Source of the DNA: Gammaproteobacteria bacterium
GTDB taxonomy: Bacteria; Pseudomonadota; Gammaproteobacteria; Xanthomonadales; SZUA-36
Direction of reading: 5' to 3'
NCBI GenBank assembly: GCA_024279945.1
Contig: JAJRRA010000080.1
Span: forward strand, 62,001 to 126,000
DNA length: 64,000 bases
The translations under genes were made by a program, and so were the position numbers. The notes under the pieces were generated by a model. It had not been told where the DNA came from, did no database searches, and saw nothing but the letters and a program-made list of their open reading frames with translations. Shown here in pieces: positions 1-64,000 of the stretch; position 1 is the first letter of the stretch, and every line of letters starts with the position of its first letter.

Positions 1-1524
<1,524 letters not shown>

Positions 1525-1548
1525 TGCCCGTATTCCGTCAAAAATCCA

Positions 1549-4500
1549 TTAACTGTCAGCCAGTTTTGCCGCTTCGTCAACATCGACCTGAACCAGCCGG
1601 GAGACGCCGGGCTCACTCATGGTTACACCGCTCACCTGGTGCGCCATTTCCATGGTGATTTTGTTGTGCGTTACAAACACGAATTGCACCGTATCCGACA
1701 TTTCCTTCACCATGCTGCAAAAACGGGCCACGTTGGCATCATCCAATGGTGCGTCAACCTCGTCAAGCATGCAGAATGGCGCCGGGTTCAGGCGAAAGAT
1801 GGCAAAGACAAATGAAACGGCGGTCAGCGCTTTTTCGCCACCGGACAACAGGTGCAGGTTGCTGATCCGCTTGCCGGGAGGCTGAGCCATAATACTCACA
1901 CCGGTGGTCAGCAAATCTTCCCCGGTAAGCTCCAGGTACGCGTAGCCGCCACCAAACAGGCGGGGAAACAGTTCCTGCACGCCCTTGTTTACCTTCTCGA
2001 AGGTTTCTTTGAAGCGAGTCCGTGTTTTTCGGTCAATTTTGGCGATGGCGTCTTCAAGTGTTTGCAGCGCCTTACACAGATCGTCGTTCTGTTCATCCAT
2101 GTAGTCTTTGCGCTTGCGCTCTTCCTCAAATTCCTGGATCGCCGCCAGGTTAACCGGTTCGAGCCGGGTAATTTTTATCTGTAAATTTTCCAGTTCAGAT
2201 TCCCATGCCTCCGGGTCTGCGGCCTCAGGCAAGGACTCCGCCAGTTCGTTTACGTCTGCATCCAGTTCTTCTACCTGCCGCTGGATATTACGCGCATTGA
2301 GTTGGATTTCCTGCAAGCGCAAGCGGGCGGTTTCGAGATCCTGGCGGATTTCATCAGAGTTCTGGATGGCGCGCTGGCGGTCGGCATCCTTTTCACGGTA
2401 GTCGTTTTCCAGCGCCTGAACTTTCTGACGGGCCTGGCTGAGCCGCGCCTCGGTATCGATCCGCCGTTGCAGCAGAGCTTCCAGTTCCGCGCTGTACTGC
2501 TGGCCTGGTTGCGCGGCCTTTGCAAGCTTTTCGCTGAGGCTCAGGTAACGTTGCTGTAATTGACTGATCTGGGTGTCCATCCGTTCCAGCGACTGGCGCA
2601 GCGAATCCAGGCTGGCCCGTCGGGAGCCTGCCTTCAAGGCCAGTTCGTGGCGCTTGTCCCGGGCATCACTCAGTTGACGGCGCGCCTGGTCTCGTTCCAT
2701 GATCAACTCATTGCGCCGGGCATCCAGGGCGTCTCGTTCGTCTTTCAAGGTAGCCATTTCGCCGAGCATTTTCTCCAACTCACCCCGGGCGAGGCGAACC
2801 GCTGACTCATCCGACTTAATGCGCTGCCTGAGCTCCGCAATTTCCGCGCTGATGTCCTGTTGCCGTTTCTCCATCAGCGCGATACTGGTTTGACGGCTTT
2901 CCATCTGGCCATTCACTTCACTGCGTTTACGATGCAGCGCATTGACTTCGGCCTGTACTTCGCTGATACGCACTTCCTGCTGTTGAATATCAGCTCGCGC
3001 CTGTTCGGTAACAGCAGCCAGATTTTTTGTTTCCCTTGCCAGCAGGGATATTTCCTGGTCCAGGCGGCTGATGGTTTTTTCGCGCGCCAGCATACTGTCC
3101 TGCCCGGGCTGACCGCGTGCCGCACGCACCCAGCCCTTGCCGATCCATTCACCGGAACGGGTAACGTACGATTCCAGGGTAGCTAAACCTTCTCGGGCGG
3201 ACCAGGCCTGCTCCAGGGAATCGGCTACCCGCACCCGGTTCAGCAACTCCATGATGGCATCCGGCGCATCGACCAGGGCAGCCAGGGTGCCTTGCGCCAC
3301 TTTGACCCGGCCCCGTTGATCTTCGAGAAGATCCAGGCTGGCATTTTCAAGGCTGCCCAGGGCTTCTCCATGACTTTGGCCGGGTGGTGTTACAACCGAC
3401 TGAAGCCAATGATTCAGAACCGTCTCGACGGCGATTTCCCAGCCGGCCTCGACCTCGATTAATTTCGCCAGGCGGGGCGCATCGGCAAGCCCCTGCGCGT
3501 CCAGCCAGGCTTTACCGCTGTGGTCTTCCAGCGCCGCTTCCTGCAGTGCCTGCAGGGATGCAAGACGGCCCTCGCGCGTATTGAGTTCCCGCTGCGTCTC
3601 GCGAAACTTTTCCTCAGACGAGCGCAGACTGGATCGCGCCTGAACCAGGCTGGAGCGCAATTCATCCAGATCTTGCTGTTTTTCCCGTTCTGCAGCGGCT
3701 AGTTTGACCGACTCCGCGGACAATGCATCCAGCTCATCACTCATTCCGGAGGAATCCATGGAAGCCGTTTCACCCGACAAGGACTCCAGGCGCCGGGCAG
3801 CCCGCACCAGCCCTTGATCCAGAACCTCGATGTCGGCCCGGGTGCGATCCGCCACGCGGTTGCTTTGTGTGCTTTTCAGGTGATGTTCCTCGAACTGTTT
3901 CTGCCAGGCCTGGACCGCGCTGTCGGCCTTTTCCATCATTTCAGCCGCTTTATTTTCAAGCTCCACCGCCTCCGCCAGGGCCGGTTCGACTTCGGCCAGG
4001 CCACGGGTCAGTTCTTCGACCTGCACCTTGTCCAGCCCCATGTGTTTTTCCAGGTCTCGCAGGGCTTCCTCGGTTTCCTTAAACTCCTGCTTCTGCCTTT
4101 GTTGTAATTCCCGCGCATGTTCGATGGTCTGTTCCAGGCGGGCGATTTCACTGCCCACGCTGTACAACTCACCCTGTACTTCACTCAGTGCTTCGTTACC
4201 CTGACCCGTTTCCTGATGGAGCTTTTCCAGGGCCGCCTCGCTGGCTCTCTGCCGCGAGATACTCTCTTGCAGGCTGGTTTCCTTGCGCGCCAGTTCTTGT
4301 GCGTCCCGCTCGATTTTCTTCATCAGCTTTTGCCAACGCAAAGTCATCAACCGGGACTCCAGGTCCCGTTTTTGCTGCTTGAGTTTGCGATAACGGTTGG
4401 CTGCGCCGGCCTGGCGTTTGAGCCGGTTCAGGTGTTTGCCTATTTCCTCGCGCAGGTCCGAAAGGCGGGCGAGATTATCCCGCGTATGGTTGATCCTCCG

Positions 4501-5043
4501 TTCGGTCTCCCGCCGCCGTTCCTTGTACTTGGAAATACCGGCAGCTTCTTCGAGATGGCCGCGAATTTCCTCCGGCCTGGCTTCCACGACCTCGGAAATC
4601 ATGCCCTGCTCAATGATGGAATAGCTACGGGAACCCAGGCCGGTGCCCAGCAGGAGATCGCGCACGTCTTTTCGGCGGCAGCGGCTGCCATTGAGGTAAT
4701 ACACCGAAATACCGTCACGTGAAACCTGCCGCTTGAGGGATATCTCGCTGTAACCGGCAAACTGGCCGCCGACGCGGCCCTCGGAATTATCGAAAACCAG
4801 TTCAACCGTGGCCGTACCCACCGGTTTGCGCCCCGATGAGCCGGAAAAGATGACGTCAATCATGGATGCGCCGCGCAGGACCTTGGCGGACCCTTCACCC
4901 ATCACCCAACGCACCGCATCAATGATATTGGACTTGCCACAGCCGTTTGGACCGACCACGCCGATCAGGTTGGTGGGTGCATAGAACGTGGTGGGATCCA
5001 CAAAGGACTTGAATCCCGCCATCTTGATCGAGGACAATCTCAT
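1549..5043 (-). CDS. smc: Chromosome segregation ATPase SMC
   Basis: Cytoplasmic condensin ATPase that, with ScpA and ScpB (also encoded here at 7024-8498), organises and separates chromosomes. The reading frame extends to a GTG at 5070, but family members begin with MRLxxIKxxGFKSFVDPT, which is found exactly at the ATG at 5043; I use that, giving 1164 residues, the usual length. Walker A GPNGCGKSN at residues 31-39, a long coiled coil, a central hinge around 510-660, signature LSGGEK near 1069 and Walker B CMLDEVDAP near 1091 are all present. Head of the smc-zipA-ligA set, divergent from queF. Confidence 0.97.
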   Translation of the reverse strand: MRLSSIKMAGFKSFVDPTTFYAPTNLIGVVGPNGCGKSNIIDAVRWVMGEGSAKVLRGASMIDVIFSGSSGRKPVGTATVELVFDNSEGRVGGQFAGYSEISLKRQVSRDGISVYYLNGSRCRRKDVRDLLLGTGLGSRSYSIIEQGMISEVVEARPEEIRGHLEEAAGISKYKERRRETERRINHTRDNLARLSDLREEIGKHLNRLKRQAGAANRYRKLKQQKRDLESRLMTLRWQKLMKKIERDAQELARKETSLQESISRQRASEAALEKLHQETGQGNEALSEVQGELYSVGSEIARLEQTIEHARELQQRQKQEFKETEEALRDLEKHMGLDKVQVEELTRGLAEVEPALAEAVELENKAAEMMEKADSAVQAWQKQFEEHHLKSTQSNRVADRTRADIEVLDQGLVRAARRLESLSGETASMDSSGMSDELDALSAESVKLAAAEREKQQDLDELRSSLVQARSSLRSSEEKFRETQRELNTREGRLASLQALQEAALEDHSGKAWLDAQGLADAPRLAKLIEVEAGWEIAVETVLNHWLQSVVTPPGQSHGEALGSLENASLDLLEDQRGRVKVAQGTLAALVDAPDAIMELLNRVRVADSLEQAWSAREGLATLESYVTRSGEWIGKGWVRAARGQPGQDSMLAREKTISRLDQEISLLARETKNLAAVTEQARADIQQQEVRISEVQAEVNALHRKRSEVNGQMESRQTSIALMEKRQQDISAEIAELRQRIKSDESAVRLARGELEKMLGEMATLKDERDALDARRNELIMERDQARRQLSDARDKRHELALKAGSRRASLDSLRQSLERMDTQISQLQQRYLSLSEKLAKAAQPGQQYSAELEALLQRRIDTEARLSQARQKVQALENDYREKDADRQRAIQNSDEIRQDLETARLRLQEIQLNARNIQRQVEELDADVNELAESLPEAADPEAWESELENLQIKITRLEPVNLAAIQEFEEERKRKDYMDEQNDDLCKALQTLEDAIAKIDRKTRTRFKETFEKVNKGVQELFPRLFGGGYAYLELTGEDLLTTGVSIMAQPPGKRISNLHLLSGGEKALTAVSFVFAIFRLNPAPFCMLDEVDAPLDDANVARFCSMVKEMSDTVQFVFVTHNKITMEMAHQVSGVTMSEPGVSRLVQVDVDEAAKLADS

Positions 5044-5156
5044 GGGTATCCAGATTGAGGCGCCGCGCACAACGGCATTGAAGTTTTATTCATTTGATGG
5101 CTAAACTGATTGGCTCTGATTTTTGGTTAATGTAACAGGCTATTTCCGGAGTCGCC

Positions 5157-5564
5157 ATGAGCAAGCAAGCAAGCAAAGAACTGGAGGTTTTCCCCAATCC
5201 CAAACCGTCGCGGGATTATACCATTGACATCGAGTCTCCAGAATTCACTTGTCTGTGCCCGAAAACCGGCCAGCCGGACTTTGCAACACTGAAACTGGAG
5301 TATATTCCGGACGCGTTCTGTATTGAACTTAAATCATGGAAACTCTACCTGTGGAGCTATCGCAACGAAGGTGGTTTCCATGAAGACCTGACCAATAAAA
5401 TCCTCGACGACCTGGTCGAAGTCCTCGATCCCCGCTACATCCGCCTGACCGCCATCTTCAACGTGCGCGGCGGCATTTACACCACCGTTACTGCCGAACA
5501 CCAGAGTGGTGACTGGTCGCGCGACAACCGCAGTGACAACCGGGGTCAGGTTCGCAGTACCTGA
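5157..5564 (+). CDS. queF: NADPH-dependent 7-cyano-7-deazaguanine reductase QueF (short form)
   Basis: Reduces preQ0 to preQ1 in queuosine biosynthesis. The 135-residue protein is the short, single-domain type: the family motif [13 protein letters not shown] is at about residues 60-72, with the catalytic-region cysteine (FCIELKS) just before it and a TCLCP motif at residues 31-35. The stop codon lies inside the first palindrome of the repeat element at 5542-5685, so the last few residues (after about residue 127) are encoded by repeat DNA. Divergent from smc. A GGAG-like ribosome site precedes the ATG. Confidence 0.93.
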
Positions 5565-5685
5565 CCCCATCGAACGGGCGGAGCGGGTTATGTTACGGCA
5601 ACGCTGATCAGAATGGGCGTCAAACCAGGCTGACACCGCTTCGCGCTCCGGACTGGGGTCAGAGTAAGAAACTTACTCCGACCCC
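5542..5685. repeat. Composite palindromic repeat, copy 1 (GGGGTCAG family)
   Basis: A perfect 10-nt inverted repeat (GGGGTCAGGT at 5542-5551 against 5559-5568), an 84-nt core (5571-5654), then a 14-nt inverted repeat with one mismatch (GGGGTCAGAGTAAG at 5655-5668 against 5672-5685, loop AAA). The core is clearly homologous to the core at 10099-10183 (roughly four in five bases identical by eye). Sits between queF and the YciI gene and supplies the queF stop codon. No coding sequence is seen in it; its structure suggests a REP/MITE-like non-autonomous element. Confidence 0.85.
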
Positions 5686-5708
5686 GGCAGTGCTAGACTG
5701 GGAAGACT

Positions 5709-6011
5709 ATGTGGTACGTTATTTATTCGAAAGATCGTGAAGACAGTCTGCCGGCCCGGCTGGAGACCCGGCCCGCCCACCTGGAACGGGTCAATGCGTT
5801 GCTTGACGAAGGCCGCTTGTTGCTGGCGGGCCCCAGGCCGGCCATCGATGCGCCTGATCCCGGCCCTGCGGGTTTCCTGGGCTCCCTGATCGTTGCAGAA
5901 TTTGACTCGCTGGAAGATGCTCGCGCCTGGGCTGACGCGGACCCTTACGTTAAAGCTGGCGTTTATCAGTCGATTGAGGTGTCACCGTTCAAACGGGTGA
6001 TGCCGGTATGA
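5709..6011 (+). CDS. YciI family protein
   Basis: A 100-residue protein of the YciI family, a ferredoxin-like fold related to muconolactone isomerase; the biochemical role of most members is unknown. It begins [10 protein letters not shown] and carries the family's conserved histidine in the [10 protein letters not shown] stretch (about residue 25) and the [15 protein letters not shown] stretch near residues 76-90. It overlaps the following bolA start by four bases (ATGA), so the two are translated together. YciI next to BolA is a frequent gammaproteobacterial neighbourhood. Confidence 0.85.
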
Positions 6012-6283
6012 CCCCTGAACAACGCCTGGCGGAGATCCAGGCACGACTGGAGGCTGAACTTTCGCCTGAATCCCTGCAAGTGGATGATGAAAGCCACTTG
6101 CACATCGGGCACGAAGGAGCCAAAAGTGGCCTCGGGCACTTCCGTGTGCTGATCGTCTCAGAGCAATTTACGGGCCTGTCCCCCATCAAGCGTCACCGCC
6201 TGGTTTACCGGATCATGGGGGAACTGATGCAGACCGACATTCATGCCCTGACCATTGAGGCCTTCACTTCCGACGAGTTTTAA
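6008..6283 (+). CDS. bolA: BolA family protein
   Basis: A 91-residue BolA/IbaG-type protein. BolA proteins pair with monothiol glutaredoxins and bind Fe-S clusters or act as stress-linked regulators. The central block with [11 protein letters not shown] (about residues 30-40), the GHFRVLIVS strand and the [11 protein letters not shown] helix with the conserved histidine are the family core. Start overlaps the upstream YciI stop. Which BolA subgroup this is cannot be settled from sequence alone. Confidence 0.88.
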
Positions 6284-6291
6284 CTACAACC

Positions 6292-6322
6292 GGGGTCAGA
6301 GTAAGTCCCTTACCCTGACCCC
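6292..6322. repeat. Isolated GGGGTCAG palindrome
   Basis: A 14-nt inverted repeat GGGGTCAGAGTAAG (6292-6305) against 6309-6322 with one mismatch and a 3-nt loop. It has the same arm sequence as the right-hand palindrome of the element at 5542-5685. Placed just after the bolA stop, where it could also act as a transcript-end hairpin, although no T run follows. Confidence 0.8.
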
Positions 6323-6376
6323 AGCCGACTGAAATGTTAAAATAGTGAGTTACTAATAATAAGCAAGGCCGGTCAA

Positions 6377-6997
6377 ATGAGCGAAAGAATCGAAGTCAGA
6401 CTGCAGGGGCCCAAACCCAGAGAGATCGAGCACATCGTTGCGGTGCTGGTGCGCGGCGGCCTGATTGCCTATCCCACGGATTCCGGTTACGCGCTGGGCT
6501 GGTGGCCGGCGAACAACCGCGAAGCGAGCGAGCGCGTCATTCGCTTAAGACAACTCAACCGTAACCATTACTTTACCTATTGCTGCCGAAACCTGTCGGA
6601 CATCAGCCAGTTTGCACGACTGGATAACTGGGCCCACCGCCTGGTTCGCCAACTGACACCGGGTCCCTACACTTTTATTCTTCCGGCCACCGGCAATGTG
6701 CCCAGAACCGTGCAAAAGAAACAACCCTCATCCATCGGCATCCGGATACCGAACCATGCCATTGTGCAGGCGATACTCAAAACCATAGACGAGCCCATAT
6801 TGAGTTCTTCCCTGATCCTGCCCGACATGGAAGAAGAAATTTACGATACCGAAGACCTGTTCGATGCAGTTCATGGACAGGTAGATCTGTTCGTGGATGC
6901 CGGTTACTGTCCGCTGGAACCCACTACCCTGCTCGACCTCACTGAAGGTCAGCCCCGGGTCCTGCGCCAGGGCCAGGGCGTGGTAGACTTCCAGTAA
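6377..6997 (+). CDS. yciO: Sua5/YciO/YrdC-family protein, YciO type
   Basis: A 206-residue member of the YrdC-like superfamily, whose best-known members make threonylcarbamoyl-AMP for the tRNA t6A modification; the YciO branch is less well characterised. The N-terminal pattern GGLIAYPTDSGYALGW (about residues 30-45) and the SSIGIRIPNHAI stretch (about 118-129) are typical. It follows the repeat at 6292 and precedes scpA by 27 bp, so it may head the scpA-scpB-rluB transcript, an arrangement common in gammaproteobacteria. Confidence 0.85.
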   Translation: MSERIEVRLQGPKPREIEHIVAVLVRGGLIAYPTDSGYALGWWPANNREASERVIRLRQLNRNHYFTYCCRNLSDISQFARLDNWAHRLVRQLTPGPYTFILPATGNVPRTVQKKQPSSIGIRIPNHAIVQAILKTIDEPILSSSLILPDMEEEIYDTEDLFDAVHGQVDLFVDAGYCPLEPTTLLDLTEGQPRVLRQGQGVVDFQ

Positions 6998-7023
6998 TAT
7001 TCTATTTCTGGGTTTGAACTCAT

Positions 7024-7872
7024 TTGGAAGCGGTAAACCACCAGGCCGGCGGGGCTGACAACGGCAACATCGCTGTGAATGAAGACCGGGTACAGCAGGC
7101 CGAAATGCCCTTTGCGGTGGTGCAGGGTCAGCCTTTCACGCAGTTGCCCAAAGATCTTTATATTCCACCGGAAGCGCTGGAGGTTTTTCTCGAGGCTTTC
7201 GAGGGGCCGCTGGACCTGCTGTTGTACCTGATTCGCCGCCAGAACCTGGATATCCTGGATATTCCGATCGCCGAAATCACCCGGCAGTACATGGCTTACA
7301 TCGCCCTGCTGGACGAACTTCAGTTCGAGCTGGCGGCGGAATACCTGGTGATGGCCGCCATTCTGGCCGAAATCAAGTCCCGCATGTTGCTGCCCCGTCC
7401 GGGCGGGGATGACGAGGAAGAAGAAGACCCGCGTGCAGAACTGATGCGTCGCCTGCAGGAATACGAACGCTTCAAGAAGGCTGCAGAAGACCTTGATGAC
7501 CTGCCGCGTGAGGGGCGGGACTTTGTTTTGACCGAAGCGTTCCTGGAAGACAGCAAGGTGGTCCAGGTTCCACCCGATGTGGATTTGAACGACATGCTGT
7601 CCGCCCTGCGGGACGTACTGGGCCGGGCTGAATTGTACAGCCGCCACCACATTCAGATGGAACCCTTGTCGGTGCGGGAAAGAATGACCCGGATTATCGA
7701 CCGCCTGAGCGATAATCCCTACCTGAATTTCACTCAATTCTTTACCATTGAGGAGGGGCGCAGAGGTGTTGTGGTGACCTTCATCGCCCTAATGGAACTG
7801 ACACGGGAACGGATTGTGGACCTCGTGCAGAATGACCCCCTGGGTAATATTTACGTGAAAAGCCGGAGATAA
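7024..7872 (+). CDS. scpA: Segregation and condensation protein A
   Basis: Kleisin subunit that bridges the SMC heads. 282 residues from a TTG at 7024; a more conventional start may be the in-frame ATG at 7105, which still precedes all conserved sequence (LYIPPEALEVFLEAFEGPLDLLLYLI begins soon after in two blocks). The central SRMLLPRP and acidic DDEEEEDPR segments and the C-terminal winged-helix region are typical of ScpA. It is followed by scpB five bases downstream. No convincing ribosome site marks either start. Confidence 0.92.
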   Translation: MEAVNHQAGGADNGNIAVNEDRVQQAEMPFAVVQGQPFTQLPKDLYIPPEALEVFLEAFEGPLDLLLYLIRRQNLDILDIPIAEITRQYMAYIALLDELQFELAAEYLVMAAILAEIKSRMLLPRPGGDDEEEEDPRAELMRRLQEYERFKKAAEDLDDLPREGRDFVLTEAFLEDSKVVQVPPDVDLNDMLSALRDVLGRAELYSRHHIQMEPLSVRERMTRIIDRLSDNPYLNFTQFFTIEEGRRGVVVTFIALMELTRERIVDLVQNDPLGNIYVKSRR

Positions 7873-7877
7873 AGAAC

Positions 7878-8498
7878 ATGTCCACCCTTGGTGACCAGGC
7901 GCGAACATCGCTGAAAAATATAATCGAAGCCCTTCTGCTGGCCTCGGGTGAGCCCCTGAGTATGGCGACACTGGCCTCAGTCTTCAGCGATGAGGAACGG
8001 CCCACAAATACTGAAATCGGCAAAGCTCTGGAGGAACTCGGCGCCGACTACGAAGAGCGGGGACTGGAGTTGAAAGAAGTCGCCAGCGGATTCCGCTTGC
8101 AGGTAAGGCAGGAAGTCAACCCATGGGTATCGCGGCTATGGCAGGAACGGCCGCAGCGCTATTCACGCGCGCTGCTGGAAACCCTCGCGCTCATCGCCTA
8201 TCGCCAGCCGATTACACGGGGTGACATCGAAGAGGTTCGTGGTGTCTCGGTGCGCAGCAACATCATCCGCACGCTGCAGGAACGTGAATGGATCCGTGTT
8301 ATCGGCCACCGGGATGTGCCCGGCAAACCCGCCCTGTTCGGCACAACCAAAGTTTTTCTCGATTACTTTAACCTCACCAGCCTTGACGACCTTCCCTCGC
8401 TGGCCGACATTATGGACATGGGCAACATCGAGCCCGAACTTGAACTCGAGCAGGTCGTTGAGCCCGATCCGATCGAAGACGAGGCGGCACAAGGGTGA
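7878..8498 (+). CDS. scpB: Segregation and condensation protein B
   Basis: Dimeric winged-helix partner of ScpA in the SMC complex. 206 residues; two winged-helix modules, the first with IIEALLLASGEPLS (residues 15-28) and the second with ALLETLALIAYRQPITRGDIEEVRG split around residues 95-118, the most conserved stretch of the family. The C-terminal tail is acidic. Stop overlaps the GTG start of rluB by four bases, indicating coupled translation. Confidence 0.95.
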   Translation: MSTLGDQARTSLKNIIEALLLASGEPLSMATLASVFSDEERPTNTEIGKALEELGADYEERGLELKEVASGFRLQVRQEVNPWVSRLWQERPQRYSRALLETLALIAYRQPITRGDIEEVRGVSVRSNIIRTLQEREWIRVIGHRDVPGKPALFGTTKVFLDYFNLTSLDDLPSLADIMDMGNIEPELELEQVVEPDPIEDEAAQG

Positions 8499-9367
8499 GA
8501 AAAAAACACCAGACAAGTTCTCAAGCGCCAGCGCCTGAACGCGTTCAAAAGGTGATGGCTGCAGCAGGCCTGGGGTCGCGCCGTGCCCTGGAGAAACGTA
8601 TCGGCAATGGTGAAGTGATGGTTAACAATGCCACGGCCGTACTGGGGCAAACCGTGTCCGATGGCGATACCATCACTTTTGAAGATCGCCCCTGGCGGGT
8701 GGTCAGCAAGCCTGTCGTGCATCGCAGCCTGATTTACAACAAGCCGGAAGGTGAATTGACCGCACGCTCGGATCCGAGTGATCGCTCGACCGTTTTTGAC
8801 CGCCTTCCCCCGGTCAGAAATGCCCGTTGGGTAGCGGTCGGCCGGCTGGACATCAATACCACCGGGCTGTTGCTGATGACCAGCGATGGGGAACTGGCCC
8901 ATGCGATGATGCACCCGTCAAACAAGGTCGACCGGGAATATGCCTGCAGAATTCGCGGCGAGGTCAAAGCCGAGCACCTGCAGAACCTGCGTGATGGGGT
9001 CGAGCTTGAAGACGGTCCGGCCAAATTCAGTGACATTCGCGACGCGGGTGGCAGCGGCGAAAACCACTGGTTCCATGTCACCATCCTGGAAGGGCGCAAC
9101 CGCGAAGTACGCCGCCTGTGGCAATCGCAGGGTCTCACCGTCAGCCGCCTCAAGCGGGTACGTTACGGCGCTGTGTTTCTGCCCAAGCGCCTGCGTGCCG
9201 GACACTGGTCTGAAATTACCTCCCGGGAGCATGGAATTCTGCGCGAAGACGTTGGTTTGCCGACTCTCGCCAGCAGCCTTTCGCTGCAATCCATCCGGGG
9301 CCGGGGAAACCGCAAACCCGGGGTGAAGCGAAAAATATCCAAAAAATACCGCAGGAAGAAGCGTTGA
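8495..9367 (+). CDS. rluB: 23S rRNA pseudouridine synthase RluB-type
   Basis: Makes pseudouridine in the 23S rRNA large-subunit core (position 2605 in E. coli for RluB). An N-terminal S4 RNA-binding domain (ERVQKVMAAAGLGSRR, about residues 14-29) is followed by the catalytic domain with the GRLDINTTGLLLMTSDGE block containing the catalytic aspartate (about residues 114-131). The C-terminal 25 residues are very basic. The GTG start overlaps the scpB stop, the standard scpB-rluB pairing. Confidence 0.92.
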   Translation: MRKKHQTSSQAPAPERVQKVMAAAGLGSRRALEKRIGNGEVMVNNATAVLGQTVSDGDTITFEDRPWRVVSKPVVHRSLIYNKPEGELTARSDPSDRSTVFDRLPPVRNARWVAVGRLDINTTGLLLMTSDGELAHAMMHPSNKVDREYACRIRGEVKAEHLQNLRDGVELEDGPAKFSDIRDAGGSGENHWFHVTILEGRNREVRRLWQSQGLTVSRLKRVRYGAVFLPKRLRAGHWSEITSREHGILREDVGLPTLASSLSLQSIRGRGNRKPGVKRKISKKYRRKKR

Positions 9368-9996
9368 AGCTGGACTGGCTGCAGGATCAGTGCCGCGCAT
9401 TCGTATCCGGCAGCACTGCTGCCGATGCGGCGCACGATATCAGTCATATAATGCGTGTTGTGAAGAATGTTATATATCTAACTGATATTGAACAATGTAA
9501 CTCTCTTGTAACTCTAGCTGCCGCCTGGCTGCACGATTGTGTAGCGGTAGCCAAGGACAGCCCCTTACGCGCACAGGGTTCGAGACTGGCGGCCGAGGAG
9601 GCAAATCGCTTCCTGGCAACAAAGGGCTACCCACAGGATCTGCTTGCGGAAGTTTTTCACGCCATAGAAGCCCACAGCTACACGGCCAACATCCCAATCC
9701 AGACCCTGGAAGCCGCCGTTGTCCAGGATGCTGACCGCCTGGATTCCCTCGGCGCCATCGGCATTGCACGCTGTCTGCTGGTCGGCGGTCACCTCAACCG
9801 GCCCCTGTGCCATAAGGAAGATCCGTTCTGCGATGGCCGGGAACCGGACGACGGGCAGTTCACCATCGACCACTTCTACACCAAGCTGTTCAAGCTGCCA
9901 GATACCATGAAAACCGACGCGGGCCGGAAAGAAGCCCACCGCCGGGCGGACCTGATGCAGCGCTACCTGGATGACTTGCGCAAAGAAATAACGTAG
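9364..9996 (+). CDS. HD-domain phosphohydrolase-like protein
   Basis: A 210-residue HD-superfamily protein resembling the YpgQ/YedJ group. The metal-binding residues are visible in order: AHDISH (about residues 23-28), WLHDC (about 55-59), HAIEAHSY (about 98-105) and VQDADRLD (about 119-126). Members hydrolyse phosphate esters or nucleotides; the substrate here is unknown. The TTG start overlaps the rluB stop by four bases, so it is the last gene of the scpA-scpB-rluB transcript. Confidence 0.82.
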   Translation: MKLDWLQDQCRAFVSGSTAADAAHDISHIMRVVKNVIYLTDIEQCNSLVTLAAAWLHDCVAVAKDSPLRAQGSRLAAEEANRFLATKGYPQDLLAEVFHAIEAHSYTANIPIQTLEAAVVQDADRLDSLGAIGIARCLLVGGHLNRPLCHKEDPFCDGREPDDGQFTIDHFYTKLFKLPDTMKTDAGRKEAHRRADLMQRYLDDLRKEIT

Positions 9997-10014
9997 TTGG
10001 TAAAAACCTGCTGT

Positions 10015-10266
10015 TTCCAGAGCCGGGGTCAGCCCACTTTTTCCAGAAAGCTTTCTTTTACAGCAAGGCCCTCAAAGAAAAAGTGCTCTGACCCCTGTCG
10101 AACTGGCGGAGCGGGTTCTGTTTAGGACACGCTTGGTAGGAATGGACGACAAACCAATCTGATACCGCTTCGCGCTCCGGACTGGGGTCAGAGCACTTTT
10201 TCAATTAAGGGCCTTACCGGAGAGAACAGCCTTCTTTGAAAAAGTGGGCTGACCCCGGCTCTGGAA
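10015..10266. repeat. Nested palindromic repeat, copy 2 (GGGGTCAG family)
   Basis: Two nested perfect inverted repeats. The outer arms are 29 nt (10015-10043 against 10238-10266, containing CCGGGGTCAGCCCACTTTTTC); the inner arms are 19 nt (10077-10095 against 10184-10202, GGGGTCAGAGCACTTTTTC). The 85-nt core 10099-10183 matches the core at 5571-5654. It fills most of the 340-bp gap between the HD-domain gene and the deaminase gene; I see no gene in this gap. It would fold into a very strong hairpin in RNA or single-stranded DNA. Confidence 0.9.
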
Positions 10267-10336
10267 GATAGGAGTTATGCGCCAACTGCTACAACACCGG
10301 CCCCTGCGGCGGCAGCGGATTCGAGCACCTTTTCCG

Positions 10337-10924
10337 CTACCCGTCTATACCTGCCCCCGGGTGATAAATAGCGCCTTCCTTTTTAGCATATTTTTGCAGG
10401 ACGGCTGCGGCTTCTTCTCTGAGTACGTCGGCCTGTGTCCGGATGCCGCGGTTTTCCAGCGATTGCACCCAGTTGGCGGGCTTGTCGCCCTCGTCGAAAC
10501 CGACCGCTTCGGCGTCTTCCCGGTTGGCGCCCCAGATCAGGCTGCTCACTCCCGACCAGGGCACGGCACCGAAACACATGGCGCAGGGTTCACAGGAAGT
10601 CACCAGTTGAGTCGCAGTAGCATGGCCCAGGTTCCAGTTACCGGCAGCGCTCTGGGCCAGACTGATGGCAACCATTTCGGCGTGCGCGATGGACAGTTCC
10701 GCTGTGGTTACCAGGTTGACGCCAACTGCGATCAGACGGCTGCTGTCTTCCTCGACAACGATGGCGCCGAAGGGGCCACCCGTGCTGTGGCGAACATTTT
10801 CTGCCGACAGGGCGATTGCCAGGCGCATTCTCTGCTCTGCCGTTTGAAGCGGCTCCGGCCAGTCAGCCACGAAGGATTCCAGCCAGTGCGGCAAAGCCAG
10901 TTCACAGCGGGTTTGCAGACTCAT
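10337..10924 (-). CDS. Nucleoside deaminase (CDA superfamily)
   Basis: A 195-residue zinc deaminase of the cytidine/deoxycytidylate deaminase superfamily. The zinc and proton-shuttle motif HAEMVAI is near residue 82 and the second zinc motif SCEPCAMCFGA near residues 109-119; the C-terminal part, with NREDAEAVGFDEG, resembles the guanine deaminase/TadA-like branch. The substrate cannot be assigned. The start codon overlaps the rlmB stop (ATGA), so it is the last gene of the rnr-rlmB transcript. Confidence 0.82.
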   Translation of the reverse strand: MSLQTRCELALPHWLESFVADWPEPLQTAEQRMRLAIALSAENVRHSTGGPFGAIVVEEDSSRLIAVGVNLVTTAELSIAHAEMVAISLAQSAAGNWNLGHATATQLVTSCEPCAMCFGAVPWSGVSSLIWGANREDAEAVGFDEGDKPANWVQSLENRGIRTQADVLREEAAAVLQKYAKKEGAIYHPGAGIDG

Positions 10925-11673
10925 TCTTTACCTCGTTGGCGAATCATTTCGAACAGACAAACTCCGGTTGCCACGGAAACGTTCAGGCTGCTGACGGAAC
11001 CGTGCATCGGGATCTGCACCAGGAAATCGCACAATTCAGAAGTCAGTCGGCGCATGCCTTTCTCCTCACCACCCATCACCAGCGCCATGGGGCCACTTAA
11101 ACCCGCATCGTATAAACTTTGCTTGCCCTGATCACTGGTGCCCAGCAACCATACGCCCTTGTCTTTCATCCGGCGCAGGACACGGGCCAGGTTGGTCACG
11201 ATCAGGATCGGCAGCACTTCAGCCGCACCGGAGGCAGCGCGCCGGGCAACCGGAGTCAGCCCCGCACAGCGGTCTTTGGGCAGAATGACGGCGTGAACAC
11301 CTGCCGCTTCGGCGGTGCGCAAACAGGCGCCCAGGTTGTGTGGATCCTGAATACCATCCAGGACCAGCAACAACGGCGAACCGTCAATGGCATCCAGCAC
11401 CCGGTCCAGGTCTTTTTCGCTGAGCAGGTTCTCGGCGGCGAAATCGGCAATAATGTCCTGGTGGCGCTGACCCTCGCAGCGCCGTTCCAACAGGGCGCGC
11501 GGTTCCATTACCACTGATATACCCAGTTCCCCGGCACGGGCGGCCAGATTGCGCACGCGTGGGCTGTGGCTTTCCTGCGCCACACGCACAGCGCGCAGTT
11601 GCCCGGGCGTATGGGACAGAGCGGATTCTACCGAGTGAATTCCGATTAACAGGTTTTCCGGCTTTTGGGCCAT
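10921..11673 (-). CDS. rlmB: 23S rRNA 2'-O-methyltransferase RlmB
   Basis: SPOUT-class methyltransferase that modifies G2251 of 23S rRNA. From the ATG at 11673, which overlaps the rnr stop (TGATG), it has 250 residues. A short N-terminal L30e-like substrate-binding domain is followed by the SpoU domain with LVLDGIQDPHNLGACLRTAE (about residues 106-125), LVMGGEEKGM (about 199-208) and the knot motif SLNVSVATGVCLFE (about 227-240). The rnr-rlmB order is the classic enterobacterial one. Confidence 0.94.
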   Translation of the reverse strand: MAQKPENLLIGIHSVESALSHTPGQLRAVRVAQESHSPRVRNLAARAGELGISVVMEPRALLERRCEGQRHQDIIADFAAENLLSEKDLDRVLDAIDGSPLLLVLDGIQDPHNLGACLRTAEAAGVHAVILPKDRCAGLTPVARRAASGAAEVLPILIVTNLARVLRRMKDKGVWLLGTSDQGKQSLYDAGLSGPMALVMGGEEKGMRRLTSELCDFLVQIPMHGSVSSLNVSVATGVCLFEMIRQRGKE

Positions 11674-13826
11674 CAACTCACCAGTTCAAAGTCAATTTTC
11701 CGTTCATCCACGCTAACGGCCACAACCCGCACGTTCACTTTTTGCGCCAGTTGGAAAACTTTACCGCTGCGGTCACCCGTCAGACGGTGGACCACGGGAT
11801 CAAAATGATAATAATCATTGGGCAAAGAAGTAATATGCACCAGGCCGCTGACCCGGTTTTTCTCCAGGTCAATGAACAGGCCGAACGAGGTGACGCCCGT
11901 TACCTGCCCCTTGAATTCATCACCGATATGCTGCTCCATGAAATAGGCTTTCAGGCGGCCCAGCACATCCCACTCAGCCTCCTCGGCACGCCGGGAACGG
12001 TGAGAACTCTGTTCACAGAGTTTTTCCATACGCTGGCGGGAATAACCGTAACCCTTGGCACTCCGGTGCTCCAGGACATGATGGATGGCGCGGTGCACCA
12101 GCAGGTCGGGATAGCGCCTGATGGGTGAAGTGAAGTGGGCATAGGCCTCCAGCGCCAGCCCAAAATGACCGGCATTATTCACCTGGTAACTGGCCATGCT
12201 CTGGGCCCGCAGCAAAACCGCCATAATCAGGGACTTGTCCGCCCTGCCCTTGACCTGTTGCACGATCTGTTCAAAATCCCGGGGCGTGGGGCGGACTTTC
12301 CAGGTAATCCGGATGCCGAGGCTGCGTAAAAACTGTTCCAGCGGTTCCAGTTTCATCGCCGGAGGCGGTTCGTGGACCCGGAACGGCGCCGGTATCTGGT
12401 TACGCAACAGGAAGTTTGCGGCCTCTACGTTTGCCGTGATCATGCATTCCTCAATCAGCAGGTGCGCGTCATTGCGCTCAAGCGGCACAATATCCGCCAC
12501 GGCGCCGCGTTCATCGAACAGGAACTTCACTTCCGAGCCTTCAAAATCAATCGCCCCACGGCGGGTTCGGGCCCGACGCAGAGCCTGGAACAGCCCATGC
12601 AGATCTTTCAGCGAACGGGAAACTGCAGACATATTCTGCCTGATTTCCGGCTGACCACTGACCAGCCAGTCCCAAACCTCCCGATACGTCAGGCGTGCCT
12701 GTGACCGCATGACGGCAGCATCAAAGCGCGAACGCGTGACCTGGCCCTTGTCATTGATCGACATGTCACAAACAAGGCACAGGCGCTCCACCTCCGGGTT
12801 CAGCGAACACAGGCCGTTGGACAGGGCTTCGGGCAGCATCGGAATGACCCGGCCCGGGAAATACACTGAAGTGGCGCGGTTCTCCGCCTCCTGATCGAGT
12901 GCGCTGTCGGGACTGACATAATGGGAAACGTCGGCGATAGCCACCACCAGGCGCCATCCGTTCTTGCGCCGCTGGGCATAAACTGCGTCATCGAAATCAC
13001 GCGCATCAGCACCGTCAATAGTCACCAGGGGAAGATCACGCAGATCGCGCCGACCGCTGATCATCGCCTCGGTCACCTGATCACCGAAGGCCCGCGCCTG
13101 CTCCTCTACACCTTTTGGCCATTCATGGGGCAGACCGAAATTGCGCACGGCAATTTCCGTCGCCAGGCCCGGAGCACCGCTTTCCCCCAGGATCTCAATC
13201 ACACGGCCGACCGGCGGCTGTCGCTCGCCGGGTTGCTGGATAATCTCCGCCACAACCACCTGCCCCGGACGGGCGCCGGCGGTGTCGGGTAGTGGAATAA
13301 TCACATCCTGGTTGATCCGGGGATCGTCAGGAACCACCAGTGCGATGCCGCTTTCCTCAATGAATCGCCCGACAATTTTGTCATGGGCGCGCTCCAGAAT
13401 TTCCCGGATCGCACCTTCGCGCCTGCCCCGCGCATCTACGCCAATCACGCTGGCCATCACCCGGTCCCCGTGCAGTACTCTGCGCATCTGGCGCGACGAA
13501 AGATACAGGTCGGAACCTCCTTCGTCCGGCATCACAAAACCATAGCCGTCCTTGTGGGCGCTGACCCGCCCGGCCACCAGGTCCATTTTCGCCGGCAGAC
13601 CATAGGCATTGCGACGATTCTTGATTAACTGCCCATCGCGAATCATGGCCCTCAATCGGCGGCGCAATATCTCGCGACTGTCGGCGGACTTAACGTCCAG
13701 GCGCTCAATCATGTCCTGCCGTTTCAAAGGCTTGCCGTGATCTTCCAGTAAAGCAAGTATGGTCTGCCGGTCCGGCGCCTCGGCGCGGATGGTCCGTCTC
13801 CCGGAGGAGTCATGTCGTGTATTCAC
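11673..13826 (-). CDS. rnr: Ribonuclease R
   Basis: Processive 3'-5' exoribonuclease for structured RNA. 717 residues from a GTG at 13826: N-terminal winged helix (about 18-80), two cold-shock domains (about 80-230), the RNB catalytic domain with the acidic cluster DGADARDFDD at residues 271-280, and an S1 domain that ends the protein. E. coli RNase R has a lysine-rich tail beyond S1 that is absent here. Translationally coupled to rlmB. Confidence 0.95.
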   Translation of the reverse strand: MNTRHDSSGRRTIRAEAPDRQTILALLEDHGKPLKRQDMIERLDVKSADSREILRRRLRAMIRDGQLIKNRRNAYGLPAKMDLVAGRVSAHKDGYGFVMPDEGGSDLYLSSRQMRRVLHGDRVMASVIGVDARGRREGAIREILERAHDKIVGRFIEESGIALVVPDDPRINQDVIIPLPDTAGARPGQVVVAEIIQQPGERQPPVGRVIEILGESGAPGLATEIAVRNFGLPHEWPKGVEEQARAFGDQVTEAMISGRRDLRDLPLVTIDGADARDFDDAVYAQRRKNGWRLVVAIADVSHYVSPDSALDQEAENRATSVYFPGRVIPMLPEALSNGLCSLNPEVERLCLVCDMSINDKGQVTRSRFDAAVMRSQARLTYREVWDWLVSGQPEIRQNMSAVSRSLKDLHGLFQALRRARTRRGAIDFEGSEVKFLFDERGAVADIVPLERNDAHLLIEECMITANVEAANFLLRNQIPAPFRVHEPPPAMKLEPLEQFLRSLGIRITWKVRPTPRDFEQIVQQVKGRADKSLIMAVLLRAQSMASYQVNNAGHFGLALEAYAHFTSPIRRYPDLLVHRAIHHVLEHRSAKGYGYSRQRMEKLCEQSSHRSRRAEEAEWDVLGRLKAYFMEQHIGDEFKGQVTGVTSFGLFIDLEKNRVSGLVHITSLPNDYYHFDPVVHRLTGDRSGKVFQLAQKVNVRVVAVSVDERKIDFELVS

Positions 13827-13839
13827 AGTTTTCTTTCCC

Positions 13840-13873
13840 AGTGTGGTGTAACGTATAAATGGTACACCACACT
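13840..13873. promoter_or_regulatory. 11-nt perfect inverted repeat upstream of rnr
   Basis: AGTGTGGTGTA at 13840-13850 faces its exact complement at 13863-13873 across a 12-nt spacer. It lies between the stop of the sigma-54 activator gene and the rnr start. It could be a transcription end for the activator gene or an operator before rnr; no long T run follows on either strand, so the role is open. Confidence 0.55.
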
Positions 13874-13902
13874 AGATGTTTCCCTGAACCGGAAAATACA
13901 CT

Positions 13903-15600
13903 TCAGGCAAGATTAAATTTCTTCATGCGATAGCGACATTGCGGTGCACTCATACCTAGCGATCGTGCCGCCTTGTTGACATTACCCTCTGCTTCCTGCA
14001 GTGCGCCTTCAAGCAGGTTTTTTTCAAAATGATCAAAACTGCCCACTCCCTGTTCGATGAACAGTTGGAATGCATTTTTCTTCGCACCACCACCTGCTGA
14101 AGAAACCAACTCGCCGGCCCGCGTAACCCTGGATGCGTCCACATCTTCAGTTGGCATCCCCATACAAACCGAATCGGTTTCAATCAGCTCACTGTCTTCG
14201 GTAAGAATCACACCCCGCTCGATCAGGTTTTCCAGTTCGCGTACGTTACCGGGCCACTGGTACGCCCGAAACCGGGACATAATCTTGTCGGTGACACCGC
14301 TGACGTTTCTTCCATAGCGGGAATTGAAACGATCAAGAAACTTACGGATCAATCCGGGTATGTCCTCTAGCCTCTCACGCAGGGGAGGAATAACGATTGG
14401 GAAAATATTGATGCGGTAATAGAGGTCAACGCGGAATTTCCCGAGCTGGACCAACTCTTCAAGATTGGCGTTGGTCGCAGCAATCAGGCGAACATCGACT
14501 TTGCGTGTCCGGGTGTCACCCACCCGGTCAAATTCACCGTGCTGGAGCACCCGCAGCAGCTTGGATTGGGCATCCAGGGACAGTTCACCAATTTCATCCA
14601 GAAACAGTGTTCCGCCATGCGCGCGCTCGAAACGACCCGCCCTGGACACTTCAGCGCCGGTGTAGGCGCCTTTTTCGACACCAAATAATTCTGCCTCAAC
14701 CAGCCCTTCCGGCAGCGCGGCACAGTTGACGGTAATAAAGGGATCATCCCGGCGCGGCCCCATCTTGTGCAGGACACCGGCAAAAGTTTCCTTGCCCACC
14801 CCGGTTTCGCCCAACATCAGAACGTTCACGTCCGTTTTGGCCGCCTTTTCGATGATGATCAGCACTTCGGTAATGCTGGGGGACTGCCCAACAATGGATT
14901 CCGGAGGGATAACGGGGGAAATAATCTCCCGCAGGTTCTGAACCTCGCTTTGCAATGAGTAGAGCTCTTCTGCCATGGAATCCTGGCTGAAGAGCTTTTT
15001 TAATTCCTCTGCCTCTTCCCACTCCTTCAATGGCTTACCGATGATTCGGCACTGATCGTCTCCCTTGCCGATACACTCAACTTCTTTGAAGACCACCGGC
15101 ACCTTCATTAACTCGGATGTGTATCCGCTCGCATAACCGATCTGATGCCAACACACCGGCGTCTTACTCAGTCCCTGCGATGCGAGGTGTTGTTCAGCCT
15201 CAAAAGAATTCTGCCAGATATATTCCGCAAAGTAGTGACCGGAGGCAATATCCATCTCAAACTGCACTTGCGTGACATGCACGATGCCCTCCAGGGCGTG
15301 GAGCTGCGGGCCCACGGCAAAGGCATCTTCATCGCTGGCCTGGGGCCGCAACCTGCGTGCAAAGTGGGCATCTGCTTCGCCGGATTTCAGCCCCATACGA
15401 AACAGCACACCCTTGGCATTCTCTGTCCCCAGGGATCTGAACAGCTCGTCACGCAGGCTGCCGAAAGCGGTAGTATGCAACAACATGACGCGCTGCTGCT
15501 CCAGCCAGATGCAGCCCGTACCTGCATCAAAGCGCACCGAACTTCTCAGGTCGCTTATATCAGGAAACTGGTGGAATTCTTCTGGAATCTGCGAGCCCAT
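13903..15600 (-). CDS. Sigma-54-dependent activator of the XylR/DmpR/PoxR type
   Basis: Enhancer-binding protein that senses an aromatic effector directly. The frame opens at a TTG (15642), but a terminator-like hairpin separates that codon from the ATG at 15600, which I prefer (565 residues). Order: N-terminal effector domain (about 15-115) and V4R-type domain (about 115-205, including CIGKGDDQCR), a linker, AAA+ domain with Walker A GETGVGKE near 270 and the sigma-54 contact loop GAYTGA near 315, and a Fis-type helix-turn-helix with VNKAARSLGMSAPQCRYRM at the end. Its place after the phenol carboxylation genes makes phenol or a relative the likely effector and the ppsA promoter the likely target. 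Confidence 0.9.
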   Translation of the reverse strand: MGSQIPEEFHQFPDISDLRSSVRFDAGTGCIWLEQQRVMLLHTTAFGSLRDELFRSLGTENAKGVLFRMGLKSGEADAHFARRLRPQASDEDAFAVGPQLHALEGIVHVTQVQFEMDIASGHYFAEYIWQNSFEAEQHLASQGLSKTPVCWHQIGYASGYTSELMKVPVVFKEVECIGKGDDQCRIIGKPLKEWEEAEELKKLFSQDSMAEELYSLQSEVQNLREIISPVIPPESIVGQSPSITEVLIIIEKAAKTDVNVLMLGETGVGKETFAGVLHKMGPRRDDPFITVNCAALPEGLVEAELFGVEKGAYTGAEVSRAGRFERAHGGTLFLDEIGELSLDAQSKLLRVLQHGEFDRVGDTRTRKVDVRLIAATNANLEELVQLGKFRVDLYYRINIFPIVIPPLRERLEDIPGLIRKFLDRFNSRYGRNVSGVTDKIMSRFRAYQWPGNVRELENLIERGVILTEDSELIETDSVCMGMPTEDVDASRVTRAGELVSSAGGGAKKNAFQLFIEQGVGSFDHFEKNLLEGALQEAEGNVNKAARSLGMSAPQCRYRMKKFNLA

Positions 15601-15616
15601 ATATTTTTCATCAAAA

Positions 15617-15636
15617 GGGGGAGCATAATCTCCCCC
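15617..15636 (-). terminator. Intrinsic terminator after ubiX
   Basis: On the minus strand GGGGGAG, a 6-nt loop and CTCCCCC form a perfect 7-bp GC-rich stem followed directly by TTTT. It lies between the ubiX stop (15663) and the activator ATG (15600), so it probably ends most transcripts of the phenol operon before the regulator gene. Confidence 0.7.
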
Positions 15637-15662
15637 CCTCAAAGTATCAATATCAAGCGGTG

Positions 15663-16259
15663 CTATTTGGCAGTCGATGCCTGGGTGACTTCCTCGGGTT
15701 TTGAGCCCCAGCGGCGGAAAAGATTGTGCTTGATGCCGATCTGGTCCAGCACCTTGCCGATACTTTGGTTGATGATGTCCTGAATCGTCTGTGGTCCATG
15801 ATAAAACGATGGCATGGGCGGCAGTATGGTAGCCCCCAGGTCGGCACAGCGCGCCATCATGTCCAGATGTCCCTTGTGCAGCGGTGTTTCACGAACCATC
15901 ATCACCAGGGGACGTTTTTCCTTCAGGGTCACATCTGCTGCCCGCGTAATCAGGTTATCGCTATAGGAATTGGCAATGCCGGACAGGCTTTTTATGGTAC
16001 AGGGCACCACCACCATACCCCGGGTGAGAAAGGAACCGCTGGCCACAGCAGCGCCGACATCCTTGTTGTTGTAAACCACATCGGCCAGTGCCCGCACTTC
16101 TTTGCTGGAGTAGGACGTTTCAATGGCCAGATTGCGCCCGGCAGATTCACTCAAAACCAGGTGGGTCTCAACGTCTGTTTTTTGCAAAGCCTTGAGAAGT
16201 TCCACACCATAGATAACACCTGAAGCACCCGTGATACCGACAACAAGGGGTAAACTCAT
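15663..16259 (-). CDS. ubiX: Flavin prenyltransferase UbiX
   Basis: Joins a dimethylallyl group to reduced FMN to make prenylated FMN, the cofactor of UbiD decarboxylases. 198 residues with the FMN-binding start VVGITGASGVIYG (residues 5-17), the VPCTIKSLSGIANSYSDNLI region (about 88-107) and RAADVTLKEKRPLVMMVRE, in which family active-site residues lie. The ATG overlaps the stop of the LpdD-like gene by four bases. Its operon contains a UbiD homologue that needs this cofactor. Confidence 0.93.
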   Translation of the reverse strand: MSLPLVVGITGASGVIYGVELLKALQKTDVETHLVLSESAGRNLAIETSYSSKEVRALADVVYNNKDVGAAVASGSFLTRGMVVVPCTIKSLSGIANSYSDNLITRAADVTLKEKRPLVMMVRETPLHKGHLDMMARCADLGATILPPMPSFYHGPQTIQDIINQSIGKVLDQIGIKHNLFRRWGSKPEEVTQASTAK

Positions 16260-16663
16260 TTTGAAAGCTCCTGTTTCTGTAGTTTTACCGTCAACAGACG
16301 GGTTATTTCTCCAATCCTCGATCCGATTTCTGAGATTTCTTCCTGACTGAGTCCATCCCAGTGGATACCGGCCGTGACAACGACATGGGTGTTCAGGACC
16401 GCCGACAAATGCTCTGATACCGGTTTTACAATTTCATCTTCCTTGTGTCCCGGGTAAGTCAGTACGGAGCAAGTCGCACTTTTTTTATCCGGTTGAGCCA
16501 GACTGGGCCTCGGCTGAGCGGCTGCGACAGCGCCGATGTGCGGCCGGGTTCCCCCCCAGATCCAGACCAGGATATCCTCACCAACACGAATTGCTCTGGC
16601 TTCGACCGCCAGGCTTGCCTCTTGCGTACAGACATATATTCCGTCAGCCGGATCAGGCGTCAT
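16256..16663 (-). CDS. LpdD-like prenylated-flavin chaperone
   Basis: A 135-residue protein resembling LpdD, the small partner of gallate and protocatechuate decarboxylases thought to help load prenylated flavin into UbiD enzymes. The recognisable core is GEDILVWIWGGTRPHIGAVA (about residues 28-47), then SVLTYPGHKEDEIVKP and VVVTAGIHWDGLSQEEI. The start overlaps the upstream CBS gene and the stop overlaps ubiX, so it is translationally coupled on both sides. Family assignment is by pattern memory; a profile search would confirm it. Confidence 0.7.
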   Translation of the reverse strand: MTPDPADGIYVCTQEASLAVEARAIRVGEDILVWIWGGTRPHIGAVAAAQPRPSLAQPDKKSATCSVLTYPGHKEDEIVKPVSEHLSAVLNTHVVVTAGIHWDGLSQEEISEIGSRIGEITRLLTVKLQKQELSK

Positions 16664-17327
16664 TCAACTCCACCACCGGTTTACCTTTGAAATTCTTTTC
16701 CAATACAGTAAATCCTTCATCCTCAAATATCTCAATCAGGCTATCCAGTTTGTCGGTTTCGAAACGAATCACAATTCGTTTGTATTCCTCCCCCTCCTTT
16801 GGAAGCGGATAGATGGACTGCAGCCTGGCGCCATTTTCATCAACGATGGCTGCTATGCCATTTATATCGCGAGGGCTGGTGCTGGTAGCTTGTAAAGTGA
16901 CGCCACTGTAATTGTCCCAGGCCCCGATAATATGGGCTGCCATGGCAAAAATTTCTGTCGCCGTAATGATGCCGACAACCTTGCCGTCATCCAGTACGGG
17001 GAACTGACTTTTGCCGTCTTCCTGCCCCATGCGCAAACAGCGCTCCATGGTGTCTTCAGTATTAACCGTTGCCGGACGACGCACCATTATATCCTTCACC
17101 CTGAGCTTGTTGGTAAAGTAATCAAATTCATAATTATCCTGGGTGCGGGCAACATTTTCCGCTGCACGCAGACAATGAGCACGGGTCAGCAATCCGCGCA
17201 AAATACCCTCGTCCACCACCGGTACGGCCCGGACACTCTGATCCGAGAAGATACGATAGGCCTTGGCCAGTAACATGCTACTCTCTATCGTTGTCGGGTC
17301 GGGTCTCATCCAATTACGTACGATCAT
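16653..17327 (-). CDS. ppsC: CBS-domain protein, phenylphosphate synthase subunit PpsC-like
   Basis: 224 residues with two CBS domains (about 4-60, beginning NWMRPDPTTIES, and 75-130, beginning VKDIMVRRPATVN) and an ACT-like C-terminal segment (about 140-215). In Thauera aromatica the third phenylphosphate synthase protein is a CBS protein of about this size that strongly stimulates the kinase; the same role is inferred here from size, domains and position. CBS pairs usually bind adenosine nucleotides, so it may tune the enzyme to energy charge. Confidence 0.8.
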   Translation of the reverse strand: MIVRNWMRPDPTTIESSMLLAKAYRIFSDQSVRAVPVVDEGILRGLLTRAHCLRAAENVARTQDNYEFDYFTNKLRVKDIMVRRPATVNTEDTMERCLRMGQEDGKSQFPVLDDGKVVGIITATEIFAMAAHIIGAWDNYSGVTLQATSTSPRDINGIAAIVDENGARLQSIYPLPKEGEEYKRIVIRFETDKLDSLIEIFEDEGFTVLEKNFKGKPVVELNDA

Positions 17328-17349
17328 TTATCTGTAACCTCGCTTGTGA

Positions 17350-18600
17350 TCAGGCTTGTGCGGCCGCTGCCTGCTTGAAAAGAGAAACAAATTCAGAAAC
17401 GGCAGCCTGGGCGAATTCTGGTGTGTACAAGTGTAAATCCACTTCCCTGATGGCATCTGGATTGTTCAGTTTTTCTTTCAGGCGTTCGACAAATACGGCA
17501 TCCGCCACCGGGTCATAGTTCTGTCGCCCTTCACGATCCAGTGAGGACCAGCCCTTGAGTGGAATCATAAAGGTAAAGGGGCCGGTGGACTGATTGAGGC
17601 GCTCTGCAATGACATCGGCAGCATGGCGTAATTCATCCGCGCTGCTGCGCACCTGGATACGCAGTGCATCCTGCACATACTGTGAGCGATCCCGGGTTTC
17701 TTCCAGCTTGTCTGCGCGCCCGCCATAACTCAGCATATCCAGTCCACAGGGCGCCAGTACCGTGGGAATGCCGCGCCGAATCGCCGCCATGAGCCGATCC
17801 GGGCCCGGATCGCGGTTGCCGTCGTACAGGTTTTCCAGCACACCGCCGATACAGATGTCCATGACGCCATCAAAAGCACCGTCGGCAATCATCTCCTCCA
17901 TCGCCTTGTCGCCCTTACCCTGGGCATGACAGACGATGGGAATAAAACCTTCATCTTCAAGCATGCCGACCGCAGTCTGAACGGCCATTTCACCAAAACC
18001 AAATCCGGTGATCGCAATCACCGGTTTGTCGAAGCTGAAATCCGTGCCACCGGTCATTTCAACCATGCCGCAAATAGCGCCGACTGCATTGGTAATCTGC
18101 GCCTTCAGCAGCGGATTCATCTTGACGATATCGAGCACGGTGTGGTGCATGGTGATGTCACGGGTACCGACGTATTTATCAATGTAGCGGGGATGCGCAG
18201 CCATGGGTGACGCCATCACTTTGGGCATGCCGAAAGGCAAACGCCTCATGATGCTGGTGGCGACCAGGGTTGCCGTCCCGCCGCCAACACCAAACACACC
18301 GTGTATTTTGTTTTCCTGCAGGAGTTCATCGACAATCAGCGCCGCACCCCTGATCTGATTTTCCGTTGCCCGGTCCCGATCAACGCGATAGCACTCACGC
18401 ACGGTCTCGATATCGAGTCCGCCGCGTTGTGCAATCTGTTCACAAGTGATATCACCGGCAAAAGGAGGAGGGTCTTCCATGGAAAAATCAAGCAGAATGG
18501 CATTGTGGCCACGCCGTTCAATCAGTTCCTTGACAAAGATGATGTCTTCGCCGCGCGTATCCAGGTTGCAGATAATTGCAATACCCTTCTTTCCACTCAT
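17350..18600 (-). CDS. Tm-1-like ATP-binding (UPF0261) protein
   Basis: A 416-residue protein of the Tm-1-like/UPF0261 family, begun by KGIAIICNLDTRGEDIIFVK and with the glycine-rich GVFGVGGGTATLVATSIMR stretch near residues 101-119 and ITGFGFGEMAVQTA near 197. Plant Tm-1 is a viral-replication inhibitor that binds ATP; the bacterial function is not established. It lies 22 bp upstream of ppsC and 146 bp downstream of ubiD, inside the carboxylation operon, so a part in phenylphosphate metabolism is inferred only from position. Confidence 0.8.
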   Translation of the reverse strand: MSGKKGIAIICNLDTRGEDIIFVKELIERRGHNAILLDFSMEDPPPFAGDITCEQIAQRGGLDIETVRECYRVDRDRATENQIRGAALIVDELLQENKIHGVFGVGGGTATLVATSIMRRLPFGMPKVMASPMAAHPRYIDKYVGTRDITMHHTVLDIVKMNPLLKAQITNAVGAICGMVEMTGGTDFSFDKPVIAITGFGFGEMAVQTAVGMLEDEGFIPIVCHAQGKGDKAMEEMIADGAFDGVMDICIGGVLENLYDGNRDPGPDRLMAAIRRGIPTVLAPCGLDMLSYGGRADKLEETRDRSQYVQDALRIQVRSSADELRHAADVIAERLNQSTGPFTFMIPLKGWSSLDREGRQNYDPVADAVFVERLKEKLNNPDAIREVDLHLYTPEFAQAAVSEFVSLFKQAAAAQA

Positions 18601-18670
18601 GATGTTATGTAGTCCCTTGGATTATTTGCTGCACAGAGTGACCCAGCCACTCCGTTAGTTATCAGAAATA

Positions 18671-18727
18671 CCGGGCGACGCAATAGACCGCGCCGCCCGG
18701 GAAGTGACTGGCCGCTGAGAAGCGGCC
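18671..18727 (-). other. Two intercistronic hairpins after ubiD
   Basis: Between the ubiD stop and the Tm-1-like start are two perfect 7-bp stems: CCGGGCG (18671-18677) with CGCCCGG (18694-18700), and GGCCGCT (18710-18716) with AGCGGCC (18721-18727) around a GAGA tetraloop. There is no T run, so they look more like RNA-processing or mRNA-stability elements than terminators. Confidence 0.55.
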
Positions 18728-18746
18728 GGCACTATTCCTGCTTTCC

Positions 18747-20219
18747 TTACGAGCCTGGTTTGACCAGACGATCGATCATATTGGCTACCGGGCTGGCTCC
18801 GTCAAAGCCATATTCATTCCAGCGATCCGAGACTTTCTGCAGAACCTTGCGGTCCATGAAGATCTCATTCGGCTTGTTTTCCCACTCAAACGGCGTGCAG
18901 GCATCAAGAATGATACGGCTGGTAATATCCCGCGCCTCAATCGGCAAACCGGGATCCAGAGGGGTAGACCGGCCACGGTCGATAATCTGCGCGGACCGTT
19001 TGGGATCAAAGCGGGTGGACAGGGCCCACCAGATGCGATCCCAGTCATCCACTGCAATATCATGATCGACCACGATCACACCCTTCAGGCCATAGTGTCC
19101 TGTCGTGGTTGCGATAACCGCGTTGCCGACATGGTTTGAATGGCCGGGGTATTTCTGCCGCACCGATACCACTGCCCAGAAACGACCACAGGCTTCAGCC
19201 GGAATATAAACGCCTTCGATACCCGGCACCCGCATGGTTTCAAGATCGTGCCAGAGTGTTGCCGTGCGGTTGAGTGACTGGATCATGTGAATGTCATTGA
19301 TCGGCTTACCGACCGTTGTTGACCACATAGTGGGCTTGTTGCGGTAAATGATGCGTTCGACACGCAAAATGGGCTTGGGATAATCCTTGCCCTTGTTGCC
19401 GGAATAATAGCCGGTGTATTCACCGAACGGGCCTTCTTCCATCAATTCGTTCGGGTCGATATAACCCTCGGCAATAATCTCTGCATTGGCCGGCAGGGTC
19501 AGGCCGGTCAGATCCGACTTGAAAACCGGTACGGGGCGTTGGCGCAGTGAACCGGCGATATCGTATTCATCGGTCTCGGCGCTGACCAGGGTGGATCCGG
19601 CGAGGAACAGCACCGGGTCACAACCGACAACCGCTGCAGCAGGCATCAGCTGACCGCGTTCCTGGTATTTCTTCATGTGGAAGTCGCCGTGCTTGCCCTT
19701 GATGATCTGCGAGCCCAGTATGTTTTTACCCAGCACCTGGGAACGATAGGTGCCCAGATTGGTCCAGCCCGTGTCGGGGTCCTGAGTCACCAGGAAGCCG
19801 GAGGTTACAAAAAACCGGCCGCCGTCATCGGGATAAAACCAAGGCACAGGAAATTTGAGGAGATCAACATCATCACCTTCAATGACGTTTTCCAGTACCG
19901 GCGGATTATCGACATATTCAGGCTTGACCAGTTTCTGCGTGGTCAATTCCATCCATTTCTTGGACAGTTGGGACATCGGAAGGTCCGGATCCTGCTCAAG
20001 CGCAATGGCTAAACGTCTGGGTGTGGTAAAAGCACTGGTAAATAAAGGAATCTCCGGGTAATCCTTGACATTTTCGTAGAGTAGCGCAGGGCCTTTAGCC
20101 TCCTCGTTTACCTTGGAAACGTGACAGGCTTCCAGGTTCCAGTCCACCTCTGCGGTGACACGGTGTAACTCGCCGTGTTCATCCAACGCTTTGATGAAAT
20201 CTCTCAGATCATTAATCAT
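18747..20219 (-). CDS. UbiD-family decarboxylase, phenylphosphate carboxylase-like
   Basis: prFMN-dependent (de)carboxylase; in this operon the likely reaction is carboxylation of phenylphosphate to 4-hydroxybenzoate. The ATG at 20219 has an AGGAG ribosome site 8 bp before it, giving 490 residues, the normal UbiD size. The first segment INDLRDFIKALDEHGELHRV, the GRFFVTSGFLVTQDPDTGW region (about 130-148) and the conserved acidic EEGPFGEYTGYY block (about 264-275) belong to UbiD. Thauera uses two UbiD-like subunits; only one is present here, so this may work as a simpler enzyme. Confidence 0.88.
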   Translation of the reverse strand: MINDLRDFIKALDEHGELHRVTAEVDWNLEACHVSKVNEEAKGPALLYENVKDYPEIPLFTSAFTTPRRLAIALEQDPDLPMSQLSKKWMELTTQKLVKPEYVDNPPVLENVIEGDDVDLLKFPVPWFYPDDGGRFFVTSGFLVTQDPDTGWTNLGTYRSQVLGKNILGSQIIKGKHGDFHMKKYQERGQLMPAAAVVGCDPVLFLAGSTLVSAETDEYDIAGSLRQRPVPVFKSDLTGLTLPANAEIIAEGYIDPNELMEEGPFGEYTGYYSGNKGKDYPKPILRVERIIYRNKPTMWSTTVGKPINDIHMIQSLNRTATLWHDLETMRVPGIEGVYIPAEACGRFWAVVSVRQKYPGHSNHVGNAVIATTTGHYGLKGVIVVDHDIAVDDWDRIWWALSTRFDPKRSAQIIDRGRSTPLDPGLPIEARDITSRIILDACTPFEWENKPNEIFMDRKVLQKVSDRWNEYGFDGASPVANMIDRLVKPGS

Positions 20220-20274
20220 ATGTCCTACTCCTTTGTTTAGTGAATTCAGTTCTCGGGTCATTTAAAGAACTTCT

Positions 20275-20328
20275 GAATGAATCATGAACTAGCTTGCCGC
20301 GGGGAACTCCGCGTTTCCCGATTCATTC
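20275..20328 (-). other. Long-stem intercistronic hairpin between ppsB and ubiD
   Basis: GAATGAATC at 20275-20283 pairs perfectly with 20320-20328, enclosing a smaller CGCGG/CCGCG stem. It fills the gap between the ppsB stop and the ubiD ribosome site and could protect the upstream message or set subunit ratios. No T run is seen. Confidence 0.5.
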
Positions 20329-20347
20329 GGATGCTCTTTAGCTCGCG

Positions 20348-21433
20348 TTATTCCACTCTTACTCCCGCCATGACGGAAGATAAGATATGTTCCATTGCAG
20401 ATTTCTCGCCCCCTGATACGGGTTCGCTTTTCTTGTTTGCCCATACGGTTTCCGGGCGGGCCTGGAGAATAAAGATATTTCCTCCACTGACCATGTCGTT
20501 GTCTACCGCCCATTCGATATCCATCGGCGCGCCGTAGTGTTGTTCAATGACCTTGCCCATGCGAGCCAGTTCGGTGATTTCCTCATCAACAATCGACTGA
20601 ACATTCTGTCTTTCGGCGGGAAGATCCACCAGTTTGGAGGAATGTGTTTCGTGGTCCACCATGTAAGCGACCTCTTTGGTCGTAATGGTTCGTTCCACCG
20701 TATCCAGTGAGATTTTATTGACCATGAACACGTCAGGCGTCACCTCGCCGGAGACCACCGCCTCACCGAATCCAAAACTGGAATTGATCAATATCATGGA
20801 GCGGTCGCCGGAGCTTGGGTTTAGCGTGAACATGACCCCGGCAGCGTAGGAATTGGCCATCTTCTGAATACCCACACTGAGCGCGACTGCGGCATGGTCA
20901 AAATTCATACGCACCCGGTAAGCGATGGCCCGGGCCGAAAAAAGTGAAGAAAAACATTTTTTGGTGTGAACAAGCACATCGTCAATGCCCCTGATCCACA
21001 GGAAGGTATCCTGCTGACCGGCAAAACTGGCGCCGGGCAGATCTTCGGCGGTTGCGCTGGAACGGATCGCAACCGGGACGGCCGGAACATTACAATGGAT
21101 GGAAAGTATCCGGTAACGTTCGGCAATCTGGTCTTCAAGTTCAGTGGAAAAATCCGCCGCTTCGATCATGGCCCGGATTCGGTTGCTGGCGGCTTTTTGC
21201 CGGTCAATATCGTCTTCACCAATGCTCGCCAGTTCGTGGTGGATGGCCTCCATCAGACCGGCTCCGTCAATAAAGTCCCGAAAGCCATTGGTGGTCACGG
21301 CAAAGCCAGGCGGAACCCGTATGCCGGCATTGATCAATTCCCCCAGAGAGGCACATTTCCCACCAACCAGGTCGACGGAATCTCTGTTGCAATCTGCAAA
21401 ATTACACACCAGTGGTGCGGGTGTTGTGTTCAT
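20348..21433 (-). CDS. ppsB: Phenylphosphate synthase ATP-binding subunit (PEP synthase N-terminal half)
   Basis: Corresponds to the N-terminal ATP-grasp half of PEP synthase as a separate protein. From the ATG at 21433 it has 361 residues, including VGGKCASLGELINAGIRVPPG in the N-terminal lobe (about 23-42), VAIRSSATAEDLPGASFAGQQ in two blocks near 120-140, GFGEAVVSGEVTPD (about 221-234) and a final IFILQARPETVW. In Thauera a 40-kDa protein of this type and the 70-kDa PpsA form phenylphosphate synthase, which converts phenol and ATP to phenylphosphate, AMP and phosphate. A strong hairpin lies between this gene and ppsA. Confidence 0.87.
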   Translation of the reverse strand: MNTTPAPLVCNFADCNRDSVDLVGGKCASLGELINAGIRVPPGFAVTTNGFRDFIDGAGLMEAIHHELASIGEDDIDRQKAASNRIRAMIEAADFSTELEDQIAERYRILSIHCNVPAVPVAIRSSATAEDLPGASFAGQQDTFLWIRGIDDVLVHTKKCFSSLFSARAIAYRVRMNFDHAAVALSVGIQKMANSYAAGVMFTLNPSSGDRSMILINSSFGFGEAVVSGEVTPDVFMVNKISLDTVERTITTKEVAYMVDHETHSSKLVDLPAERQNVQSIVDEEITELARMGKVIEQHYGAPMDIEWAVDNDMVSGGNIFILQARPETVWANKKSEPVSGGEKSAMEHILSSVMAGVRVE

Positions 21434-21478
21434 TGATTTCCCTACCCGAATAAATACAATCAGCAAACTAAATAATCA

Positions 21479-21502
21479 GGGAGCCCGGCCTGACGGGCTC
21501 CC
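21479..21502 (-). other. Perfect 9-bp intercistronic hairpin between ppsA and ppsB
   Basis: GGGAGCCCG (21479-21487), a 6-nt loop, and CGGGCTCCC (21494-21502), 11 bp past the ppsA stop. No T run follows, so it is more likely a stabilising or processing element within the operon than a full terminator. Confidence 0.6.
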
Positions 21503-21513
21503 ACCTGTACTGC

Positions 21514-23343
21514 TTAAAGCAATTCCACTTCACCGGTCGAACCGTTGACCCGGATCATCTGACCGGATTGAACAATTTTTGTGGCGCTGCCGGTACCCAC
21601 GATGGCCGGTAAACCATATTCACGGCAAACAATGGCGGCATGGCTCATGACGCCGCCGACATCGGTTACACAGGCTTTGATTTTCACAAAAGCTGGCGCC
21701 CATGAAGGTGATGTGGTCGGTGCAACCAGGATCTCACCTTCCTCCAACTCACCGATCTCCTTAACCGTTCGGCATACTCGCGCCTTGCCTTCAACGATGC
21801 CGGGGCTGCCGGCAAAGCCCTTGATGACACTGACATCACCATCGGCCCCTGATATCTCGGCCCAGTTGGCCAGGGAGTCATTGGTTACACCCCAGAGCAC
21901 CACCGTAAAGGGCTCCTGGATAACCTCGGGCGCCGGCCCCAGCGCGGGGATAGGCGACCACTGACTGAATTTCTCCATGACACCCTTGCGCCATTCGATC
22001 TCTTTGGGCCAGACCTGTGGGCCGCGGGGTTTGACACCCGTCGCCCATGCCGTGACCAAATCCCACAATGCATCCTTGATTTCGCCCCGTTTCAACAGCC
22101 AGATATCTTCTACATCGCCGAGGAAACCGTGCTCTTTCATGATCGCACCAACGTCACGGATCTTGTTCCAAAAGACGGAATGGAACCAGTGCTCGACATA
22201 GAAAAGGTGGTTTTCCACATAGGGAAAAACGGTTTTAGCGGTAGCCAGCAACTGGTCAAAGGCTGCAATGTCTTCGTCGTTGTCGATCAGTGCACGGTAT
22301 TCAGCGGTGATGCGATCACGTTCAGCACGAACCGCCTCAATGGGACGTTCGATGGAATCACCGGCAAGAATCTTGTCGGCATAAGTGCAGATTGAACCCA
22401 GGGGAATATCCAGGTCGTCATTCCAGGACCGGTCATGGTGATACCAGCCGGTACCGGTGGAGACATTGAACCAGGGGTAACGTGCCTTTTCAAACGCGGC
22501 CAGCCACTGCTTGCCGGTGTCCAGTTGCTGCAGAGCGGATTTGACCTCGCTGAATGAGGCGCTGCTCTTGATGGCATCAACCAGCTCCAGCTGAACTGCT
22601 TGCCGGGCCAGGGTTCTCAACTCTTCATCCGGCTGGTACATGATGACGTCAATTCCGGAAATCATCTGGGTAACGCGCTGCAGAGGAATATCCGGCCACA
22701 GTTTCTGGCAATGCCCCATAAAGGTGACATAGGCGGCATAACCCAGGTTCAGGAACTCAAAATGGTACTGCCAGCAGCGAATACCCAGATCAATGACGGT
22801 GTCATAGTTCTTCAGCAACTGGTAACCGGATGACTCGCCTACCCCGTCGGTGACAACGGACAGATCCTCAAGATCGGGTAAGGGAGAAATATCCACCGCC
22901 TCCAGTTCAGCGATGGTCTTTTTCATTTTTTCTTCCCACTTGGCTTCAAGTTCGTTCCAGTTTTCGTAGTAGTAGCCTGCACGCTCCATGAAGTTGGGAA
23001 TTCTCGCTTCAATCTCCTTGGGGTCCGTTACCGGTACAGGCGAAATATAGGCATAGCCGTTTATCATGCGGTGATCCACACCCATCACCGGCGGTATGGA
23101 AAATATTCTGTGACTGAACTGGGACAGCGCCAGAAAGCACGCCTCGTCCCAAATGGTGTCAAAGGGATAAAGCGGCTCGGGATAGTGCAAGCCATCATAA
23201 AACCAGAACGTTTCTTTCTCGTATCGTTCGCGCTCAGGATCATCAGTAACGAACTGATAATGATAGGGGTACATTCTTTCCCAGCCTTCAGTCCCCGGGA
23301 TAGTTTCTACTTCGTGTGGAACAGGGAATACGGTATTGGCCAT
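21514..23343 (-). CDS. ppsA: Phenylphosphate synthase phosphohistidine subunit
   Basis: The 609-residue partner of PpsB carrying the substrate-binding region and the swivelling phosphohistidine domain. The frame extends to 23463, but the ATG at 23343 has a GGAGG site, and the sigma-54 promoter lies inside the longer frame, so 23343 is the start. The C-terminal domain contains VAPTTSPSWAPAFVKIKA (about 533-550) and the catalytic His in GGVMSHAAIVCREYG (His about 568). The first 450 residues have no PEP-binding barrel, as expected for an enzyme that phosphorylates phenol. First gene of the operon. Confidence 0.88.
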   Translation of the reverse strand: MANTVFPVPHEVETIPGTEGWERMYPYHYQFVTDDPERERYEKETFWFYDGLHYPEPLYPFDTIWDEACFLALSQFSHRIFSIPPVMGVDHRMINGYAYISPVPVTDPKEIEARIPNFMERAGYYYENWNELEAKWEEKMKKTIAELEAVDISPLPDLEDLSVVTDGVGESSGYQLLKNYDTVIDLGIRCWQYHFEFLNLGYAAYVTFMGHCQKLWPDIPLQRVTQMISGIDVIMYQPDEELRTLARQAVQLELVDAIKSSASFSEVKSALQQLDTGKQWLAAFEKARYPWFNVSTGTGWYHHDRSWNDDLDIPLGSICTYADKILAGDSIERPIEAVRAERDRITAEYRALIDNDEDIAAFDQLLATAKTVFPYVENHLFYVEHWFHSVFWNKIRDVGAIMKEHGFLGDVEDIWLLKRGEIKDALWDLVTAWATGVKPRGPQVWPKEIEWRKGVMEKFSQWSPIPALGPAPEVIQEPFTVVLWGVTNDSLANWAEISGADGDVSVIKGFAGSPGIVEGKARVCRTVKEIGELEEGEILVAPTTSPSWAPAFVKIKACVTDVGGVMSHAAIVCREYGLPAIVGTGSATKIVQSGQMIRVNGSTGEVELL

Positions 23344-23415
23344 GGTTTTTCCTCCGAGACGTCGTGTCGCGTAATATTTGAGACTATTCTTCGACGGTGT
23401 ATCAGTATGTCTATA

Positions 23416-23431
23416 TGCAAAGGGTATGCCA
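23416..23431 (-). promoter_or_regulatory. Sigma-54 (-24/-12) promoter for the phenol operon
   Basis: Read on the minus strand: TGGCAT, 5 nt, TTGCA, matching the consensus TGGCAC-N5-TTGCW with one change outside the invariant GG and GC. The -12 GC is about 75 bp upstream of the ppsA ATG. The operon also encodes a sigma-54 activator of the phenol-sensing type, which makes this the obvious target. Confidence 0.82.
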
Positions 23432-23596
23432 AGAAATTTTCCAGGCTGATAATCAACTTTCAAACCGGAGGAGAATATTCTGCTGATCTTTAACTAAACT
23501 GATGTTTCCAAAAGCGAATATGATTATTCACGATCCATGATCCTGAAACTGCCAGAAAAACGGCCGGGGAATGGAGGCATTTTTTTCAGGACTTCA

Positions 23597-23616
23597 AAGT
23601 CGCCATTTGGTGACTT
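23597..23616. promoter_or_regulatory. Candidate upstream activator site
   Basis: AAGTCGCCA and TGGTGACTT form 9-nt inverted arms with one mismatch and a 2-nt spacer, about 170 bp upstream of the sigma-54 element, the usual distance for an enhancer-binding protein. A second candidate, TTGAT-N5-ATCAA, is at 23648-23662. Which one is bound, if either, is inference. Confidence 0.45.
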
Positions 23617-23651
23617 AGTGACTTTCGCCTGGCTGCCATGTGATGATTTGA

Positions 23652-24725
23652 TCAATAATCAATAATCGTCTTAAGCTCAGCCACGCTGCTGATTACCGCA
23701 TCCGGACCTTCCCTGCTCAAAGTATCGAGGTCATCGAAACCGGTGAGAACTCCGATGGTTGTCATCCCGGCAGATTTACCAGACTCGATATCGGATTTGG
23801 AATCTCCGATATAGACACTGTTCTCCAGCGCCACTCCCAGTTGGCGGCAGCACTCAATCATGGGGTCCGGGGCGGGCTTCTTCCTCGGCGCATCACAGGA
23901 TGTCACTATTGCCGCAAAGTGACTCAAGGTGCCGTTACGTTCAAGCTGATCCAATTTGAAACCCATATTCGCCCGCGGCGTTGAGGTTACGATACCCAGC
24001 TTGAAACCGGCCGCAGCGAGACCATCCAAGGTACTTTTCATCCCCGGAATGGGCAGGGCTTCGATTTCAAACATGGGTCCATAGACTTTTTCCACCACGG
24101 ACTGGATTTGGGCCAGCACATCAGATTGCTCAACGTCTACGGACTCCGGCAAGACCTTGTCCCACTCAAACTCGCCACTTCTGGCCGCCGCTTTCATGAC
24201 CGCTGCTGACACTTCCGGAAAACCAAGCTCAGTCAGGGCCATATTGACAATCTTGTAATAAATCCCGATGGAGTCCAGCAGGGTCCCATCCAGGTCAAAT
24301 ATGACTGCTGTCAAAAGGATTTCCCCCGGACGATCTACCGACAGGGTAAGCCGCCTGCCGTCCTGCAGGCCGAGGGACGCCCGCAGTTCCACCGGCGCCA
24401 TCACTTCAATAAGCTGCTCGCCGTGGATATTTACCTTGCTGTCAGGAATGATGATGCAGCCTTTGATACCTTCTACGGAGAGGGGAATCACCTTGCCCGA
24501 ACACGCACCGTTTTCCGGTGGAATCAACTCAATCGCATCCACTCGCTGTATTTCTCCAAGGGCTGAAAAACAGTTCGGATCAATAATCAGGTTGAGGGTT
24601 CCGGGAAAGGGGGCGAAACCAAGTTTTTCCCGGCACTGCTCCTGCACCCAGGACAGTTGGGTGAAGTGTGCCGCAGTTCGAGACCCACTCACCACCCTTC
24701 CCTGCAAAATCCATTTACGTTTCAT
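23652..24725 (-). CDS. Fusion: CTP-dependent riboflavin kinase-like domain plus HAD phosphatase
   Basis: 357 residues in two parts. Residues 1-132 match the archaeal riboflavin kinase fold (DUF120): QGRVVSGSRTAAHFT, then KLGFAPFPGTLNLIID (about 34-49) and LIEVMAPVELRASLGLQDGR (about 105-124). Residues 138-357 are a HAD phosphatase with all motifs: FDLDGT (Asp about 144), IVTSTPR, RKKPAPDP and YIGDSKSDIESG. Thauera phenylphosphate carboxylase has a HAD-type delta subunit (PpcD), so the HAD half may be that. The kinase-like half suggests FMN supply for UbiX. It lies upstream of the ppsA promoter on the same strand. Confidence 0.82.
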   Translation of the reverse strand: MKRKWILQGRVVSGSRTAAHFTQLSWVQEQCREKLGFAPFPGTLNLIIDPNCFSALGEIQRVDAIELIPPENGACSGKVIPLSVEGIKGCIIIPDSKVNIHGEQLIEVMAPVELRASLGLQDGRRLTLSVDRPGEILLTAVIFDLDGTLLDSIGIYYKIVNMALTELGFPEVSAAVMKAAARSGEFEWDKVLPESVDVEQSDVLAQIQSVVEKVYGPMFEIEALPIPGMKSTLDGLAAAGFKLGIVTSTPRANMGFKLDQLERNGTLSHFAAIVTSCDAPRKKPAPDPMIECCRQLGVALENSVYIGDSKSDIESGKSAGMTTIGVLTGFDDLDTLSREGPDAVISSVAELKTIIDY

Positions 24726-24868
24726 TTACACCTGATCTTTTATAGTCAAAATCGCTCACTCAATTTCTGAGGCCTGCAGGGAAAAGGGCTATACTGCCGG
24801 ATGCACTCACAATATCATCATAATATCTTACAAATTCAATTAATTATAATGAATTAACAGGCTGCTGA

Positions 24869-26323
24869 ATGAAACTTATCACAAAGATTGTTTTCGGCTT
24901 TTTATTATTGATGCTGATCATCTTGATGGTGGATGGCTATATATCGTACGAGCACCAGATTAAGTTGTACAGAACAGACATGAAGAAAGACATCAACACC
25001 ATCGGCCTGGTGATGAAATCCGTCATTGAAGACCTCTGGCAGAATCAAGGCAAACAGCAGGCCCTTGAAACCATTAACGATGCCAACCAGGGAGCGCCGG
25101 GAATGAGCATTCGTTTCGTTTGGCTGGATTTATCACCGGAAGATGTCAATGGTCCAAGGATATCGGGGGAAAAGCTGGATCCGATCCGCCACCATCAATC
25201 TACGTCATTTATCGGGCCAAAAGAGAATTTTCTTTACTTCTATTTTCCTCTTTCGGTTGACCAGGCACGCTCTGGCGCCCTCGAACTTTCCGAAAGTCTG
25301 TCTTTCCAGAAGGAGCATACCCGTATCGCGGTCATCAGGCTCACCGTGTTGACAACTGTGCTGTTAGTGGCTGCCTTTTTCTTTTCAACCCTCATGAGCG
25401 TCAGAATACTGGGGCGGCCGCTCAATCTGTTGCTGGGTAAAATTCAGCGTATTGGAACGGGTGACTATTCTGATCCGCTGTTACTTCCAGGGAATAGTGA
25501 ACTGAGCAGGCTTTCAGCCGGAATCAATACCATGGGTGAACAGATTGAGGATACGTTTGAGAAACTACGCACCGAAACGGATGCACGTATTGCCGCTTTG
25601 GATCAATTGCGTCATGAGGACCGTCTCAAAACAGTCGGCAGATTGGCCTCAGGCATCGCTCATGAACTGGGCACCCCCCTGAACGTCATCTCAGGACGCG
25701 CGGTGATGATTGCCCGGGCGAATACTTCGTCAGCCGACACCCGGGAAAATGCGAACATAATAAAACAGCAGTGCGATCGTATAACATCAATATTTCGCCA
25801 GCTTCTCGATTTTGCCCGACAAAAACCATTGCGGAAAAGCCGATTGGATCTTCAACAAATGCTGCAACAGGTTTTAAAGCTCATGGCCCCGCTTGATCGT
25901 GAACGGAAAATCGAATTTTCCTGTTCCGGTGATGATGTTCCCACCATGGGGAATGTGGATGCCGAACAACTACAACAAGTGATAATGAACCTGGTCACCA
26001 ATGCCATGCAGTCCATGCCAAACGGAGGCCATATAGAAGTCGGTATCAATCGCTTACATGTACATCCGCCTGAAGATTATGAAGGCTCAGACGGTGAATA
26101 CATCTGCATCTACGTCCAGGACGATGGACAAGGTATTGCACCGGAGAATATCGCTCATATTTTTGAGCCCTTCTTTACCACCAAGGACATTGGCCGGGGC
26201 ACCGGACTTGGCCTGTCGATTGTTCACGGGATTATTCGCGAGAACGGCGGCTGGATTGACGTTGAAAGCGAATGGAGCAAAGGCAGCCGTTTTTCAATCT
26301 ATCTGCCGGTGGAGGATCCATGA
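24869..26323 (+). CDS. Membrane sensor histidine kinase
   Basis: 484 residues. Two membrane helices (about 5-24 and 154-176) flank a periplasmic sensing region of about 130 residues with no recognised fold; then a HAMP linker (about 178-232), the phosphoacceptor H box IAHELGTPLN (about 263-272) and an ATPase domain with NLVTNAMQSM, DDGQGI, FEPFFTTKD and GRGTGLGLSIV. The stop overlaps the start of the regulator (ATGA), so the two form a pair. The stimulus is unknown. Confidence 0.92.
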   Translation: MKLITKIVFGFLLLMLIILMVDGYISYEHQIKLYRTDMKKDINTIGLVMKSVIEDLWQNQGKQQALETINDANQGAPGMSIRFVWLDLSPEDVNGPRISGEKLDPIRHHQSTSFIGPKENFLYFYFPLSVDQARSGALELSESLSFQKEHTRIAVIRLTVLTTVLLVAAFFFSTLMSVRILGRPLNLLLGKIQRIGTGDYSDPLLLPGNSELSRLSAGINTMGEQIEDTFEKLRTETDARIAALDQLRHEDRLKTVGRLASGIAHELGTPLNVISGRAVMIARANTSSADTRENANIIKQQCDRITSIFRQLLDFARQKPLRKSRLDLQQMLQQVLKLMAPLDRERKIEFSCSGDDVPTMGNVDAEQLQQVIMNLVTNAMQSMPNGGHIEVGINRLHVHPPEDYEGSDGEYICIYVQDDGQGIAPENIAHIFEPFFTTKDIGRGTGLGLSIVHGIIRENGGWIDVESEWSKGSRFSIYLPVEDP

Positions 26324-27687
26324 TGACCGGGCGAATTCTGATAGTCGATGATGATCGGAGCATGTGCGAAATGCTGGAAGACGACTTGCGTGAGCGTGCA
26401 TTTGATCCGACATGGCGTACATCGGCAGAAGAAGCTTTTGCCGTGCTTAAAGAAAATGAATTCGATGTTGTGTTAACGGACATCCAGATGCCGGCCATCA
26501 ACGGCATTGACTTGTGCAAGAGAGTGGTAAAAAGCCAGCCGGATGTGCCGGTAGTTGTGATGACCGCATTCGGCAGCATGGACAGCGCAGTCTCCGCCCT
26601 GCGGGCCGGCGCCTATGATTTTGTCACCAAACCGATTGACCTGGAAATGCTGGCTTTCACGCTGGAGCGTGCGGTAAACCACCGTTCTTTGCAGGAAAAA
26701 GTAAAAAAACTCAGCCAACTGGTGGCAAAATCCAAACGCCTCGAAGCCCTCCTGGGGGAGAGTGCTCCCATGCAGGATATATTTGATCTGATCACGCGTA
26801 TTGCTGACTCCGAGGCTTCGGTTTTGATCTCGGGGGAAAGCGGAACGGGCAAGGATCTGGTGGCACGGGCGCTGCACCTCAGAAGCAGCAGACAAAAGGC
26901 CCCGTTTGTGGCGATCAATTGTGCGGCTTTACCCGAAGCACTGCTGGAAAGTGAGCTTTTTGGGCATACCCGGGGTGCGTTCACAGACGCAAAAGAAGAA
27001 CGCAAGGGCCTGTTTCTTCAAGCCGACGGCGGAACCTTGTTTCTTGATGAACTGGGTGCACTGCCATTGGCCTTACAGCCCAAACTCCTTCGAGTACTTG
27101 AAGACCGCTGTGTCCGCGCCGTAGGTTCCGATCAGGAAACGCCCTTTAATGTCAGGCTTATCGCGGCAACCAACAGTGACCTTGAATCGATCGTTGAAGA
27201 GGGCCGGTTCAGAGAAGATCTTTTCTATCGCATTAATGTCATTCCGGTTGAGATGCCACCGCTTCGCTCTCGCGGAACGGACATCCTTTTATTGGCGCAG
27301 CATTTTCTCGAACAGTTTGGTGCTCGATCGGGCATCGGTAGTATGAAAATATCGAACGCAGTCGCCGAAAGACTTCTTGCTTATAATTGGCCGGGGAATG
27401 TGCGTGAACTCAGGAATGCCATGGAGCATGCTTCGGTGCTGGCTCGCCACGAGCAATTAATCGTCGATGATTTGCCCAAAAATGTTCGAGCTTATAGCGG
27501 TTCCCATATGGTTGTTGGCAGCGACAACCCAGCCGAGCTTGTGTCAATGGAAGCCGTTGAGCGCCGTTATATTCTCCATGTCTTACGGACAGTCGCCGGA
27601 AACAGAACCCTCGCTGCCCGAGTGCTCCGACTCGATCGCAAAACGCTGTACCGAAAACTCCGCCGCTATGGCGACTCTGCAGAATAA
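26320..27687 (+). CDS. NtrC-type sigma-54 response regulator
   Basis: 455 residues from the ATG at 26320, directly after GGAGGA and overlapping the kinase stop. Receiver domain with acidic DDD near residues 9-11, phosphoacceptor in DVVLTDIQMP (Asp about 53) and TKPID lysine; AAA+ domain with Walker A GESGTGKD (about 172-179); sigma-54 contact loop GAFTDA rather than GAFTGA, a natural variant; Fis-type HTH at the C terminus (LAARVLRLDRKTLYRKL). Probably activates the sigma-54 promoter at 27813 just downstream. Confidence 0.92.
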   Translation: MMTGRILIVDDDRSMCEMLEDDLRERAFDPTWRTSAEEAFAVLKENEFDVVLTDIQMPAINGIDLCKRVVKSQPDVPVVVMTAFGSMDSAVSALRAGAYDFVTKPIDLEMLAFTLERAVNHRSLQEKVKKLSQLVAKSKRLEALLGESAPMQDIFDLITRIADSEASVLISGESGTGKDLVARALHLRSSRQKAPFVAINCAALPEALLESELFGHTRGAFTDAKEERKGLFLQADGGTLFLDELGALPLALQPKLLRVLEDRCVRAVGSDQETPFNVRLIAATNSDLESIVEEGRFREDLFYRINVIPVEMPPLRSRGTDILLLAQHFLEQFGARSGIGSMKISNAVAERLLAYNWPGNVRELRNAMEHASVLARHEQLIVDDLPKNVRAYSGSHMVVGSDNPAELVSMEAVERRYILHVLRTVAGNRTLAARVLRLDRKTLYRKLRRYGDSAE

Positions 27688-27688
27688 G

Positions 27689-27769
27689 GCCCCGCATCCG
27701 GAAAAACCTCACCGCCACGATACGCATAAGCGGATGGGGCATTTCTTCCTTACGAGGCATATTGCCCCA
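27689..27769. other. Overlapping inverted repeats after the regulator gene
   Basis: GCCCCGCATCCG (27689-27700) can pair with CGGATGGGGC (27731-27740), and TGGGGCA (27735-27741) can instead pair with TGCCCCA (27763-27769). The two pairings exclude each other. They may end the kinase-regulator transcript; a short T/C-rich stretch follows the first. Weak evidence. Confidence 0.35.
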
Positions 27770-27812
27770 CATCAATAATCTATAACCACCTGTTATTAAT
27801 ATCTTTATTAAT

Positions 27813-27828
27813 TGGCACAAGGTTTGCA
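27813..27828 (+). promoter_or_regulatory. Sigma-54 (-24/-12) promoter
   Basis: TGGCAC, 5 nt, TTGCA: a near-perfect sigma-54 consensus with intact GG and GC. The expected start of transcription is near 27839, about 40 bp before the ATG at 27878, which has an AGGAGG site. It should drive the receiver, BON and DUF1269-like genes, under the NtrC-type regulator encoded just upstream. Confidence 0.85.
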
Positions 27829-27877
27829 TCTCCAGTATCGCAGAAACAAATAAGGCGATAACAGGAGGCTTAAACCG

Positions 27878-28381
27878 ATGGTACTCAATGCACACAGCCA
27901 GGGTCCGGACCACCCAACGGAGCAGAACAAAGCAGCGGCTGAAGCAGGAAACCCGGTGCAACGTATTCTGCTCGCCGAGGACGATAATGAAATGCGAACG
28001 CTACTTGCAGAGTTGTTGCGCGGTGCCGGTTACGAGGTTGTTGAGTGCCCCAACGGTTGGGGCTTGCTGGAGAGCCTTGGTGACTACGTACTTCCCGGTT
28101 CGGAACACAGGGAAGTCGGTCTCGTCATTTCCGATATCCGGATGCCGGGTGTAAGCGGTCTCGATATTCTTACGGGTCTGCAGCACCTGGAGGACTGTCC
28201 GCCGATCATTTTGATCACTGCGTTTGGCGACGAAAGCACCCATGCAAAGGCGAAAAAACTCGGCGCGGCAGCGATGCTGGATAAACCCTTCGACATCGAT
28301 GACCTGCTGGCCAAAGTCGCACAGATATTTAAACCACAGGAACAGACCAACCGGCCTGGATTTAGTAACTCAACCTCATAG
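27878..28381 (+). CDS. Single-domain response regulator
   Basis: 167 residues with a receiver domain from about 28 to 150 and no output domain. The acidic pair is in LAEDDNEM, the phosphoacceptor in VISDIRMPG, and the conserved lysine in LDKPFD. A 27-residue N-terminal extension and a polar C-terminal tail flank it. First gene after the sigma-54 promoter, with an AGGAGG site; probably a phosphate sink or protein-protein switch in the same stress circuit. Confidence 0.88.
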   Translation: MVLNAHSQGPDHPTEQNKAAAEAGNPVQRILLAEDDNEMRTLLAELLRGAGYEVVECPNGWGLLESLGDYVLPGSEHREVGLVISDIRMPGVSGLDILTGLQHLEDCPPIILITAFGDESTHAKAKKLGAAAMLDKPFDIDDLLAKVAQIFKPQEQTNRPGFSNSTS

Positions 28382-28394
28382 AACGGTGGAAACA

Positions 28395-29921
28395 ATGATG
28401 AAGATATACAGACAGTCCCTACTGATCCCGGCGGTCATGCTCTTGTTGAGCATGGCATTTGTCGGGAATGCGTTCGCCGCCGAGAAGGTGCCGGACAACA
28501 CCATCAGCGCGTACGTCAATGATGCCTTACGCGATGACGCTCGAGTTAATGCCTCCGAGATTACGGTGATGACCAAAAATGGAGTCGTCACTCTTTCGGG
28601 TAAAGTCAAGAGCATGGCTGCCAAAAAATATGCGGATATGGAAACCAAGAAAATAAACGGCGTCTTGAGCGTGATCAACGAAATCAACGTTTCTTCACTC
28701 TGGCGCTCGGATGCCGATATTCGCAATGCCGTTCAGCGCCGTATTCTGAACAGCGCGGTGATCAAGTCGGAAGGCATCCACGTGGCTGGTTCGGATGGCA
28801 CGGTGATACTCTCCGGAACCGTTAGTTCATGGAGCGAGCGCCAGGAGGCTGCACTGCTGGCCAGTGAGGTATACGGCGTAAAGAAAGTCGTGGACAACAT
28901 GACAACAGAATGGACCACGACACGTACCGATCAGGATATCAAGGGCGATGCGGTGGCAGCGATCGCACGTGATGTCTATCTCGAAAACCTGCCGATTACC
29001 GTTAACGTCAAGCAAGGAATCGTGATACTCAGCGGCAAAGCCGGCAGCGCGTACCAAAAGGATCGGGCGAGTGATGCCGTTCGCTGGCTCTTCAACGTCA
29101 AGGGGCTGAAGAACAAGTTGAAAGTAGTATATCGGGAAGATTTCGGCACACGTAAAGACCAGGCCTCTCCCTCTGATTCAGCCCTTAAAGCTGATGTCCG
29201 CAATGAACTCCAGGCCGATTCACGAGTGAATGCCTCGGACATCCAGGTGAAGGTATCTCACGGCTCTGTAACGCTCACAGGCACGGTGTACAGTCATAAG
29301 GAAAGGCAAATCGCCAGCCAGGATACCCAGGATGTCATCGGCGTTGCCTGGGTCTCGAACAAACTGTTTGCACGCGTGGACAATCGTGAGAACTGGGCCG
29401 TGCGTGACGATGTGGAGTTTAACCTTTTAACCGATGCAACGACGAAAGACTTCGGCATCGGAGTGAAGGCTGCAGATGGAGTTGTGACACTGTCCGGGGC
29501 CGTCAACAACTGGTATGAAAAAGCCCATGCCGAAGATGTAGCGTCACGTATCAAGGGGGTCAGGGAAATAGTCAACCGGATTGAAGTGAATTCCTATCGC
29601 GCTGCAAAGGCGTCCGGGGACCAATCAGCAGCGCAGGTAGCCACTGAGATTAAACAGGGCCTCAAGACCAACTGGTCTACCTGGTCGGTGTCTGACGCCA
29701 TTAACGTGTCGGTCGCCGATGGTGTTGCGACCCTTAGCGGCGATGTAGACACATGGCGCCAGCGCTCCGAGGCCGCCGATGTAGCTTTCACCACCAAGGG
29801 CGTGTGGGAGGTCAGAAACAAGCTGGTCGTCGATGGCTATGACTATCAATGGAATAACTACACTTACTACAACTATCCGACTACCTACCCCCTCTGGGGT
29901 TCCTGGCTGGATAAGAAATGA
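28395..29921 (+). CDS. Periplasmic protein with six BON domains
   Basis: 508 residues from ATG 28395 (preceded by GGTGGAAACA). A signal peptide (positively charged start, then LLIPAVMLLLSMAF, cleavage after NAFA) leads to six tandem BON domains of about 70 residues, each with the repeated pattern (V)xLSGxVxSxxxKxxA and a GVxxVxNxI end. BON domains bind phospholipid or peptidoglycan surfaces; OsmY has two. The final 20 residues are rich in Tyr, Asn and Trp. The long form of the frame from 28224 overlaps the receiver gene and is not the start. Confidence 0.85.
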   Translation: MMKIYRQSLLIPAVMLLLSMAFVGNAFAAEKVPDNTISAYVNDALRDDARVNASEITVMTKNGVVTLSGKVKSMAAKKYADMETKKINGVLSVINEINVSSLWRSDADIRNAVQRRILNSAVIKSEGIHVAGSDGTVILSGTVSSWSERQEAALLASEVYGVKKVVDNMTTEWTTTRTDQDIKGDAVAAIARDVYLENLPITVNVKQGIVILSGKAGSAYQKDRASDAVRWLFNVKGLKNKLKVVYREDFGTRKDQASPSDSALKADVRNELQADSRVNASDIQVKVSHGSVTLTGTVYSHKERQIASQDTQDVIGVAWVSNKLFARVDNRENWAVRDDVEFNLLTDATTKDFGIGVKAADGVVTLSGAVNNWYEKAHAEDVASRIKGVREIVNRIEVNSYRAAKASGDQSAAQVATEIKQGLKTNWSTWSVSDAINVSVADGVATLSGDVDTWRQRSEAADVAFTTKGVWEVRNKLVVDGYDYQWNNYTYYNYPTTYPLWGSWLDKK

Positions 29922-29931
29922 GGATAAAACC

Positions 29932-30462
29932 ATGACAGAGAAAAACAGTTGTGTTGCAATTTACAACACGCACACCGAAGCCGAGGAGGCCATCAAGGAA
30001 CTCCAGAAATCAGGCTTTGATATGAAGAAACTTTCAATTGTCGGCAAAGACTACCACACGGAAGAGCATGTGGTGGGGTACTACAGCACCGGCGACAGAA
30101 TGAGGAAATGGGGAAAATTTGGTGGTTTTTGGGGCGGCCTGTGGGGTCTCCTGTTTGGCTCCGCCTTTTTCTTTATTCCCGGTATCGGCCCTCTGGCTAT
30201 CGGTGGCCCACTGGTCAGTTGGATCGTTGGTGCGCTGGAAAGCGCCGTTATTGTTGGAGGCCTGAGCGCGTTAGGCGCAGGGCTTTTTAGCATCGGCATC
30301 CCCGAGGACAGTATTTTGAAATACGAGGCGGCGATCAAATCGGACAAATTCATGGTGGTCGCTCACGGCCTGGCTGAAGATGTCATGAAAGCCAGGGAAA
30401 TCCTGGCAACAACGGGTGCTGATCATCTTGACACCCACTATGAAGCAGAAACTGCGTCATAA
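29932..30462 (+). CDS. DUF1269/general-stress-protein-like glycine-rich membrane protein
   Basis: 176 residues from ATG 29932, preceded by GAGGATAAAACC. The N-terminal part (VAIYNTHTEAEEAIKELQ, SIVGKDYH) resembles the general stress protein 17M-like fold; the middle (about 57-115) has glycine-rich hydrophobic segments such as FGGFWGGLWGLLFGSAFFF, probably membrane-embedded. Third gene of the sigma-54 unit with the BON protein, so an envelope-stress role is likely, though unproven. Confidence 0.75.
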   Translation: MTEKNSCVAIYNTHTEAEEAIKELQKSGFDMKKLSIVGKDYHTEEHVVGYYSTGDRMRKWGKFGGFWGGLWGLLFGSAFFFIPGIGPLAIGGPLVSWIVGALESAVIVGGLSALGAGLFSIGIPEDSILKYEAAIKSDKFMVVAHGLAEDVMKAREILATTGADHLDTHYEAETAS

Positions 30463-30501
30463 ATAGAGACTATTCGTCCAAAATCACCCATTCTTGCAAC
30501 C

Positions 30502-30521
30502 AGGGCCTGTTTACAGGCCCT
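30502..30521. terminator. Convergent-gene hairpin
   Basis: AGGGCCTG (30502-30509), loop TTTA, CAGGCCCT (30514-30521): a perfect 8-bp stem between two convergent genes, touching the CoA ligase stop codon. There is no clear T run on either side, so it may be a bidirectional block or a 3'-end stabiliser. Confidence 0.55.
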
Positions 30522-32109
30522 AAGAACTTCTGCTTCTCAAACGAAAGCGCTGAATTTTACCCGTAGCCGTTTTTGGCAGTTCATTAACGAGCTCAAACCA
30601 CCGTGGGTATTTATAGGGCGCCAGACCCTTTTTACACAGATCCTTCAGTTCGTCTTTGAATTGTTGAATATCTTTTATTTCTTCTTTGGTCACAAGGAAA
30701 GCTTTGGGTTTGATCAAACCATTGTCATCAGCCGCACCTACTACGGCCGCTTCCAGCACCTTAGGGTGCTCAAAAAGCTTTCCTTCAATTTCCAGGGGGG
30801 AACACCAGATTCCACCCACTTTCAGCATATCATCGTTGCGACCGTGGCAATGAAAATAGCCCTGCTCATCCTGCGAGTAACTGTCTCCGGTGTGCAACCA
30901 GCCATCAACCATGGTGTCGGCCGTTTTTTCCGGATTGTTCCAGTACCTTGTTGCCATCGACTCCCCTTTGATAATGAGTTGACCGGTTTCGCCTGCCGGC
31001 ACTTCAGAACCTTCGTCATCAATGATCCGGGCCTGATATCCGGGTAACTCAAGCCCGCTGGTCCCCTCCTTTTCCCGGCCGATGGGGTTACATAAAAAAT
31101 GCGCCAGATTTTCTGTTGAGCCAATGCCGTCAAGCAGGCTTAATCCTGTCGTCCGTTGCCACTGGATGAACAACTCCGCCGGCAGCGCCTCTCCGGCAGA
31201 GGAGCAAAGCCTCAGAGAACTCACATCAAACGCCTGCTTCGAGGCAGCTTTCAACAGGCCGGCATAGAGCGTCGGCACGCCAAAAAAAATGCTGGGTTGA
31301 TAGCCTTGCAGCAGATGTATGACCGACTCCGGCGTCGGGCGCTGCGGATCCAGTATCACGGATGCACCCGCCCACAAAACAAAATTATTAGCCCCACCCA
31401 GACCATAGGCGAAGAACAACTTGGCGGCGGAGAAAATCACATCATCTGACGTCAGATTGAGCGTTTGCTGACCAAAACGAATGCAGGTGACCATCAGGTT
31501 CCTGTGGCTGTGAACCGCGCCTTTCGGATGTCCGGTAGAACCCGATGAATAGAGTATGAAGCAATCATCATCGGCTGATGCCGGCTGTGCTTCCAGTTGG
31601 TCAGAAAATGATTCCAGTTCAGCTAACAGGGGTTTATCAGGGGCATCAACACTATAAAGATAGTCCGGATGATGGTTCGCCAATCCAATGGCAGGCAAAA
31701 CCTCATGGCTGTACATGCCTGAATAAAACAATCCTCTGCACTGCAGGTCATCGATAAAATAACAGTAATCTTTGCCCCTCAATATGGTGTTGATCGGCAC
31801 CGGAATGACACCGGTTTTGATTGCCCCCCAAAACAGATAAAAAAATTCCGGGCAGTCTTTCACAATGAGCAAAATTCTGTCACCGCTTTTGAAACCGTTG
31901 GCCAGTAGGAAATTCCCGCACTGGTTGACTCTTTGCTGCAGTTGCCGGTAGCTTACCGTTGTCCCATCGACACAACGAATAACCGTTTTTTCACCTCGCC
32001 CCTCCTCAAGATGCCGGTCCACCATGGGAACAGCGGCATTAAAAACCTCAGAAAAACCGATTTGGCCCGGATAGTCCGATTGATCCAGATGAACGATGTG
32101 ATTTTTCAT
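30520..32109 (-). CDS. Benzoate/4-hydroxybenzoate-CoA ligase family enzyme
   Basis: 529 residues; AMP-forming acyl-CoA synthetase. The ATP-binding loop YSSGSTGHPKG (about residues 188-198), the aryl-CoA ligase stretch LFFAYGLGGANNF (about 230-242), DGIGSTE (about 330) and the C-terminal lysine in PKTATGKIQR mark the benzoate-CoA ligase branch. With the 4-hydroxybenzoyl-CoA reductase genes 1.3 kb away, 4-hydroxybenzoate is the best-supported substrate, but benzoate cannot be excluded. Starts 17 bp after the isomerase gene on the same strand. Confidence 0.85.
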   Translation of the reverse strand: MKNHIVHLDQSDYPGQIGFSEVFNAAVPMVDRHLEEGRGEKTVIRCVDGTTVSYRQLQQRVNQCGNFLLANGFKSGDRILLIVKDCPEFFYLFWGAIKTGVIPVPINTILRGKDYCYFIDDLQCRGLFYSGMYSHEVLPAIGLANHHPDYLYSVDAPDKPLLAELESFSDQLEAQPASADDDCFILYSSGSTGHPKGAVHSHRNLMVTCIRFGQQTLNLTSDDVIFSAAKLFFAYGLGGANNFVLWAGASVILDPQRPTPESVIHLLQGYQPSIFFGVPTLYAGLLKAASKQAFDVSSLRLCSSAGEALPAELFIQWQRTTGLSLLDGIGSTENLAHFLCNPIGREKEGTSGLELPGYQARIIDDEGSEVPAGETGQLIIKGESMATRYWNNPEKTADTMVDGWLHTGDSYSQDEQGYFHCHGRNDDMLKVGGIWCSPLEIEGKLFEHPKVLEAAVVGAADDNGLIKPKAFLVTKEEIKDIQQFKDELKDLCKKGLAPYKYPRWFELVNELPKTATGKIQRFRLRSRSS

Positions 32110-32125
32110 GGTTAATCTTCTTTTG

Positions 32126-32665
32126 TCAGCTATACATCTGTTGAATTTGTTGGATATGGCTGGATGCCAACTCTTTCACCTCGAGCTTGAACCAGGGAGT
32201 GAATTGATCCGCTTGATTTTCAATTTCCGCCTCCAGAGCGGGCAATTTGACCCAGCGTGTCGCACAAACCTCTGCCGGGTTGATCGCCAGCGCATCATCA
32301 GAGCGACAGATCAGAACGGAGCAAAGTTCGTTTTCGCTGCCCAGATCCTGATAGCTTGCCTGGTATTCAAACTGATACAGTTCAGAAAACCGGTAAGCCC
32401 GTATGCCCAGTTCCTCATGCAGGCGGCGCGTGGAAGCGGAAAGCATGGTTTCGCTCAGGCGCGGATGGCTGCAGCAGGAATTACTCCAGTAAGCCGGCCA
32501 AAGACGCTTTTCCGCCGCTCTTTTCTGCAGCAACAGTTCCCTGCTGCTGTTGAATACAAAAATGGAAAATGCACGGTGAAGTATCCCTGCCCCATCGTGG
32601 CAGATATTTTTGGGTGCGGTACCCAGGACTCTGTTTTGCGAGTCAACAAGAACCAGGTCTTCCAT
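32126..32665 (-). CDS. idi: Isopentenyl-diphosphate delta-isomerase, type I
   Basis: 179-residue Nudix-fold enzyme that interconverts isopentenyl and dimethylallyl diphosphate. The catalytic cysteine is in NSCCSHPRLSE (about residues 62-72) and the Nudix helix is RRLHEELGIRAY (about 79-90). Start ATG preceded by GGATAGGAATA. It is a stand-alone isoprenoid gene in an aromatic-degradation cluster; supplying dimethylallyl units for prenylated FMN is the natural explanation (inference). Thauera's phenol operon also has a Nudix-family member. Confidence 0.87.
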   Translation of the reverse strand: MEDLVLVDSQNRVLGTAPKNICHDGAGILHRAFSIFVFNSSRELLLQKRAAEKRLWPAYWSNSCCSHPRLSETMLSASTRRLHEELGIRAYRFSELYQFEYQASYQDLGSENELCSVLICRSDDALAINPAEVCATRWVKLPALEAEIENQADQFTPWFKLEVKELASSHIQQIQQMYS

Positions 32666-32705
32666 TATTCCTATCCGTTAGAGCGAGCAAATTACATTTT
32701 AAGCA

Positions 32706-33428
32706 ATGCTCAATTCACCCTATCTTAACTTGAACTACGCTACAGGATCGGTTAAATTTGGAACAGATGTTCATTTTTCGTACAATTGTTTGAAAACTCC
32801 GGGTTCAGAGCGTAGAATCCGCCGCTCGGAAGCCCGGCGCCGGGAGATTTTAAGTGCGGCCGCAACCATTTTTCGTGAACGTGGCTACAGCGATGCCGGT
32901 ATGCGGGACATTGCGGATGCGGCTGACCTTTCACCGGGAAATCTCTATTACTACTTCAAGGGCAAACAGGAAATCCTGTACTTTTGTCAGGATCAGGCGC
33001 TGGATCAGATGCTTAGCGCTCTGGAACAGGCGCAAAAGCAGGACGGCAGGATCGCCCCGCGACTTTACACACTGATCCAGGCTCACCTGCATTGCATGCT
33101 GGATGACGTCGAAGGTTCGATCGCACACCTCATGGTTGGCGGCCTGCCACCGGAACTGCGGGATCAGCTTATCGACAAAAGGGATCGCTACGAGCGGGGG
33201 ATTCGGCAACTTATCGGACGGGGCATCAAGAACGGTGAATTTGCCCCGCTCGACAGCACACTGGTGACCCGGGCCATACTCGGGGCAAGTAACTGGACCG
33301 CACAATGGTTTAATCCCCAGGGCAGCCTGAGTGTCGAGAAGATAGCGGACACTCTGGCCGACTACCTGGTTCGGGGTCTCACTACAAACTGCCCGGACGC
33401 GATCACAAAGATATCGCCGGCAGAGTAA
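32706..33428 (+). CDS. TetR-family regulator (hcr operon)
   Basis: 240 residues from the ATG at 32706; a shared operator-like motif lies inside this frame at 32762-32782, so translation may instead begin at the TTG at 32790 (212 residues). The N-terminal helix-turn-helix spans about 40-85 (FRERGYSDAGMRDIADAADL, then LYYYFKGKQEILYF). It is a clear paralogue of the regulator at 55620: both have LYYYF, EILYFCQD and the same length. First gene of the 4-hydroxybenzoyl-CoA reductase operon, 10 bp before hcrC; a CoA-thioester effector is plausible. Confidence 0.87.
   Translation: MLNSPYLNLNYATGSVKFGTDVHFSYNCLKTPGSERRIRRSEARRREILSAAATIFRERGYSDAGMRDIADAADLSPGNLYYYFKGKQEILYFCQDQALDQMLSALEQAQKQDGRIAPRLYTLIQAHLHCMLDDVEGSIAHLMVGGLPPELRDQLIDKRDRYERGIRQLIGRGIKNGEFAPLDSTLVTRAILGASNWTAQWFNPQGSLSVEKIADTLADYLVRGLTTNCPDAITKISPAE
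32762..32782. promoter_or_regulatory. Candidate TetR operator (shared motif)
   Basis: AACAGATGTTC followed by ATTTTTCGTA. The same pattern, AACAGTTGTTC then G and ATTTTTCGAA, is found at 55579-55600 before the paralogous TetR gene. The first half is a near-palindrome (GAACA-GA-TGTTC). Repetition next to two paralogous regulators is the evidence for function. Confidence 0.6.
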
Positions 33429-33438
33429 AGGAAAACAA

Positions 33439-33993
33439 ATGACGCATGTTAACAAGATCAATCCCAGGCGAGCGGGCAAACGACCGGGCAATGTCCATCT
33501 AAGCCTCAACGTCAATGGCGAGGACTTGCAGGTTTCAGTCGCACCCTGCAAGACACTGCTCGAAGTACTGCGCGAGGATCTGGTGCTCACCGGCACCAAA
33601 CACGGCTGCGAACTTGGCGAATGCGGAGCGTGCACCGTGCTGGTGGATGGGCAGCCTTTACTGTCCTGCCTGCTACTGGCGCTGGAATGTGAAGGCCTGA
33701 AAATTGAAACCATTGAAGGCATGGCCGGCCCGGGCCAACTCCATCCGCTGCAACGGTCGTTTGCGCAACACGGTGGCTCGCAATGCGGCTACTGTACCGG
33801 CGGCATGCTGATGACCGCCAAAGCCCTGCTCGCGGACCAGCCGCAACCGGATCGGGCACAGATCCGGGAAGCTCTTTCGGGCAATTTATGTCGCTGTACC
33901 GGCTACCAGCAGATCATTGATTCGATTGAGGCAGCGGCCGAGACTATGGCTGACACGGCAACACAACTTACCGGCGCAGGAGAATCCGCATGA
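33439..33993 (+). CDS. hcrC: 4-hydroxybenzoyl-CoA reductase, [2Fe-2S] subunit
   Basis: 184 residues carrying two [2Fe-2S] clusters of the xanthine oxidase type: plant-ferredoxin-like cysteines at about 57, 62, 65 and 77 (HGCELGECGACTV) and the helical-bundle cluster in QCGYCTGG and NLCRCTGY. The mature family protein is about 160 residues; this one has about 17 extra N-terminal residues. ATG at 33439 follows AAAGGA. First structural gene of the reductase that removes the hydroxyl of 4-hydroxybenzoyl-CoA to give benzoyl-CoA. Confidence 0.9.
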   Translation: MTHVNKINPRRAGKRPGNVHLSLNVNGEDLQVSVAPCKTLLEVLREDLVLTGTKHGCELGECGACTVLVDGQPLLSCLLLALECEGLKIETIEGMAGPGQLHPLQRSFAQHGGSQCGYCTGGMLMTAKALLADQPQPDRAQIREALSGNLCRCTGYQQIIDSIEAAAETMADTATQLTGAGESA

Positions 33994-36464
33994 GCAGCGC
34001 GAACGGATTCAGCATCGTCGGCAAACGCCGAGTACGGGTAGATGCACTGTCCAAGATTACCGGGCAGACACAATTTGCCGACGATATTGCCCTGCCACGT
34101 ATGTTGTTCTGCAAATTGTTGCGCTCATCGCTGCCCCATGCCGAGATCGAGTCCATCGATGTGTCAGCCGCGCGCGATTACCCTGGTGTCCAGCTCATTC
34201 TGACCGGCCAGGACTTTCCGGTGGAATACGGCATCCTGCCGGTCAGCCAGGACGAACGACCCTTGTGCCGCGACAAAGTCCGTTTTGTCGGCGACCCGGT
34301 CGCTGCAGTGATCGCCGGCGACGAACAGACTGCAGATGAGGCGCTCGGCCTGATTGAGGTTCACTACCGGCCACTGCCCACCATTGCCACCGTGCAGGAA
34401 GCCCTTAAGCCCACCGAAGCACCGCTACAGGAATATGCCGAGGAGGGCAATATTCACCGGCGACTGGCTTATTCATTCGGTGATGTCGATGAGGCGCTCG
34501 AAAATGCCGACTACGTTTTTGACGACACCTTCTTTTACGAGGGCAACACGCATCTGGCCATGGAGCAGCACGCAGCAGTCGCTGCGGCGGACCCGGATGG
34601 GCGCGTCACATTGTGGTCGAGTACCCAGTGCCCCCATTACGTCCATCGTGCGCTGGCCAAGGCGCTGGAGATGCCGGCTGCTCATATTCGCGTTATTGCC
34701 TGCCCCAACGGCGGTGGTTTCGGCGGCAAGACCGACCCGTTCAACCACGAGATCGTGGTGGCCAGGGCTTCCATGATGCTGGGCAGGCCGGTCAAGATCT
34801 GCCTGACCCGCGAAGAAGTATTTTATTGCCACCGGGGACGTCATCCGGTCAGCATGCGCTTGCGCACCGGTGTGACCCGCGATGGCAAACTGACCGGCAT
34901 GCATCTGCAGACACTGCTGGACGGCGGCGCCTATGGTTCATACGGCATTGCCAGCACTTTTTATACCGTGGCCCTGGCGCCCACCACCTATCACCTGCCG
35001 AGGTACAGCTTTCAGGCCGGTCGGGTATTTACCAACAAGCCGCCCTGCGGCCCCAAACGCGGACACGGCACACCACAGCCCCGTTTTGGCCAGGAAATTC
35101 AGCTCGACAAGATCGCCGAAAAGCTGGAGATGGACCCAGCCCAGTTCAGACTGGGCATCGTTGAAAAACCGGATCGGCTGACGGCGAATTACCTGAAAAT
35201 CGGCACCATTGGCCTGGCCGAATGCATTGAGCGGGTGGTTGATAAATCCGGCTGGAAATCCAAACACCGCAAGCTACCGGCAGGCAAAGGCGTAGGAATC
35301 GCCTGCGGGGCTTATATGAGCGGCGCCGGCACCGCGATTTACTGGAACAAAATGCCGCATTCCGGGGTACAGATAAAGCTCGACCGCAGCGGCGCGGTAA
35401 CTGTTTACTGTGGCACCGCCGAAGTCGGCCAGGGTTCTGACGATGTACTGGTCGGACTGGTTGCCGAGGTGCTGGGGCTGGAGCCGATCGACATCAAATG
35501 CGTCACTGGAGACACCGACCTGACTCCGGTAGATTTGGGCTCCTATTCCAGTCGCGTGACCCTGATGATGGGCAACGCCGCGATCCAGGCTGCCGAGCGT
35601 GCCCGGGCGTTGATCGCTGAGGCGCTGGCGGAAAGACTGGAGACGCCGGTGGATCACCTGGAATTTGCCGAAGGAAGGGTATTCAACGTCGCCGACCCGA
35701 CCGGCGGCATGAGTTTTCGTGAGGCAGTAATCTGTGCCGAGGAGAAACATGGAACGCTGGTTTCGGTGGGTTCTTATACGCCACCTCACAAGGCCGGCAA
35801 ATACCCCGGAGCAGGTGTGGGGCCCTCCCCCACCTACTCCTACTCGGCGGCCGTGGTGGAGGTCGAGGTAGACAGCGCAACCGGTTTTATCGAAATATCA
35901 CGGGTCACCATTGCCCACGATGTGGGCCGCTCCCTCAATCCGGTGCTGGTGGAAGGCCAGGTGATCGGCGGCGTCTACATGGGAATTGGCGAGGCGCTGA
36001 TGGAGGAACACACCACCAGACGTCTGGCGCCCAAACTGTCTGATGCACTGCTCCACCGCAACCCGTCCATGCTCGATTACAAGAGCCTGACCATGCACGA
36101 CATGCCTGAGGTACAGGTCGAGATCGTTGAACACCCCGATCCCAACGGGCCGTTTGGCGCCAAGGAAGCCGGACAGGGACCCTTGTTGCCGATTATGCCT
36201 GCAATCGCGAATGCGGTTTATGATGCGGTGGGTGTACGCATCGACGAGTTACCGATTACTCCGGACAAAGTACTGAAAGCCCTGAAACTCAAGGCTGGTG
36301 GGCGCGAGGCGCGCATCGGGCCAAAAAGTTTCCCGCAAATTGACTGGCCTGAACCGGTTTTCGTACTCCCTCCCTGGGAGGGCGGAGACGGCACCGCGAG
36401 CAACAAGCCTGAACGGAAACGCGCGGCAAAAATGCATGCCATGGACAAGGTGATAACACCATGA
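33990..36464 (+). CDS. hcrA: 4-hydroxybenzoyl-CoA reductase, molybdopterin subunit
   Basis: 824 residues, xanthine-oxidase-type molybdenum subunit. Visible cofactor motifs are GGGFGGKTDPF (about 241-251), the GRHPVSMRLRTGV region, DLGSYSSRVTLMMGNA (about 514-529) and the late FGAKEAGQGPLLP (about 720-732) with the conserved glutamate. A C-terminal extension of about 50 residues beyond LDELPITPDKVLKAL-like sequence is proline- and lysine-rich. Start overlaps hcrC and stop overlaps hcrB (ATGA both times). Assigned to HcrA rather than xanthine dehydrogenase because the partner FAD subunit has the Hcr-specific insertion. Confidence 0.88.
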   Translation: MSSANGFSIVGKRRVRVDALSKITGQTQFADDIALPRMLFCKLLRSSLPHAEIESIDVSAARDYPGVQLILTGQDFPVEYGILPVSQDERPLCRDKVRFVGDPVAAVIAGDEQTADEALGLIEVHYRPLPTIATVQEALKPTEAPLQEYAEEGNIHRRLAYSFGDVDEALENADYVFDDTFFYEGNTHLAMEQHAAVAAADPDGRVTLWSSTQCPHYVHRALAKALEMPAAHIRVIACPNGGGFGGKTDPFNHEIVVARASMMLGRPVKICLTREEVFYCHRGRHPVSMRLRTGVTRDGKLTGMHLQTLLDGGAYGSYGIASTFYTVALAPTTYHLPRYSFQAGRVFTNKPPCGPKRGHGTPQPRFGQEIQLDKIAEKLEMDPAQFRLGIVEKPDRLTANYLKIGTIGLAECIERVVDKSGWKSKHRKLPAGKGVGIACGAYMSGAGTAIYWNKMPHSGVQIKLDRSGAVTVYCGTAEVGQGSDDVLVGLVAEVLGLEPIDIKCVTGDTDLTPVDLGSYSSRVTLMMGNAAIQAAERARALIAEALAERLETPVDHLEFAEGRVFNVADPTGGMSFREAVICAEEKHGTLVSVGSYTPPHKAGKYPGAGVGPSPTYSYSAAVVEVEVDSATGFIEISRVTIAHDVGRSLNPVLVEGQVIGGVYMGIGEALMEEHTTRRLAPKLSDALLHRNPSMLDYKSLTMHDMPEVQVEIVEHPDPNGPFGAKEAGQGPLLPIMPAIANAVYDAVGVRIDELPITPDKVLKALKLKAGGREARIGPKSFPQIDWPEPVFVLPPWEGGDGTASNKPERKRAAKMHAMDKVITP

Positions 36465-37486
36465 TGAGACTCCCCCCTTTCCGTTTCCACGCGCCGGAAA
36501 CCCTCGAAGAAGCTGCCGCTATTCTGGCTGATAAAGGCTCCGATGCGATGATTCTGGCCGGCGGCACCGATCTGTTGCCGAACATGAAACGTGGACAGCA
36601 CACACCAAAGCATCTGCTGACCCTGCGCCGCATCTCGTCTTTGCGCGATGTGCGTAACGGTTCCGGACTCTCGATTGGAGCGGGCCTGACCCTGACTCAG
36701 TTGCTGAGTAATCAAACCATCCGCAAGGACTACACCGCCTTGTGGCAGGCCGCCAAAGTGGTTGCCACACCGCAGTTACGGAACATGGCGACGCTCGGTG
36801 GCAACATCTGCCTCGATACGCGCTGCAATTTCTATGACCAGAGCAAGGAATGGCGCAAAGCGATCAACTACTGCCTGAAGAAGGACGGCGACACCTGCTG
36901 GGTGGCAACCTCCAGCAAGACCTGCCTGGCGGTATCTTCAACCGATACCGCACCCGCACTGGTCGCGCTCGGCGCCCGAATCCGCCTGGTTTCAAGCGCT
37001 GGAGAACGCGTCATCAGGCTGGAAGACTTCTACAACAATGACGGCCTTGACTACCTGAACCGGCGCGCCGATGAAATCCTCAGCGAAGTCATCCTGGAAC
37101 CGGTTTCCGGCTGGAAAAGCACCTATTGGAAACTGCGCCGGCGAGGTTCTTTCGATTTTCCCGTCCTGGCGGTTGCAGTTGCGGTAAAATTCACGGATGA
37201 CGGTACGGTTGAAGATGCACGCATCGTACTGGGCGCCGTGGCGTCCATGCCGATGCTATCCACCGATGCTGCCGAGTTCCTGATCGGCAAAAAAATCGAC
37301 GACGAAGTCATCCGGGAGACCGGCCGTATCGCGGCAAAAATCGCCCGACCGGTCAACAATACCGACCTCGATCCGCCATGGCGTAAGAAAGTAATCCCTG
37401 AATTTATCAGGTATGCCTTACGCGAAGTACGCGGTGATGACATCAGTTCACTGCGGCAACGCGTTGCGCACCAGTCACGAAGCTGA
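36461..37486 (+). CDS. hcrB: 4-hydroxybenzoyl-CoA reductase, FAD and [4Fe-4S] subunit
   Basis: 341 residues. FAD-binding motifs ILAGGTDLLPNMK (about 31-43) and LRNMATLGGNI (about 106-116) are followed by an insertion of about 40 residues with cysteines at 117, 122, 138, 146 and 155. In the Thauera enzyme this insertion holds an extra [4Fe-4S] cluster that reverses the usual electron flow so that ferredoxin can drive dehydroxylation. Its presence is the strongest evidence that this operon encodes a reductase. Start overlaps hcrA. Confidence 0.92.
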   Translation: MMRLPPFRFHAPETLEEAAAILADKGSDAMILAGGTDLLPNMKRGQHTPKHLLTLRRISSLRDVRNGSGLSIGAGLTLTQLLSNQTIRKDYTALWQAAKVVATPQLRNMATLGGNICLDTRCNFYDQSKEWRKAINYCLKKDGDTCWVATSSKTCLAVSSTDTAPALVALGARIRLVSSAGERVIRLEDFYNNDGLDYLNRRADEILSEVILEPVSGWKSTYWKLRRRGSFDFPVLAVAVAVKFTDDGTVEDARIVLGAVASMPMLSTDAAEFLIGKKIDDEVIRETGRIAAKIARPVNNTDLDPPWRKKVIPEFIRYALREVRGDDISSLRQRVAHQSRS

Positions 37487-37503
37487 AAACAGCGAAGAGA
37501 ATA

Positions 37504-40500
37504 ATGAATAACGAAGAAACCGTGCGGACACCACTTTCCATATCTCTGGGCATTGCCGGATTTGAGTACGCGGATCTGTACGACCCCCTCCGGCTGGCCG
37601 ATCTGTCCCGTACCTTTGACGGGTATCTGCAAGATCGCGATGCCAAATTGCTGGACTCCTTTGTCGCTTATCGCGATTGCCAGGGTGAAGGCATGGCGCC
37701 CGAAGCCATCTCGGAGCTCCTGGTGCGTGTTGCGCCTCATGTGGGCGACTTCATCACCAGGCTGTTCAAGCTTGAGTCGGAATGCGCCGCCCAGCGCACG
37801 GCAATCCGGGATGAGTTTGAAACGATATTCGTCTATCGCAAGGAAATTGTCGGGAAACTCAAGCGGGTCTTCAGGGGCGCAGACTGCAGCCAGTGGAATC
37901 AAAAAACAATTGTGGAAAGCGTTGAGCTGCTACAGGATATCGCTTTGCCCGAGACTGCCACAGATGACCCGGAACGTGCACTCGCACGCGTTGCAGTAAC
38001 TCTATTTCACCTTAATAATCGACTGCAATCAGATGATAATACAGACGATTATTCCAATGCCGAACAGGAACTCGTGCACTTGACCGAGCGCCTGCACGCC
38101 CATGAGCGAGCGCGGGAGCTTTTCGCCGATTGCCTGGCGAAGGACTCCAGCGCCGGGATTGCAGCCGCTCTGCTCGATGTCGTACAACGCTGGAGCTACC
38201 TGGTGTCGACCGATGCCCTGTTTTGCATCCAGGCGAAAGACTGGCTTTCCTTCAAATTCCCGGAAAAAACCGATCTGGACAACCTGGTCGAACACGAAAT
38301 CAAACAACGTGAGGGCTTCTCCACCTGGGTCGGCCCGAAGCACCGCCGGCGTCGGCGGGATGGCTTTTCACTGACCGACCCACGCATGAAAGAAAGAGAG
38401 GTGCTCCACGAAGTCGATCACTGCATCTACTGCCACGACCGAGACAGGGATTCCTCCGCCAAGGGCATGCGGCGAAACAAAGACGGCGGATTTGTCATCA
38501 ATCGCCAGGGCGTGACCGCGACCGGTTGCCCTCTGGGCGAAAAAGTTTCGGAAATGCAGTATCTGAAACGTCAGGGTGAAAATATCGCCGCACTCGCCGT
38601 GGTCATTATCGACAACCCGATGTGTCCCGGCACCGGACACCGGATTTGTAATGACTGCATGAAAGCCTGCATCTACCAGAAAACCAAACCGGTCGATATT
38701 CCACAGATTGAGACCAACGTCCTCACGGATGTTCTGTTCATGCCCTGGGGTTTTGAGATTTATAACCTGCTCACCCGCTGGAACCCACTCAACGTCAAAC
38801 GCCCGCATGCCCTGCCCTACAACGGCAAGAAGGTCCTGGTCGTGGGTATGGGACCGGCCGGTTACACGCTGGCGCACTACCTGCTTAACGAGGGCTTTGC
38901 GGTGGTGGGTATCGACGCACTCAAGATCGAGCAGGTGCCCAAGCGCCTCAGCGGCGATCTGCAGACACTGCCCGTACCGATACGGTCCTTCAGCAATTTT
39001 TACGAGGATCTCGACAGTCGCCTGCTGGCCGGCTTCGGAGGCGTGGCGGAATATGGAATCACCGTGCGCTGGGACAAGAATTTCCTGCGTGTGATTCATC
39101 TCACGCTGGCCCGGCGCAATACTTTCCGCGTGTACGGTGGTGTGCGTTTCGGCGGTACGCTGACGATTGACCAGGCCTGGGAGCAGGGTTTCGACCACAT
39201 TGCCCTGGCCACCGGCGCCGGCAAACCGACCGTTATCGGCTTGAAAAACAACTTGATACGGGGTATTCGCAAGGCATCGGATTTCCTCATGAGCCTGCAG
39301 TTGACCGGGGCTGCGAAAGAGTCCTCGCTGGCAAACCTGCAGGTGCGCTTGCCGGCCGGCGTGATCGGCGGCGGTCTCACCGCGATCGACACCGCAACCG
39401 AGGTTCTCGCCTATTACCCCAGACAGGTTGAGAAAATCCTGCATCGCTACGAAAAACTGATCGCGCTGCATGGCGACAAGCAGGTACTGGAAGCCTTCAG
39501 TGATCAGGAAAAAGAAATGCTGAAAGAATTCCTCGCTCACGGACACGCGGTGCAGGCGGAACGCGAGCGCGCCAGGATGGCCGGTGAGGAGCCGAACTTT
39601 GCGCCGCTGGTTGATGGCTGGGGCGGTGTGACCCTGTTCTATCGCAAGGGCATCAAGGACTCACCCGCCTACCGGCAGAACCACGAAGAAATTGCCGAAG
39701 CGCTGGACGAGAGCATCCAACTGGCCGAAGGCATGGCGCCTCTGGAGGCGCTCCGCGACGAATTCGGTGAGCTTCGCGGTGTAAACTTCGACCACCTGGT
39801 CGAGGAGGACGGAAAGTGGGTTTCCCAGGGTGAGGAACTTGAACTGGATTTGCGCAGCCTGTTTATCGCTGCTGGAACCTCACCCAACACCATCTATGAG
39901 CAGGAACATGCCGGCACGTTTGAAATGGACGGAAAATTCTTCCGGCGTTTCGAACCCAGCCGCGAAAACGGCAAGACGCAAAGAATCGCCATGGATGATG
40001 AATGGCTGCCGAAGATCGGCAAGCCGGCGCCCTTCACGTCCTATCAAAAAGACGGTAAGTCGATCTCATTCTACGGCGACAACCACCCCGTCTATGCGGG
40101 CAACGTGGTTAAGGCTATGGCCAGTGCAAAAGACGGCTATCCCTATATCGTTGAATTGTTTGAGAAGGAACTCGCGGCGGTGGACCCTGAGCAGCATCAG
40201 CAACGGCTGCAGCAACTGACCGGGCTATTCAAAACACTGGATGAACAGCTAATCGCACGCGTGGTCAAGGTCAGCCGCTTGACGCCTACCATCATCGAGG
40301 TCATCGTCCATGCACCGATGGCGGCGCGTAACTTTGAACCGGGCCAGTTTTACCGGGTGCAGAATTTTGAGTGGTTTGCGAAGAACATTGAAGGTACTTT
40401 GCTCACTTCCGAAGGCATTGCTCTGACCGGCGCCTGGGTCGACAAGGAGAAGGGGCTGATCTCACTGATTACGCTGGAGATGGGCAGTTCGTCCAGTCTC

Positions 40501-41259
40501 TGCGCCACCTGGAAACCCGGAGATACCCTGGTCGTGATGGGTGTCACGGGTACCGCAACTGAAATCTACCGGGGCCGTACGGTGTTACTGGTCAGTGGCG
40601 GTCTGGGCAACGCCGTGCAGTTTTCCATCGGCAAGGCGCTGCGGGCCGCCGGTAGCAAAGTGCTCTATTTTGCCGGCTTCAAGAGTTCGGCAGACCTGTT
40701 CAAAATTCGCGAAATCGAGGAGGCGTCCGATGTCATCGTATGGTCTGTGGATGCCGCTCCCGGTGTCGAGGCGCTCCCGACAAGCCGGGCGCAGGACAAG
40801 AGTTTTATCGGCAATATCATCGAGGCGATGATCGCCTATGGCAGCGGCGATCTCGGTGAGACCACACTGCCGCTGGATCAGGTGGATCACATGATCGTGA
40901 TCGGGTCCGACCGCATGATGGCTGCCGTCAAGGAGGCTCGCCACGGCGTGCTGCAGCCCTTCCTAAAACCGGATAACACGGCGATCGCTTCGATCAACTC
41001 ACCAATGCAGTGCATGATGAAGGGAGTCTGCGCGCAATGCATGTGCCGCCACGTTGACCCCGACAGTGGTGAGGAATACTTTGTCTATTCCTGTAACAAT
41101 CAGGATCAGGATCTGGATGCAGTCGATTTCGAACACCTCAATGCACGACTGCGACAAAATTCGGTGCAGGAAAAGCTTTCCAGGCTGTGGCTGGACTATT
41201 TACTCAGTCGCCCGGCGGTGGCGGGATCTCTGGCGGGTGAATTTGAGGAGCAGTTCTGA
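37504..41259 (+). CDS. NfnAB-like fused flavo-iron-sulfur oxidoreductase with novel N-terminal region
   Basis: 1251 residues in three parts. 1-300: mostly helical, no family recognised. 300-890: GltD/NfnB-like, with cysteines at 307, 310, 342, 374, 382, 385 and 389 for Fe-S clusters and a flavin GMGPAG at 448-453, then an NAD(P) region with AGVIGGGLTAIDTATE near 620. 900-1251: ferredoxin-NADP reductase-like, with FEPGQFYRVQ, GGLGNAV and a cysteine group near 1170-1200 (QCMMKGVCAQCMC) as in NfnA/PyrK. It follows hcrB by 17 bp. It probably supplies low-potential electrons from NAD(P)H to Hcr or ferredoxin, possibly by bifurcation (inference). Confidence 0.75.
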   Translation: MNNEETVRTPLSISLGIAGFEYADLYDPLRLADLSRTFDGYLQDRDAKLLDSFVAYRDCQGEGMAPEAISELLVRVAPHVGDFITRLFKLESECAAQRTAIRDEFETIFVYRKEIVGKLKRVFRGADCSQWNQKTIVESVELLQDIALPETATDDPERALARVAVTLFHLNNRLQSDDNTDDYSNAEQELVHLTERLHAHERARELFADCLAKDSSAGIAAALLDVVQRWSYLVSTDALFCIQAKDWLSFKFPEKTDLDNLVEHEIKQREGFSTWVGPKHRRRRRDGFSLTDPRMKEREVLHEVDHCIYCHDRDRDSSAKGMRRNKDGGFVINRQGVTATGCPLGEKVSEMQYLKRQGENIAALAVVIIDNPMCPGTGHRICNDCMKACIYQKTKPVDIPQIETNVLTDVLFMPWGFEIYNLLTRWNPLNVKRPHALPYNGKKVLVVGMGPAGYTLAHYLLNEGFAVVGIDALKIEQVPKRLSGDLQTLPVPIRSFSNFYEDLDSRLLAGFGGVAEYGITVRWDKNFLRVIHLTLARRNTFRVYGGVRFGGTLTIDQAWEQGFDHIALATGAGKPTVIGLKNNLIRGIRKASDFLMSLQLTGAAKESSLANLQVRLPAGVIGGGLTAIDTATEVLAYYPRQVEKILHRYEKLIALHGDKQVLEAFSDQEKEMLKEFLAHGHAVQAERERARMAGEEPNFAPLVDGWGGVTLFYRKGIKDSPAYRQNHEEIAEALDESIQLAEGMAPLEALRDEFGELRGVNFDHLVEEDGKWVSQGEELELDLRSLFIAAGTSPNTIYEQEHAGTFEMDGKFFRRFEPSRENGKTQRIAMDDEWLPKIGKPAPFTSYQKDGKSISFYGDNHPVYAGNVVKAMASAKDGYPYIVELFEKELAAVDPEQHQQRLQQLTGLFKTLDEQLIARVVKVSRLTPTIIEVIVHAPMAARNFEPGQFYRVQNFEWFAKNIEGTLLTSEGIALTGAWVDKEKGLISLITLEMGSSSSLCATWKPGDTLVVMGVTGTATEIYRGRTVLLVSGGLGNAVQFSIGKALRAAGSKVLYFAGFKSSADLFKIREIEEASDVIVWSVDAAPGVEALPTSRAQDKSFIGNIIEAMIAYGSGDLGETTLPLDQVDHMIVIGSDRMMAAVKEARHGVLQPFLKPDNTAIASINSPMQCMMKGVCAQCMCRHVDPDSGEEYFVYSCNNQDQDLDAVDFEHLNARLRQNSVQEKLSRLWLDYLLSRPAVAGSLAGEFEEQF

Positions 41260-41278
41260 TTAATTCTGCGATCTTTAC

Positions 41279-41348
41279 CTGCCCGCCTGAAGAGCGATCA
41301 GTTTTCTGCCCGCCTGAAGAGCGATCAGTTTTCTGCCCGCCTGAAGAG
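41279..41348 (+). repeat. Tandem direct repeat, 27-nt unit, 2.6 copies
   Basis: The unit begins CTGCCCGCCTGAAGAG and ends GATCAGTTTT. Copies are at 41279-41305 and 41306-41332 (identical), and a partial 16-nt copy at 41333-41348 runs into the left arm of the large inverted repeat that follows. Located 19 bp after the end of the Nfn-like gene. Confidence 0.85.
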
Positions 41349-41447
41349 CCGGGAAGCTACTTCCAGGACTCGCTCGAGACGTCCTGTGCGCTCCGCATTT
41401 GTTCCTGACAAATGAGGGTCCTGGAAGTAGCTTCCCGGCTCTTCAGG
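41340..41447. repeat. 30-nt perfect inverted repeat with 48-nt centre
   Basis: The arm at 41340-41369 (CCTGAAGAGCCGGGAAGC then TACTTCCAGGAC) is the exact reverse complement of 41418-41447. The centre contains CGCTCGAGACGTCC and GCGCTCCGC. It has no homology to the GGGGTCAG elements apart from a short GCGCTCCG, but shares their design of long perfect arms around a short core. May serve as the terminator between convergent operons or be a MITE-like element. Confidence 0.88.
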
Positions 41448-41477
41448 CTGCGGTGTTGCGGCAATATGTGCAGAGTT

Positions 41478-43085
41478 CTAGTCAGACTCTTTGGTTTCAA
41501 ACAGGCCTGGGGGGATGGAAGGCAGTTCGGTTTTGACTTCGTAAATGGTCAGTAAGGTCTGGAATACGGCGTCCTGGGAATTCTTTTTTTCCAACCGGGT
41601 CAGGACACTGTGCACATCGATATCAGAGGATTCTCCAAGCCAGAGAATGACCGGAATGTCGGTTTGTTCTTTCGGTGCCAACGCATAGGGCAAGCCGTGC
41701 AGGTAGAGGTCGTTTTCACCCAGTGATTCGCCGTGATCGCTCACATACAGCATGGCGGTTTCATAAGCGGGCGTGTTGGCTTTCAGCAGAGCAATGACTT
41801 GAGACAAGAAGTAGTCGGTGTACCCGATGGCATTATCATAGGCATTGCCGATTTCTGCGTCCGTACACTCAGAAAGCTCGACCGACCGGCAGGCGGGCGT
41901 GAAACGTTTGTATTCTGCCGGATAACGTTTGTAATAGGCCGGTCCGTGGTTGCCCATTTGGTGAAGGACAATCAGTATGTCGCCGCTGTGGGTGTCAATA
42001 TAATCCTGCAGGCCGGACAACATGCCGACATCACGGCATTCATCGTCACATTCAGGGTTTTTGTCCGGCGTTCGAAAATCTTCATACTGCACCCGGTCGG
42101 CAACCCCTTGTGAGCTCGAATTATTGTCGCGCCACAGGACGCTTACTCCCGCGCGCTGCAACACATCCAGTACGTTTTGCGTATTCCCGTCTTCGCTACT
42201 GTCATAATCTTTTCGTCCACTCAGGGCAAACATGCACGGTACCGACACCGAGGTCGAGGTGCCGCAGGAGCTAATGTGCGTGTAGCTGAATACCCTGCTT
42301 TCCCCGCTCAGTTCGGGGTTGGTGTTGCGGCTATACCCATTGAGTGAGAAGCGGTCCCGGCGCGCTGCTTCACCGACCACCATGATGGTCAGTTCGTAGT
42401 CCGGATCAGACTTGGATATGGTCGCCTCGGGCGCAAGTTGCACCAGTGGGTGCGGGCTGCTGTCAACACCTGCTTTGACCAGGTATTTGCCTGCCGAATA
42501 CAGCGGAAAAATCGGGTTGGCGTAGTAGCGGAATGCCTTGTGCACCCGGATGAAACTGGCGTACTGACTGCTGAACAGCGCCATGCTCAACAGTGCCGTC
42601 ACAATGGATACCAACACCAGCAACAACTGTTTGCGCGACCTGCGCCAGTAGCTTTCCGGGCGTAGCGGCAGGTACCAGAGCAAGGCAATGGGCGCCAGGC
42701 CCAACAGCAGCAACCGCAACAGGAAGCTGAGGTTGATCAGGTCGGCCATTTCCGCCGGGTTGGTCTGCAGGGTGTTCCGGATCATGACCGTGTCGATGAC
42801 CACGCCGAAGGCGTCGGAAAAATAGGCCGTCAGCGCAGACAGCAACAGCAACAGGCTTACCGTTACCCGGGCCGGAATCAACAGGCTCAGCAGTGAGATC
42901 ACCAGGGTGATTTCGCAAGCCAGCACCACAATGACAGACACCAGGAATCCGGCATTGTCGCTATTCCAGGGGTAGGTTTCCAGGACCTTGCCGAAATAGC
43001 TCATATTGCCCGTGAGCAACAGGAACAGGGCACCTGCCAGGATGATCTGGGTGCTTGAAATAAGCTGCTGTTTAGATGAACTCAT
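41478..43085 (-). CDS. eptA: Lipid A phosphoethanolamine transferase, EptA family
   Basis: 535 residues; inner-membrane enzyme of the sulfatase/alkaline phosphatase fold that adds phosphoethanolamine to lipid A. Five N-terminal membrane helices (within about 10-180) precede a periplasmic domain with the first metal-binding region MVVGEAARRDRFSLNGY, the nucleophile threonine in SSCGTSTSVSVPC and the second metal site YVSDHGESLGENDLYLHG. Such enzymes change surface charge and cationic-peptide sensitivity. Follows the beta-barrel gene by 35 bp on the same strand. Confidence 0.88.
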   Translation of the reverse strand: MSSSKQQLISSTQIILAGALFLLLTGNMSYFGKVLETYPWNSDNAGFLVSVIVVLACEITLVISLLSLLIPARVTVSLLLLLSALTAYFSDAFGVVIDTVMIRNTLQTNPAEMADLINLSFLLRLLLLGLAPIALLWYLPLRPESYWRRSRKQLLLVLVSIVTALLSMALFSSQYASFIRVHKAFRYYANPIFPLYSAGKYLVKAGVDSSPHPLVQLAPEATISKSDPDYELTIMVVGEAARRDRFSLNGYSRNTNPELSGESRVFSYTHISSCGTSTSVSVPCMFALSGRKDYDSSEDGNTQNVLDVLQRAGVSVLWRDNNSSSQGVADRVQYEDFRTPDKNPECDDECRDVGMLSGLQDYIDTHSGDILIVLHQMGNHGPAYYKRYPAEYKRFTPACRSVELSECTDAEIGNAYDNAIGYTDYFLSQVIALLKANTPAYETAMLYVSDHGESLGENDLYLHGLPYALAPKEQTDIPVILWLGESSDIDVHSVLTRLEKKNSQDAVFQTLLTIYEVKTELPSIPPGLFETKESD

Positions 43086-43120
43086 GGCTGCGGCGAAAAG
43101 GGAATCAAGGTATCTATCAG

Positions 43121-43969
43121 CTAAAAATCATATTCAACATAGGCCTGGAAAAAGGTGTCTTCATTGAACGGAAGAATGGCAAGGCCGTTGTCACTGCCCA
43201 ATCTTTCGAACTGATCGAGTTCATAAGTAGTTTTCTCTACCTTGAAAACAAGATACCTGGCAGGGTTCAGGCGATAGGCCAGTTTGAGCTCTTCCCGGGT
43301 CTCCAGTAACTCGTTGCCTGTCTCTCTGAAGTCTTTGTATCTTCCGCTGAGGGAAAACCGGTCAGCCAACGAAAAACTGACCCGGTATTCCTGAAAGAAG
43401 GCAAATTTCTCACTACTCAAATCTTCCCGCCTGAAGTCGCCGTGGATTTTCGGCAGATCATCGTCAATTTCCAGGTAGTAGCCGCCCGCTCCAAATTTGG
43501 CGAAAAATTCTATTTTCTCCGTGGCGAAGTCAATCTTGATGCCCGGCATGAGGTCAGCAGACTGCTCAATGGAGCTGACCGTATTCATCCTGTGCTGCAC
43601 ATCCAGGGTTGCAAGCAATCTGAGCGCATGAGTGGGGGCAAGAATTTCCTTCTCAGCCCTGAAGTAATTTTTGAACCACACGGGTATGTGATCGGGATCG
43701 AGTTTATCCTGATCGTTGTCCACAATAACGGTGAGCAGCAGTGTGAGTTTGATTCCCTGTGCGGTTTCGTACTGCCCCTTGATTCCCGCAGTAAGGCCGA
43801 AGGTATCAGAATCTTCTACCTGGAAATCCGTCACACCGAATCTTTTCTTCCACTCAACAGCCGACAGAAACGATTCGTCTTCACCCTCTGCTTCTTTTTC
43901 GGCTGCTAAAGTCGGCGTTACCACGGATAAAATAATAATCAGAAACAGATAATTACGCTTATTATTCAA
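43121..43969 (-). CDS. Predicted outer-membrane beta-barrel protein
   Basis: 282 residues from a TTG at 43969, chosen because AGGGAG lies 5 bp before it and because the protein then begins with a clean signal peptide (MNNKRNYLFLIIILSVVTPT, cleavage near LAAE). The remainder alternates short hydrophobic and charged strands and ends in tyrosine-rich EYDF with a C-terminal phenylalanine, the usual outer-membrane assembly signal. No specific family is recognised. The longer frame to 44053 lacks these features. Confidence 0.7.
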   Translation of the reverse strand: MNNKRNYLFLIIILSVVTPTLAAEKEAEGEDESFLSAVEWKKRFGVTDFQVEDSDTFGLTAGIKGQYETAQGIKLTLLLTVIVDNDQDKLDPDHIPVWFKNYFRAEKEILAPTHALRLLATLDVQHRMNTVSSIEQSADLMPGIKIDFATEKIEFFAKFGAGGYYLEIDDDLPKIHGDFRREDLSSEKFAFFQEYRVSFSLADRFSLSGRYKDFRETGNELLETREELKLAYRLNPARYLVFKVEKTTYELDQFERLGSDNGLAILPFNEDTFFQAYVEYDF

Positions 43970-44148
43970 TCTTTCTCCCTGTGCTGGACCTGTATCAATA
44001 AACGCCCCACCCCGGCATGGCCAGGCGCCTGTTGTTGTCAACTGGGGGTACATTATGCAACGTTAGAGAAGATAAATGAGTAATGTCTCCATTTTTTCAC
44101 CCCGGAGTCAAACGATCCATATCATGGATGTACGGGCGCGTGAGCAAA

Positions 44149-44802
44149 TCAGCTCAGTTCAAGCCGGCTCATCAGTCGCAGCAAGCTGCCGTCCGGGTCC
44201 TTCACATCAAACCAGTAACTCTGCATGCCAACGGCTTCGGCACCACTGCAGTTCGCGTGCAGGTCATCAATAAAAAGACACTGCTCCGGGGGCAGGGAAA
44301 GCATCCGCGCGCTGGCCAGATAGGGTTCTGGAGCCGGTTTTCTGACGCCGATCGTCTGCACATCCAAAATGGCGTCAAAGAGTCGACGATAGGGCCACGT
44401 TTCCCACCAGCGCTCGCCGAGCCACCGGCTGGCGTCATTGGTGAGCACCATCTGTCGAAAGCCCGCGACCTGCAGGCGCTCGATGGCTTCCCAGGTATTG
44501 GGGCGCTCACCAGTGCTGAAATCAAGGTCCTGGTAAGGTGAAAAAGTAATGCCCTCTTTTGCCAGCGCTGTGAGCAGTCGTTTCACATATTCCGATTCGT
44601 TAAACTCGCCCCGGTCCATGGCGGCGTAAGAGGGATCCGGCGCAGGCCCCGTCGGACCCAGCGGGATGTGTTCCAGCGGCCAGCCCTGCTCGATACCCAC
44701 ATCAAGCATCAACTCCGTGAAGAATCGATACATAATGCCACCCATGTCCCAGATGATGGCGCTGGGTAAGACGTAAACCGGGTTTCCCGTTGACAGCATC
44801 AT
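44149..44802 (-). CDS. HAD-superfamily hydrolase, subfamily IA, altered motif I
   Basis: 217 residues. Motif I reads IIWDMGGIMY: the nucleophile Asp (about residue 19) is kept but the second Asp, the general acid in DxD phosphatases, is Gly. Motif II VLTNDASRW, motif III lysine in GVRKPAPEPY and motif IV FIDDLHANCSGA are present. HAD-IA proteins with DxG in motif I are known (YihX and epoxide hydrolase N-terminal domain group). Last gene of the nine-gene operon, 8 bp after the SDR gene; it may dephosphorylate an intermediate. Confidence 0.8.
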   Translation of the reverse strand: MMLSTGNPVYVLPSAIIWDMGGIMYRFFTELMLDVGIEQGWPLEHIPLGPTGPAPDPSYAAMDRGEFNESEYVKRLLTALAKEGITFSPYQDLDFSTGERPNTWEAIERLQVAGFRQMVLTNDASRWLGERWWETWPYRRLFDAILDVQTIGVRKPAPEPYLASARMLSLPPEQCLFIDDLHANCSGAEAVGMQSYWFDVKDPDGSLLRLMSRLELS

Positions 44803-44810
44803 TTTTCCGC

Positions 44811-45569
44811 TCAGTTGAACTGGCGACCACCGTCTACGACGAGCGTTTGACCGGTGACGAAATCGCTGTCCGGCGCGGCAAAAAACAGCAATGCTCCGAT
44901 CAGGTCGTCAGCCTGTTGTGCCCGCTTGATCGCACCGCGATTCACGCCGTATTGCGCTGCTTCCTCAATCAGTTGCAGGCTGGCTTCGGTGAGCGTGAAG
45001 CCAGGAGCAATGGCATTGACGCGGATGCCGTAATCTCCAGCTTCCCGGGCCAGCGCCCGGGTAAGCCCGATCACGCCGCCTTTTGAAGCGACGTAATGAG
45101 CCCACAATGGTGAGCCGCTGTAGAATGTGGCTGATGTGATGTTGATGATGCTGCCACCACGTTCACGCATGAAGGGAAACACCGCACGCGCACAGAGCCA
45201 GGGGCCCTTGAGGTTAACTGCCATCAACTCGTCCCATTCACTGGAAGTGATCTCGAAGAACGGCTTGCGGGTGATGCCGCCATAAATACCGGCGTTGTTG
45301 ACCAGCACATCGATCCGCCCCCAGCGCTGCGCTACCGAGCCTGCCATCCGTTCTACCGAAGCTTCTTCAGCTACATCAAGCTCCATCTCGATTGCTTCAC
45401 CGCCCTGCGCGATGATCTGCTCAACCGTGCCGGCGGCACCGTCCAGCTTGCAATCAGCCACCACCACCCGCGCACCCGCAGCCGCCAGCGCCAGTGCAAA
45501 CGAGCGGCCCAGACCACCTCCGGCGCCCGTTACGATTGTCACCTGCCCGTTCAACTTTGTTTCAGACAT
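44811..45569 (-). CDS. Short-chain dehydrogenase/reductase
   Basis: 252 residues, classical SDR. Cofactor motif TGAGGGLGRS (about 15-24), NNAG (about 91-94), catalytic Ser in NITSATF (about 143) and YVASK with Tyr and Lys (about 158-162). The acidic residue after the second strand (VVADCKLDG) suggests NAD+ rather than NADP+. Substrate unknown; in this operon it could oxidise an alcohol to a ketone or aldehyde. Confidence 0.88.
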   Translation of the reverse strand: MSETKLNGQVTIVTGAGGGLGRSFALALAAAGARVVVADCKLDGAAGTVEQIIAQGGEAIEMELDVAEEASVERMAGSVAQRWGRIDVLVNNAGIYGGITRKPFFEITSSEWDELMAVNLKGPWLCARAVFPFMRERGGSIINITSATFYSGSPLWAHYVASKGGVIGLTRALAREAGDYGIRVNAIAPGFTLTEASLQLIEEAAQYGVNRGAIKRAQQADDLIGALLFFAAPDSDFVTGQTLVVDGGRQFN

Positions 45570-45617
45570 GATCCGCCTCAGTCACAGCAACAGGAGAGCA
45601 AACCGATTTGTGGTCTC

Positions 45618-47054
45618 TCATGATGCGGTTGATAAATAGATGGTCTTCAACTCCAGGTAGGCCTCCAGGCCATGACGTGATTTCTCACGTCCCAGCCCGC
45701 TTTCCTTGTAACCGCCGAAGGGCACCATATTGTATGAACGATGGATATTATTGACCCACACCGAGCCGGCCTCAAGGCTCTCGGCCGTACTGAGCGCCAC
45801 AGCCAAATCACTGCTGAAGACGTAGCCGGCCAGGCCGAACACCGAGTCGTTCGCCAACTCGATGGCCTGCGCCAGGGAATCGTAAGGCATAACGCCAACC
45901 ACGGGACCGAAGGTCTCTTCCCGCATGATCTTCATCGACTGTCGCGTGTCAGCAAGTACCGTAGGCGGAAAAAAGAAGCCACTATCATAGTCATCGCCAA
46001 GCAAGCGCTCTCCCCCGGTCGCAAGACGTGCACCCTGGGCAAGCGCATTTTCAACGTGTTCCACGCTGGTGCTGAATATTTTCTCACTGACCATCGGTCC
46101 CAGGTCACAATCCGGGTCCATGCCATTACCCACTTTGAGGGCGGCGGCTGCCCGTGCAAAACGTTCGATGAACTGCGGGTAGATTTCACGATCAACGTAA
46201 ATCCGGTTAACCCGGTAGCAGAATTGCCCGCTGTTGGCGAAGGAGTGCCGTACCAGCGCGGTCACTGCGGTATCGAGTTTGGCGTCACGGCAGACGATGG
46301 CGGGCGACTGCCCGCCCATCTCCAGCGTCAGCCGCTTGTTGGTCACCGCGGCCATTGCCGCGATGCGCTTACCTGCCCCACTGCTGCCGGTAAAGCCAAT
46401 TTTGCGCGGCACCGGATGTTCTACCAGTGCCCTGCCCAGCTCCGAACCGGAGCCGGTAATGGCATTGAACGCACCTGGCGGATAGCCTGCCTGATGAAAA
46501 AGCTCGGCCAACAGCAGCGTGGTCAGGGGCGTGTTGGAAGCCGGCTTGGCAACCACGGTACAACCAGTCATCAGGGCCGCGCCCAGTTTGAAGATGAGCA
46601 GCGTGATTGGATAGTTGAATGGCGTAATAGCCACCACCACGCCGAGGGGTTCCTTGACCACCAGAACCCGCTCGGACTCCTCGTTGATCATCGGAATCTC
46701 ACCGCGCAAGCGCAGACCCTCCTCGGCAAAGTAATCGAGCAGGTCGGCCGATCGTTCAATTTCGTTCTTCGAGCCGGCCAGCGGCCGGCCCAATTCGAGG
46801 GTCAGCAATTGCGCAAATTCATCGGCCCGCTCGCGCAAGCGCTGGGCAGCCGCGTGTTGCAGACTGGCGCGGCGAGCCATTGGAACCTTGCGCCAGAGTG
46901 CAAAAGCTTTTGCCGCCGAAACAATGGCCCGGTCGGCATCCCCGGCATTGCCTGACGGTACAGTCTCGAGTGTTTCACCCGTTGCAGGATTGGTGACCCT
47001 GATCAACTGCGACGATGTCGCCGGCGTCCAGTTGCCATCGATGAAAAAATCCAT
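45618..47054 (-). CDS. Aldehyde dehydrogenase family protein
   Basis: 478 residues, NAD(P)+-dependent aldehyde dehydrogenase near the succinate-semialdehyde dehydrogenase branch. TPFNYPITLLIFKLGAAL (about 148-165), the cofactor loop GFTGSSGAGKRI (about 222-233), active Glu in LEMGGQSPAIV (about 250) and active Cys in NSGQFCYRVNR (about 285). The EETFGPVVGV region is intact. Follows the split dikinase by 32 bp, so it probably turns an aldehyde of the same pathway into an acid. Confidence 0.9.
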   Translation of the reverse strand: MDFFIDGNWTPATSSQLIRVTNPATGETLETVPSGNAGDADRAIVSAAKAFALWRKVPMARRASLQHAAAQRLRERADEFAQLLTLELGRPLAGSKNEIERSADLLDYFAEEGLRLRGEIPMINEESERVLVVKEPLGVVVAITPFNYPITLLIFKLGAALMTGCTVVAKPASNTPLTTLLLAELFHQAGYPPGAFNAITGSGSELGRALVEHPVPRKIGFTGSSGAGKRIAAMAAVTNKRLTLEMGGQSPAIVCRDAKLDTAVTALVRHSFANSGQFCYRVNRIYVDREIYPQFIERFARAAAALKVGNGMDPDCDLGPMVSEKIFSTSVEHVENALAQGARLATGGERLLGDDYDSGFFFPPTVLADTRQSMKIMREETFGPVVGVMPYDSLAQAIELANDSVFGLAGYVFSSDLAVALSTAESLEAGSVWVNNIHRSYNMVPFGGYKESGLGREKSRHGLEAYLELKTIYLSTAS

Positions 47055-47086
47055 TATTTAACTCCCGACTTGTGGCTCAGACCGGA

Positions 47087-48124
47087 TCATCGGCGAAACA
47101 GTCTCGCCATCTGATCGACGATGTAATCGGCATCGGCCTCTTTCTGGCTGGCGCTGAACTTAGCCGGCCTTGCCTGCACCCAGATGATGTTTGCGGGGAA
47201 AGGAAGGTCGTTATCCACCACCCATTCCATATCCTGGGGCAGACCGAAGTGCTTCTCGACACCCAGCGCGATACGGACCAACTCAAGGATTTCCTCATCC
47301 TGCAGGCAGGGAAGCTCCTGCAAGTGGGTGGGCACATCGGCCTGAACCGTGCCATTGAGCGTCGAGATGACGTAGCGCTGCTTCGTGCTCAGTTTTTTTT
47401 CGATGGCCAGGCTGTCCTTGTTTACGATGAAGTTGTCCGGCGTAATATCACCGGCCACGACGCTCTCACCCAGGCCCCAGTTGCCCTCGATGACCACCTG
47501 ATCCTGGTCGCCGGTGGTCGGAACCACCGTGAGGAGCACACCGGCGCTGCGGGCATTGACCATCTGGATGACGGCGACGCCGATCGGCGCCTTGTCGACC
47601 GGCATCCCTTTTTCCAGGCGAAAAGCGATGGCCCGGGTATTGAACGTACTTTCCCATACCTCGAGGACGCGCCGTGTCACTTCCGCAGCACCCCGGACGT
47701 AGAGGTAGGTTTCCATCTGGCCGGGCATGCTGACCGAACCACTGGAGCGTACCGCCACCGGCAGGTCGGGCACACCGCAACGGGCGCATAGCGCCTCGTA
47801 GTTGCTCTCAATTTCAGCGGCAATATCCGCCGGAAGCGGGGTCTGTGCGATCAGGAGTTTCGCTGCCTGGCTGGCATCCATCTGCTTTTGAACACTGTCA
47901 CACAGGTCCTCGCCGAGGGATGCAAAGTAGGCTTCAATGCGTTCGCCCAGGCCCGTCACCTGCATGTATTGCTCAAAACCATCCACCGAAATGGCAAAAC
48001 CCGGCGGCACACGCATGCCAAGACGGGTCATTTCTCCGAGATTCGCACACTTCCTGCCAACCAGGTCGAAATGCTCCTGGCCAAGCTCCTCCATCGCATA
48101 AATCCACTTCTTTGCCATTACCAT
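47087..48124 (-). CDS. Second split dikinase: ATP-binding subunit (PpsB paralogue)
   Basis: 345 residues, the N-terminal ATP-grasp half of PEP synthase as a separate protein, like ppsB. VGRKCANLGEMTRLGMRVPP (about 22-41), VAVRSSGSVSMPGQM (about 122-136), GLGESVVAGDITPDNFIVNK (about 215-234) and the final IIWVQARPA are present. Two ATG codons (48124 and 48118) could start it; GGGAG lies before both. Distinct from the phenol operon copy, for example lacking TAEDLPGASFAGQQ. Confidence 0.85.
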   Translation of the reverse strand: MVMAKKWIYAMEELGQEHFDLVGRKCANLGEMTRLGMRVPPGFAISVDGFEQYMQVTGLGERIEAYFASLGEDLCDSVQKQMDASQAAKLLIAQTPLPADIAAEIESNYEALCARCGVPDLPVAVRSSGSVSMPGQMETYLYVRGAAEVTRRVLEVWESTFNTRAIAFRLEKGMPVDKAPIGVAVIQMVNARSAGVLLTVVPTTGDQDQVVIEGNWGLGESVVAGDITPDNFIVNKDSLAIEKKLSTKQRYVISTLNGTVQADVPTHLQELPCLQDEEILELVRIALGVEKHFGLPQDMEWVVDNDLPFPANIIWVQARPAKFSASQKEADADYIVDQMARLFRR

Positions 48125-48145
48125 TTGCTCCCGGATGAATTCAGA

Positions 48146-49855
48146 TTACTTGTCGAGGACATACAGGGCACCTATGTTGGCGTCCACACGGATCCTCTGG
48201 CCGGTCTTGATTTTCTCGGTTCCGACGAACACATTCATCAACACCGGAATACCGTATTCTCGCCCCACGATTGCGGCATGAGACAGCGAGGCGCCCCGGT
48301 CCATCACCACTCCGCTGATGAAGGAGAACACCGGTGTCCAACTCGGTGAGGTGGTTGCTGCGACCAGAATCTCGCCCGGCTGGATGTCGGCAAGCTGGTC
48401 CTCGTTCAGGATCACCCGCGCGAGACCTTCGACAACACCCGGAGAACCGCAGGTACCGTGCAGATCGGCGTTGAGCTCTTCTCTAACCACCGGCATGGCT
48501 CCAACCACCACTTTCAGGGCAATCGGGTCATTCGACTTCACCAGCATGGCCATCGCCTGGTCCATGTCGAAGCCTTCTCTGAGGATGGCTGGAGGATTCG
48601 GCTCCTTGCACCACTCCAGCCATTCTGCACGCCTGGCTTCCACGCTGGGGCGCAGATTGTAGTGATCCGGGTTGATGGCCACTTTGCGGATCTCCTCCGG
48701 GATGAGAAAGAAAATGTCATCGAGCGTGTCGATGGTGCCGGCACTGACCAGGCGCCGACTGATGCCCAGCGCAGAGCGGCGCATCATGGCGTGGGTGTAG
48801 AGATCCAGGTAGTGGTCGTGCTCCTCACTGAATGCGCCCGACTTCTGTGCCAGCCGCAGGATCGTTGTGAACCAGCCCTTTTGCTCAGGTGCAATCTTCG
48901 CAAACACTTCCTTCTCGGCAGCTTCACGTTCCCGGCTGATCTTTTCACGCTCCTGCTCGAGGTTGAAACCACCCCCTTTCACCAGGAACTGCTTGAGGTT
49001 GGTCAACGGAGGAGTGGGGTCCTCGATCCAGGTAGGCTGATTCATCTCGGACATGCGCTGCATGCGCCAGCCGTCCTCGTCGAGGAACTCACGAAACTCC
49101 GCCATGAAAGCGGGGCCCTTCTCCGCAGCCTCGATATTGCTCTCAATGTCGGCCGGCTCGCTGGCCAGAATGATGTCCGCCAGTCCAAGCTGCGCCGCCT
49201 TCTGGGAAAACTCCCAGATTCGCTTGTCCACCTGGAGTACTTTATTGTCGAAGCCGGAAATGAGCTTGTGAAAAAGCGGATGTGTGTCGTCGATGCCGAT
49301 CAACTCACGGCACAGATTCTCAAACAGGATGTAGCCGGTGTAGGTGCCGTACATCATGTACATGTGAACTTCCCACATGCGCCGGCAGACATTGACCGTT
49401 TGCTCAAAATTATCCAGCAGTTCGATGTTGGTCGCCCGATCCAGATCGACTTTCTTCAAATCTTCGTACAAGCCCAGTATCTCGTCCAACTGGCTGTGCC
49501 AGAGGCCATCGTAATCCTCAATGAAGGGCCGGATGGCCACCCGAAAACGATCTTCACGCTGGCGTTGCTCTTCCTCGGACTTGACCAGCATGACCGTCAG
49601 GTAGCCACCACCGTTCCTGAATCGCCAGTCCCACCCTTTCACGGTCGGCAGAGAGAGCTTTTCTGCTCCGTACTGCATGCCGTGACGGCAAAAGTTGATC
49701 CAGAACCAGCCAAACAGAGGGGTCCAGGGCGGAACCGAATGGGTTGCATCAAGGAACCAGGCAGGGGACTGTTCCAGGTCGGCTTTCTCGTCAAATTCGA
49801 AACCCGTAACCGGGGGCAACATCGTTGTCGTCTGAGTGACGGTGGCAGTGGTCAT
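48146..49855 (-). CDS. Second split dikinase: substrate and phosphohistidine subunit (PpsA paralogue)
   Basis: 569 residues from ATG 49855, which has an AGGAGG site. The C-terminal swivel domain contains LVAATTSPSWTPVFSFISGV (about 491-510) and the catalytic His in GASLSHAAIVGREYG (His about 526). The first 430 residues form the substrate-recognition part, alpha-helical, with FGWFWINFCRHGMQYGAEKL near 48-67, and differ much from PpsA. The phosphoryl acceptor is therefore unknown. No UbiD, LpdD or CBS gene accompanies it. Confidence 0.83.
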   Translation of the reverse strand: MTTATVTQTTTMLPPVTGFEFDEKADLEQSPAWFLDATHSVPPWTPLFGWFWINFCRHGMQYGAEKLSLPTVKGWDWRFRNGGGYLTVMLVKSEEEQRQREDRFRVAIRPFIEDYDGLWHSQLDEILGLYEDLKKVDLDRATNIELLDNFEQTVNVCRRMWEVHMYMMYGTYTGYILFENLCRELIGIDDTHPLFHKLISGFDNKVLQVDKRIWEFSQKAAQLGLADIILASEPADIESNIEAAEKGPAFMAEFREFLDEDGWRMQRMSEMNQPTWIEDPTPPLTNLKQFLVKGGGFNLEQEREKISREREAAEKEVFAKIAPEQKGWFTTILRLAQKSGAFSEEHDHYLDLYTHAMMRRSALGISRRLVSAGTIDTLDDIFFLIPEEIRKVAINPDHYNLRPSVEARRAEWLEWCKEPNPPAILREGFDMDQAMAMLVKSNDPIALKVVVGAMPVVREELNADLHGTCGSPGVVEGLARVILNEDQLADIQPGEILVAATTSPSWTPVFSFISGVVMDRGASLSHAAIVGREYGIPVLMNVFVGTEKIKTGQRIRVDANIGALYVLDK

Positions 49856-49892
49856 TGTCTTCCTCCTTTTGTCCTTTTCGTACAAATATTCT

Positions 49893-51980
49893 TTACCGGG
49901 TCAGCACGGTTTCGGGGTCAATCAGGGTTGCTGACGCGACGATTTCCGCGATGTCCATTACCTGTGTGCCCCCTTGCGGGTGGCGCACGGTAAGGCCATC
50001 CTTGAGCATGGTGGCGCAGAAGGGGCAAGCAGTGGCAACGATTCCGGCGCCGGTAGCGTTCACCTGGTCTGCACGTGCATGACTGATACGCCCGCCGGCA
50101 ATTTCCTGGGTCCAGTTCCTGCCGCCGCCGGCGCCGCAGCAGAAGCTTTGCTCGCGTTTGCGCTCCATCTCCACCAGTTCCACGCCAGGGATCGCTGTCA
50201 ACACCTCGCGCGGTGCATCGTATTCGCCGTTGTAGCGGCCAAGATAGCAGGAATCGTGAAATGTCAGCAATCCGTCCACCCTGCCCTCAATTTGCAGGCA
50301 TTTGCTGCGCAGCAGGTCACGAATCAATTCACTGTGGTGGACGACCTCGTAATTGCCACCCAGTTGAGGGTATTCGTTCTTGAGTGAGTTAAAACAGTGG
50401 GCGCAACCGGTGACGATGGTGTCAAACTTATACCTGGAAAGTGTCTCCATGGTGCGTTGAGCACAGCTCATAAAAAGGACTTCATCACCGATCCTGCGGG
50501 CCGCATCGCCGGTGCACGACTCTTCGTCGCCGAGGATGGCGAAATCTACGCCCGCCCGCCCGAGCACGGTCGCAATTGCGCGTGCGACCTGCTGGCCACG
50601 CTCGTCAAAGCTCGAAGCGCATCCAACCCAGTAGAGGTATTCAGCCTGGCCCTTGTCGGCCATGCGTGGGACATCCAGTCCCTTTGTCCAGGCGGTTCGG
50701 GATACGCTGATTCCCTGGTAAGGTGTTCCACGCGTTTCGAGATTGGCCAGTGTTGACTGCAGTTGCTGCGGATAATTCGCCGTCTCCATCACCAGATGAC
50801 GCCGCATGTCGACGATCATGGGCACCTGCTCGACTCCGACAGGACACGCTTCCACACAAGCCCCGCAGGTCACGCAGGACCACAGCGCTTCGGGTGAGAC
50901 AGCATTGATCATCGCAGGAAGGCCGGCTGTTACCAGGGGCCGGTCAGCGTCTGCCGGCAGATTCACCGGAGCACGCGGAGCGAGGCCACGCGCATGGTCG
51001 CGCAGGTCCAGAATCAGTGCCTTGGGCGAAAGTGGCTGACCGGCGGCAAAGGCCGGGCACATTTCCTGACAGCGCCCACATTCAGTGCAGCTCTCCAGGT
51101 CGAGCGCCTGCTTCCAGCTCAGCTCCCCGGGCGCACTTGCGCCAAGGGCTGCCTCTTCATCATCAAAGTCAATCGCCTGGAGCGCACGATCTCCGGGCCT
51201 GAAGTCCAGTGGAGAGAAAAAGATATTAAAGGGTGCGGTAATGACGTGCAGCAGCTTGGTGTAGGGAATCGCCGCAATGAGTCCGCAGGCCAGGACAAGA
51301 TGGAACCACCACAGTCCGGCGTGCCACTGCTGGAGCGAAACATCGCCCACCCCGGTGCTTCGCAGCAGCGTGCCAACGGTGAAACCAACCGGCGACCAGT
51401 GGGCCCAGGGATCACCGGTGACCGCAATGCGGATCCCCTCCAGCACGAACCCGGTCAGCAACAGGATCAGGAGCACCAGCGGAATCGCCGCGTCAACAAG
51501 GGGCCGCGACCGGTCGCCAGGCTGCCGCAGACGGTTGGCCCGGGTGACGTAACGGCGCCACAACAGAACCGTCAGACCGGCAATGGCCACGAGGCCGGCC
51601 AGATCGAGGGTCAGCGACTGAAACCACAGGTAGAACGTACCGCGCATCACCGGGATACCGAAATCCTCCTCAAGCATCACCACCAGGGTGCCGATGAAAA
51701 GCAGGACAAAGCCCCACGAGAGACCAAGGTGCGCCAGGCCGGCGCTACGCTCCCGCAGCAATCGGCGTTGTGCGAGCGCCTGCGCTGCAACTTGACGGAA
51801 CCTGCGCGCAATGACATCGAAGCGCTCAATTCGGGTGACTTTCCGCCAGCGCCGGAAGATCCGGTAAACGCCGTAAGTGAACACGATCAGTGCAATCGCC
51901 AGCACCAGATACAGAAACTCCCTGCCGTTGATGTTCCAGTAAGCAGGGCGTGTTATCAGGTTCATCGCATCGGTGAGCAC
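49893..51980 (-). CDS. Membrane ETF:quinone-type Fe-S oxidoreductase (EMO/HdrD-like)
   Basis: 695 residues from a GTG at 51980 that overlaps the etfA stop (an ATG at 51965 is the alternative). N-terminal half: six or so membrane helices of the NarI-like cytochrome b type with histidines in AHLGLSWGF and QWHAGLWWFHLV. C-terminal half: two [4Fe-4S] motifs, CTECGRCQEMCP and CVTCGACVEACP, then two CCG domains ending in FHDSCYLG and SFCCGAGGGRNW. Such proteins pass electrons from ETF to the quinone pool. Adjacent to etfAB, which supports the role. Confidence 0.85.
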   Translation of the reverse strand: MLTDAMNLITRPAYWNINGREFLYLVLAIALIVFTYGVYRIFRRWRKVTRIERFDVIARRFRQVAAQALAQRRLLRERSAGLAHLGLSWGFVLLFIGTLVVMLEEDFGIPVMRGTFYLWFQSLTLDLAGLVAIAGLTVLLWRRYVTRANRLRQPGDRSRPLVDAAIPLVLLILLLTGFVLEGIRIAVTGDPWAHWSPVGFTVGTLLRSTGVGDVSLQQWHAGLWWFHLVLACGLIAAIPYTKLLHVITAPFNIFFSPLDFRPGDRALQAIDFDDEEAALGASAPGELSWKQALDLESCTECGRCQEMCPAFAAGQPLSPKALILDLRDHARGLAPRAPVNLPADADRPLVTAGLPAMINAVSPEALWSCVTCGACVEACPVGVEQVPMIVDMRRHLVMETANYPQQLQSTLANLETRGTPYQGISVSRTAWTKGLDVPRMADKGQAEYLYWVGCASSFDERGQQVARAIATVLGRAGVDFAILGDEESCTGDAARRIGDEVLFMSCAQRTMETLSRYKFDTIVTGCAHCFNSLKNEYPQLGGNYEVVHHSELIRDLLRSKCLQIEGRVDGLLTFHDSCYLGRYNGEYDAPREVLTAIPGVELVEMERKREQSFCCGAGGGRNWTQEIAGGRISHARADQVNATGAGIVATACPFCATMLKDGLTVRHPQGGTQVMDIAEIVASATLIDPETVLTR

Positions 51981-52981
51981 TAAGCGCTGCTCTTCCCCGC
52001 TTGCAGCTTCTCTTTCAGCGCATCGTACAGGCCCGGCAACACTTCCTTCCAGTCACCTACAACACCGTAGTTAGCCAGATGGAAGAATGGCGCTGTCTTG
52101 TCGATGTTGACCACTGCAATGGCCTGGGCCGAGGAACAACCGGCCAGGTGCTGGCTCGCTCCCGAAATACCAACGGCGAGGTAAAGGTCGGGCGCAACGG
52201 TCTTTCCGGTAAGCCCCACCTGCAACGCAGTCGGCACCCACCCGGAATCGCAAACGACCCGCGAGGCCGAAACTGCCCCGCCCATCAGTCCGGCAATTTC
52301 CTCAAGCAGGCCGGTGAAGGGTTCAGGACCACCGATCCCCGCACCACCGGAAACCAGCACAGGGGCCCGCTCGATGTTTTTCCCGGTGCCACTCTCATGC
52401 CGCGTCCGTGCACCACAGTGCGTCTGCCGCGGGCCTGGTAAAACCAGCTCATAATGATGCATCAGTGATACAGCAGCTTGCTGTGGCTGTGCAGCTTCAA
52501 ATGCCCGTGGCCGTGGCACGATGACCCAGGGTCCCTGCCGGGCTTTCACAGTTGCCGCGACCGCACCACCAAATACCGGGCGTACCGCCGTGATACCTTG
52601 TGGCCCATTTTCCACCTGGGTCACATCCTGCAGGAGTGACCAGCCCATCTGGATCGCCAGCCGTGCCGCCGTCTCAACACCCAACGGGGTTCGCGGCAAC
52701 AGCACCACCTTGGGTTTGATTGCACCGCACAAGGCCGCGAGCGCTGCGCTGTTACCTTCGGGCCAGGGATCCGCAAGACGCTCGTCCTCGAACACATGAA
52801 CCTCGGCCGCCTCTGCATGGCTCAGTGCTTCGAGCACGCTGTCGAGTTGCCAGCCGGCCAGTGCGACATGAACTGCCTCGCCGTCCGTAGCAGCCAGTTT
52901 GGTGGCCACGGTCATCAATTCCCAGAACTCGGGCCGCAACTCACCGTTGTCCGGTTCTGCGAAAACGAGAATACCCGGCAT
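51980..52981 (-). CDS. etfA: Electron transfer flavoprotein alpha subunit
   Basis: 333 residues from ATG 52981, which has an AGGAG site; the longer frame to 53182 overlaps etfB and is rejected. N-terminal domain ILVFAEPDNGEL; C-terminal FAD-binding region with APVLVSGGAGIGGPEPF, VGLTGKTVAPDLYLAVGISGASQH (two blocks, about 260-285) and IAVVNIDKTAPFFHLANYGVVGD. With EtfB it carries electrons from a dehydrogenase to the membrane protein encoded downstream. Confidence 0.93.
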   Translation of the reverse strand: MPGILVFAEPDNGELRPEFWELMTVATKLAATDGEAVHVALAGWQLDSVLEALSHAEAAEVHVFEDERLADPWPEGNSAALAALCGAIKPKVVLLPRTPLGVETAARLAIQMGWSLLQDVTQVENGPQGITAVRPVFGGAVAATVKARQGPWVIVPRPRAFEAAQPQQAAVSLMHHYELVLPGPRQTHCGARTRHESGTGKNIERAPVLVSGGAGIGGPEPFTGLLEEIAGLMGGAVSASRVVCDSGWVPTALQVGLTGKTVAPDLYLAVGISGASQHLAGCSSAQAIAVVNIDKTAPFFHLANYGVVGDWKEVLPGLYDALKEKLQAGKSSA

Positions 52982-53006
52982 GGCTAGTGCTCCTTTTGAA
53001 AGTACA

Positions 53007-53816
53007 CTAGGCACCTCCCTCAGCTCGTATGATGCCGTCTTCCCACAGCAAATCGGCGAGTTTCCGCCCTGCTGCCGCACCATCGACGGCTTCGATAAAG
53101 TGACACTCGCGCCCAACAGAAGGAATGGCGAGATCGACAATGTCGATCTGCGGAGCAGGTGCCGCAGCGATACCCAGTTCATCCAGTGTCATCTGCCGCG
53201 GCTGAATGCGCGCCGTTGCCAGGCGGGCACGTGCCGTGGGCATACGCAAGGGGCCCAGTTCACTGGTCACGGTGACAACGGCGGGCAATTCGCTCCACAT
53301 CATCTGGCTGCCATCCGGCAGCACCCGCTCAATCTCGATACGCTGCTCCGTTACGGTAAGTTTCCGGGCCAGCGTGAGGCACGGCATTTCCAGTGCATGG
53401 GCAAGCATCAGGGGCACGAATGCATTGTCCCAGTCCGAGGCCTGGCGTCCGCACAGAACCAGGTCTACCGCACCAATTTTTGCGATTGCGGCAGCCAGAA
53501 CGGTGGCCAGGTACCAGCCATCCCAGGTATCCAGGGAAGGATCCCGCACCAGCACCAACTGGTCGGCGCCAACGGCGAGTGCACGTTTCATGACATCGGT
53601 ATTGAAGTTTTCGCCCAGCGAGAGGGCAATGATCTCCAGTTGCCCCCGTTCTTCCTTCAAACGCAGCGCGGCTTCCAGGGCCTGCTCGTCGTAACCGTTG
53701 ATCACCGGTGGGCCGGCCACGGCCTGGCGAACCGTTTTCGCCTCGGCATCCAGGGTCAGGTCGGTGGCCGGTGTCAGTGGGTCAACGACCTGCTTGAGAC
53801 AGACGACTGCGCGCAT
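53007..53816 (-). CDS. etfB: Electron transfer flavoprotein beta subunit
   Basis: 269 residues from ATG 53816, with GGAGG 5 bp before it. Starts MRAVVCLKQVVDP; the AMP-binding signature region is around NGYDEQALEAALRLKEE (about 41-57), ALAVGADQLVLVRDP and LVLCGRQASDWDNAFV. Second gene of the operon, 19 bp after the FAD oxidoreductase gene and 25 bp before etfA. Confidence 0.94.
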   Translation of the reverse strand: MRAVVCLKQVVDPLTPATDLTLDAEAKTVRQAVAGPPVINGYDEQALEAALRLKEERGQLEIIALSLGENFNTDVMKRALAVGADQLVLVRDPSLDTWDGWYLATVLAAAIAKIGAVDLVLCGRQASDWDNAFVPLMLAHALEMPCLTLARKLTVTEQRIEIERVLPDGSQMMWSELPAVVTVTSELGPLRMPTARARLATARIQPRQMTLDELGIAAAPAPQIDIVDLAIPSVGRECHFIEAVDGAAAGRKLADLLWEDGIIRAEGGA

Positions 53817-53835
53817 ATACCCTCCGGTGGCCGCT

Positions 53836-55497
53836 TCAGAAATCGCGATTGGCCATTTCCCAGAAGCGTGGCAATCCACGATCCTCGGCGATGACTTTGT
53901 ATGCGATGTAACCGCTGCCGCGACCGATGCCCGCAGCGGAGTGCAGATTGGACGAGCACTGATACAGGTTCTTGATCGGACTGCGATAGCTCGCCAGTTC
54001 AGGGAAGGGACGGAAGCGCCCGAGTTGGGATGCGATCATAGAACCTTCGGTCCAGCCGCCTTCTATCATGTCAGGATGTCCTGACTGAACATCATAGGGG
54101 CTGTAGATACGCGTTGCGATGATGTTGTCGCGCGTCATGTTTGGTGCGTAGGTTTCCCACTTATCCAGCCACTGATTGACGAAGTCCTCCTTGATCCGTG
54201 TCCACTCCGTGCCGGAAAAGAAACGGGCCGGCGCGGTGAAGTCTTCGATCAGAACCGTGTTTTTACCTTCTGGGGCACGGGTGCGGTCCCAGATGCTGTC
54301 GGGCGCCGTGAGCACATACAATTGCTGCGGGTAACCCAGTAAAAAGATGTCGTGCTGGTATTTGGAGGCGAAATAATCCGGATCCTTGGCGCCGGTGTAC
54401 AAACGCGGTTGTATGCCGACACCCGGGTTGAGGTGTTCCGCCTTGTACTCGGGCAGTTCATGCATCGCCACATTGCCCCAGAGGATCTGGCCGCGGTCGT
54501 AGTGGATGTTATTCAGGCGGTGGAGAATCCGGTCCGAGATGGTCTCGTCACGCAACAGGCGCAGATAGGTCTGCGGCATGCCCAGATCGGAAACCACGAT
54601 GGTGGAGTGGAAGTGGCTGCCGTCGCTCAATTCGACACCGGTTGCCTTGCCACCCTCGACGATGATCTTGTCCACGTTGTGCCCGGTAAAATATTTCACA
54701 CCCAGTTTCTTGCCGGCTGAAACCAGTGCGTCCGTAATCGACTGTGTGCCACCCTTGACGATCGCAGCGGGCTCAAAGGAAAGCACCAGCCCCATGGCAT
54801 GAACCAGTGTCATCAGGCCGCCCGGGTCGTCCGGGAAACAACCGCCCGAAGTGGGGGTCGCGCGCATAAACAGGGTGCGCAGTTCTGGACTCTCAAAGAA
54901 ATCGTAGGCGATTTGCCGGATCGACATGAACTGGTGAACCGGTTCAACCCCGCTGTCGGGAATCGCCATCAGTTCCTCCAGCGCATCCGGTATCGGCCAT
55001 TGGGGCGGTTCAGTGAACCGATGCTTGTGGAAAGCGGCCTTCCAGTACTTGTTGTACTGATCGAACAGGCGCAGGTACATGTCGGCATCGCGTTGCGAGA
55101 AAGCCTTGATCTGCTCATAAGTCTTCTGCACATTATCCGGCGCAAGCTCGGTACGACCGGTGATCGGGTCCACAACGCGGTAAGCCGAATAACCGATAAA
55201 ACTGGAGCCGTCATCGAAGATCATACCTTCGTTCTGCTCGGGGAAAACGTATTCGAGCCCCTCTTCCCGAAGATTGAAATCCTCGTAAGCAGGATGACCG
55301 TAGAAACGGGTGAAATGCGCACAGGGATTTTGCCGGAAGCCGGGTGCCGGCCCCTCCTCGCTGATTGCTCCGCCACCGAAAGCCGTGTGTCTTTCAAGTA
55401 CGGCCACGCTCATGCCGGCCTTGGCCAGATAACAGGCCATGATGGTTCCGTGATGCCCGCCCCCAATGACGATTGCATCGTATTTCGCATCAGACAT
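53836..55497 (-). CDS. Phytoene-desaturase-like FAD oxidoreductase
   Basis: 553 residues from ATG 55497, with GAGGAG before it; the longer frame is not supported. Dinucleotide motif AIVIGGGHHGTIMACYLAKAG (in two blocks, about 8-28) followed by VLERHTAFGGGAISEE; a C-terminal flavin motif LYQCSSNLHSAAGIGRGSGY (in two parts). The family includes carotenoid and retinoid desaturases and saturases. Being first in an operon with ETF suggests it dehydrogenates a hydrophobic substrate and hands electrons to ETF. No classical acyl-CoA dehydrogenase is present. Confidence 0.82.
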   Translation of the reverse strand: MSDAKYDAIVIGGGHHGTIMACYLAKAGMSVAVLERHTAFGGGAISEEGPAPGFRQNPCAHFTRFYGHPAYEDFNLREEGLEYVFPEQNEGMIFDDGSSFIGYSAYRVVDPITGRTELAPDNVQKTYEQIKAFSQRDADMYLRLFDQYNKYWKAAFHKHRFTEPPQWPIPDALEELMAIPDSGVEPVHQFMSIRQIAYDFFESPELRTLFMRATPTSGGCFPDDPGGLMTLVHAMGLVLSFEPAAIVKGGTQSITDALVSAGKKLGVKYFTGHNVDKIIVEGGKATGVELSDGSHFHSTIVVSDLGMPQTYLRLLRDETISDRILHRLNNIHYDRGQILWGNVAMHELPEYKAEHLNPGVGIQPRLYTGAKDPDYFASKYQHDIFLLGYPQQLYVLTAPDSIWDRTRAPEGKNTVLIEDFTAPARFFSGTEWTRIKEDFVNQWLDKWETYAPNMTRDNIIATRIYSPYDVQSGHPDMIEGGWTEGSMIASQLGRFRPFPELASYRSPIKNLYQCSSNLHSAAGIGRGSGYIAYKVIAEDRGLPRFWEMANRDF

Positions 55498-55578
55498 TAT
55501 TCTTTCTCCTCGATCCGGATGTTCCTGATTTCCGGTCGAGGTTAGCAAGGCCATCCTTCGCCTGTCAAGCATTTTTCT

Positions 55579-55600
55579 AACAGTTGTTCGATTTTTCGAA
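55579..55600. promoter_or_regulatory. Candidate TetR operator in divergent promoter
   Basis: AACAGTTGTTC-G-ATTTTTCGAA; within it TTCGA-TTTT-TCGAA is a perfect palindrome (55587-55600). The motif is shared with 32762-32782. It lies in the 122-bp region between the FAD oxidoreductase start (55497) and the TetR gene (55620), positioned to control both. Confidence 0.62.
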
Positions 55601-55619
55601 TTATGGTTTAATATACGCA

Positions 55620-56252
55620 ATGGATCAGGATCTGAATAAGCATTCCAACGAGACTCGCGGCATGAACCGGCGCGAACGCAAGCGCGAAGAAGCCTGCCTG
55701 GATATTCTCGGCGCGGCGACTCAGGTATTCCGGGAACGCGGATTCGCCGGCGCGGGTATGCGGGAAATTGCTGCGGCCGCCGGTCTTTCCGCTGCAACGC
55801 TTTACTACTATTTCCATTCCAAGGATGAAATTCTCTACTTCTGCCAGGATCGAACCCTGGACCGCACACTCGATGCGCTGCAACTGGCGCGCAAAACCCG
55901 GGGCCCGGTAGCCGAAAGAATGATGACTCTGGCAATGACCCACGTGCTGTGCCTGATCGAGGGCGTTGAAGGCACTGCCGCCCATTTCGAAGTCGACCCG
56001 GTGACTCCGGGATTGCGCGAGGCGATCACCGCCAAGCGTGAACGCTACAAGGACGGTATTTGCGCGCTCATTGCACTGGGTATCCGCAGAAAGGAGTTCC
56101 GGCGATGCAAGCCGAAGTTCGCCATGCGCGGCTTCCTCGGCGCCCTCAACTGGACGCCACACTGGTATCAGCCTGACGGACCCGACTCAGTGCAGGAGGT
56201 GGCCCGTCACATAGCGGAATACGCTGTTGCGGGCCTGCTGAAGCGTGGCTGA
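55620..56252 (+). CDS. TetR-family regulator (second dikinase operon)
   Basis: 210 residues from the ATG at 55620; the frame extends back to a TTG at 55584, but that lies inside the palindromic operator. HTH at about 30-70 (FRERGFAGAGMREIAAAAGL, LYYYFHSKDEILYFCQD). Paralogue of the TetR at 32706. Divergent from the nine-gene operon, so it probably represses it; the C-terminal ligand domain gives no clue to the effector. Confidence 0.88.
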   Translation: MDQDLNKHSNETRGMNRRERKREEACLDILGAATQVFRERGFAGAGMREIAAAAGLSAATLYYYFHSKDEILYFCQDRTLDRTLDALQLARKTRGPVAERMMTLAMTHVLCLIEGVEGTAAHFEVDPVTPGLREAITAKRERYKDGICALIALGIRRKEFRRCKPKFAMRGFLGALNWTPHWYQPDGPDSVQEVARHIAEYAVAGLLKRG

Positions 56253-56277
56253 AAAGGGCCGTGAAAAGGCGTGCGTG

Positions 56278-57101
56278 AAAAGGGGCCGGATACATTTTAT
56301 GCTGAATCTTGCTTGCGGGGCCTCCCCCTTTTGCCTGTGCCCAGCTTAATCGACAAGGCTGCTTCTATTTTTCGTTTGAACTGTTCGCTACCGGTTGGTA
56401 AACCTTTGCGCAGGTTGTAGCGAATCGCGTGAACATCCGCCTCTTCCAGGGTTGTGTTGAACAGCCCAATATAGCGTTTACGGCGACTTTGATCATCGCA
56501 ATCAAGCGCAAGCCAGACCGAGTGGGGGGACAGTAGCGCATCGATATCACCCAGTGCGTTACTTCTGAAACTGGACCAGGGATATTCTTCGGGGCGCTTG
56601 ACCATCTTCGCACGCACCGGATTGAGTTCTATATAGCGATAACAGACCAGACAATATCGGTCGCTGTCCACCAGTGAAGACTTGAAGCGTCCTTCCCACA
56701 GGGTCCCCGAGCGACAATGGGTTTTGTTGATGGTTCGGACATAATCACGGCCCAAATCCCTGATCAACAGCGATACGCCTGTCGGCGTTGAAGGGGTCAC
56801 CAGCAGATGAACGTGGTTGGTCATGAGTACATAAGCGTGCACCTGGCAGTGGTGTTTGCGGCTCGCCTCTTTCAGCAAATCTAGGTAAAGACGGTAGTCG
56901 CGGTCGGCAAAGAAGCAGGTTTGGCGATTGTTGCCGCGCTGCGTAATGTGCTGTGGGACGCCGGGTAAGTTTAGTCGTGCAGGACGAGGCATGTGGCTTT
57001 TCCAAAAAGAAACCCATCATGGCCAAATGGATCACGTCTTGGGAAGTGTAAAATACCCCGATTGTTTGTCAGAAACTAGATAATTGTATCCGGCCCCTTT
57101 T
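56278..57101. mobile_element. REP-associated-type transposase element with 17-nt terminal inverted repeats
   Basis: AAAAGGGGCCGGATACA at 56278-56294 is repeated as its exact reverse complement at 57085-57101, and the only gene between is a Y1 transposase. Total length 824 bp. No flanking target duplication is seen, as expected for this family, which moves by single-stranded intermediates. Confidence 0.85.
56297..56992 (-). CDS. REP-associated tyrosine transposase (Y1/IS200-like superfamily)
   Basis: 231 residues. Typical start MPRPARLNLPGVPQHITQRG with the conserved QRGNNR, the HUH metal motif in MTNHVHLLVTP (about residues 52-62), the nucleophile tyrosine expected in the DLGRDYVRTIN helix (about 90), and the family block SLVDSDRYCLVCYRYIELNPVRAKMV split around 110-135. 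Unlike most IS200 transposases it carries a basic C-terminal tail. Likely mobilises or maintains short palindromic repeats. Confidence 0.9.
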   Translation of the reverse strand: MPRPARLNLPGVPQHITQRGNNRQTCFFADRDYRLYLDLLKEASRKHHCQVHAYVLMTNHVHLLVTPSTPTGVSLLIRDLGRDYVRTINKTHCRSGTLWEGRFKSSLVDSDRYCLVCYRYIELNPVRAKMVKRPEEYPWSSFRSNALGDIDALLSPHSVWLALDCDDQSRRKRYIGLFNTTLEEADVHAIRYNLRKGLPTGSEQFKRKIEAALSIKLGTGKRGRPRKQDSA

Positions 57102-57114
57102 ACAGTCGTCGCTG

Positions 57115-58068
57115 TCAGTCCAGCTCCAGGCGGTTGGGCTTGACCGCAATCTCCTCGCGCAGATTGCCCGTGCCGCTGGCGCTGAAAGCCGGGAAAACAT
57201 ACCGTGTGGGAAACGCATCAGAGTAATAGAAGGTCCTGCCGTCAGCGCCATTGCGGGTGATCTCTTCGATGGTGACGTTGCGCTTCCAATCCCAGCCCGC
57301 AACCGTCGCGTTGATCCACTCGGCTATCGCCGCCCCGGCACCCTCGGCGAGAATATCGAGGCTGTCGCAGCGAACTCTCAGGTACTCGAGTGCAACCCGA
57401 GGCAGATCTTGCAGCGTATGCGGCTGGAAGCTTTCGGGAAAGCACCGGTAGAAGTCGTACTGGCGAATAATCTTGTCATTGCGTCCGAGGGCGATGACTG
57501 TGATCTGCTTACGATCACCCCCACCTTCTACCACGTCTTGCCACCACTCTGACAGTTCGCTGCCATCCTTCATCACGCTAGCCCGGATGGTGATGCTCCC
57601 GAAGTGCGCGTCACCGGGCCCGTAGACGCGAAAGTTTTGTCCCTTGCCGGCCGACAGTTCGCGCTCATCGATCACCAGGTCTTCAATGGTGATCGAATCG
57701 ACCTTGGCCCTTACGACCGTGGCCCCGTCAATTTTCAATCTGAACTTGCCGCTACCTTTCCCGGAACGCCGGGGAGTGAGCGGCCGGCGCAAGGTGAGGG
57801 TGTCGACGTACTTCTGCCCCACCTGTACCTGATCCGTTTCGGGTGAACCGGCGGCGACCTCGACGTTCAGTGAGCCCCCACTAGCAGTCTCCCAGGCGCT
57901 GTTAGCGTCGGTGTTGGAACCCGCACCGGTGATCTCCACCGTGAACCCGGCCACGACGAGCATGTCGTCGGGCGAGTATGTACCACCCCAAACCGCCGGG
58001 CTATGCACAGTGATACCCGTTACGAAGACAACGAGCCCGGCTAACATTGAAATGGATGCACGTTTCAT
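57115..58068 (-). CDS. Secreted protein with phage tail-tube (gp19-like) similarity
   Basis: 317 residues with a signal peptide (MKRASISMLAGLVVFVTGIT, cleavage near residue 29). The middle, FGSITIRASVMKDGSELSEWW (in two blocks, about 175-195) and KIIRQYDFYRCFPESFQP (about 221-238), follows the pattern of the T4 gp19-type tail tube family (YGxITLKRGVxxDxxLWxW, then WxFxNAWP). A signal peptide on such a protein is odd. No other tail genes are nearby. The match is by pattern and needs a profile search; otherwise hypothetical. Confidence 0.5.
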   Translation of the reverse strand: MKRASISMLAGLVVFVTGITVHSPAVWGGTYSPDDMLVVAGFTVEITGAGSNTDANSAWETASGGSLNVEVAAGSPETDQVQVGQKYVDTLTLRRPLTPRRSGKGSGKFRLKIDGATVVRAKVDSITIEDLVIDERELSAGKGQNFRVYGPGDAHFGSITIRASVMKDGSELSEWWQDVVEGGGDRKQITVIALGRNDKIIRQYDFYRCFPESFQPHTLQDLPRVALEYLRVRCDSLDILAEGAGAAIAEWINATVAGWDWKRNVTIEEITRNGADGRTFYYSDAFPTRYVFPAFSASGTGNLREEIAVKPNRLELD

Positions 58069-58238
58069 GGCAGACTCCCTGATGGTGACTGATGCGCGAA
58101 TCGACAGCTTCGACCAGCGTACCAGAGGTGCGTAGGAAGTTCAAAAACCAACTTCAATTACAGGGCACGGAAGCATGCCAGGATGGTAAATATCAGGATG
58201 TCTGCCGGAATTTAACTCTGATGTGTGTCAGTTTTTAC

Positions 58239-58266
58239 TCTGACCCCAAATATCTGACCCCAAATA
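58239..58266. repeat. Tandem 14-nt duplication with GGGGTCAG half-site
   Basis: TCTGACCCCAAATA occurs twice in a row (58239-58252 and 58253-58266). TTTACTCTGACCCC is the same sequence as one arm of the palindromes at 5655-5685 and 6292-6322, so this looks like a half copy or remnant of that repeat family, next to the transposase element. Confidence 0.7.
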
Positions 58267-58301
58267 TCCGAAAAGTAAGATACAAGGCAGCACTAATCGA
58301 C

Positions 58302-58400
58302 ACCTTTGCGCGGCATCTTCTTTCGGCGGACATCGACTGGTCGCATGGCCGCATTCGCGTTATGGGTAAGGGTCGCTGTGAAGTGCACCCGGAGGGGGTT
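58302..58400 (+). pseudogene. Remnant of a tyrosine recombinase/integrase
   Basis: A short stretch translating to LLSADIDWSHGRIRVMGKGR resembles the SDIDWRRGxIRVxGKGR segment of Xer/phage-type integrases. There is no catalytic RHRY set and no full frame, so it is a broken fragment. The surrounding 58069-58495 region otherwise holds only the GGGGTCAG remnant and no gene I can support. Confidence 0.4.
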
Positions 58401-58495
58401 AAGATCATACCAAAACGGGTCACCCAGATCATCCGTGGCCAACCTCAGCAAAGCCATTGCTTCCTGGCGAAGTTCCGCAATAAATTGAATTGGCC

Positions 58496-58526
58496 AGCTA
58501 CTATAGCTATCATGGCTATAGTAGCT
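58496..58526. promoter_or_regulatory. Toxin-antitoxin operator palindrome
   Basis: AGCTACTATAGC (58496-58507), 7-nt spacer, GCTATAGTAGCT (58515-58526): perfect 12-nt arms, 19 bp before the antitoxin ATG. Phd/YefM antitoxins repress their own operon by binding such palindromes. Confidence 0.8.
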
Positions 58527-58545
58527 ACCAGGAGTTAATAGCACA

Positions 58546-58836
58546 ATGAAGACAATGGCAGCAAAAGATGCAAAAAATCGTTTTGGTCAGTTGATCGATG
58601 AGGCACAGCGGCAACCAGTCACCGTTGAGAAAAATGGCAGACCATTTGTTGTGGTTCAGTCCTATAATGATTTTCAAATGGCACAACAACACAGGATGAC
58701 ATCATTACGTGCTGCTATCGAAGAGGCCCACACAGAGTATGACAAAGGTCGGGAAATACCATTTGATCAAGCTGCGGTTGATAAAATCACAGCCACCGGG
58801 CGGCGACTGTTGTCTGAGCGCAAGCTCAAACGGTGA
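58546..58836 (+). CDS. Phd/YefM-family antitoxin
   Basis: 96 residues. The N-terminal AKDAKNRFGQLIDEAQRQPVTVEKNGRPFVVV region (about residues 5-37; quoted in parts AKDAKNRFGQLID and VTVEKNGRPFVVV) is the Phd/YefM DNA-binding fold. The C-terminal half is charged and likely wraps the toxin. Stop overlaps the toxin start by four bases, the usual antitoxin-first order. A GGAG lies 15 bp before the ATG and the operator palindrome just upstream. Confidence 0.88.
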   Translation: MKTMAAKDAKNRFGQLIDEAQRQPVTVEKNGRPFVVVQSYNDFQMAQQHRMTSLRAAIEEAHTEYDKGREIPFDQAAVDKITATGRRLLSERKLKR

Positions 58837-59144
58837 CAATCGTTCAGTATCAGGCTGCTGCCGAGGCAGACCTGGTTGAAGTATGGCTACAGCTCGCCGA
58901 TGAGGGCGGCCTCAATCGAGCCGACGAATACATTTCAAAATTACAGGCATTTTGTGAATTGATTGCGAGTCAGCCCGATATGTGCCTGAACAGACCGGAC
59001 ATCGCAAAAGCTGTCCGATCAATTCCGGTGGATCGATATGTCATTTATTATGAACATTACGGTTCAACGTTATCGGTACTGCGCGTCTGGCACACAGCGC
59101 AAGATCCTAAGTCATTATCGGTAATCGTGCCGGACTGCCATTAG
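58833..59144 (+). CDS. RelE/ParE-family toxin
   Basis: 103 residues from a GTG overlapping the antitoxin stop. Pattern YQAAAEADLVEVWLQLADE at the N terminus, SQPDMCLNRPDIAKAVRSI in the middle and YVIYYEHYGSTLSVLRVWH at the end are those of ParE-type toxins (plasmid-stabilisation family). ParE members poison gyrase and RelE members cut mRNA; which applies cannot be read here. Confidence 0.87.
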   Translation: MTIVQYQAAAEADLVEVWLQLADEGGLNRADEYISKLQAFCELIASQPDMCLNRPDIAKAVRSIPVDRYVIYYEHYGSTLSVLRVWHTAQDPKSLSVIVPDCH

Positions 59145-59168
59145 TATAAAATGATGCCTGGCAGACTC

Positions 59169-59693
59169 TTAGAGATAGGGGGCATCATCGGGGTCGTTTT
59201 CGGTCTCGACGCTGGCGCTCGCGGGTAGTTTGGCCATTGCCTCCCGTAGCATCTCGACATGTTCGGACTCCTCGTCTCGAAGCTCGGCAAACAGTGTCCT
59301 GACCTCGGGATCAGTGATGCCGGGCAAGGCCATATCGTAGAAGTCGTAGGCCTTCTTCTCAGCGGCGATCCCAAGCTCAAACGCCTGGACCGTGGACATG
59401 CCGCGGCGCGGCGCTCCCATTTCCGGGGCCTCGACGTCATAGAGGTCGACCAGCTTCAGCTTCATGGGGGTCTTACCAAACAGAGTCATGCGTCGGGCGA
59501 GCAGGTCACTTCCGTGCTTTGCCTCGTTCTCAACCATCGAGGCAAAGAAGGATCCAGCATCATAGCCGCTGCCGGTGTGGCCGAGCTGTGAGGCGAAAAT
59601 TTTGTAGCGCTGAAGCGCTTCCTCCTCGATCAGAATCGCGAGGTCGAGGGCGTCCATTAAGCTGAGCCTGGACAGGTCTAGACTGGTGGTCAT
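59169..59693 (-). CDS. Ferritin-like/rubrerythrin-family diiron protein
   Basis: 174 residues, a four-helix bundle with the spaced metal ligands of ferritin-like proteins: EEEALQRY (about 23-30), ENEAKHG (about 55-61), AAEKKAYDFY (about 110-119) and RDEESEHVEM (about 139-148). No rubredoxin-type cysteines are present. Probably handles iron or peroxide. Convergent with the toxin gene. Confidence 0.8.
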   Translation of the reverse strand: MTTSLDLSRLSLMDALDLAILIEEEALQRYKIFASQLGHTGSGYDAGSFFASMVENEAKHGSDLLARRMTLFGKTPMKLKLVDLYDVEAPEMGAPRRGMSTVQAFELGIAAEKKAYDFYDMALPGITDPEVRTLFAELRDEESEHVEMLREAMAKLPASASVETENDPDDAPYL

Positions 59694-59825
59694 TAAATTG
59701 AACTCCTGTGCTGGGTTTGATGTTCCGAAGCGGATTCGATCGACATTGCGGGCCCCGAATATTAATCAGTTGCTGAACGGGGGCGGTATCGGTTTCCCCG
59801 ACCCGCAGACAGAAATTGGTGGCCG

Positions 59826-62810
59826 CTATTTCCCAAATAAATCCTTCGGATCCGGCGCCTGTCTGCCCTGCGCTTTCCTTCTCGCATAGGGTTTGGAGGG
59901 TTTGCCTTCCTGCCAGTAGCCTTTGGCCTGTTCCTTTTCGCCCGCTTTTTCCCGTCGCTGTTTCTCCTTGATCGCGCGGAGAATCTTTTCGGATGTGATC
60001 GGCAGTTCGGTAAACCAGATGCCGGTTGCGGTGGATATGGCGTGAGCCACAGCACCCAGAACCGGCAGGGTGGCGCCTTCACCGATTTCCTTGGCTCCAT
60101 AGGGCCCTTCGGGCTCATAGGAATCCACCAGCCCGCTGAATATTTCCGGGGCGTCCTTGATGGTCAGTTGGAGATACTCATGCAAACTGGGATTGATTAT
60201 CCTGCCCTTGTCGTCAAAGACCGTATCTTCCATGATGGTCTCACCGGCACTCATGACAATGGCCCCTTCCACCTGTCCATGGACCGCCATGGGGTTAATG
60301 GGTGTGCCGCAATCGTGGTAGTCATAAAATTTTTCCAGGTCTACCTTACCGGTCTCCAGATCCACTGAAACCTCGCATACCGCGCTGCCGAAAGAATACG
60401 CCGGGCTGGTGCCGACCGCGGCCCCCTTGTAATCGCCCCCCAGCCCTTCCGGTGGTTTGTAATTTCCGGTTCCCACCAGGGGCCCATTGTCACTGAAATA
60501 CATCCGGGCCGCCTCCGCCCAGTCCATGCCGTTCTCTTCATCTTCCAGCCGGAAAATTCGCCCATTTTTTGCGCCTAGTTCATCCTCGGAGCAGCCAAGG
60601 ATTTCAGCCGCGTACGGTTTGAGCTTGGCGAGCACGTCCTGACCGGCGCGGGAAACCGCGTTACCACCCATCAGCGTGATGCGGGATGAATAAGCCCCGA
60701 GATCGATGGGGCTGATGTCGGAATCCTCCGTTCTGATCCTTACCCGGTCCAGCGGAATACCCAATCCTTCGGCACACATTTGCGACAAAACGGTATCCGA
60801 CCCCTGGCCGATATCTGCGGCGCCGATGAACAACACGGCAGCCATACCGTCCTCCAGTATCTTCACCACCGCATTGGAGTGGGGAAAAACCGGTTTCTTG
60901 AGGAATGTCTTGGGGGTCTTTTCATGGCTCAGGCGCACCTCACCCCGGTAGATGGCATAACCCGCTCCCGAGACAAAGCCGCCGGAGCCTATCCCTATAC
61001 CCTTGCCTGGGGGCAGTTTCCCGTACTTCCCGTCCCACTGTGACCGTTCCCGGACCTTTTCCAGTGTTGCCTTGTATTCACAGCTTCGAATATCCAGGTC
61101 GTTGCAGGTTCGTGTATTGCGGTCCATGCCGTTTTTCAGGCGAATCTCCACCGGATCCATGCCGATCCCATCGGCCACCATGTTCAGCAACATCTCAAAA
61201 GCAAAACGGGGTTGTGGAACGCCGTGACCGCGCATGGCGCCACACGCGGGTTTATTGGTGAACATCCGGTAGCCCGAATACTTGTAATTGGGAAAATGGT
61301 ACAGCGTGGGTATCATGCTGCCGGCGTAGTAGGCAGTGATGACACCAAACGAAGAATAAGCCCCGCCATCGAGCAGAATGTAACTGTCAAACGCGGTGAT
61401 CGTTCCATCCTTTTTGACCCCGAGTTTGAACTTCATGTGTTGCTTGTGCCGGCCCCGGCCGTGATAGAACATCTCCTTGCGGGTATAGATCATCTTGACC
61501 GGCCTGCCGATCCGGCGGGCAAATATCGCCGCGCACAGGTCCAGTGGCGTGGTCTCCGCTTTGCCCCCAAAACCTCCGCCAACTGCCGGTTTCATGATTT
61601 TGATCCTGCCCAGTGGAATTTCCAGTACGTGGGCCATCATGTAATGCACGTAGTGGGGAACCTGGGTTGAGGTATACAGCACCAGGGTTCCGTCGTTCTC
61701 CCAATGGGCTATAGAGGCATGGGGTTCCATCGGGCTTTGGTAGATGTGGTTGCCGACAAACGTTTCCTCAACGATATAATCAGCTTCCGCAAAACCCTGG
61801 GCAACATCACCAAATTCGTGTTCAACTTTGGTGTTGATGTTGTTCTTGAAGCGGGGGTGGTCATGCAACTGGATCGCCCCCTCGGCAATGGCGTCCTGGG
61901 GATTGAATACCGCGGGATACTCTTCGTATTCCACCTCAATCAAGGCAATGGCCCGGGTGGCGGTTTCCTCATCAACCGCTGCTACGGCCGCAAGCTCGTC
62001 TCCGACATAGCGCACGATTCCCTTGGAAAGCACGTGTTCGTCATAGCGGGCGGGTGATACACCGTAACGTACATCCGGAACATCATCGCCGGTGATGACA
62101 TCCAGCACACCGGGAAGCGCCCTGGCTCGCGATGTGTCGATGGACAGGATCTTGCCGTGAGCGATCGTGCTGCCCAGTATCTTGCCGTAAATCATGTTGG
62201 GCAGTTCGATATCGGCGGTATAGTGCGTACGTCCCGTCACCTTGTCCCGGGCATCAACCCGGGGCAGGCTGCGACCGACAACGGCATGCTGGTCGAGATC
62301 GTCGTGGTTGTCCGCGCCCAGATCCGGATCCGCCGCGTATTTTTCCACTTTCTCAACCGCCCGCTTGATGGCGGTATAACCGGTGCACCGGCACATGTTT
62401 CCGGCCAGGGCTTCTTCTATCTCCTCTGCGGTAGGATTTTCATTGGAATCCAGCAGTGCCTGGGCATTGATCATCATGCCGGGAGTGCAATAGCCGCACT
62501 GGATTGCACCCTCGTTTACAAAAGACCGTTGTAACGGGGAAAGTTCACCGTTTTTCGCCAGACCCTCAATCGTTATCAGCTTGCAGCCAACGGCGGATAC
62601 TGCCAGGATCAGGCAACTGTTGATGGGTTCACCGTCCAGCATGACCGAACAGGCGCCGCAATCACCGACATCGCAACCCTTCTTGGTTCCGGTGAGACGT
62701 ATCTTGTCCCTGAGCACATCCAGCAGTGTTTCATTTTGCTTTACCGAGACATTGTATGTCTGGCCGTTGACATCGAGTTGGATGTTTTTATAGCTGGTGG
62801 AGTTACTCAT
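59826..62810 (-). CDS. Molybdenum hydroxylase: fused [2Fe-2S] and Mo-cofactor subunit
   Basis: 994 residues from ATG 62810, preceded by GGGAGG. Residues 1-160: two-cluster [2Fe-2S] domain (GCDVGDCGACSVML, QCGYCTPGM, NMCRCTGYT). Residues 175-940: xanthine-oxidase-type Mo domain with AVGGGFGGKAETTP, DLGAYSSRITLMGGNAV and the late GAKEIGEGATLP with the conserved Glu. The last 50 residues are very basic. Related to the Hcr subunits but fused in one chain. Oxidises or reduces an aromatic or N-heterocyclic substrate; which is unknown. Confidence 0.85.
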   Translation of the reverse strand: MSNSTSYKNIQLDVNGQTYNVSVKQNETLLDVLRDKIRLTGTKKGCDVGDCGACSVMLDGEPINSCLILAVSAVGCKLITIEGLAKNGELSPLQRSFVNEGAIQCGYCTPGMMINAQALLDSNENPTAEEIEEALAGNMCRCTGYTAIKRAVEKVEKYAADPDLGADNHDDLDQHAVVGRSLPRVDARDKVTGRTHYTADIELPNMIYGKILGSTIAHGKILSIDTSRARALPGVLDVITGDDVPDVRYGVSPARYDEHVLSKGIVRYVGDELAAVAAVDEETATRAIALIEVEYEEYPAVFNPQDAIAEGAIQLHDHPRFKNNINTKVEHEFGDVAQGFAEADYIVEETFVGNHIYQSPMEPHASIAHWENDGTLVLYTSTQVPHYVHYMMAHVLEIPLGRIKIMKPAVGGGFGGKAETTPLDLCAAIFARRIGRPVKMIYTRKEMFYHGRGRHKQHMKFKLGVKKDGTITAFDSYILLDGGAYSSFGVITAYYAGSMIPTLYHFPNYKYSGYRMFTNKPACGAMRGHGVPQPRFAFEMLLNMVADGIGMDPVEIRLKNGMDRNTRTCNDLDIRSCEYKATLEKVRERSQWDGKYGKLPPGKGIGIGSGGFVSGAGYAIYRGEVRLSHEKTPKTFLKKPVFPHSNAVVKILEDGMAAVLFIGAADIGQGSDTVLSQMCAEGLGIPLDRVRIRTEDSDISPIDLGAYSSRITLMGGNAVSRAGQDVLAKLKPYAAEILGCSEDELGAKNGRIFRLEDEENGMDWAEAARMYFSDNGPLVGTGNYKPPEGLGGDYKGAAVGTSPAYSFGSAVCEVSVDLETGKVDLEKFYDYHDCGTPINPMAVHGQVEGAIVMSAGETIMEDTVFDDKGRIINPSLHEYLQLTIKDAPEIFSGLVDSYEPEGPYGAKEIGEGATLPVLGAVAHAISTATGIWFTELPITSEKILRAIKEKQRREKAGEKEQAKGYWQEGKPSKPYARRKAQGRQAPDPKDLFGK

Positions 62811-63693
62811 TGATACGACCTCCCGCTCTGGTAATTGCCTCAAGCAGCGATCGCCTCGTGAGTACTTCTATCAGTTCACGCCGGTATTGCGCACTGCCCC
62901 GAAGATCGGAGATGGGTTTTGATTCCTGCCCGGCAATCACACCCGCCTGCGACAGCAGCGCATCCGTGGGGGTTTTACCATTCAGTAAGACGGAGGTTCC
63001 CTCAACCACCAACGGTATGGGAGCGACTGCACCCAGCACAATTCGGGCCTCATCTATGGTTTCAAGCGAAGCATTCAGTTTCACTACGCAAGCGACACTT
63101 GCCACGGCAAGAGCATTGGCTGCGCGCAACTGGAATGTCTGGTAGGAGAGACCGGCAGTGGGTGGCAAAAATGGAAGGGTGATATGGGTCAGCACCTCAT
63201 CATGGGTGCAGAGGTTATCTCTTGGCGCCCGGATAAAGTCCTCAACGCTGAGCTGCCGCCGGGAGTCTCCATTATTCAGTGACACCCGGGCGTTCAATGC
63301 AACGAATACCGGCGCCAGGTCAGAACAGGGCACGCAACTGGTGATATTTCCACCGATAGTGGCCATGTTGCGCAGTGAAGTGGCAGCAATGGCCAGAAAA
63401 GCGTCGGACAAACCAGGGAAGTCCGCATCCAGGCCCTGGTGCTTCAGGGCCATGTTCGGGGTGCTCAGGGTACCGATGAAATAGCCTTCATCTTTTTTCT
63501 CTATCGACTTCAAGCCGGGCACCCTGCGCAGAGAAACCAGGGAATCGACGCCCTCAATCCGGTTTGCCTTGAGGTCAACCAGTATATCCGTCCCGCCCGC
63601 AAGTATCCGGCTGCTGTCCCCCAGTGCTCTGAGCTGGTCACAGACTTCCTTTAGCGAGGAAGGTTCGTGGACCGTAATGTCCGGCATTTGCAT
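62803..63693 (-). CDS. Molybdenum hydroxylase FAD subunit
   Basis: 296 residues from ATG 63693 (AGGTGA 5 bp before it; a GTG at 63702 is less likely). FAD motifs ILAGGTDILVDLKA (about 31-44) and LRNMATIGGNITSC (about 107-120). The cysteine-rich insertion of HcrB is absent, so no [4Fe-4S] cluster, which argues against a benzoyl-CoA-forming reductase. Its stop overlaps the start of the fused subunit gene (ATGAGTAA). Confidence 0.87.
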   Translation of the reverse strand: MQMPDITVHEPSSLKEVCDQLRALGDSSRILAGGTDILVDLKANRIEGVDSLVSLRRVPGLKSIEKKDEGYFIGTLSTPNMALKHQGLDADFPGLSDAFLAIAATSLRNMATIGGNITSCVPCSDLAPVFVALNARVSLNNGDSRRQLSVEDFIRAPRDNLCTHDEVLTHITLPFLPPTAGLSYQTFQLRAANALAVASVACVVKLNASLETIDEARIVLGAVAPIPLVVEGTSVLLNGKTPTDALLSQAGVIAGQESKPISDLRGSAQYRRELIEVLTRRSLLEAITRAGGRINE

Positions 63694-63779
63694 ATTATTC
63701 ACCTGATATTTAATAGAATTCAGTCTTGAGACCCGAAACGATCGGGTCGTTTATTTATTGGTGTACTGTCACACGTATA

Positions 63780-64000
63780 TCAGTAGGTTTCAACGTGATA
63801 ACGCCCGGCAGCTTGCATTTGTGTGGAAAGTTCCGACCAGTCAAGCTCATGGTTTTGGCAGATTTCTGCAAAGGCTTCATCGACGCCCTGCTCCATGCCT
63901 TTGAGCCCGCAAATAAACACAAAAGTATTTTCGTCCTTGAGGTATTCAGCCAGCACATCAGCATGCTTGCGCATGCGGTCCTGAACATACTCTTTGTCCT
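63780..64000 (-). CDS. Ferredoxin-NADP reductase-type protein, C-terminal end (BoxA-like; cut by window edge)
   Basis: Only the last 73 codons are present. KEYVQDRMRKHADVLAEYL, FVFICGLKGMEQGVDEAF and the terminal GRYHVETY are the NADP-binding C-terminal end of plant-type ferredoxin-NADP reductases. The wording is closest to BoxA, the reductase of benzoyl-CoA 2,3-epoxidase, as I remember it; the iron-sulfur N-terminal part lies outside the window. If correct, the organism also has the oxygen-dependent benzoyl-CoA route. Confidence 0.6.
   Translation of the reverse strand, partial: DKEYVQDRMRKHADVLAEYLKDENTFVFICGLKGMEQGVDEAFAEICQNHELDWSELSTQMQAAGRYHVETY

Follow-up and report, generated by a model that had tools for sequence, protein, structure and literature searches.

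In Thauera and Aromatoleum, phenol carboxylation relies on the phenylphosphate synthase PpsABC, whose alpha and beta subunits correspond in the published naming to the 70-kDa and 40-kDa proteins, respectively (PMC6114531), and on the phenylphosphate carboxylase PpcABCD. The alpha, beta and gamma subunits of the Thauera carboxylase exchange CO2 with 4-hydroxybenzoate, and the delta subunit PpcD, which belongs to a phosphatase family, slowly hydrolyzes phenylphosphate when alone and restores phenylphosphate carboxylation (PMC6114531). For Geobacter metallireducens and Desulfatiglans anilini, the phenol clusters are reported to contain a PpcB homologue as the sole carboxylase gene, and a different mechanism has been suggested; in D. 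anilini, reportedly no PpcC was found in the genome, homologues of PpcA and PpcD lie elsewhere in it, and a phenol-induced protein of unassigned function, annotated as "2,3-dihydroxybenzoate-AMP ligase", is encoded a single locus tag away from PpcB (PMC6114531). The text of that paper does not name the D. anilini locus 02057. Acetovanillone is processed by the Hpe/Acv pathway (HpeHI, HpeCBA and HpeD), and its breakdown in Novosphingobium is reported to start with MarK, a one-component kinase (2026 paper). The tomato protein Tm-1, which shares the UPF0261 domains discussed below, inhibits a plant virus (PMC5028733). In the open-licence literature searched, we found no report linking a UPF0261 or Tm-1-like protein to phenol or phenylphosphate degradation, and no paper on Saro_1862 or on AcvF with acetovanillone.

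The window, namely the whole 64,000-nucleotide stretch of DNA analyzed here, contains a phenol carboxylation cluster with a UPF0261 gene in its midst. All of the cluster genes, from position 24725 down to 13903, lie on the minus strand, and are listed below in the order of transcription together with the one intergenic gap of interest.

23652 to 24725, minus strand: DUF120 domain (CTP-dependent riboflavin-kinase type, archaeal-type) fused to a HAD phosphatase (PF01982, PF13419)
21514 to 23463, minus strand: phenylphosphate synthase 70-kDa subunit with a PEP-utilisers swivel domain (PF00391; NF006152 above cut-off)
20348 to 21466, minus strand: phenylphosphate synthase 40-kDa subunit, PPDK_N, ATP-grasp (PF01326)
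18747 to 20261, minus strand: UbiD-family phenylphosphate carboxylase, PpcB-like, type II (TIGR02724, 551.8 versus a cut-off of 469 bits)
18601 to 18746, minus strand: ubiD-UPF0261 gap with strong hairpins lacking a T run (shuffle folding test)
17350 to 18600, minus strand: UPF0261 (Tm-1-like/MarK-like) protein, ATG start, 416 aa (Pfam/NCBIfam, ubiD adjacency, tree and fold matches)
16653 to 17327, minus strand: two-CBS protein of the PpsC/synthase gamma type (PF00571 twice)
16256 to 16663, minus strand: small PAC_bac-domain (proteasome-assembly-chaperone-like) protein (PF21758)
15663 to 16259, minus strand: UbiX flavin prenyltransferase, supplying the cofactor for UbiD (TIGR00421 and NF004685 above cut-offs)
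13903 to 15642, minus strand: XylR_N/V4R sigma-54 activator, likely the cluster regulator (PF06505, PF02830, PF00158; NF041906 MobR below cut-off)

The model TIGR02724 represents the phenylphosphate carboxylase beta subunit. The 70-kDa and 40-kDa subunits and the CBS protein of phenylphosphate synthase are thus all present, and the locus resembles that of Thauera and Aromatoleum in having the same synthase, a PpcB-like UbiD, the CBS protein, UbiX and a XylR-type regulator. It differs, however, in lacking PpcA, PpcC, PpcD and the third UbiD, in carrying UPF0261 instead, and in having a UbiD only 50-54% identical to its counterpart. The Hpe/Acv pathway likewise employs a synthase-like dikinase, a carboxylase and a separate dephosphorylation, whereas it uses a biotin carboxylase and a NagD-type HAD where the window has UbiD and UPF0261 (PMC9618137). 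HpeD had been considered as a UPF0261 protein and was rejected, being the NagD-type HAD itself. Among the accessory genes, homologues of the XylR_N/V4R activator occurred in 78 of the 80 synthase loci described below. The PAC_bac protein was encoded in 5 of the 34 type II loci that extend at least 7 kb downstream, and also in part of those read in the phylum of L083. The DUF120-HAD fusion adjoins the synthase gene, and 24 of the 25 long type I loci have a stand-alone DUF120-type gene; by inference, the fusion probably serves to supply flavin, possibly as a local source of FMN for UbiX and UbiD. Elsewhere in the window (56297-58068, minus strand), an IS200-like transposase stands beside a T4 gp19-like tail-tube protein, a pair that could be part of a contractile injection system or a phage remnant.

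The Pfam search of the 416-aa protein identified the UPF0261 N-terminal (PF06792, E = 1.6e-49, 168.7 bits) and C-terminal (PF23189, E = 6.2e-65, 218.9 bits) domains, which jointly cover residues 6-407 and both pass the gathering score of 27. The NCBIfam equivalog NF002676 (PRK02399) was narrowly missed (530.7 versus a cut-off of 556 bits). No other UPF0261 match at E ≤ 0.001 was found in the genome of origin, which is 96.98% complete. The initial annotation, made from sequence alone, had placed a Tm-1-like/UPF0261 gene at 17350-18600 between ubiD and the CBS gene (ppsC) with 22 bp to the latter, and both the full-length reading frame with its domains and the 22-bp spacing held exactly. It had further proposed co-expression with the phenylphosphate synthase and carboxylase. 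The 146-bp gap upstream of the gene, however, folds at -62.3 kcal/mol (z = -4.7, equaled by none of 200 shuffles) without a T run, and because of these strong hairpins attenuation or mRNA processing between ubiD and the UPF0261 gene is not excluded.

To define the distribution of the gene, an alignment of the 70-kDa subunit was scanned against one genome per species (84,980 species), and the best 80 of 240 relatives were kept; all 80 loci were thus found through the synthase, and were typed by tblastn with the window proteins. The identity to the window UbiD separated 31 loci (50-54%, type I) from 44 loci (75-88%, type II), and the remaining five had no UbiD on the synthase strand, one being L083 and the other four short or cut pieces. 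UPF0261 was detected by tblastn in none of the 31 type I loci. Eight of the type II contigs were cut inside ubiD, and in 33 of the 36 informative ones UPF0261 lay directly 3' of ubiD at a spacing of 18-194 bp; in L015 and L035 it was located elsewhere in the locus, and it was absent from L026. When the count was restricted to loci reaching 7 kb or more past the 70-kDa gene, using Thauera-type queries from Aromatoleum diolicum (L019), PpcD, PpcA, PpcC and the third UbiD were each present in 25/25 long type I (Aromatoleum/Azoarcus) loci, a layout that also includes PpcB, and UPF0261 in 0/25. Conversely, the 34 long type II loci, the window included, had one UbiD, with UPF0261 in 32 (the exceptions being L015 and L026) and PpcA, PpcC, PpcD and the third UbiD each in 0/34. 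An HMM of PpcD built from the type I proteins likewise gave no significant match in the type II loci (best E = 0.03). The layout contrast gave a Fisher p of 1.2e-14, with the reservation that the rows are not independent and shared ancestry is ignored. The two exclusive layouts, which are thus established as observations, come from alpha- and betaproteobacterial records, and both are found in each of Sulfuritalea and Rubrivivax. Nudix-type genes recurred irrespective of layout, in 20 of the 25 long type I loci and in 8 of the 34 long ones of type II (for instance L059 15768-16313, confirmed by Pfam, L083 16183-16728, and L019 at 20039). Frame breaks were seen in the UPF0261 genes of the type II loci L166 (G406:C13) and L073 and in ubiD of L166; as the genomes are metagenome-derived, these breaks may stem from faulty assembly.

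UPF0261 was then searched for in the whole genomes of 47 of the 80 loci, comprising 31 of type I, the eight type II cut in ubiD, and eight odd ones. The phenol-linked UPF0261 clade defined below was found in 0/31 type I genomes, eight of which hold only distant members (25-32%). In five of the eight cut type II genomes, a clade member (about 76%) was recovered from another contig; the other three had no UPF0261 match genome-wide, which counts against a dedicated role. Among the odd genomes, a clade member was present in L015, L035, L054 and L062, no UPF0261 was matched in L022 and L026, and L083 had two UPF0261 proteins at 34-38% and L081 one distant one at 27%. L026 is a complete type II locus, and yet its genome gave no UPF0261 match, and L159 lacks the gene in its locus, which likewise counts against a dedicated role. 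In the genome of origin, no relative of PpcA above 33% was found, the 33% match being the type II UbiD itself, and the search for PpcC was empty, albeit without a positive control. Its best PpcD-like HAD, 43% identical and on another contig, is likely the housekeeping KdsC. Nevertheless, this HAD, the DUF120-HAD fusion and the HAD of a second dikinase cluster show that other phosphatases are present, which weighs against the role proposed below for UPF0261. In all, 2 of 349 sampled genomes of the window's own phylum, its own included, had a member at E = 1e-55 or better.

To see which genes UPF0261 travels with, we counted changes of layout label on the trees of the individual proteins. The trees of the 70-kDa and 40-kDa subunits (81 rows each) required nine and five changes, whereas those of UbiD/PpcB (74 rows), the CBS protein (67 rows) and UbiX (55 rows) required only one, one and two, respectively. 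Over 40 bootstraps the counts were 8-11 for the 70-kDa subunit, 5-6 for the 40-kDa subunit, 1 for UbiD and 1-3 for the CBS protein; UbiX was outside the bootstrap set. With a single change on the UbiD tree as against many on the synthase trees, UPF0261 travels with the carboxylase and not with the synthase. This cassette behavior is shown by the trees, and UbiD, UPF0261, the CBS protein and UbiX seem to move together behind a shared synthase, which disfavors a role of UPF0261 as a mere extra synthase. The CBS protein "PpsC" itself follows the carboxylase type, with one change against the five to nine of the synthase subunits, and hence its assignment to the synthase may merit a second look. 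In the tree of UPF0261, 54 of 82 rows, all of them pps-linked, were set apart from the rest by a branch with support 100/99, and within the tree a ligase-linked group of nine (type IIb) had support 100/100, with the caveat that several outside rows lie on long branches and were flagged as unsure by the program. The tree holds 82 of 89 distinct rows, seven having been dropped as fragments or mis-started reading frames (two each from L073 and L125, and one each from L106, L123 and L093); the row of L119, longer than 480 aa, was kept and trimmed to its last 440 residues.

That UPF0261 is a hitch-hiker gene without a role in phenol metabolism is all but excluded by these data, given the exclusive layouts in the alpha- and betaproteobacterial records, the related layouts in the phylum of L083, and the tree behavior; we rejected this reading on the layout counts and the movement as a cassette, with nothing found to speak for it beyond a missing phenotype.

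The phylum of L083 (a Desulfarculaceae record), which we take to be Desulfobacterota, provided a further sample. Among 247 genomes, 42 had a synthase-like 70-kDa subunit (E ≤ 1e-100, 41-72% identity), 56 had UPF0261 (E ≤ 1e-55), and 35 had both (Fisher p = 4e-21, odds ratio 44, shared ancestry ignored); the two samples of 247 are taken as the same genomes as their handles agree. Seven genomes had the synthase without UPF0261, among which G436 and G615 carry type I ppc genes and G638 is cut with the same beginning. The layouts were read for 20 of the 42 synthase genomes, plus a few further loci. UPF0261 was present in 10 of the 20, in eight of which an AMP ligase directly precedes it; in L179, ubiD is followed directly by a 59% identical UPF0261 in a type IIa-like manner. 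L184, L186 and L188 were of type I, and the other seven loci without UPF0261 were short or cut, or had no UbiD by the tblastn test. The mutual exclusion was less strict in this phylum: in L235, a 45% UPF0261 comes after type I ppc genes, and G538 and G583 carry a type I ppcB plus a 37-40% UPF0261 on another contig.

Taken together, the link to phenol carboxylation claimed by the initial annotation held, with a strong co-occurrence that is specific to one of the two carboxylase layouts; the lack of co-occurrence across genomes, which it had named as refuting the link, was not what the 80 loci or the 247 genomes showed. Its association of the gene with the synthase requires correction in favor of the carboxylase cassette (UbiD, CBS protein and UbiX). 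Its remark that the protein is not known among those of Thauera fits the 0/31 Thauera-type loci with UPF0261 and the 0/31 of their genomes with the clade, and its assertion that no bacterial function has been settled for the family is superseded by PDB 9MPY and MarK.

The AMP ligase raises the alternative that UPF0261 acts after carboxylation, on 4-hydroxybenzoate or its phosphorylated form, for instance together with this ligase. In its favor, the ligase directly precedes UPF0261 in nine loci (L083 and 8 of the 20 of its phylum), ubiD directly precedes that ligase in five of the nine (L180, L182, L183, L187 and L193), and the ligase occupies the UPF0261 slot in L026 (14583-16262) and in L159 (G120, of the same class as the window's genome), where ubiD is followed by the ligase and the locus has no UPF0261. 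Against it, only L026 and L083 among the 80 loci have the ligase at more than 60% identity, so that typical type IIa loci are without it, and we regard this alternative as very improbable. In L083 itself, the AMP-binding ligase directly before UPF0261 is found at 13284-14933.

A structural model of the window UPF0261 was built with a pLDDT of 89.9 from 32 aligned sequences, and the fold comparison, for which Foldseek was also run, matched Tm-1 (3WRW, Z = 41.1 over 386 residues) and 9MPY (Z = 32.5 over 393 residues, 30% identity). The rmsd of 8.6 to the latter indicates that the two halves are probably set at different angles. PDB 9MPY is Saro_1862, a UPF0261 domain protein of Novosphingobium aromaticivorans with acetovanillone bound, and we infer that MarK is Saro_1862. 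UDP-GlcNAc 2-epimerases and esterases were considered as relatives and dismissed, as their Z scores of 9-12 lie below those of the true relatives and reflect shared Rossmann-like halves only. The window protein consists of the UPF0261 domains only, and by Pfam has no fused TIM-barrel domain; it thus shares the N- and C-terminal domains with Tm-1 (3WRW-3WRY), whose TIM-barrel domain it lacks. With MarK/Saro_1862 it shares the whole-length fold and the family-invariant residues. It differs in that the window has a dikinase and a UbiD rather than a biotin carboxylase, and in having D for G231 and YT for ND.

Regarding the residues, G106, G107, G124, K127, D148, G228, R269, P347, G350 and F396 were invariant in 40 aligned UPF0261 proteins, and these ten positions are also kept in 9MPY and Tm-1, as judged by eye from the alignment. 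G106, G107, K127, D148 and R269 were retained in all 54 clade rows. On the other hand, residue 231, the last G of the HxxGxGG motif, was D in 54/54 clade rows and G in all 28 others, and residues 392-393, the ND of the HIND motif, were YT in 44/44 type IIa rows (35 in pps loci and nine copies on other contigs) and mostly ND in the others. In the MarK-like rows, G231 and N-D were kept in 4/4, and the window-type motifs differ; the use of HxxGxGG and HIND as the defining motifs of the MarK type is our own proposal. A site that is kept but altered therefore fits a changed reaction, although the residues are still unplaced for lack of coordinates. For the ATP-side residues of the family, the data gathered offer no basis, which weighs against the role proposed below.

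Two further alternatives bear on these residues. According to the first, UPF0261 is a second phenol kinase of the MarK kind, converting phenol or substituted phenols with ATP to yield ADP in parallel to the dikinase, with a wider substrate range or a lower ATP cost. The fold and family of 9MPY/MarK, the ten invariant positions, and the MarK-like UPF0261 genes just upstream of biotin-carrier and carboxyltransferase genes, with no dikinase match in the 16-20 kb examined (L163, L164 and L171), speak for it. However, the same synthase serves both layouts, the UPF0261 gene follows the carboxylase, and D231 (54/54) and YT for ND (44/44 type IIa rows) set the clade apart, and thus we judge it unlikely. 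A forward kinase that replaces the window synthase is likewise disfavored, since the window retains an intact synthase and it is the carboxylase that UPF0261 tracks. According to the second, UPF0261 is a non-catalytic carboxylase subunit that binds phenylphosphate, phenol or 4-hydroxybenzoate, or stabilizes UbiD, as PpcC or PpcA might. Tm-1 works by binding another protein (PMC5028733) and the clade departs from the family in two motifs, which favors this view, whereas the retention of G106, G107, K127, D148 and R269 in 54/54 rows suggests a working site and renders it improbable as well.

Other contexts of the family were also inspected. In L163, L164 and L171, a biotin carrier, a carboxyltransferase and a NagD-type HAD are encoded just downstream of the MarK-like UPF0261 gene. 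L163 and L164 have a biotin carboxylase as well, and no dikinase match was obtained in the 16-20 kb examined for the three. Compared with the Hpe layout (PMC9618137), UPF0261 stands where the kinase HpeHI does, and by analogy it is probably the one-component kinase of acetophenone-type pathways in these clusters. L240, L244, L280 and L282 combine UPF0261 with a carboxyltransferase and a dikinase, and L240, L244 and L280 also have a biotin carboxylase. In L170, L172 and L252 (the last by tblastn), UPF0261 stands beside a PEP-hydrolase-like gene. A PEP-hydrolase-like domain is the kind fused to UPF0261 in plants.

The window also contains a second dikinase cluster (44149-55935, minus strand) with an FAD enzyme, ETF beta and alpha, an Fe-S CCG protein, PEP-utilisers, PPDK_N, an aldehyde dehydrogenase, an SDR and a terminal HAD gene (44149-44802), which, as a mere guess, might be an oxidation route of the phospho-cresol type. 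Its syntenic relative L233 (G835) has a UPF0261 (66%) in place of the HAD, and this swap is suggestive, no more, of a phosphoryl-handling reading. Such slot swaps suggest that UPF0261 can fill either a phosphorylating or a dephosphorylating slot. A general law of "two of three", by which a dikinase is paired with HAD or UPF0261, or UPF0261 with HAD, was considered; types I and II obey it, as do Hpe, L164, L171, and L233 versus the second cluster, but it was abandoned because of the exceptions L163 (two UPF0261 and a HAD), L235 (type I genes and UPF0261) and L240 (a low-molecular-weight tyrosine-phosphatase gene nearby). In 12 other pieces with a dikinase and an SDR of the second-cluster type, UPF0261 was present in five (L272, L274, L281, L283 and L284), that of L272 and L281 belonging to a neighboring ligase group. 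The other seven showed neither HAD nor UPF0261; two of them are short, and the HAD queries were too narrow to exclude a HAD. The 12 genomes concerned all have UPF0261 somewhere.

UPF0261 likely belongs to the type II phenylphosphate carboxylase as a dedicated part. Its proposed dephosphorylating step for UbiD is a separate matter, which at present we could as readily deny as affirm, the chemistry being inferred and no activity having been measured for the clade. In the mechanism that we favor over the alternatives, the type II carboxylase would consist of one UbiD and UPF0261, serviced by UbiX, with UPF0261 replacing PpcA, PpcC and PpcD of the Thauera enzyme. UPF0261 would bind phenylphosphate in the site that its relatives are inferred to use for phenol and ATP, transfer its phosphoryl group to either water or ADP, and pass phenol(ate) on to UbiD, which would carboxylate it to 4-hydroxybenzoate. 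In Thauera, this role falls to the HAD subunit PpcD. Since type II lacks alpha, gamma and delta and the relatives of UPF0261 bind phenol and transfer phosphate, it would be the natural stand-in for delta. As a counterargument, 9MPY and MarK point to a forward kinase and hence against the dephosphorylating reading. A bolder version, in which UPF0261 is a phenol kinase run in reverse, passing the phosphoryl group of phenylphosphate or of the carboxylated aryl phosphate to ADP in coupling with UbiD, would therefore regain some of the ATP that the dikinase consumes. The transfer energy of aryl phosphates is lower than that of ATP, which weighs against the ADP route. The bolder version appears unlikely.

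In all, anaerobic phenol carboxylation comes in two genetic versions, of which the alternative one is marked, and probably completed, by UPF0261. The layout would thus predict which organisms use which carboxylase, and UPF0261 provides a concrete candidate for a missing part in beta-only clusters like those of G. metallireducens and D. anilini. It also gives a testable role to a family with plant, fungal and bacterial members, and connects that family with MarK, a kinase described only recently. Should the reverse-kinase version prove true, many anaerobic phenol degraders would possess an energy-saving phenol carboxylase in which the wasteful HAD phosphatase subunit has been replaced. The finding bears on how energy-limited sulfate reducers afford phenol carboxylation, the question left in PMC6114531.

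Follow-up and report, generated by a model that had tools for sequence, protein, structure and literature searches.

Organisation of the operon and its surroundings

Nine genes occupy positions 44149-55497 of the window (the whole stretch of 64,000 nucleotides that was analysed), all on the minus strand and with intergenic gaps of 8-48 bp. The gene order, single strand, short gaps and divergent TetR gene described in an earlier, sequence-only reading were all borne out. Listed from the highest coordinate downwards, followed by the regulator, the genes are:

53836-55497, minus: flavoprotein, phytoene-desaturase-like superfamily, whose covalent-flavin site reads GFRQNP-C-A; candidate benzylic hydroxylase/dehydrogenase acting on an aryl phosphate without O2
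53007-53816, minus: EtfB, electron-transfer flavoprotein beta subunit
51980-52981, minus: EtfA, electron-transfer flavoprotein alpha subunit
49893-51965 (or 51980), minus: membrane protein with Fe-S and cysteine-rich (CCG) domains and a NarI-like N-terminus; candidate ETF:quinone oxidoreductase of the EtfD/EMO type
48146-49855, minus: PpsA2 ("PpsA-like"), substrate-binding and phosphohistidine-swivel component of a dikinase, rifampin-phosphotransferase-like fold
47087-48118, minus: PpsB2 ("PpsB-like"), ATP-grasp component of the dikinase
45618-47054, minus: aldehyde dehydrogenase (ALDH); equivalent to CreC by step, though not necessarily by descent
44811-45569, minus: SDR, sharing 53-54% identity with the 4-hydroxybenzyl alcohol dehydrogenase CreG from two cre-type operons
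44149-44802, minus: HAD hydrolase; proposed aryl-phosphate phosphatase, for the step of the HD protein CreD
55620-56252, plus: TetR-family regulator (TetR_N and TetR_C_24), divergent from the operon

The start of the flavoprotein was refined to MSDAKYD, the 699-aa ORF being over-long. The TetR and operon starts are separated by 122 bp, in which no inverted-repeat operator was found. UbiD, UbiX, CBS protein and acyl-CoA dehydrogenase are absent from the operon, as the sequence-only reading had stated, and no P450 or ferredoxin reductase is present among the nine genes.

Other genes of aromatic metabolism lie on both sides of the operon:

15663-24725, minus: separate phenol cluster (UbiX, CBS protein, UPF0261, UbiD as phenylphosphate carboxylase beta, PpsB1, PpsA1, DUF120-HAD fusion)
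30520-32109, minus: benzoate-CoA ligase family protein, above the subfamily cut-off; possible downstream ligase
33439-37486, plus: 4-hydroxybenzoyl-CoA-reductase-type Mo enzyme, three subunits (best model, below equivalog cut-off); possible downstream step
59826-63687, minus: second Mo enzyme of this type, across the operon from the first; its Fe-S-fused large subunit has this type as best model, below equivalog cut-off

The phenol cluster is a complete phenylphosphate cluster about 20 kb from the operon, and a UbiD-type carboxylase, sought beside the operon kinase, was found in this cluster and not in the operon. The FAD subunit of the second Mo enzyme is separate and best matched to XdhB, below the XdhB cut-off. 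BcrB (benzoyl-CoA reductase) is encoded in the same genome.

Flavoprotein and electron transfer proteins

The covalent-flavin motif is kept in the FAD proteins as GF-x-x-N-x-[H/C]-[A/S]. In the window flavoprotein the site reads GFRQNPCA, with Cys at the presumed flavin-linking position; in six sister FAD proteins this position is His, preceded by Pro. Limonene dehydrogenase CtmAB (Castellaniella defragrans) and delta-24-steroid desaturase (Sterolibacterium denitrificans) belong to the same superfamily and have a G-F-x-x-N/S-x-H-A site, with the consensus G-F-L/R-x-N/S-T/L-H-A (PMC11061730). Compared via this motif consensus, the window flavoprotein may share their flavinylation site, with Cys where they have His. 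It differs from both in its single flavin subunit accompanied by ETF and an Fe-S protein, in the Cys, and in the dikinase alongside. Six loci (type II) resemble CtmAB in having two tandem flavin subunits, the second of which carries GF-[IL]-H-[NS]-THA; the window operon has one, and none of three homologues checked elsewhere in its genome has the flavinylation motif. The AlphaFold model of the flavoprotein was weak (pLDDT 62), and its fold match to gamma-carotenoid desaturase (Z 21.6) is taken as supportive only, the match list neither showing nor ruling out a closer family. The "Magic" and BzS1 benzene flavoproteins were rejected as relatives, being of another family (PCMH/glycolate-oxidase type), as were Geobacter Gmet_0231/0232 (benzene to phenol), an unrelated zinc oxidoreductase and hypothetical protein.

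The membrane Fe-S protein has a NarI-like membrane domain, 4Fe-4S motifs and CCG domains (Pfam), adjoins etfBA, and matches PDB entry 9ojn (E 7e-111). These are the features of ETF:(methyl)menaquinone oxidoreductases (EMO, mycobacterial EtfD), by which it is predicted to reduce quinone; unlike in those systems, its partner flavoprotein would not be an acyl-CoA dehydrogenase.

Two-component dikinase

PpsA2/PpsB2 resemble phenylphosphate synthase PpsAB (Thauera, Azoarcus) and the hydroxyphenylethanone kinase HpeHI in having two components, RPH-like substrate and swivel domains, and the catalytic His. This residue, His526 of PpsA2, is invariant in 12 sequences, and the RPH-like fold match has Z 24 over 487 residues. 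PpsA2 had been read as a PpsA paralogue, and it is not a close one: its identity to PpsA and CreH is about 25% (24-26%), and in the kinase tree it makes up a deep clade of its own (100/99 support). It falls outside the CreH/PpsA/HpeH clade, to which, among the operon loci, only the kinases of L033 and L038 belong, and, in further contrast to PpsAB and HpeHI, its operon has no carboxylase; the true PpsA1/PpsB1 pair sits in the phenol cluster. Because of this separate clade and low identity, the substrate of PpsA2 could differ from those of known phenol kinases.

Recurrence in other genomes

Relatives of the flavoprotein (54-79% identity) were found on 17 named contigs from Pseudomonadota, Actinomycetota, Chloroflexota, Bacillota and Thermodesulfobacteriota, nearly always with SDR and split dikinase alongside. 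The search for the same gene order in other genomes proposed in the sequence-only reading thus returned a core FAD, SDR and kinase set; it is present in at least five bacterial phyla, so the arrangement is not due to chance. Neither plasmids nor 369 genomes sampled evenly from the class yielded a flavoprotein relative above about 32% identity. L033 and L038 are the two FAD-bearing genomes that lack PpsA2, and in both a PpsA of the phenol-kinase clade adjoins the FAD gene.

Some aldehyde oxidoreductase is present in 12 of the 18 loci, window included (seven with ALDH, two with a Mo-type aldehyde oxidoreductase and three with an AOR-type enzyme). A CreD-like HD protein occurs in L036, L037, L039 and L040 (30-36% identity, E 1e-22 to 1e-30). 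The phosphatase step and the aldehyde-oxidising step are conserved between loci, although the enzymes that fill them are not related: HAD or a CreD-like HD protein for the first, and ALDH, a Mo-type or an AOR-type enzyme for the second. What the analysis shows directly is the gene content, its conservation, the families in which the proteins are placed, and this swap of single steps. True phenylphosphate synthase was found in 11/16 operon genomes vs 3/397 background genomes, the background being drawn from the window's phylum only and not matched for habitat.

Comparison with cre operons

The described system nearest to the operon is the aerobic pathway for 4-cresol (cre) in Corynebacterium glutamicum, which the sequence-only reading did not name; in it, the kinase CreHI acts together with P450 CreJ and its partners CreEF, CreG, CreC and CreD. 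Two Rhodococcus plasmid operons have the C. glutamicum creC-J gene order (P450-I-H-SDR-Fd-FdR-HD-ALDH; PMC7764795), and both adjoin toluene-4-monooxygenase genes. CreG from these two operons was used for the identity figures given above; against the window SDR they gave the top two bit scores among the matches listed (72,556 plasmid records). At this identity the SDR is probably of CreG type; in the tree CreG falls among the operon SDRs, but other SDRs nest in that clade too, which is compatible with the assignment without deciding it. The window ALDH and CreC share only about 38-39% identity, and the HAD phosphatase candidate is unrelated to CreD. Relatives of the HAD protein sit next to phenol kinases in Actinomycetota. 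In four genomes of that phylum, picked for having a HAD match near a kinase, six of seven HAD matches genome-wide are no more than about 6 kb away from a kinase.

The operon shares with cre a split dikinase, SDR, ALDH, phosphatase and a phosphorylation-first layout, in four sister loci with the CreD-like HD protein as well. It differs in having no P450, ferredoxin or ferredoxin reductase (the operon loci, searched up to E 1e-4, gave no CreJ homologue); a covalent-flavin-type dehydrogenase, ETF and EtfD-like protein are found instead. The earlier statement that no described pathway has this gene set was corrected on this basis: the set matches the cre pathway step for step, with the P450/ferredoxin module exchanged for a flavoprotein of CtmAB/delta-24-desaturase type plus ETF.

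Proposed pathway

The operon is, in our judgement, probably an oxygen-independent counterpart of the cre pathway; we infer each of its reactions, its substrate and the sequence in which phosphatase, SDR and ALDH act. PpsA2/PpsB2 would transfer phosphate to the hydroxyl group of an alkylphenol, most probably a cresol. Once phosphorylated, the para-hydroxyl is no longer free for the quinone methide that p-cresol methylhydroxylase forms, so that the second step would need different chemistry. In place of CreJ, the flavoprotein may abstract a hydride, or two hydrogens, at the benzylic position, followed by addition of water, and electrons would pass through EtfBA and the EtfD/EMO-like protein to quinone, a route replacing CreEF, which consume NAD(P)H. 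The HAD protein would strip the phosphate (CreD step), the SDR oxidise the benzylic alcohol (CreG step) and ALDH the aldehyde (CreC step), yielding hydroxybenzoate. The benzoate-CoA ligase family protein, the 4-hydroxybenzoyl-CoA-reductase-type enzymes and benzoyl-CoA reductase, all genome-encoded, could act downstream. Against the benzylic role, the closest characterised flavoproteins work on allylic carbons and not on benzylic aryl phosphates.

The outline of the sequence-only scheme (phosphorylation, flavoprotein to ETF to quinone, SDR, ALDH and HAD phosphatase) finds good support in comparative genomics. As the substrate, a phenol is considered more probable than the "different alcohol" of that scheme. 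We give about an even chance to the wider proposal that the operon stands for an anaerobic pathway that is widespread but not yet described. In it, a flavin enzyme, perhaps holding its flavin through Cys, would use water to hydroxylate a phosphorylated phenol at the benzylic position, with ETF relaying the electrons to quinone and a new clade of two-component phenol dikinases serving the pathway. To the extent that the literature was checked, phosphorylated alkylphenols have been described as undergoing side-chain oxidation only with oxygen, through a P450. If true, an O2-independent version in five phyla would add a means of oxygen-free benzylic C-H activation and bring aryl phosphates, and ETF as the acceptor of electrons, into the small CtmAB/delta-24-desaturase family. 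It would also establish a new clade among small-molecule dikinases, and could be the way in which cresols and lignin-type alkylphenols are processed in anoxic water and sediment.

Alternative explanations

The same phosphorylation-first logic could serve an ethyl- or propylphenol (lignin-type), with the flavoprotein oxidising the benzylic CH2 and the SDR forming a ketone, for example phospho-4-hydroxyacetophenone. In L038 the phenol-kinase-clade gene precedes the FAD and SDR genes; next to it are genes of biotin-carboxylase, biotin-carrier and carboxyltransferase-like type, similar to HpeCBA of the HpeHI pathway (PMC9618137), and no ALDH was seen there. An aldehyde oxidoreductase would be superfluous on a ketone route, and its presence in two thirds of the loci makes this substrate unlikely.

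It is less likely still that the kinase acts on a tertiary or allylic aliphatic alcohol (terpenoid, steroid side chain), the phosphate being eliminated and the new allylic carbon hydroxylated by the flavoprotein, as in anaerobic cholesterol and limonene degradation. The flavinylation site that the flavoprotein may share with CtmAB and delta-24-steroid desaturase would suit such a route, as would the dissimilarity of PpsA2 to known phenol kinases; kinase-then-lyase logic is known for 25-hydroxysteroids (PMC8449060). The 25-hydroxysteroid kinase (25-HSK) is, however, a 40-kDa monomeric phosphotransferase and not a split dikinase (PMC8449060), and is ruled out as a homologue. The CreG-like SDR, the CreD-like HD proteins, the replacement of PpsA2 by phenol-type kinases in two genomes, the co-occurrence of phenylphosphate synthase with the operon and the neighbouring aromatic-acid genes also argue against an aliphatic alcohol.

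That the nine genes form more than one pathway, the dikinase belonging to a phenol route of its own and the FAD/ETF genes to an unrelated dehydrogenation, would fit the kinase genes some kilobases upstream of the FAD genes in L036 and L037 and the kinase of another clade in L033 and L038, but is very improbable given the tight co-directional spacing and the recurrence of FAD, SDR and kinase genes across five phyla.

Organisation of the operon

The nine-gene operon proposed in the sequence-only reading (flavoprotein, EtfB, EtfA, membrane Fe-S protein, PpsA2, PpsB2, aldehyde dehydrogenase (ALDH), SDR and HAD; 44149-55497, minus strand) was borne out: the genes are real, tightly spaced and run in a single direction. 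The flavoprotein (553 aa) starts at 55497, and the divergent TetR gene, also noted there, was located on the opposite strand with its start 122 bp from the flavoprotein start.

The window outside the operon is an aromatic-acid island that includes:

15663-24725, phenol cluster: PpsA1, PpsB1, UbiD, UbiX, CBS protein and DUF120-HAD fusion

PpsB1 was 62.5% identical to Azoarcus PpsB, PpsA1 fell within the Azoarcus PpsA clade of the kinase tree, and UbiD scored over the phenylphosphate-carboxylase-beta cut-off. Large subunits of two further clusters were best matched by 4-hydroxybenzoyl-CoA reductase, with scores under the equivalog cut-offs, and a benzoate-CoA ligase family protein is also encoded. 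The same genome encodes both a subunit of class I benzoyl-CoA reductase, outside this region (G000:C65:61213), and BoxB/BoxC of the oxygen-using benzoyl-CoA pathway, just past the window (L044, contig C83, 126001-140000).

Distribution and locus types

In all, 84,980 species genomes were scanned for the flavoprotein. Seventeen loci (54-79% identity) were found in five phyla, all in metagenome-assembled genomes (Pseudomonadota, Actinomycetota, Chloroflexota, Bacillota, Thermodesulfobacteriota). Layouts were mainly of two types. In type I (window, L025-L033, L041) the flavoprotein is followed by EtfBA and, in most, the membrane Fe-S protein. Type II (L034-L037, L039, L040) is without ETF and has a second flavoprotein, about 28% identical, directly upstream, a pair that recalls the heterodimeric limonene dehydrogenase CtmAB (PMC4109377) and delta-24-steroid desaturase (PMC11061730). 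L038 holds flavoprotein and SDR alone, beside a phenol-type kinase. The flavoprotein-SDR pair was the constant element; the kinase was found either in the locus or elsewhere in that genome. Distribution was patchy, as expected for an accessory pathway (set present in 1/6 genomes of one genus; PpsA2 in one other genome among 398 of the window's phylum). Canonical PpsA1 was present in 11/16 operon genomes and 3/397 background genomes of the window's phylum, unmatched to the operon genomes in habitat or phylum (Fisher p 1e-15).

Correspondence to the cre pathway

The operon corresponds, step for step, to the aerobic 4-cresol (cre) pathway of Corynebacterium glutamicum. A cresol-type substrate is suggested by this mapping, by the CreG-like SDR and by the CreD-like HD proteins, the last present in four type II loci. 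In C. glutamicum, creC-creJ encode an aldehyde dehydrogenase and a phosphohydrolase, then two P450 partners and 4-hydroxybenzyl alcohol dehydrogenase, and lastly both subunits of 4-methylbenzyl phosphate synthase followed by a P450 (PMC7764795). This order was also found on two Rhodococcus plasmids, with toluene-4-monooxygenase genes adjoining in both. Identity of the window SDR to the two plasmid CreG proteins is 53-54%, and these had the top two bit scores among the matches listed from 72,556 plasmid records. CreG sits among the operon SDRs in the SDR tree, as do some other SDRs.

PpsB2 is an ATP-grasp domain resembling PEP synthase and RPH. PpsA2 retains the catalytic His within DRGASLSHAA (invariant, 12 sequences), and 487 residues of its predicted model aligned with rifampin phosphotransferase (Z 24.1, rmsd 4.2), a match likewise reported for HpeH of the hydroxyphenylethanone kinase (PMC12167813). 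PpsA2 forms a clade apart from PpsA, CreH and actinobacterial phenol kinases (support 100/99; 24-26% identity). Two genomes are without PpsA2 (G760/L033, G765/L038); in both, a phenol-clade kinase adjoins the flavoprotein, and that of L033 groups with CreH (92/74) within a 96/100 clade of the kinase tree.

Aldehyde oxidation is assigned to ALDH in the window, L025, L027, L030, L032, L033 and L041, to a Mo aldehyde oxidoreductase of the Desulfovibrio type in L039 and L040 (1sij matched at E 8e-182), and to AOR-family proteins in L034, L036 and L037. A single reading frame at L037:4564-7077 joins PpsA2 residues 1-441 to aldehyde ferredoxin oxidoreductase with loss of the swivel domain; it may have arisen by a deletion that fused the two genes, or through misassembly. 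Dephosphorylation is probably covered by either HAD or HD proteins. In Actinomycetota, proteins related to the window HAD are encoded close to kinase genes. Of seven genome-wide matches (E up to 1e-8) in four such genomes, six were no more than about 6 kb from a kinase gene, which shows specificity, not frequency, since these genomes were picked for a kinase-adjacent match already seen. HAD phosphatase domains are also fused to phenol-pathway proteins (DUF120-HAD, window 23652-24725; HAD-PpsB, Chloroflexi contig, L033:4292-6238).

Flavoprotein and proposed mechanism

The membrane Fe-S protein matched a solved iron-sulfur-binding reductase (E 7e-111), which we take to be EtfD. The window flavoprotein has GFRQNPCA at the position of the covalent-flavin His consensus of CtmAB and delta-24-steroid desaturase, members of its superfamily. 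Sister flavoproteins have His (six) or Cys (ten) at this site, and type II second subunits carry GF-[IL]-H-[NS]-THA in 6/6. The window Cys may be flavinylated; Cys also occurs near this site in some more distant superfamily members.

In the proposed route, the dikinase would convert the phenol hydroxyl to an aryl phosphate, and the flavoprotein would oxidise the benzylic C-H with water, passing electrons through ETF to quinone. Phosphatase, SDR and ALDH would then yield hydroxybenzoate, for CoA ligation, reductive dehydroxylation and benzoyl-CoA reduction. The main chemical uncertainty is benzylic oxidation with the phenol oxygen blocked. The quinone methide of p-cresol methylhydroxylase requires a free para-hydroxyl; with the oxygen blocked by phosphate, a hydride or radical mechanism would be needed, like that proposed for CtmAB or delta-24-steroid desaturase (PMC11061730). 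No description of the operon's gene set was found in openly accessible literature. The cre logic and the CtmAB/delta-24-desaturase flavoenzyme family were already known, and the claim that no described pathway has this set is to be amended to that extent; what is new, as far as checked, is their combination.

Other clusters

A UPF0261 (Tm-1-like) protein of unknown function lies within the window phenol cluster (17350-18600), adjoins the flavoprotein/kinase operon in L026, L028, L034, L035, L039 and L040, and in Thermomicrobium (L123) is found in the vicinity of a PEP-utilizing enzyme. A 220-aa protein of two similar halves, with no Pfam match, is encoded 3' of the kinase genes at L032:19400-20059, with homologues in L026, L027, L030, L039 and L040. 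Acetovanillone (hpe) biotin carboxylase-like genes adjoin the kinase-flavoprotein-SDR operon of a Solirubrobacterales contig (L038:1-11353), which suggests a possible link from alkylphenol to hydroxyacetophenone. Actinomycetota clusters L105, L106, L109 and L114 contain phenol kinase and HAD (both by search) and, by appearance, a Rieske-type oxygenase, two VOC-type dioxygenase-like proteins and a phosphoglycerate-mutase-like protein; they apparently represent a further phosphorylation-first pathway. Small proteins that look like bacterial-microcompartment shell subunits adjoin phenol-type kinases at L109:13911-14861 and L115:6015-6919, suggesting a putative encapsulated phosphorylation-first aromatic pathway.
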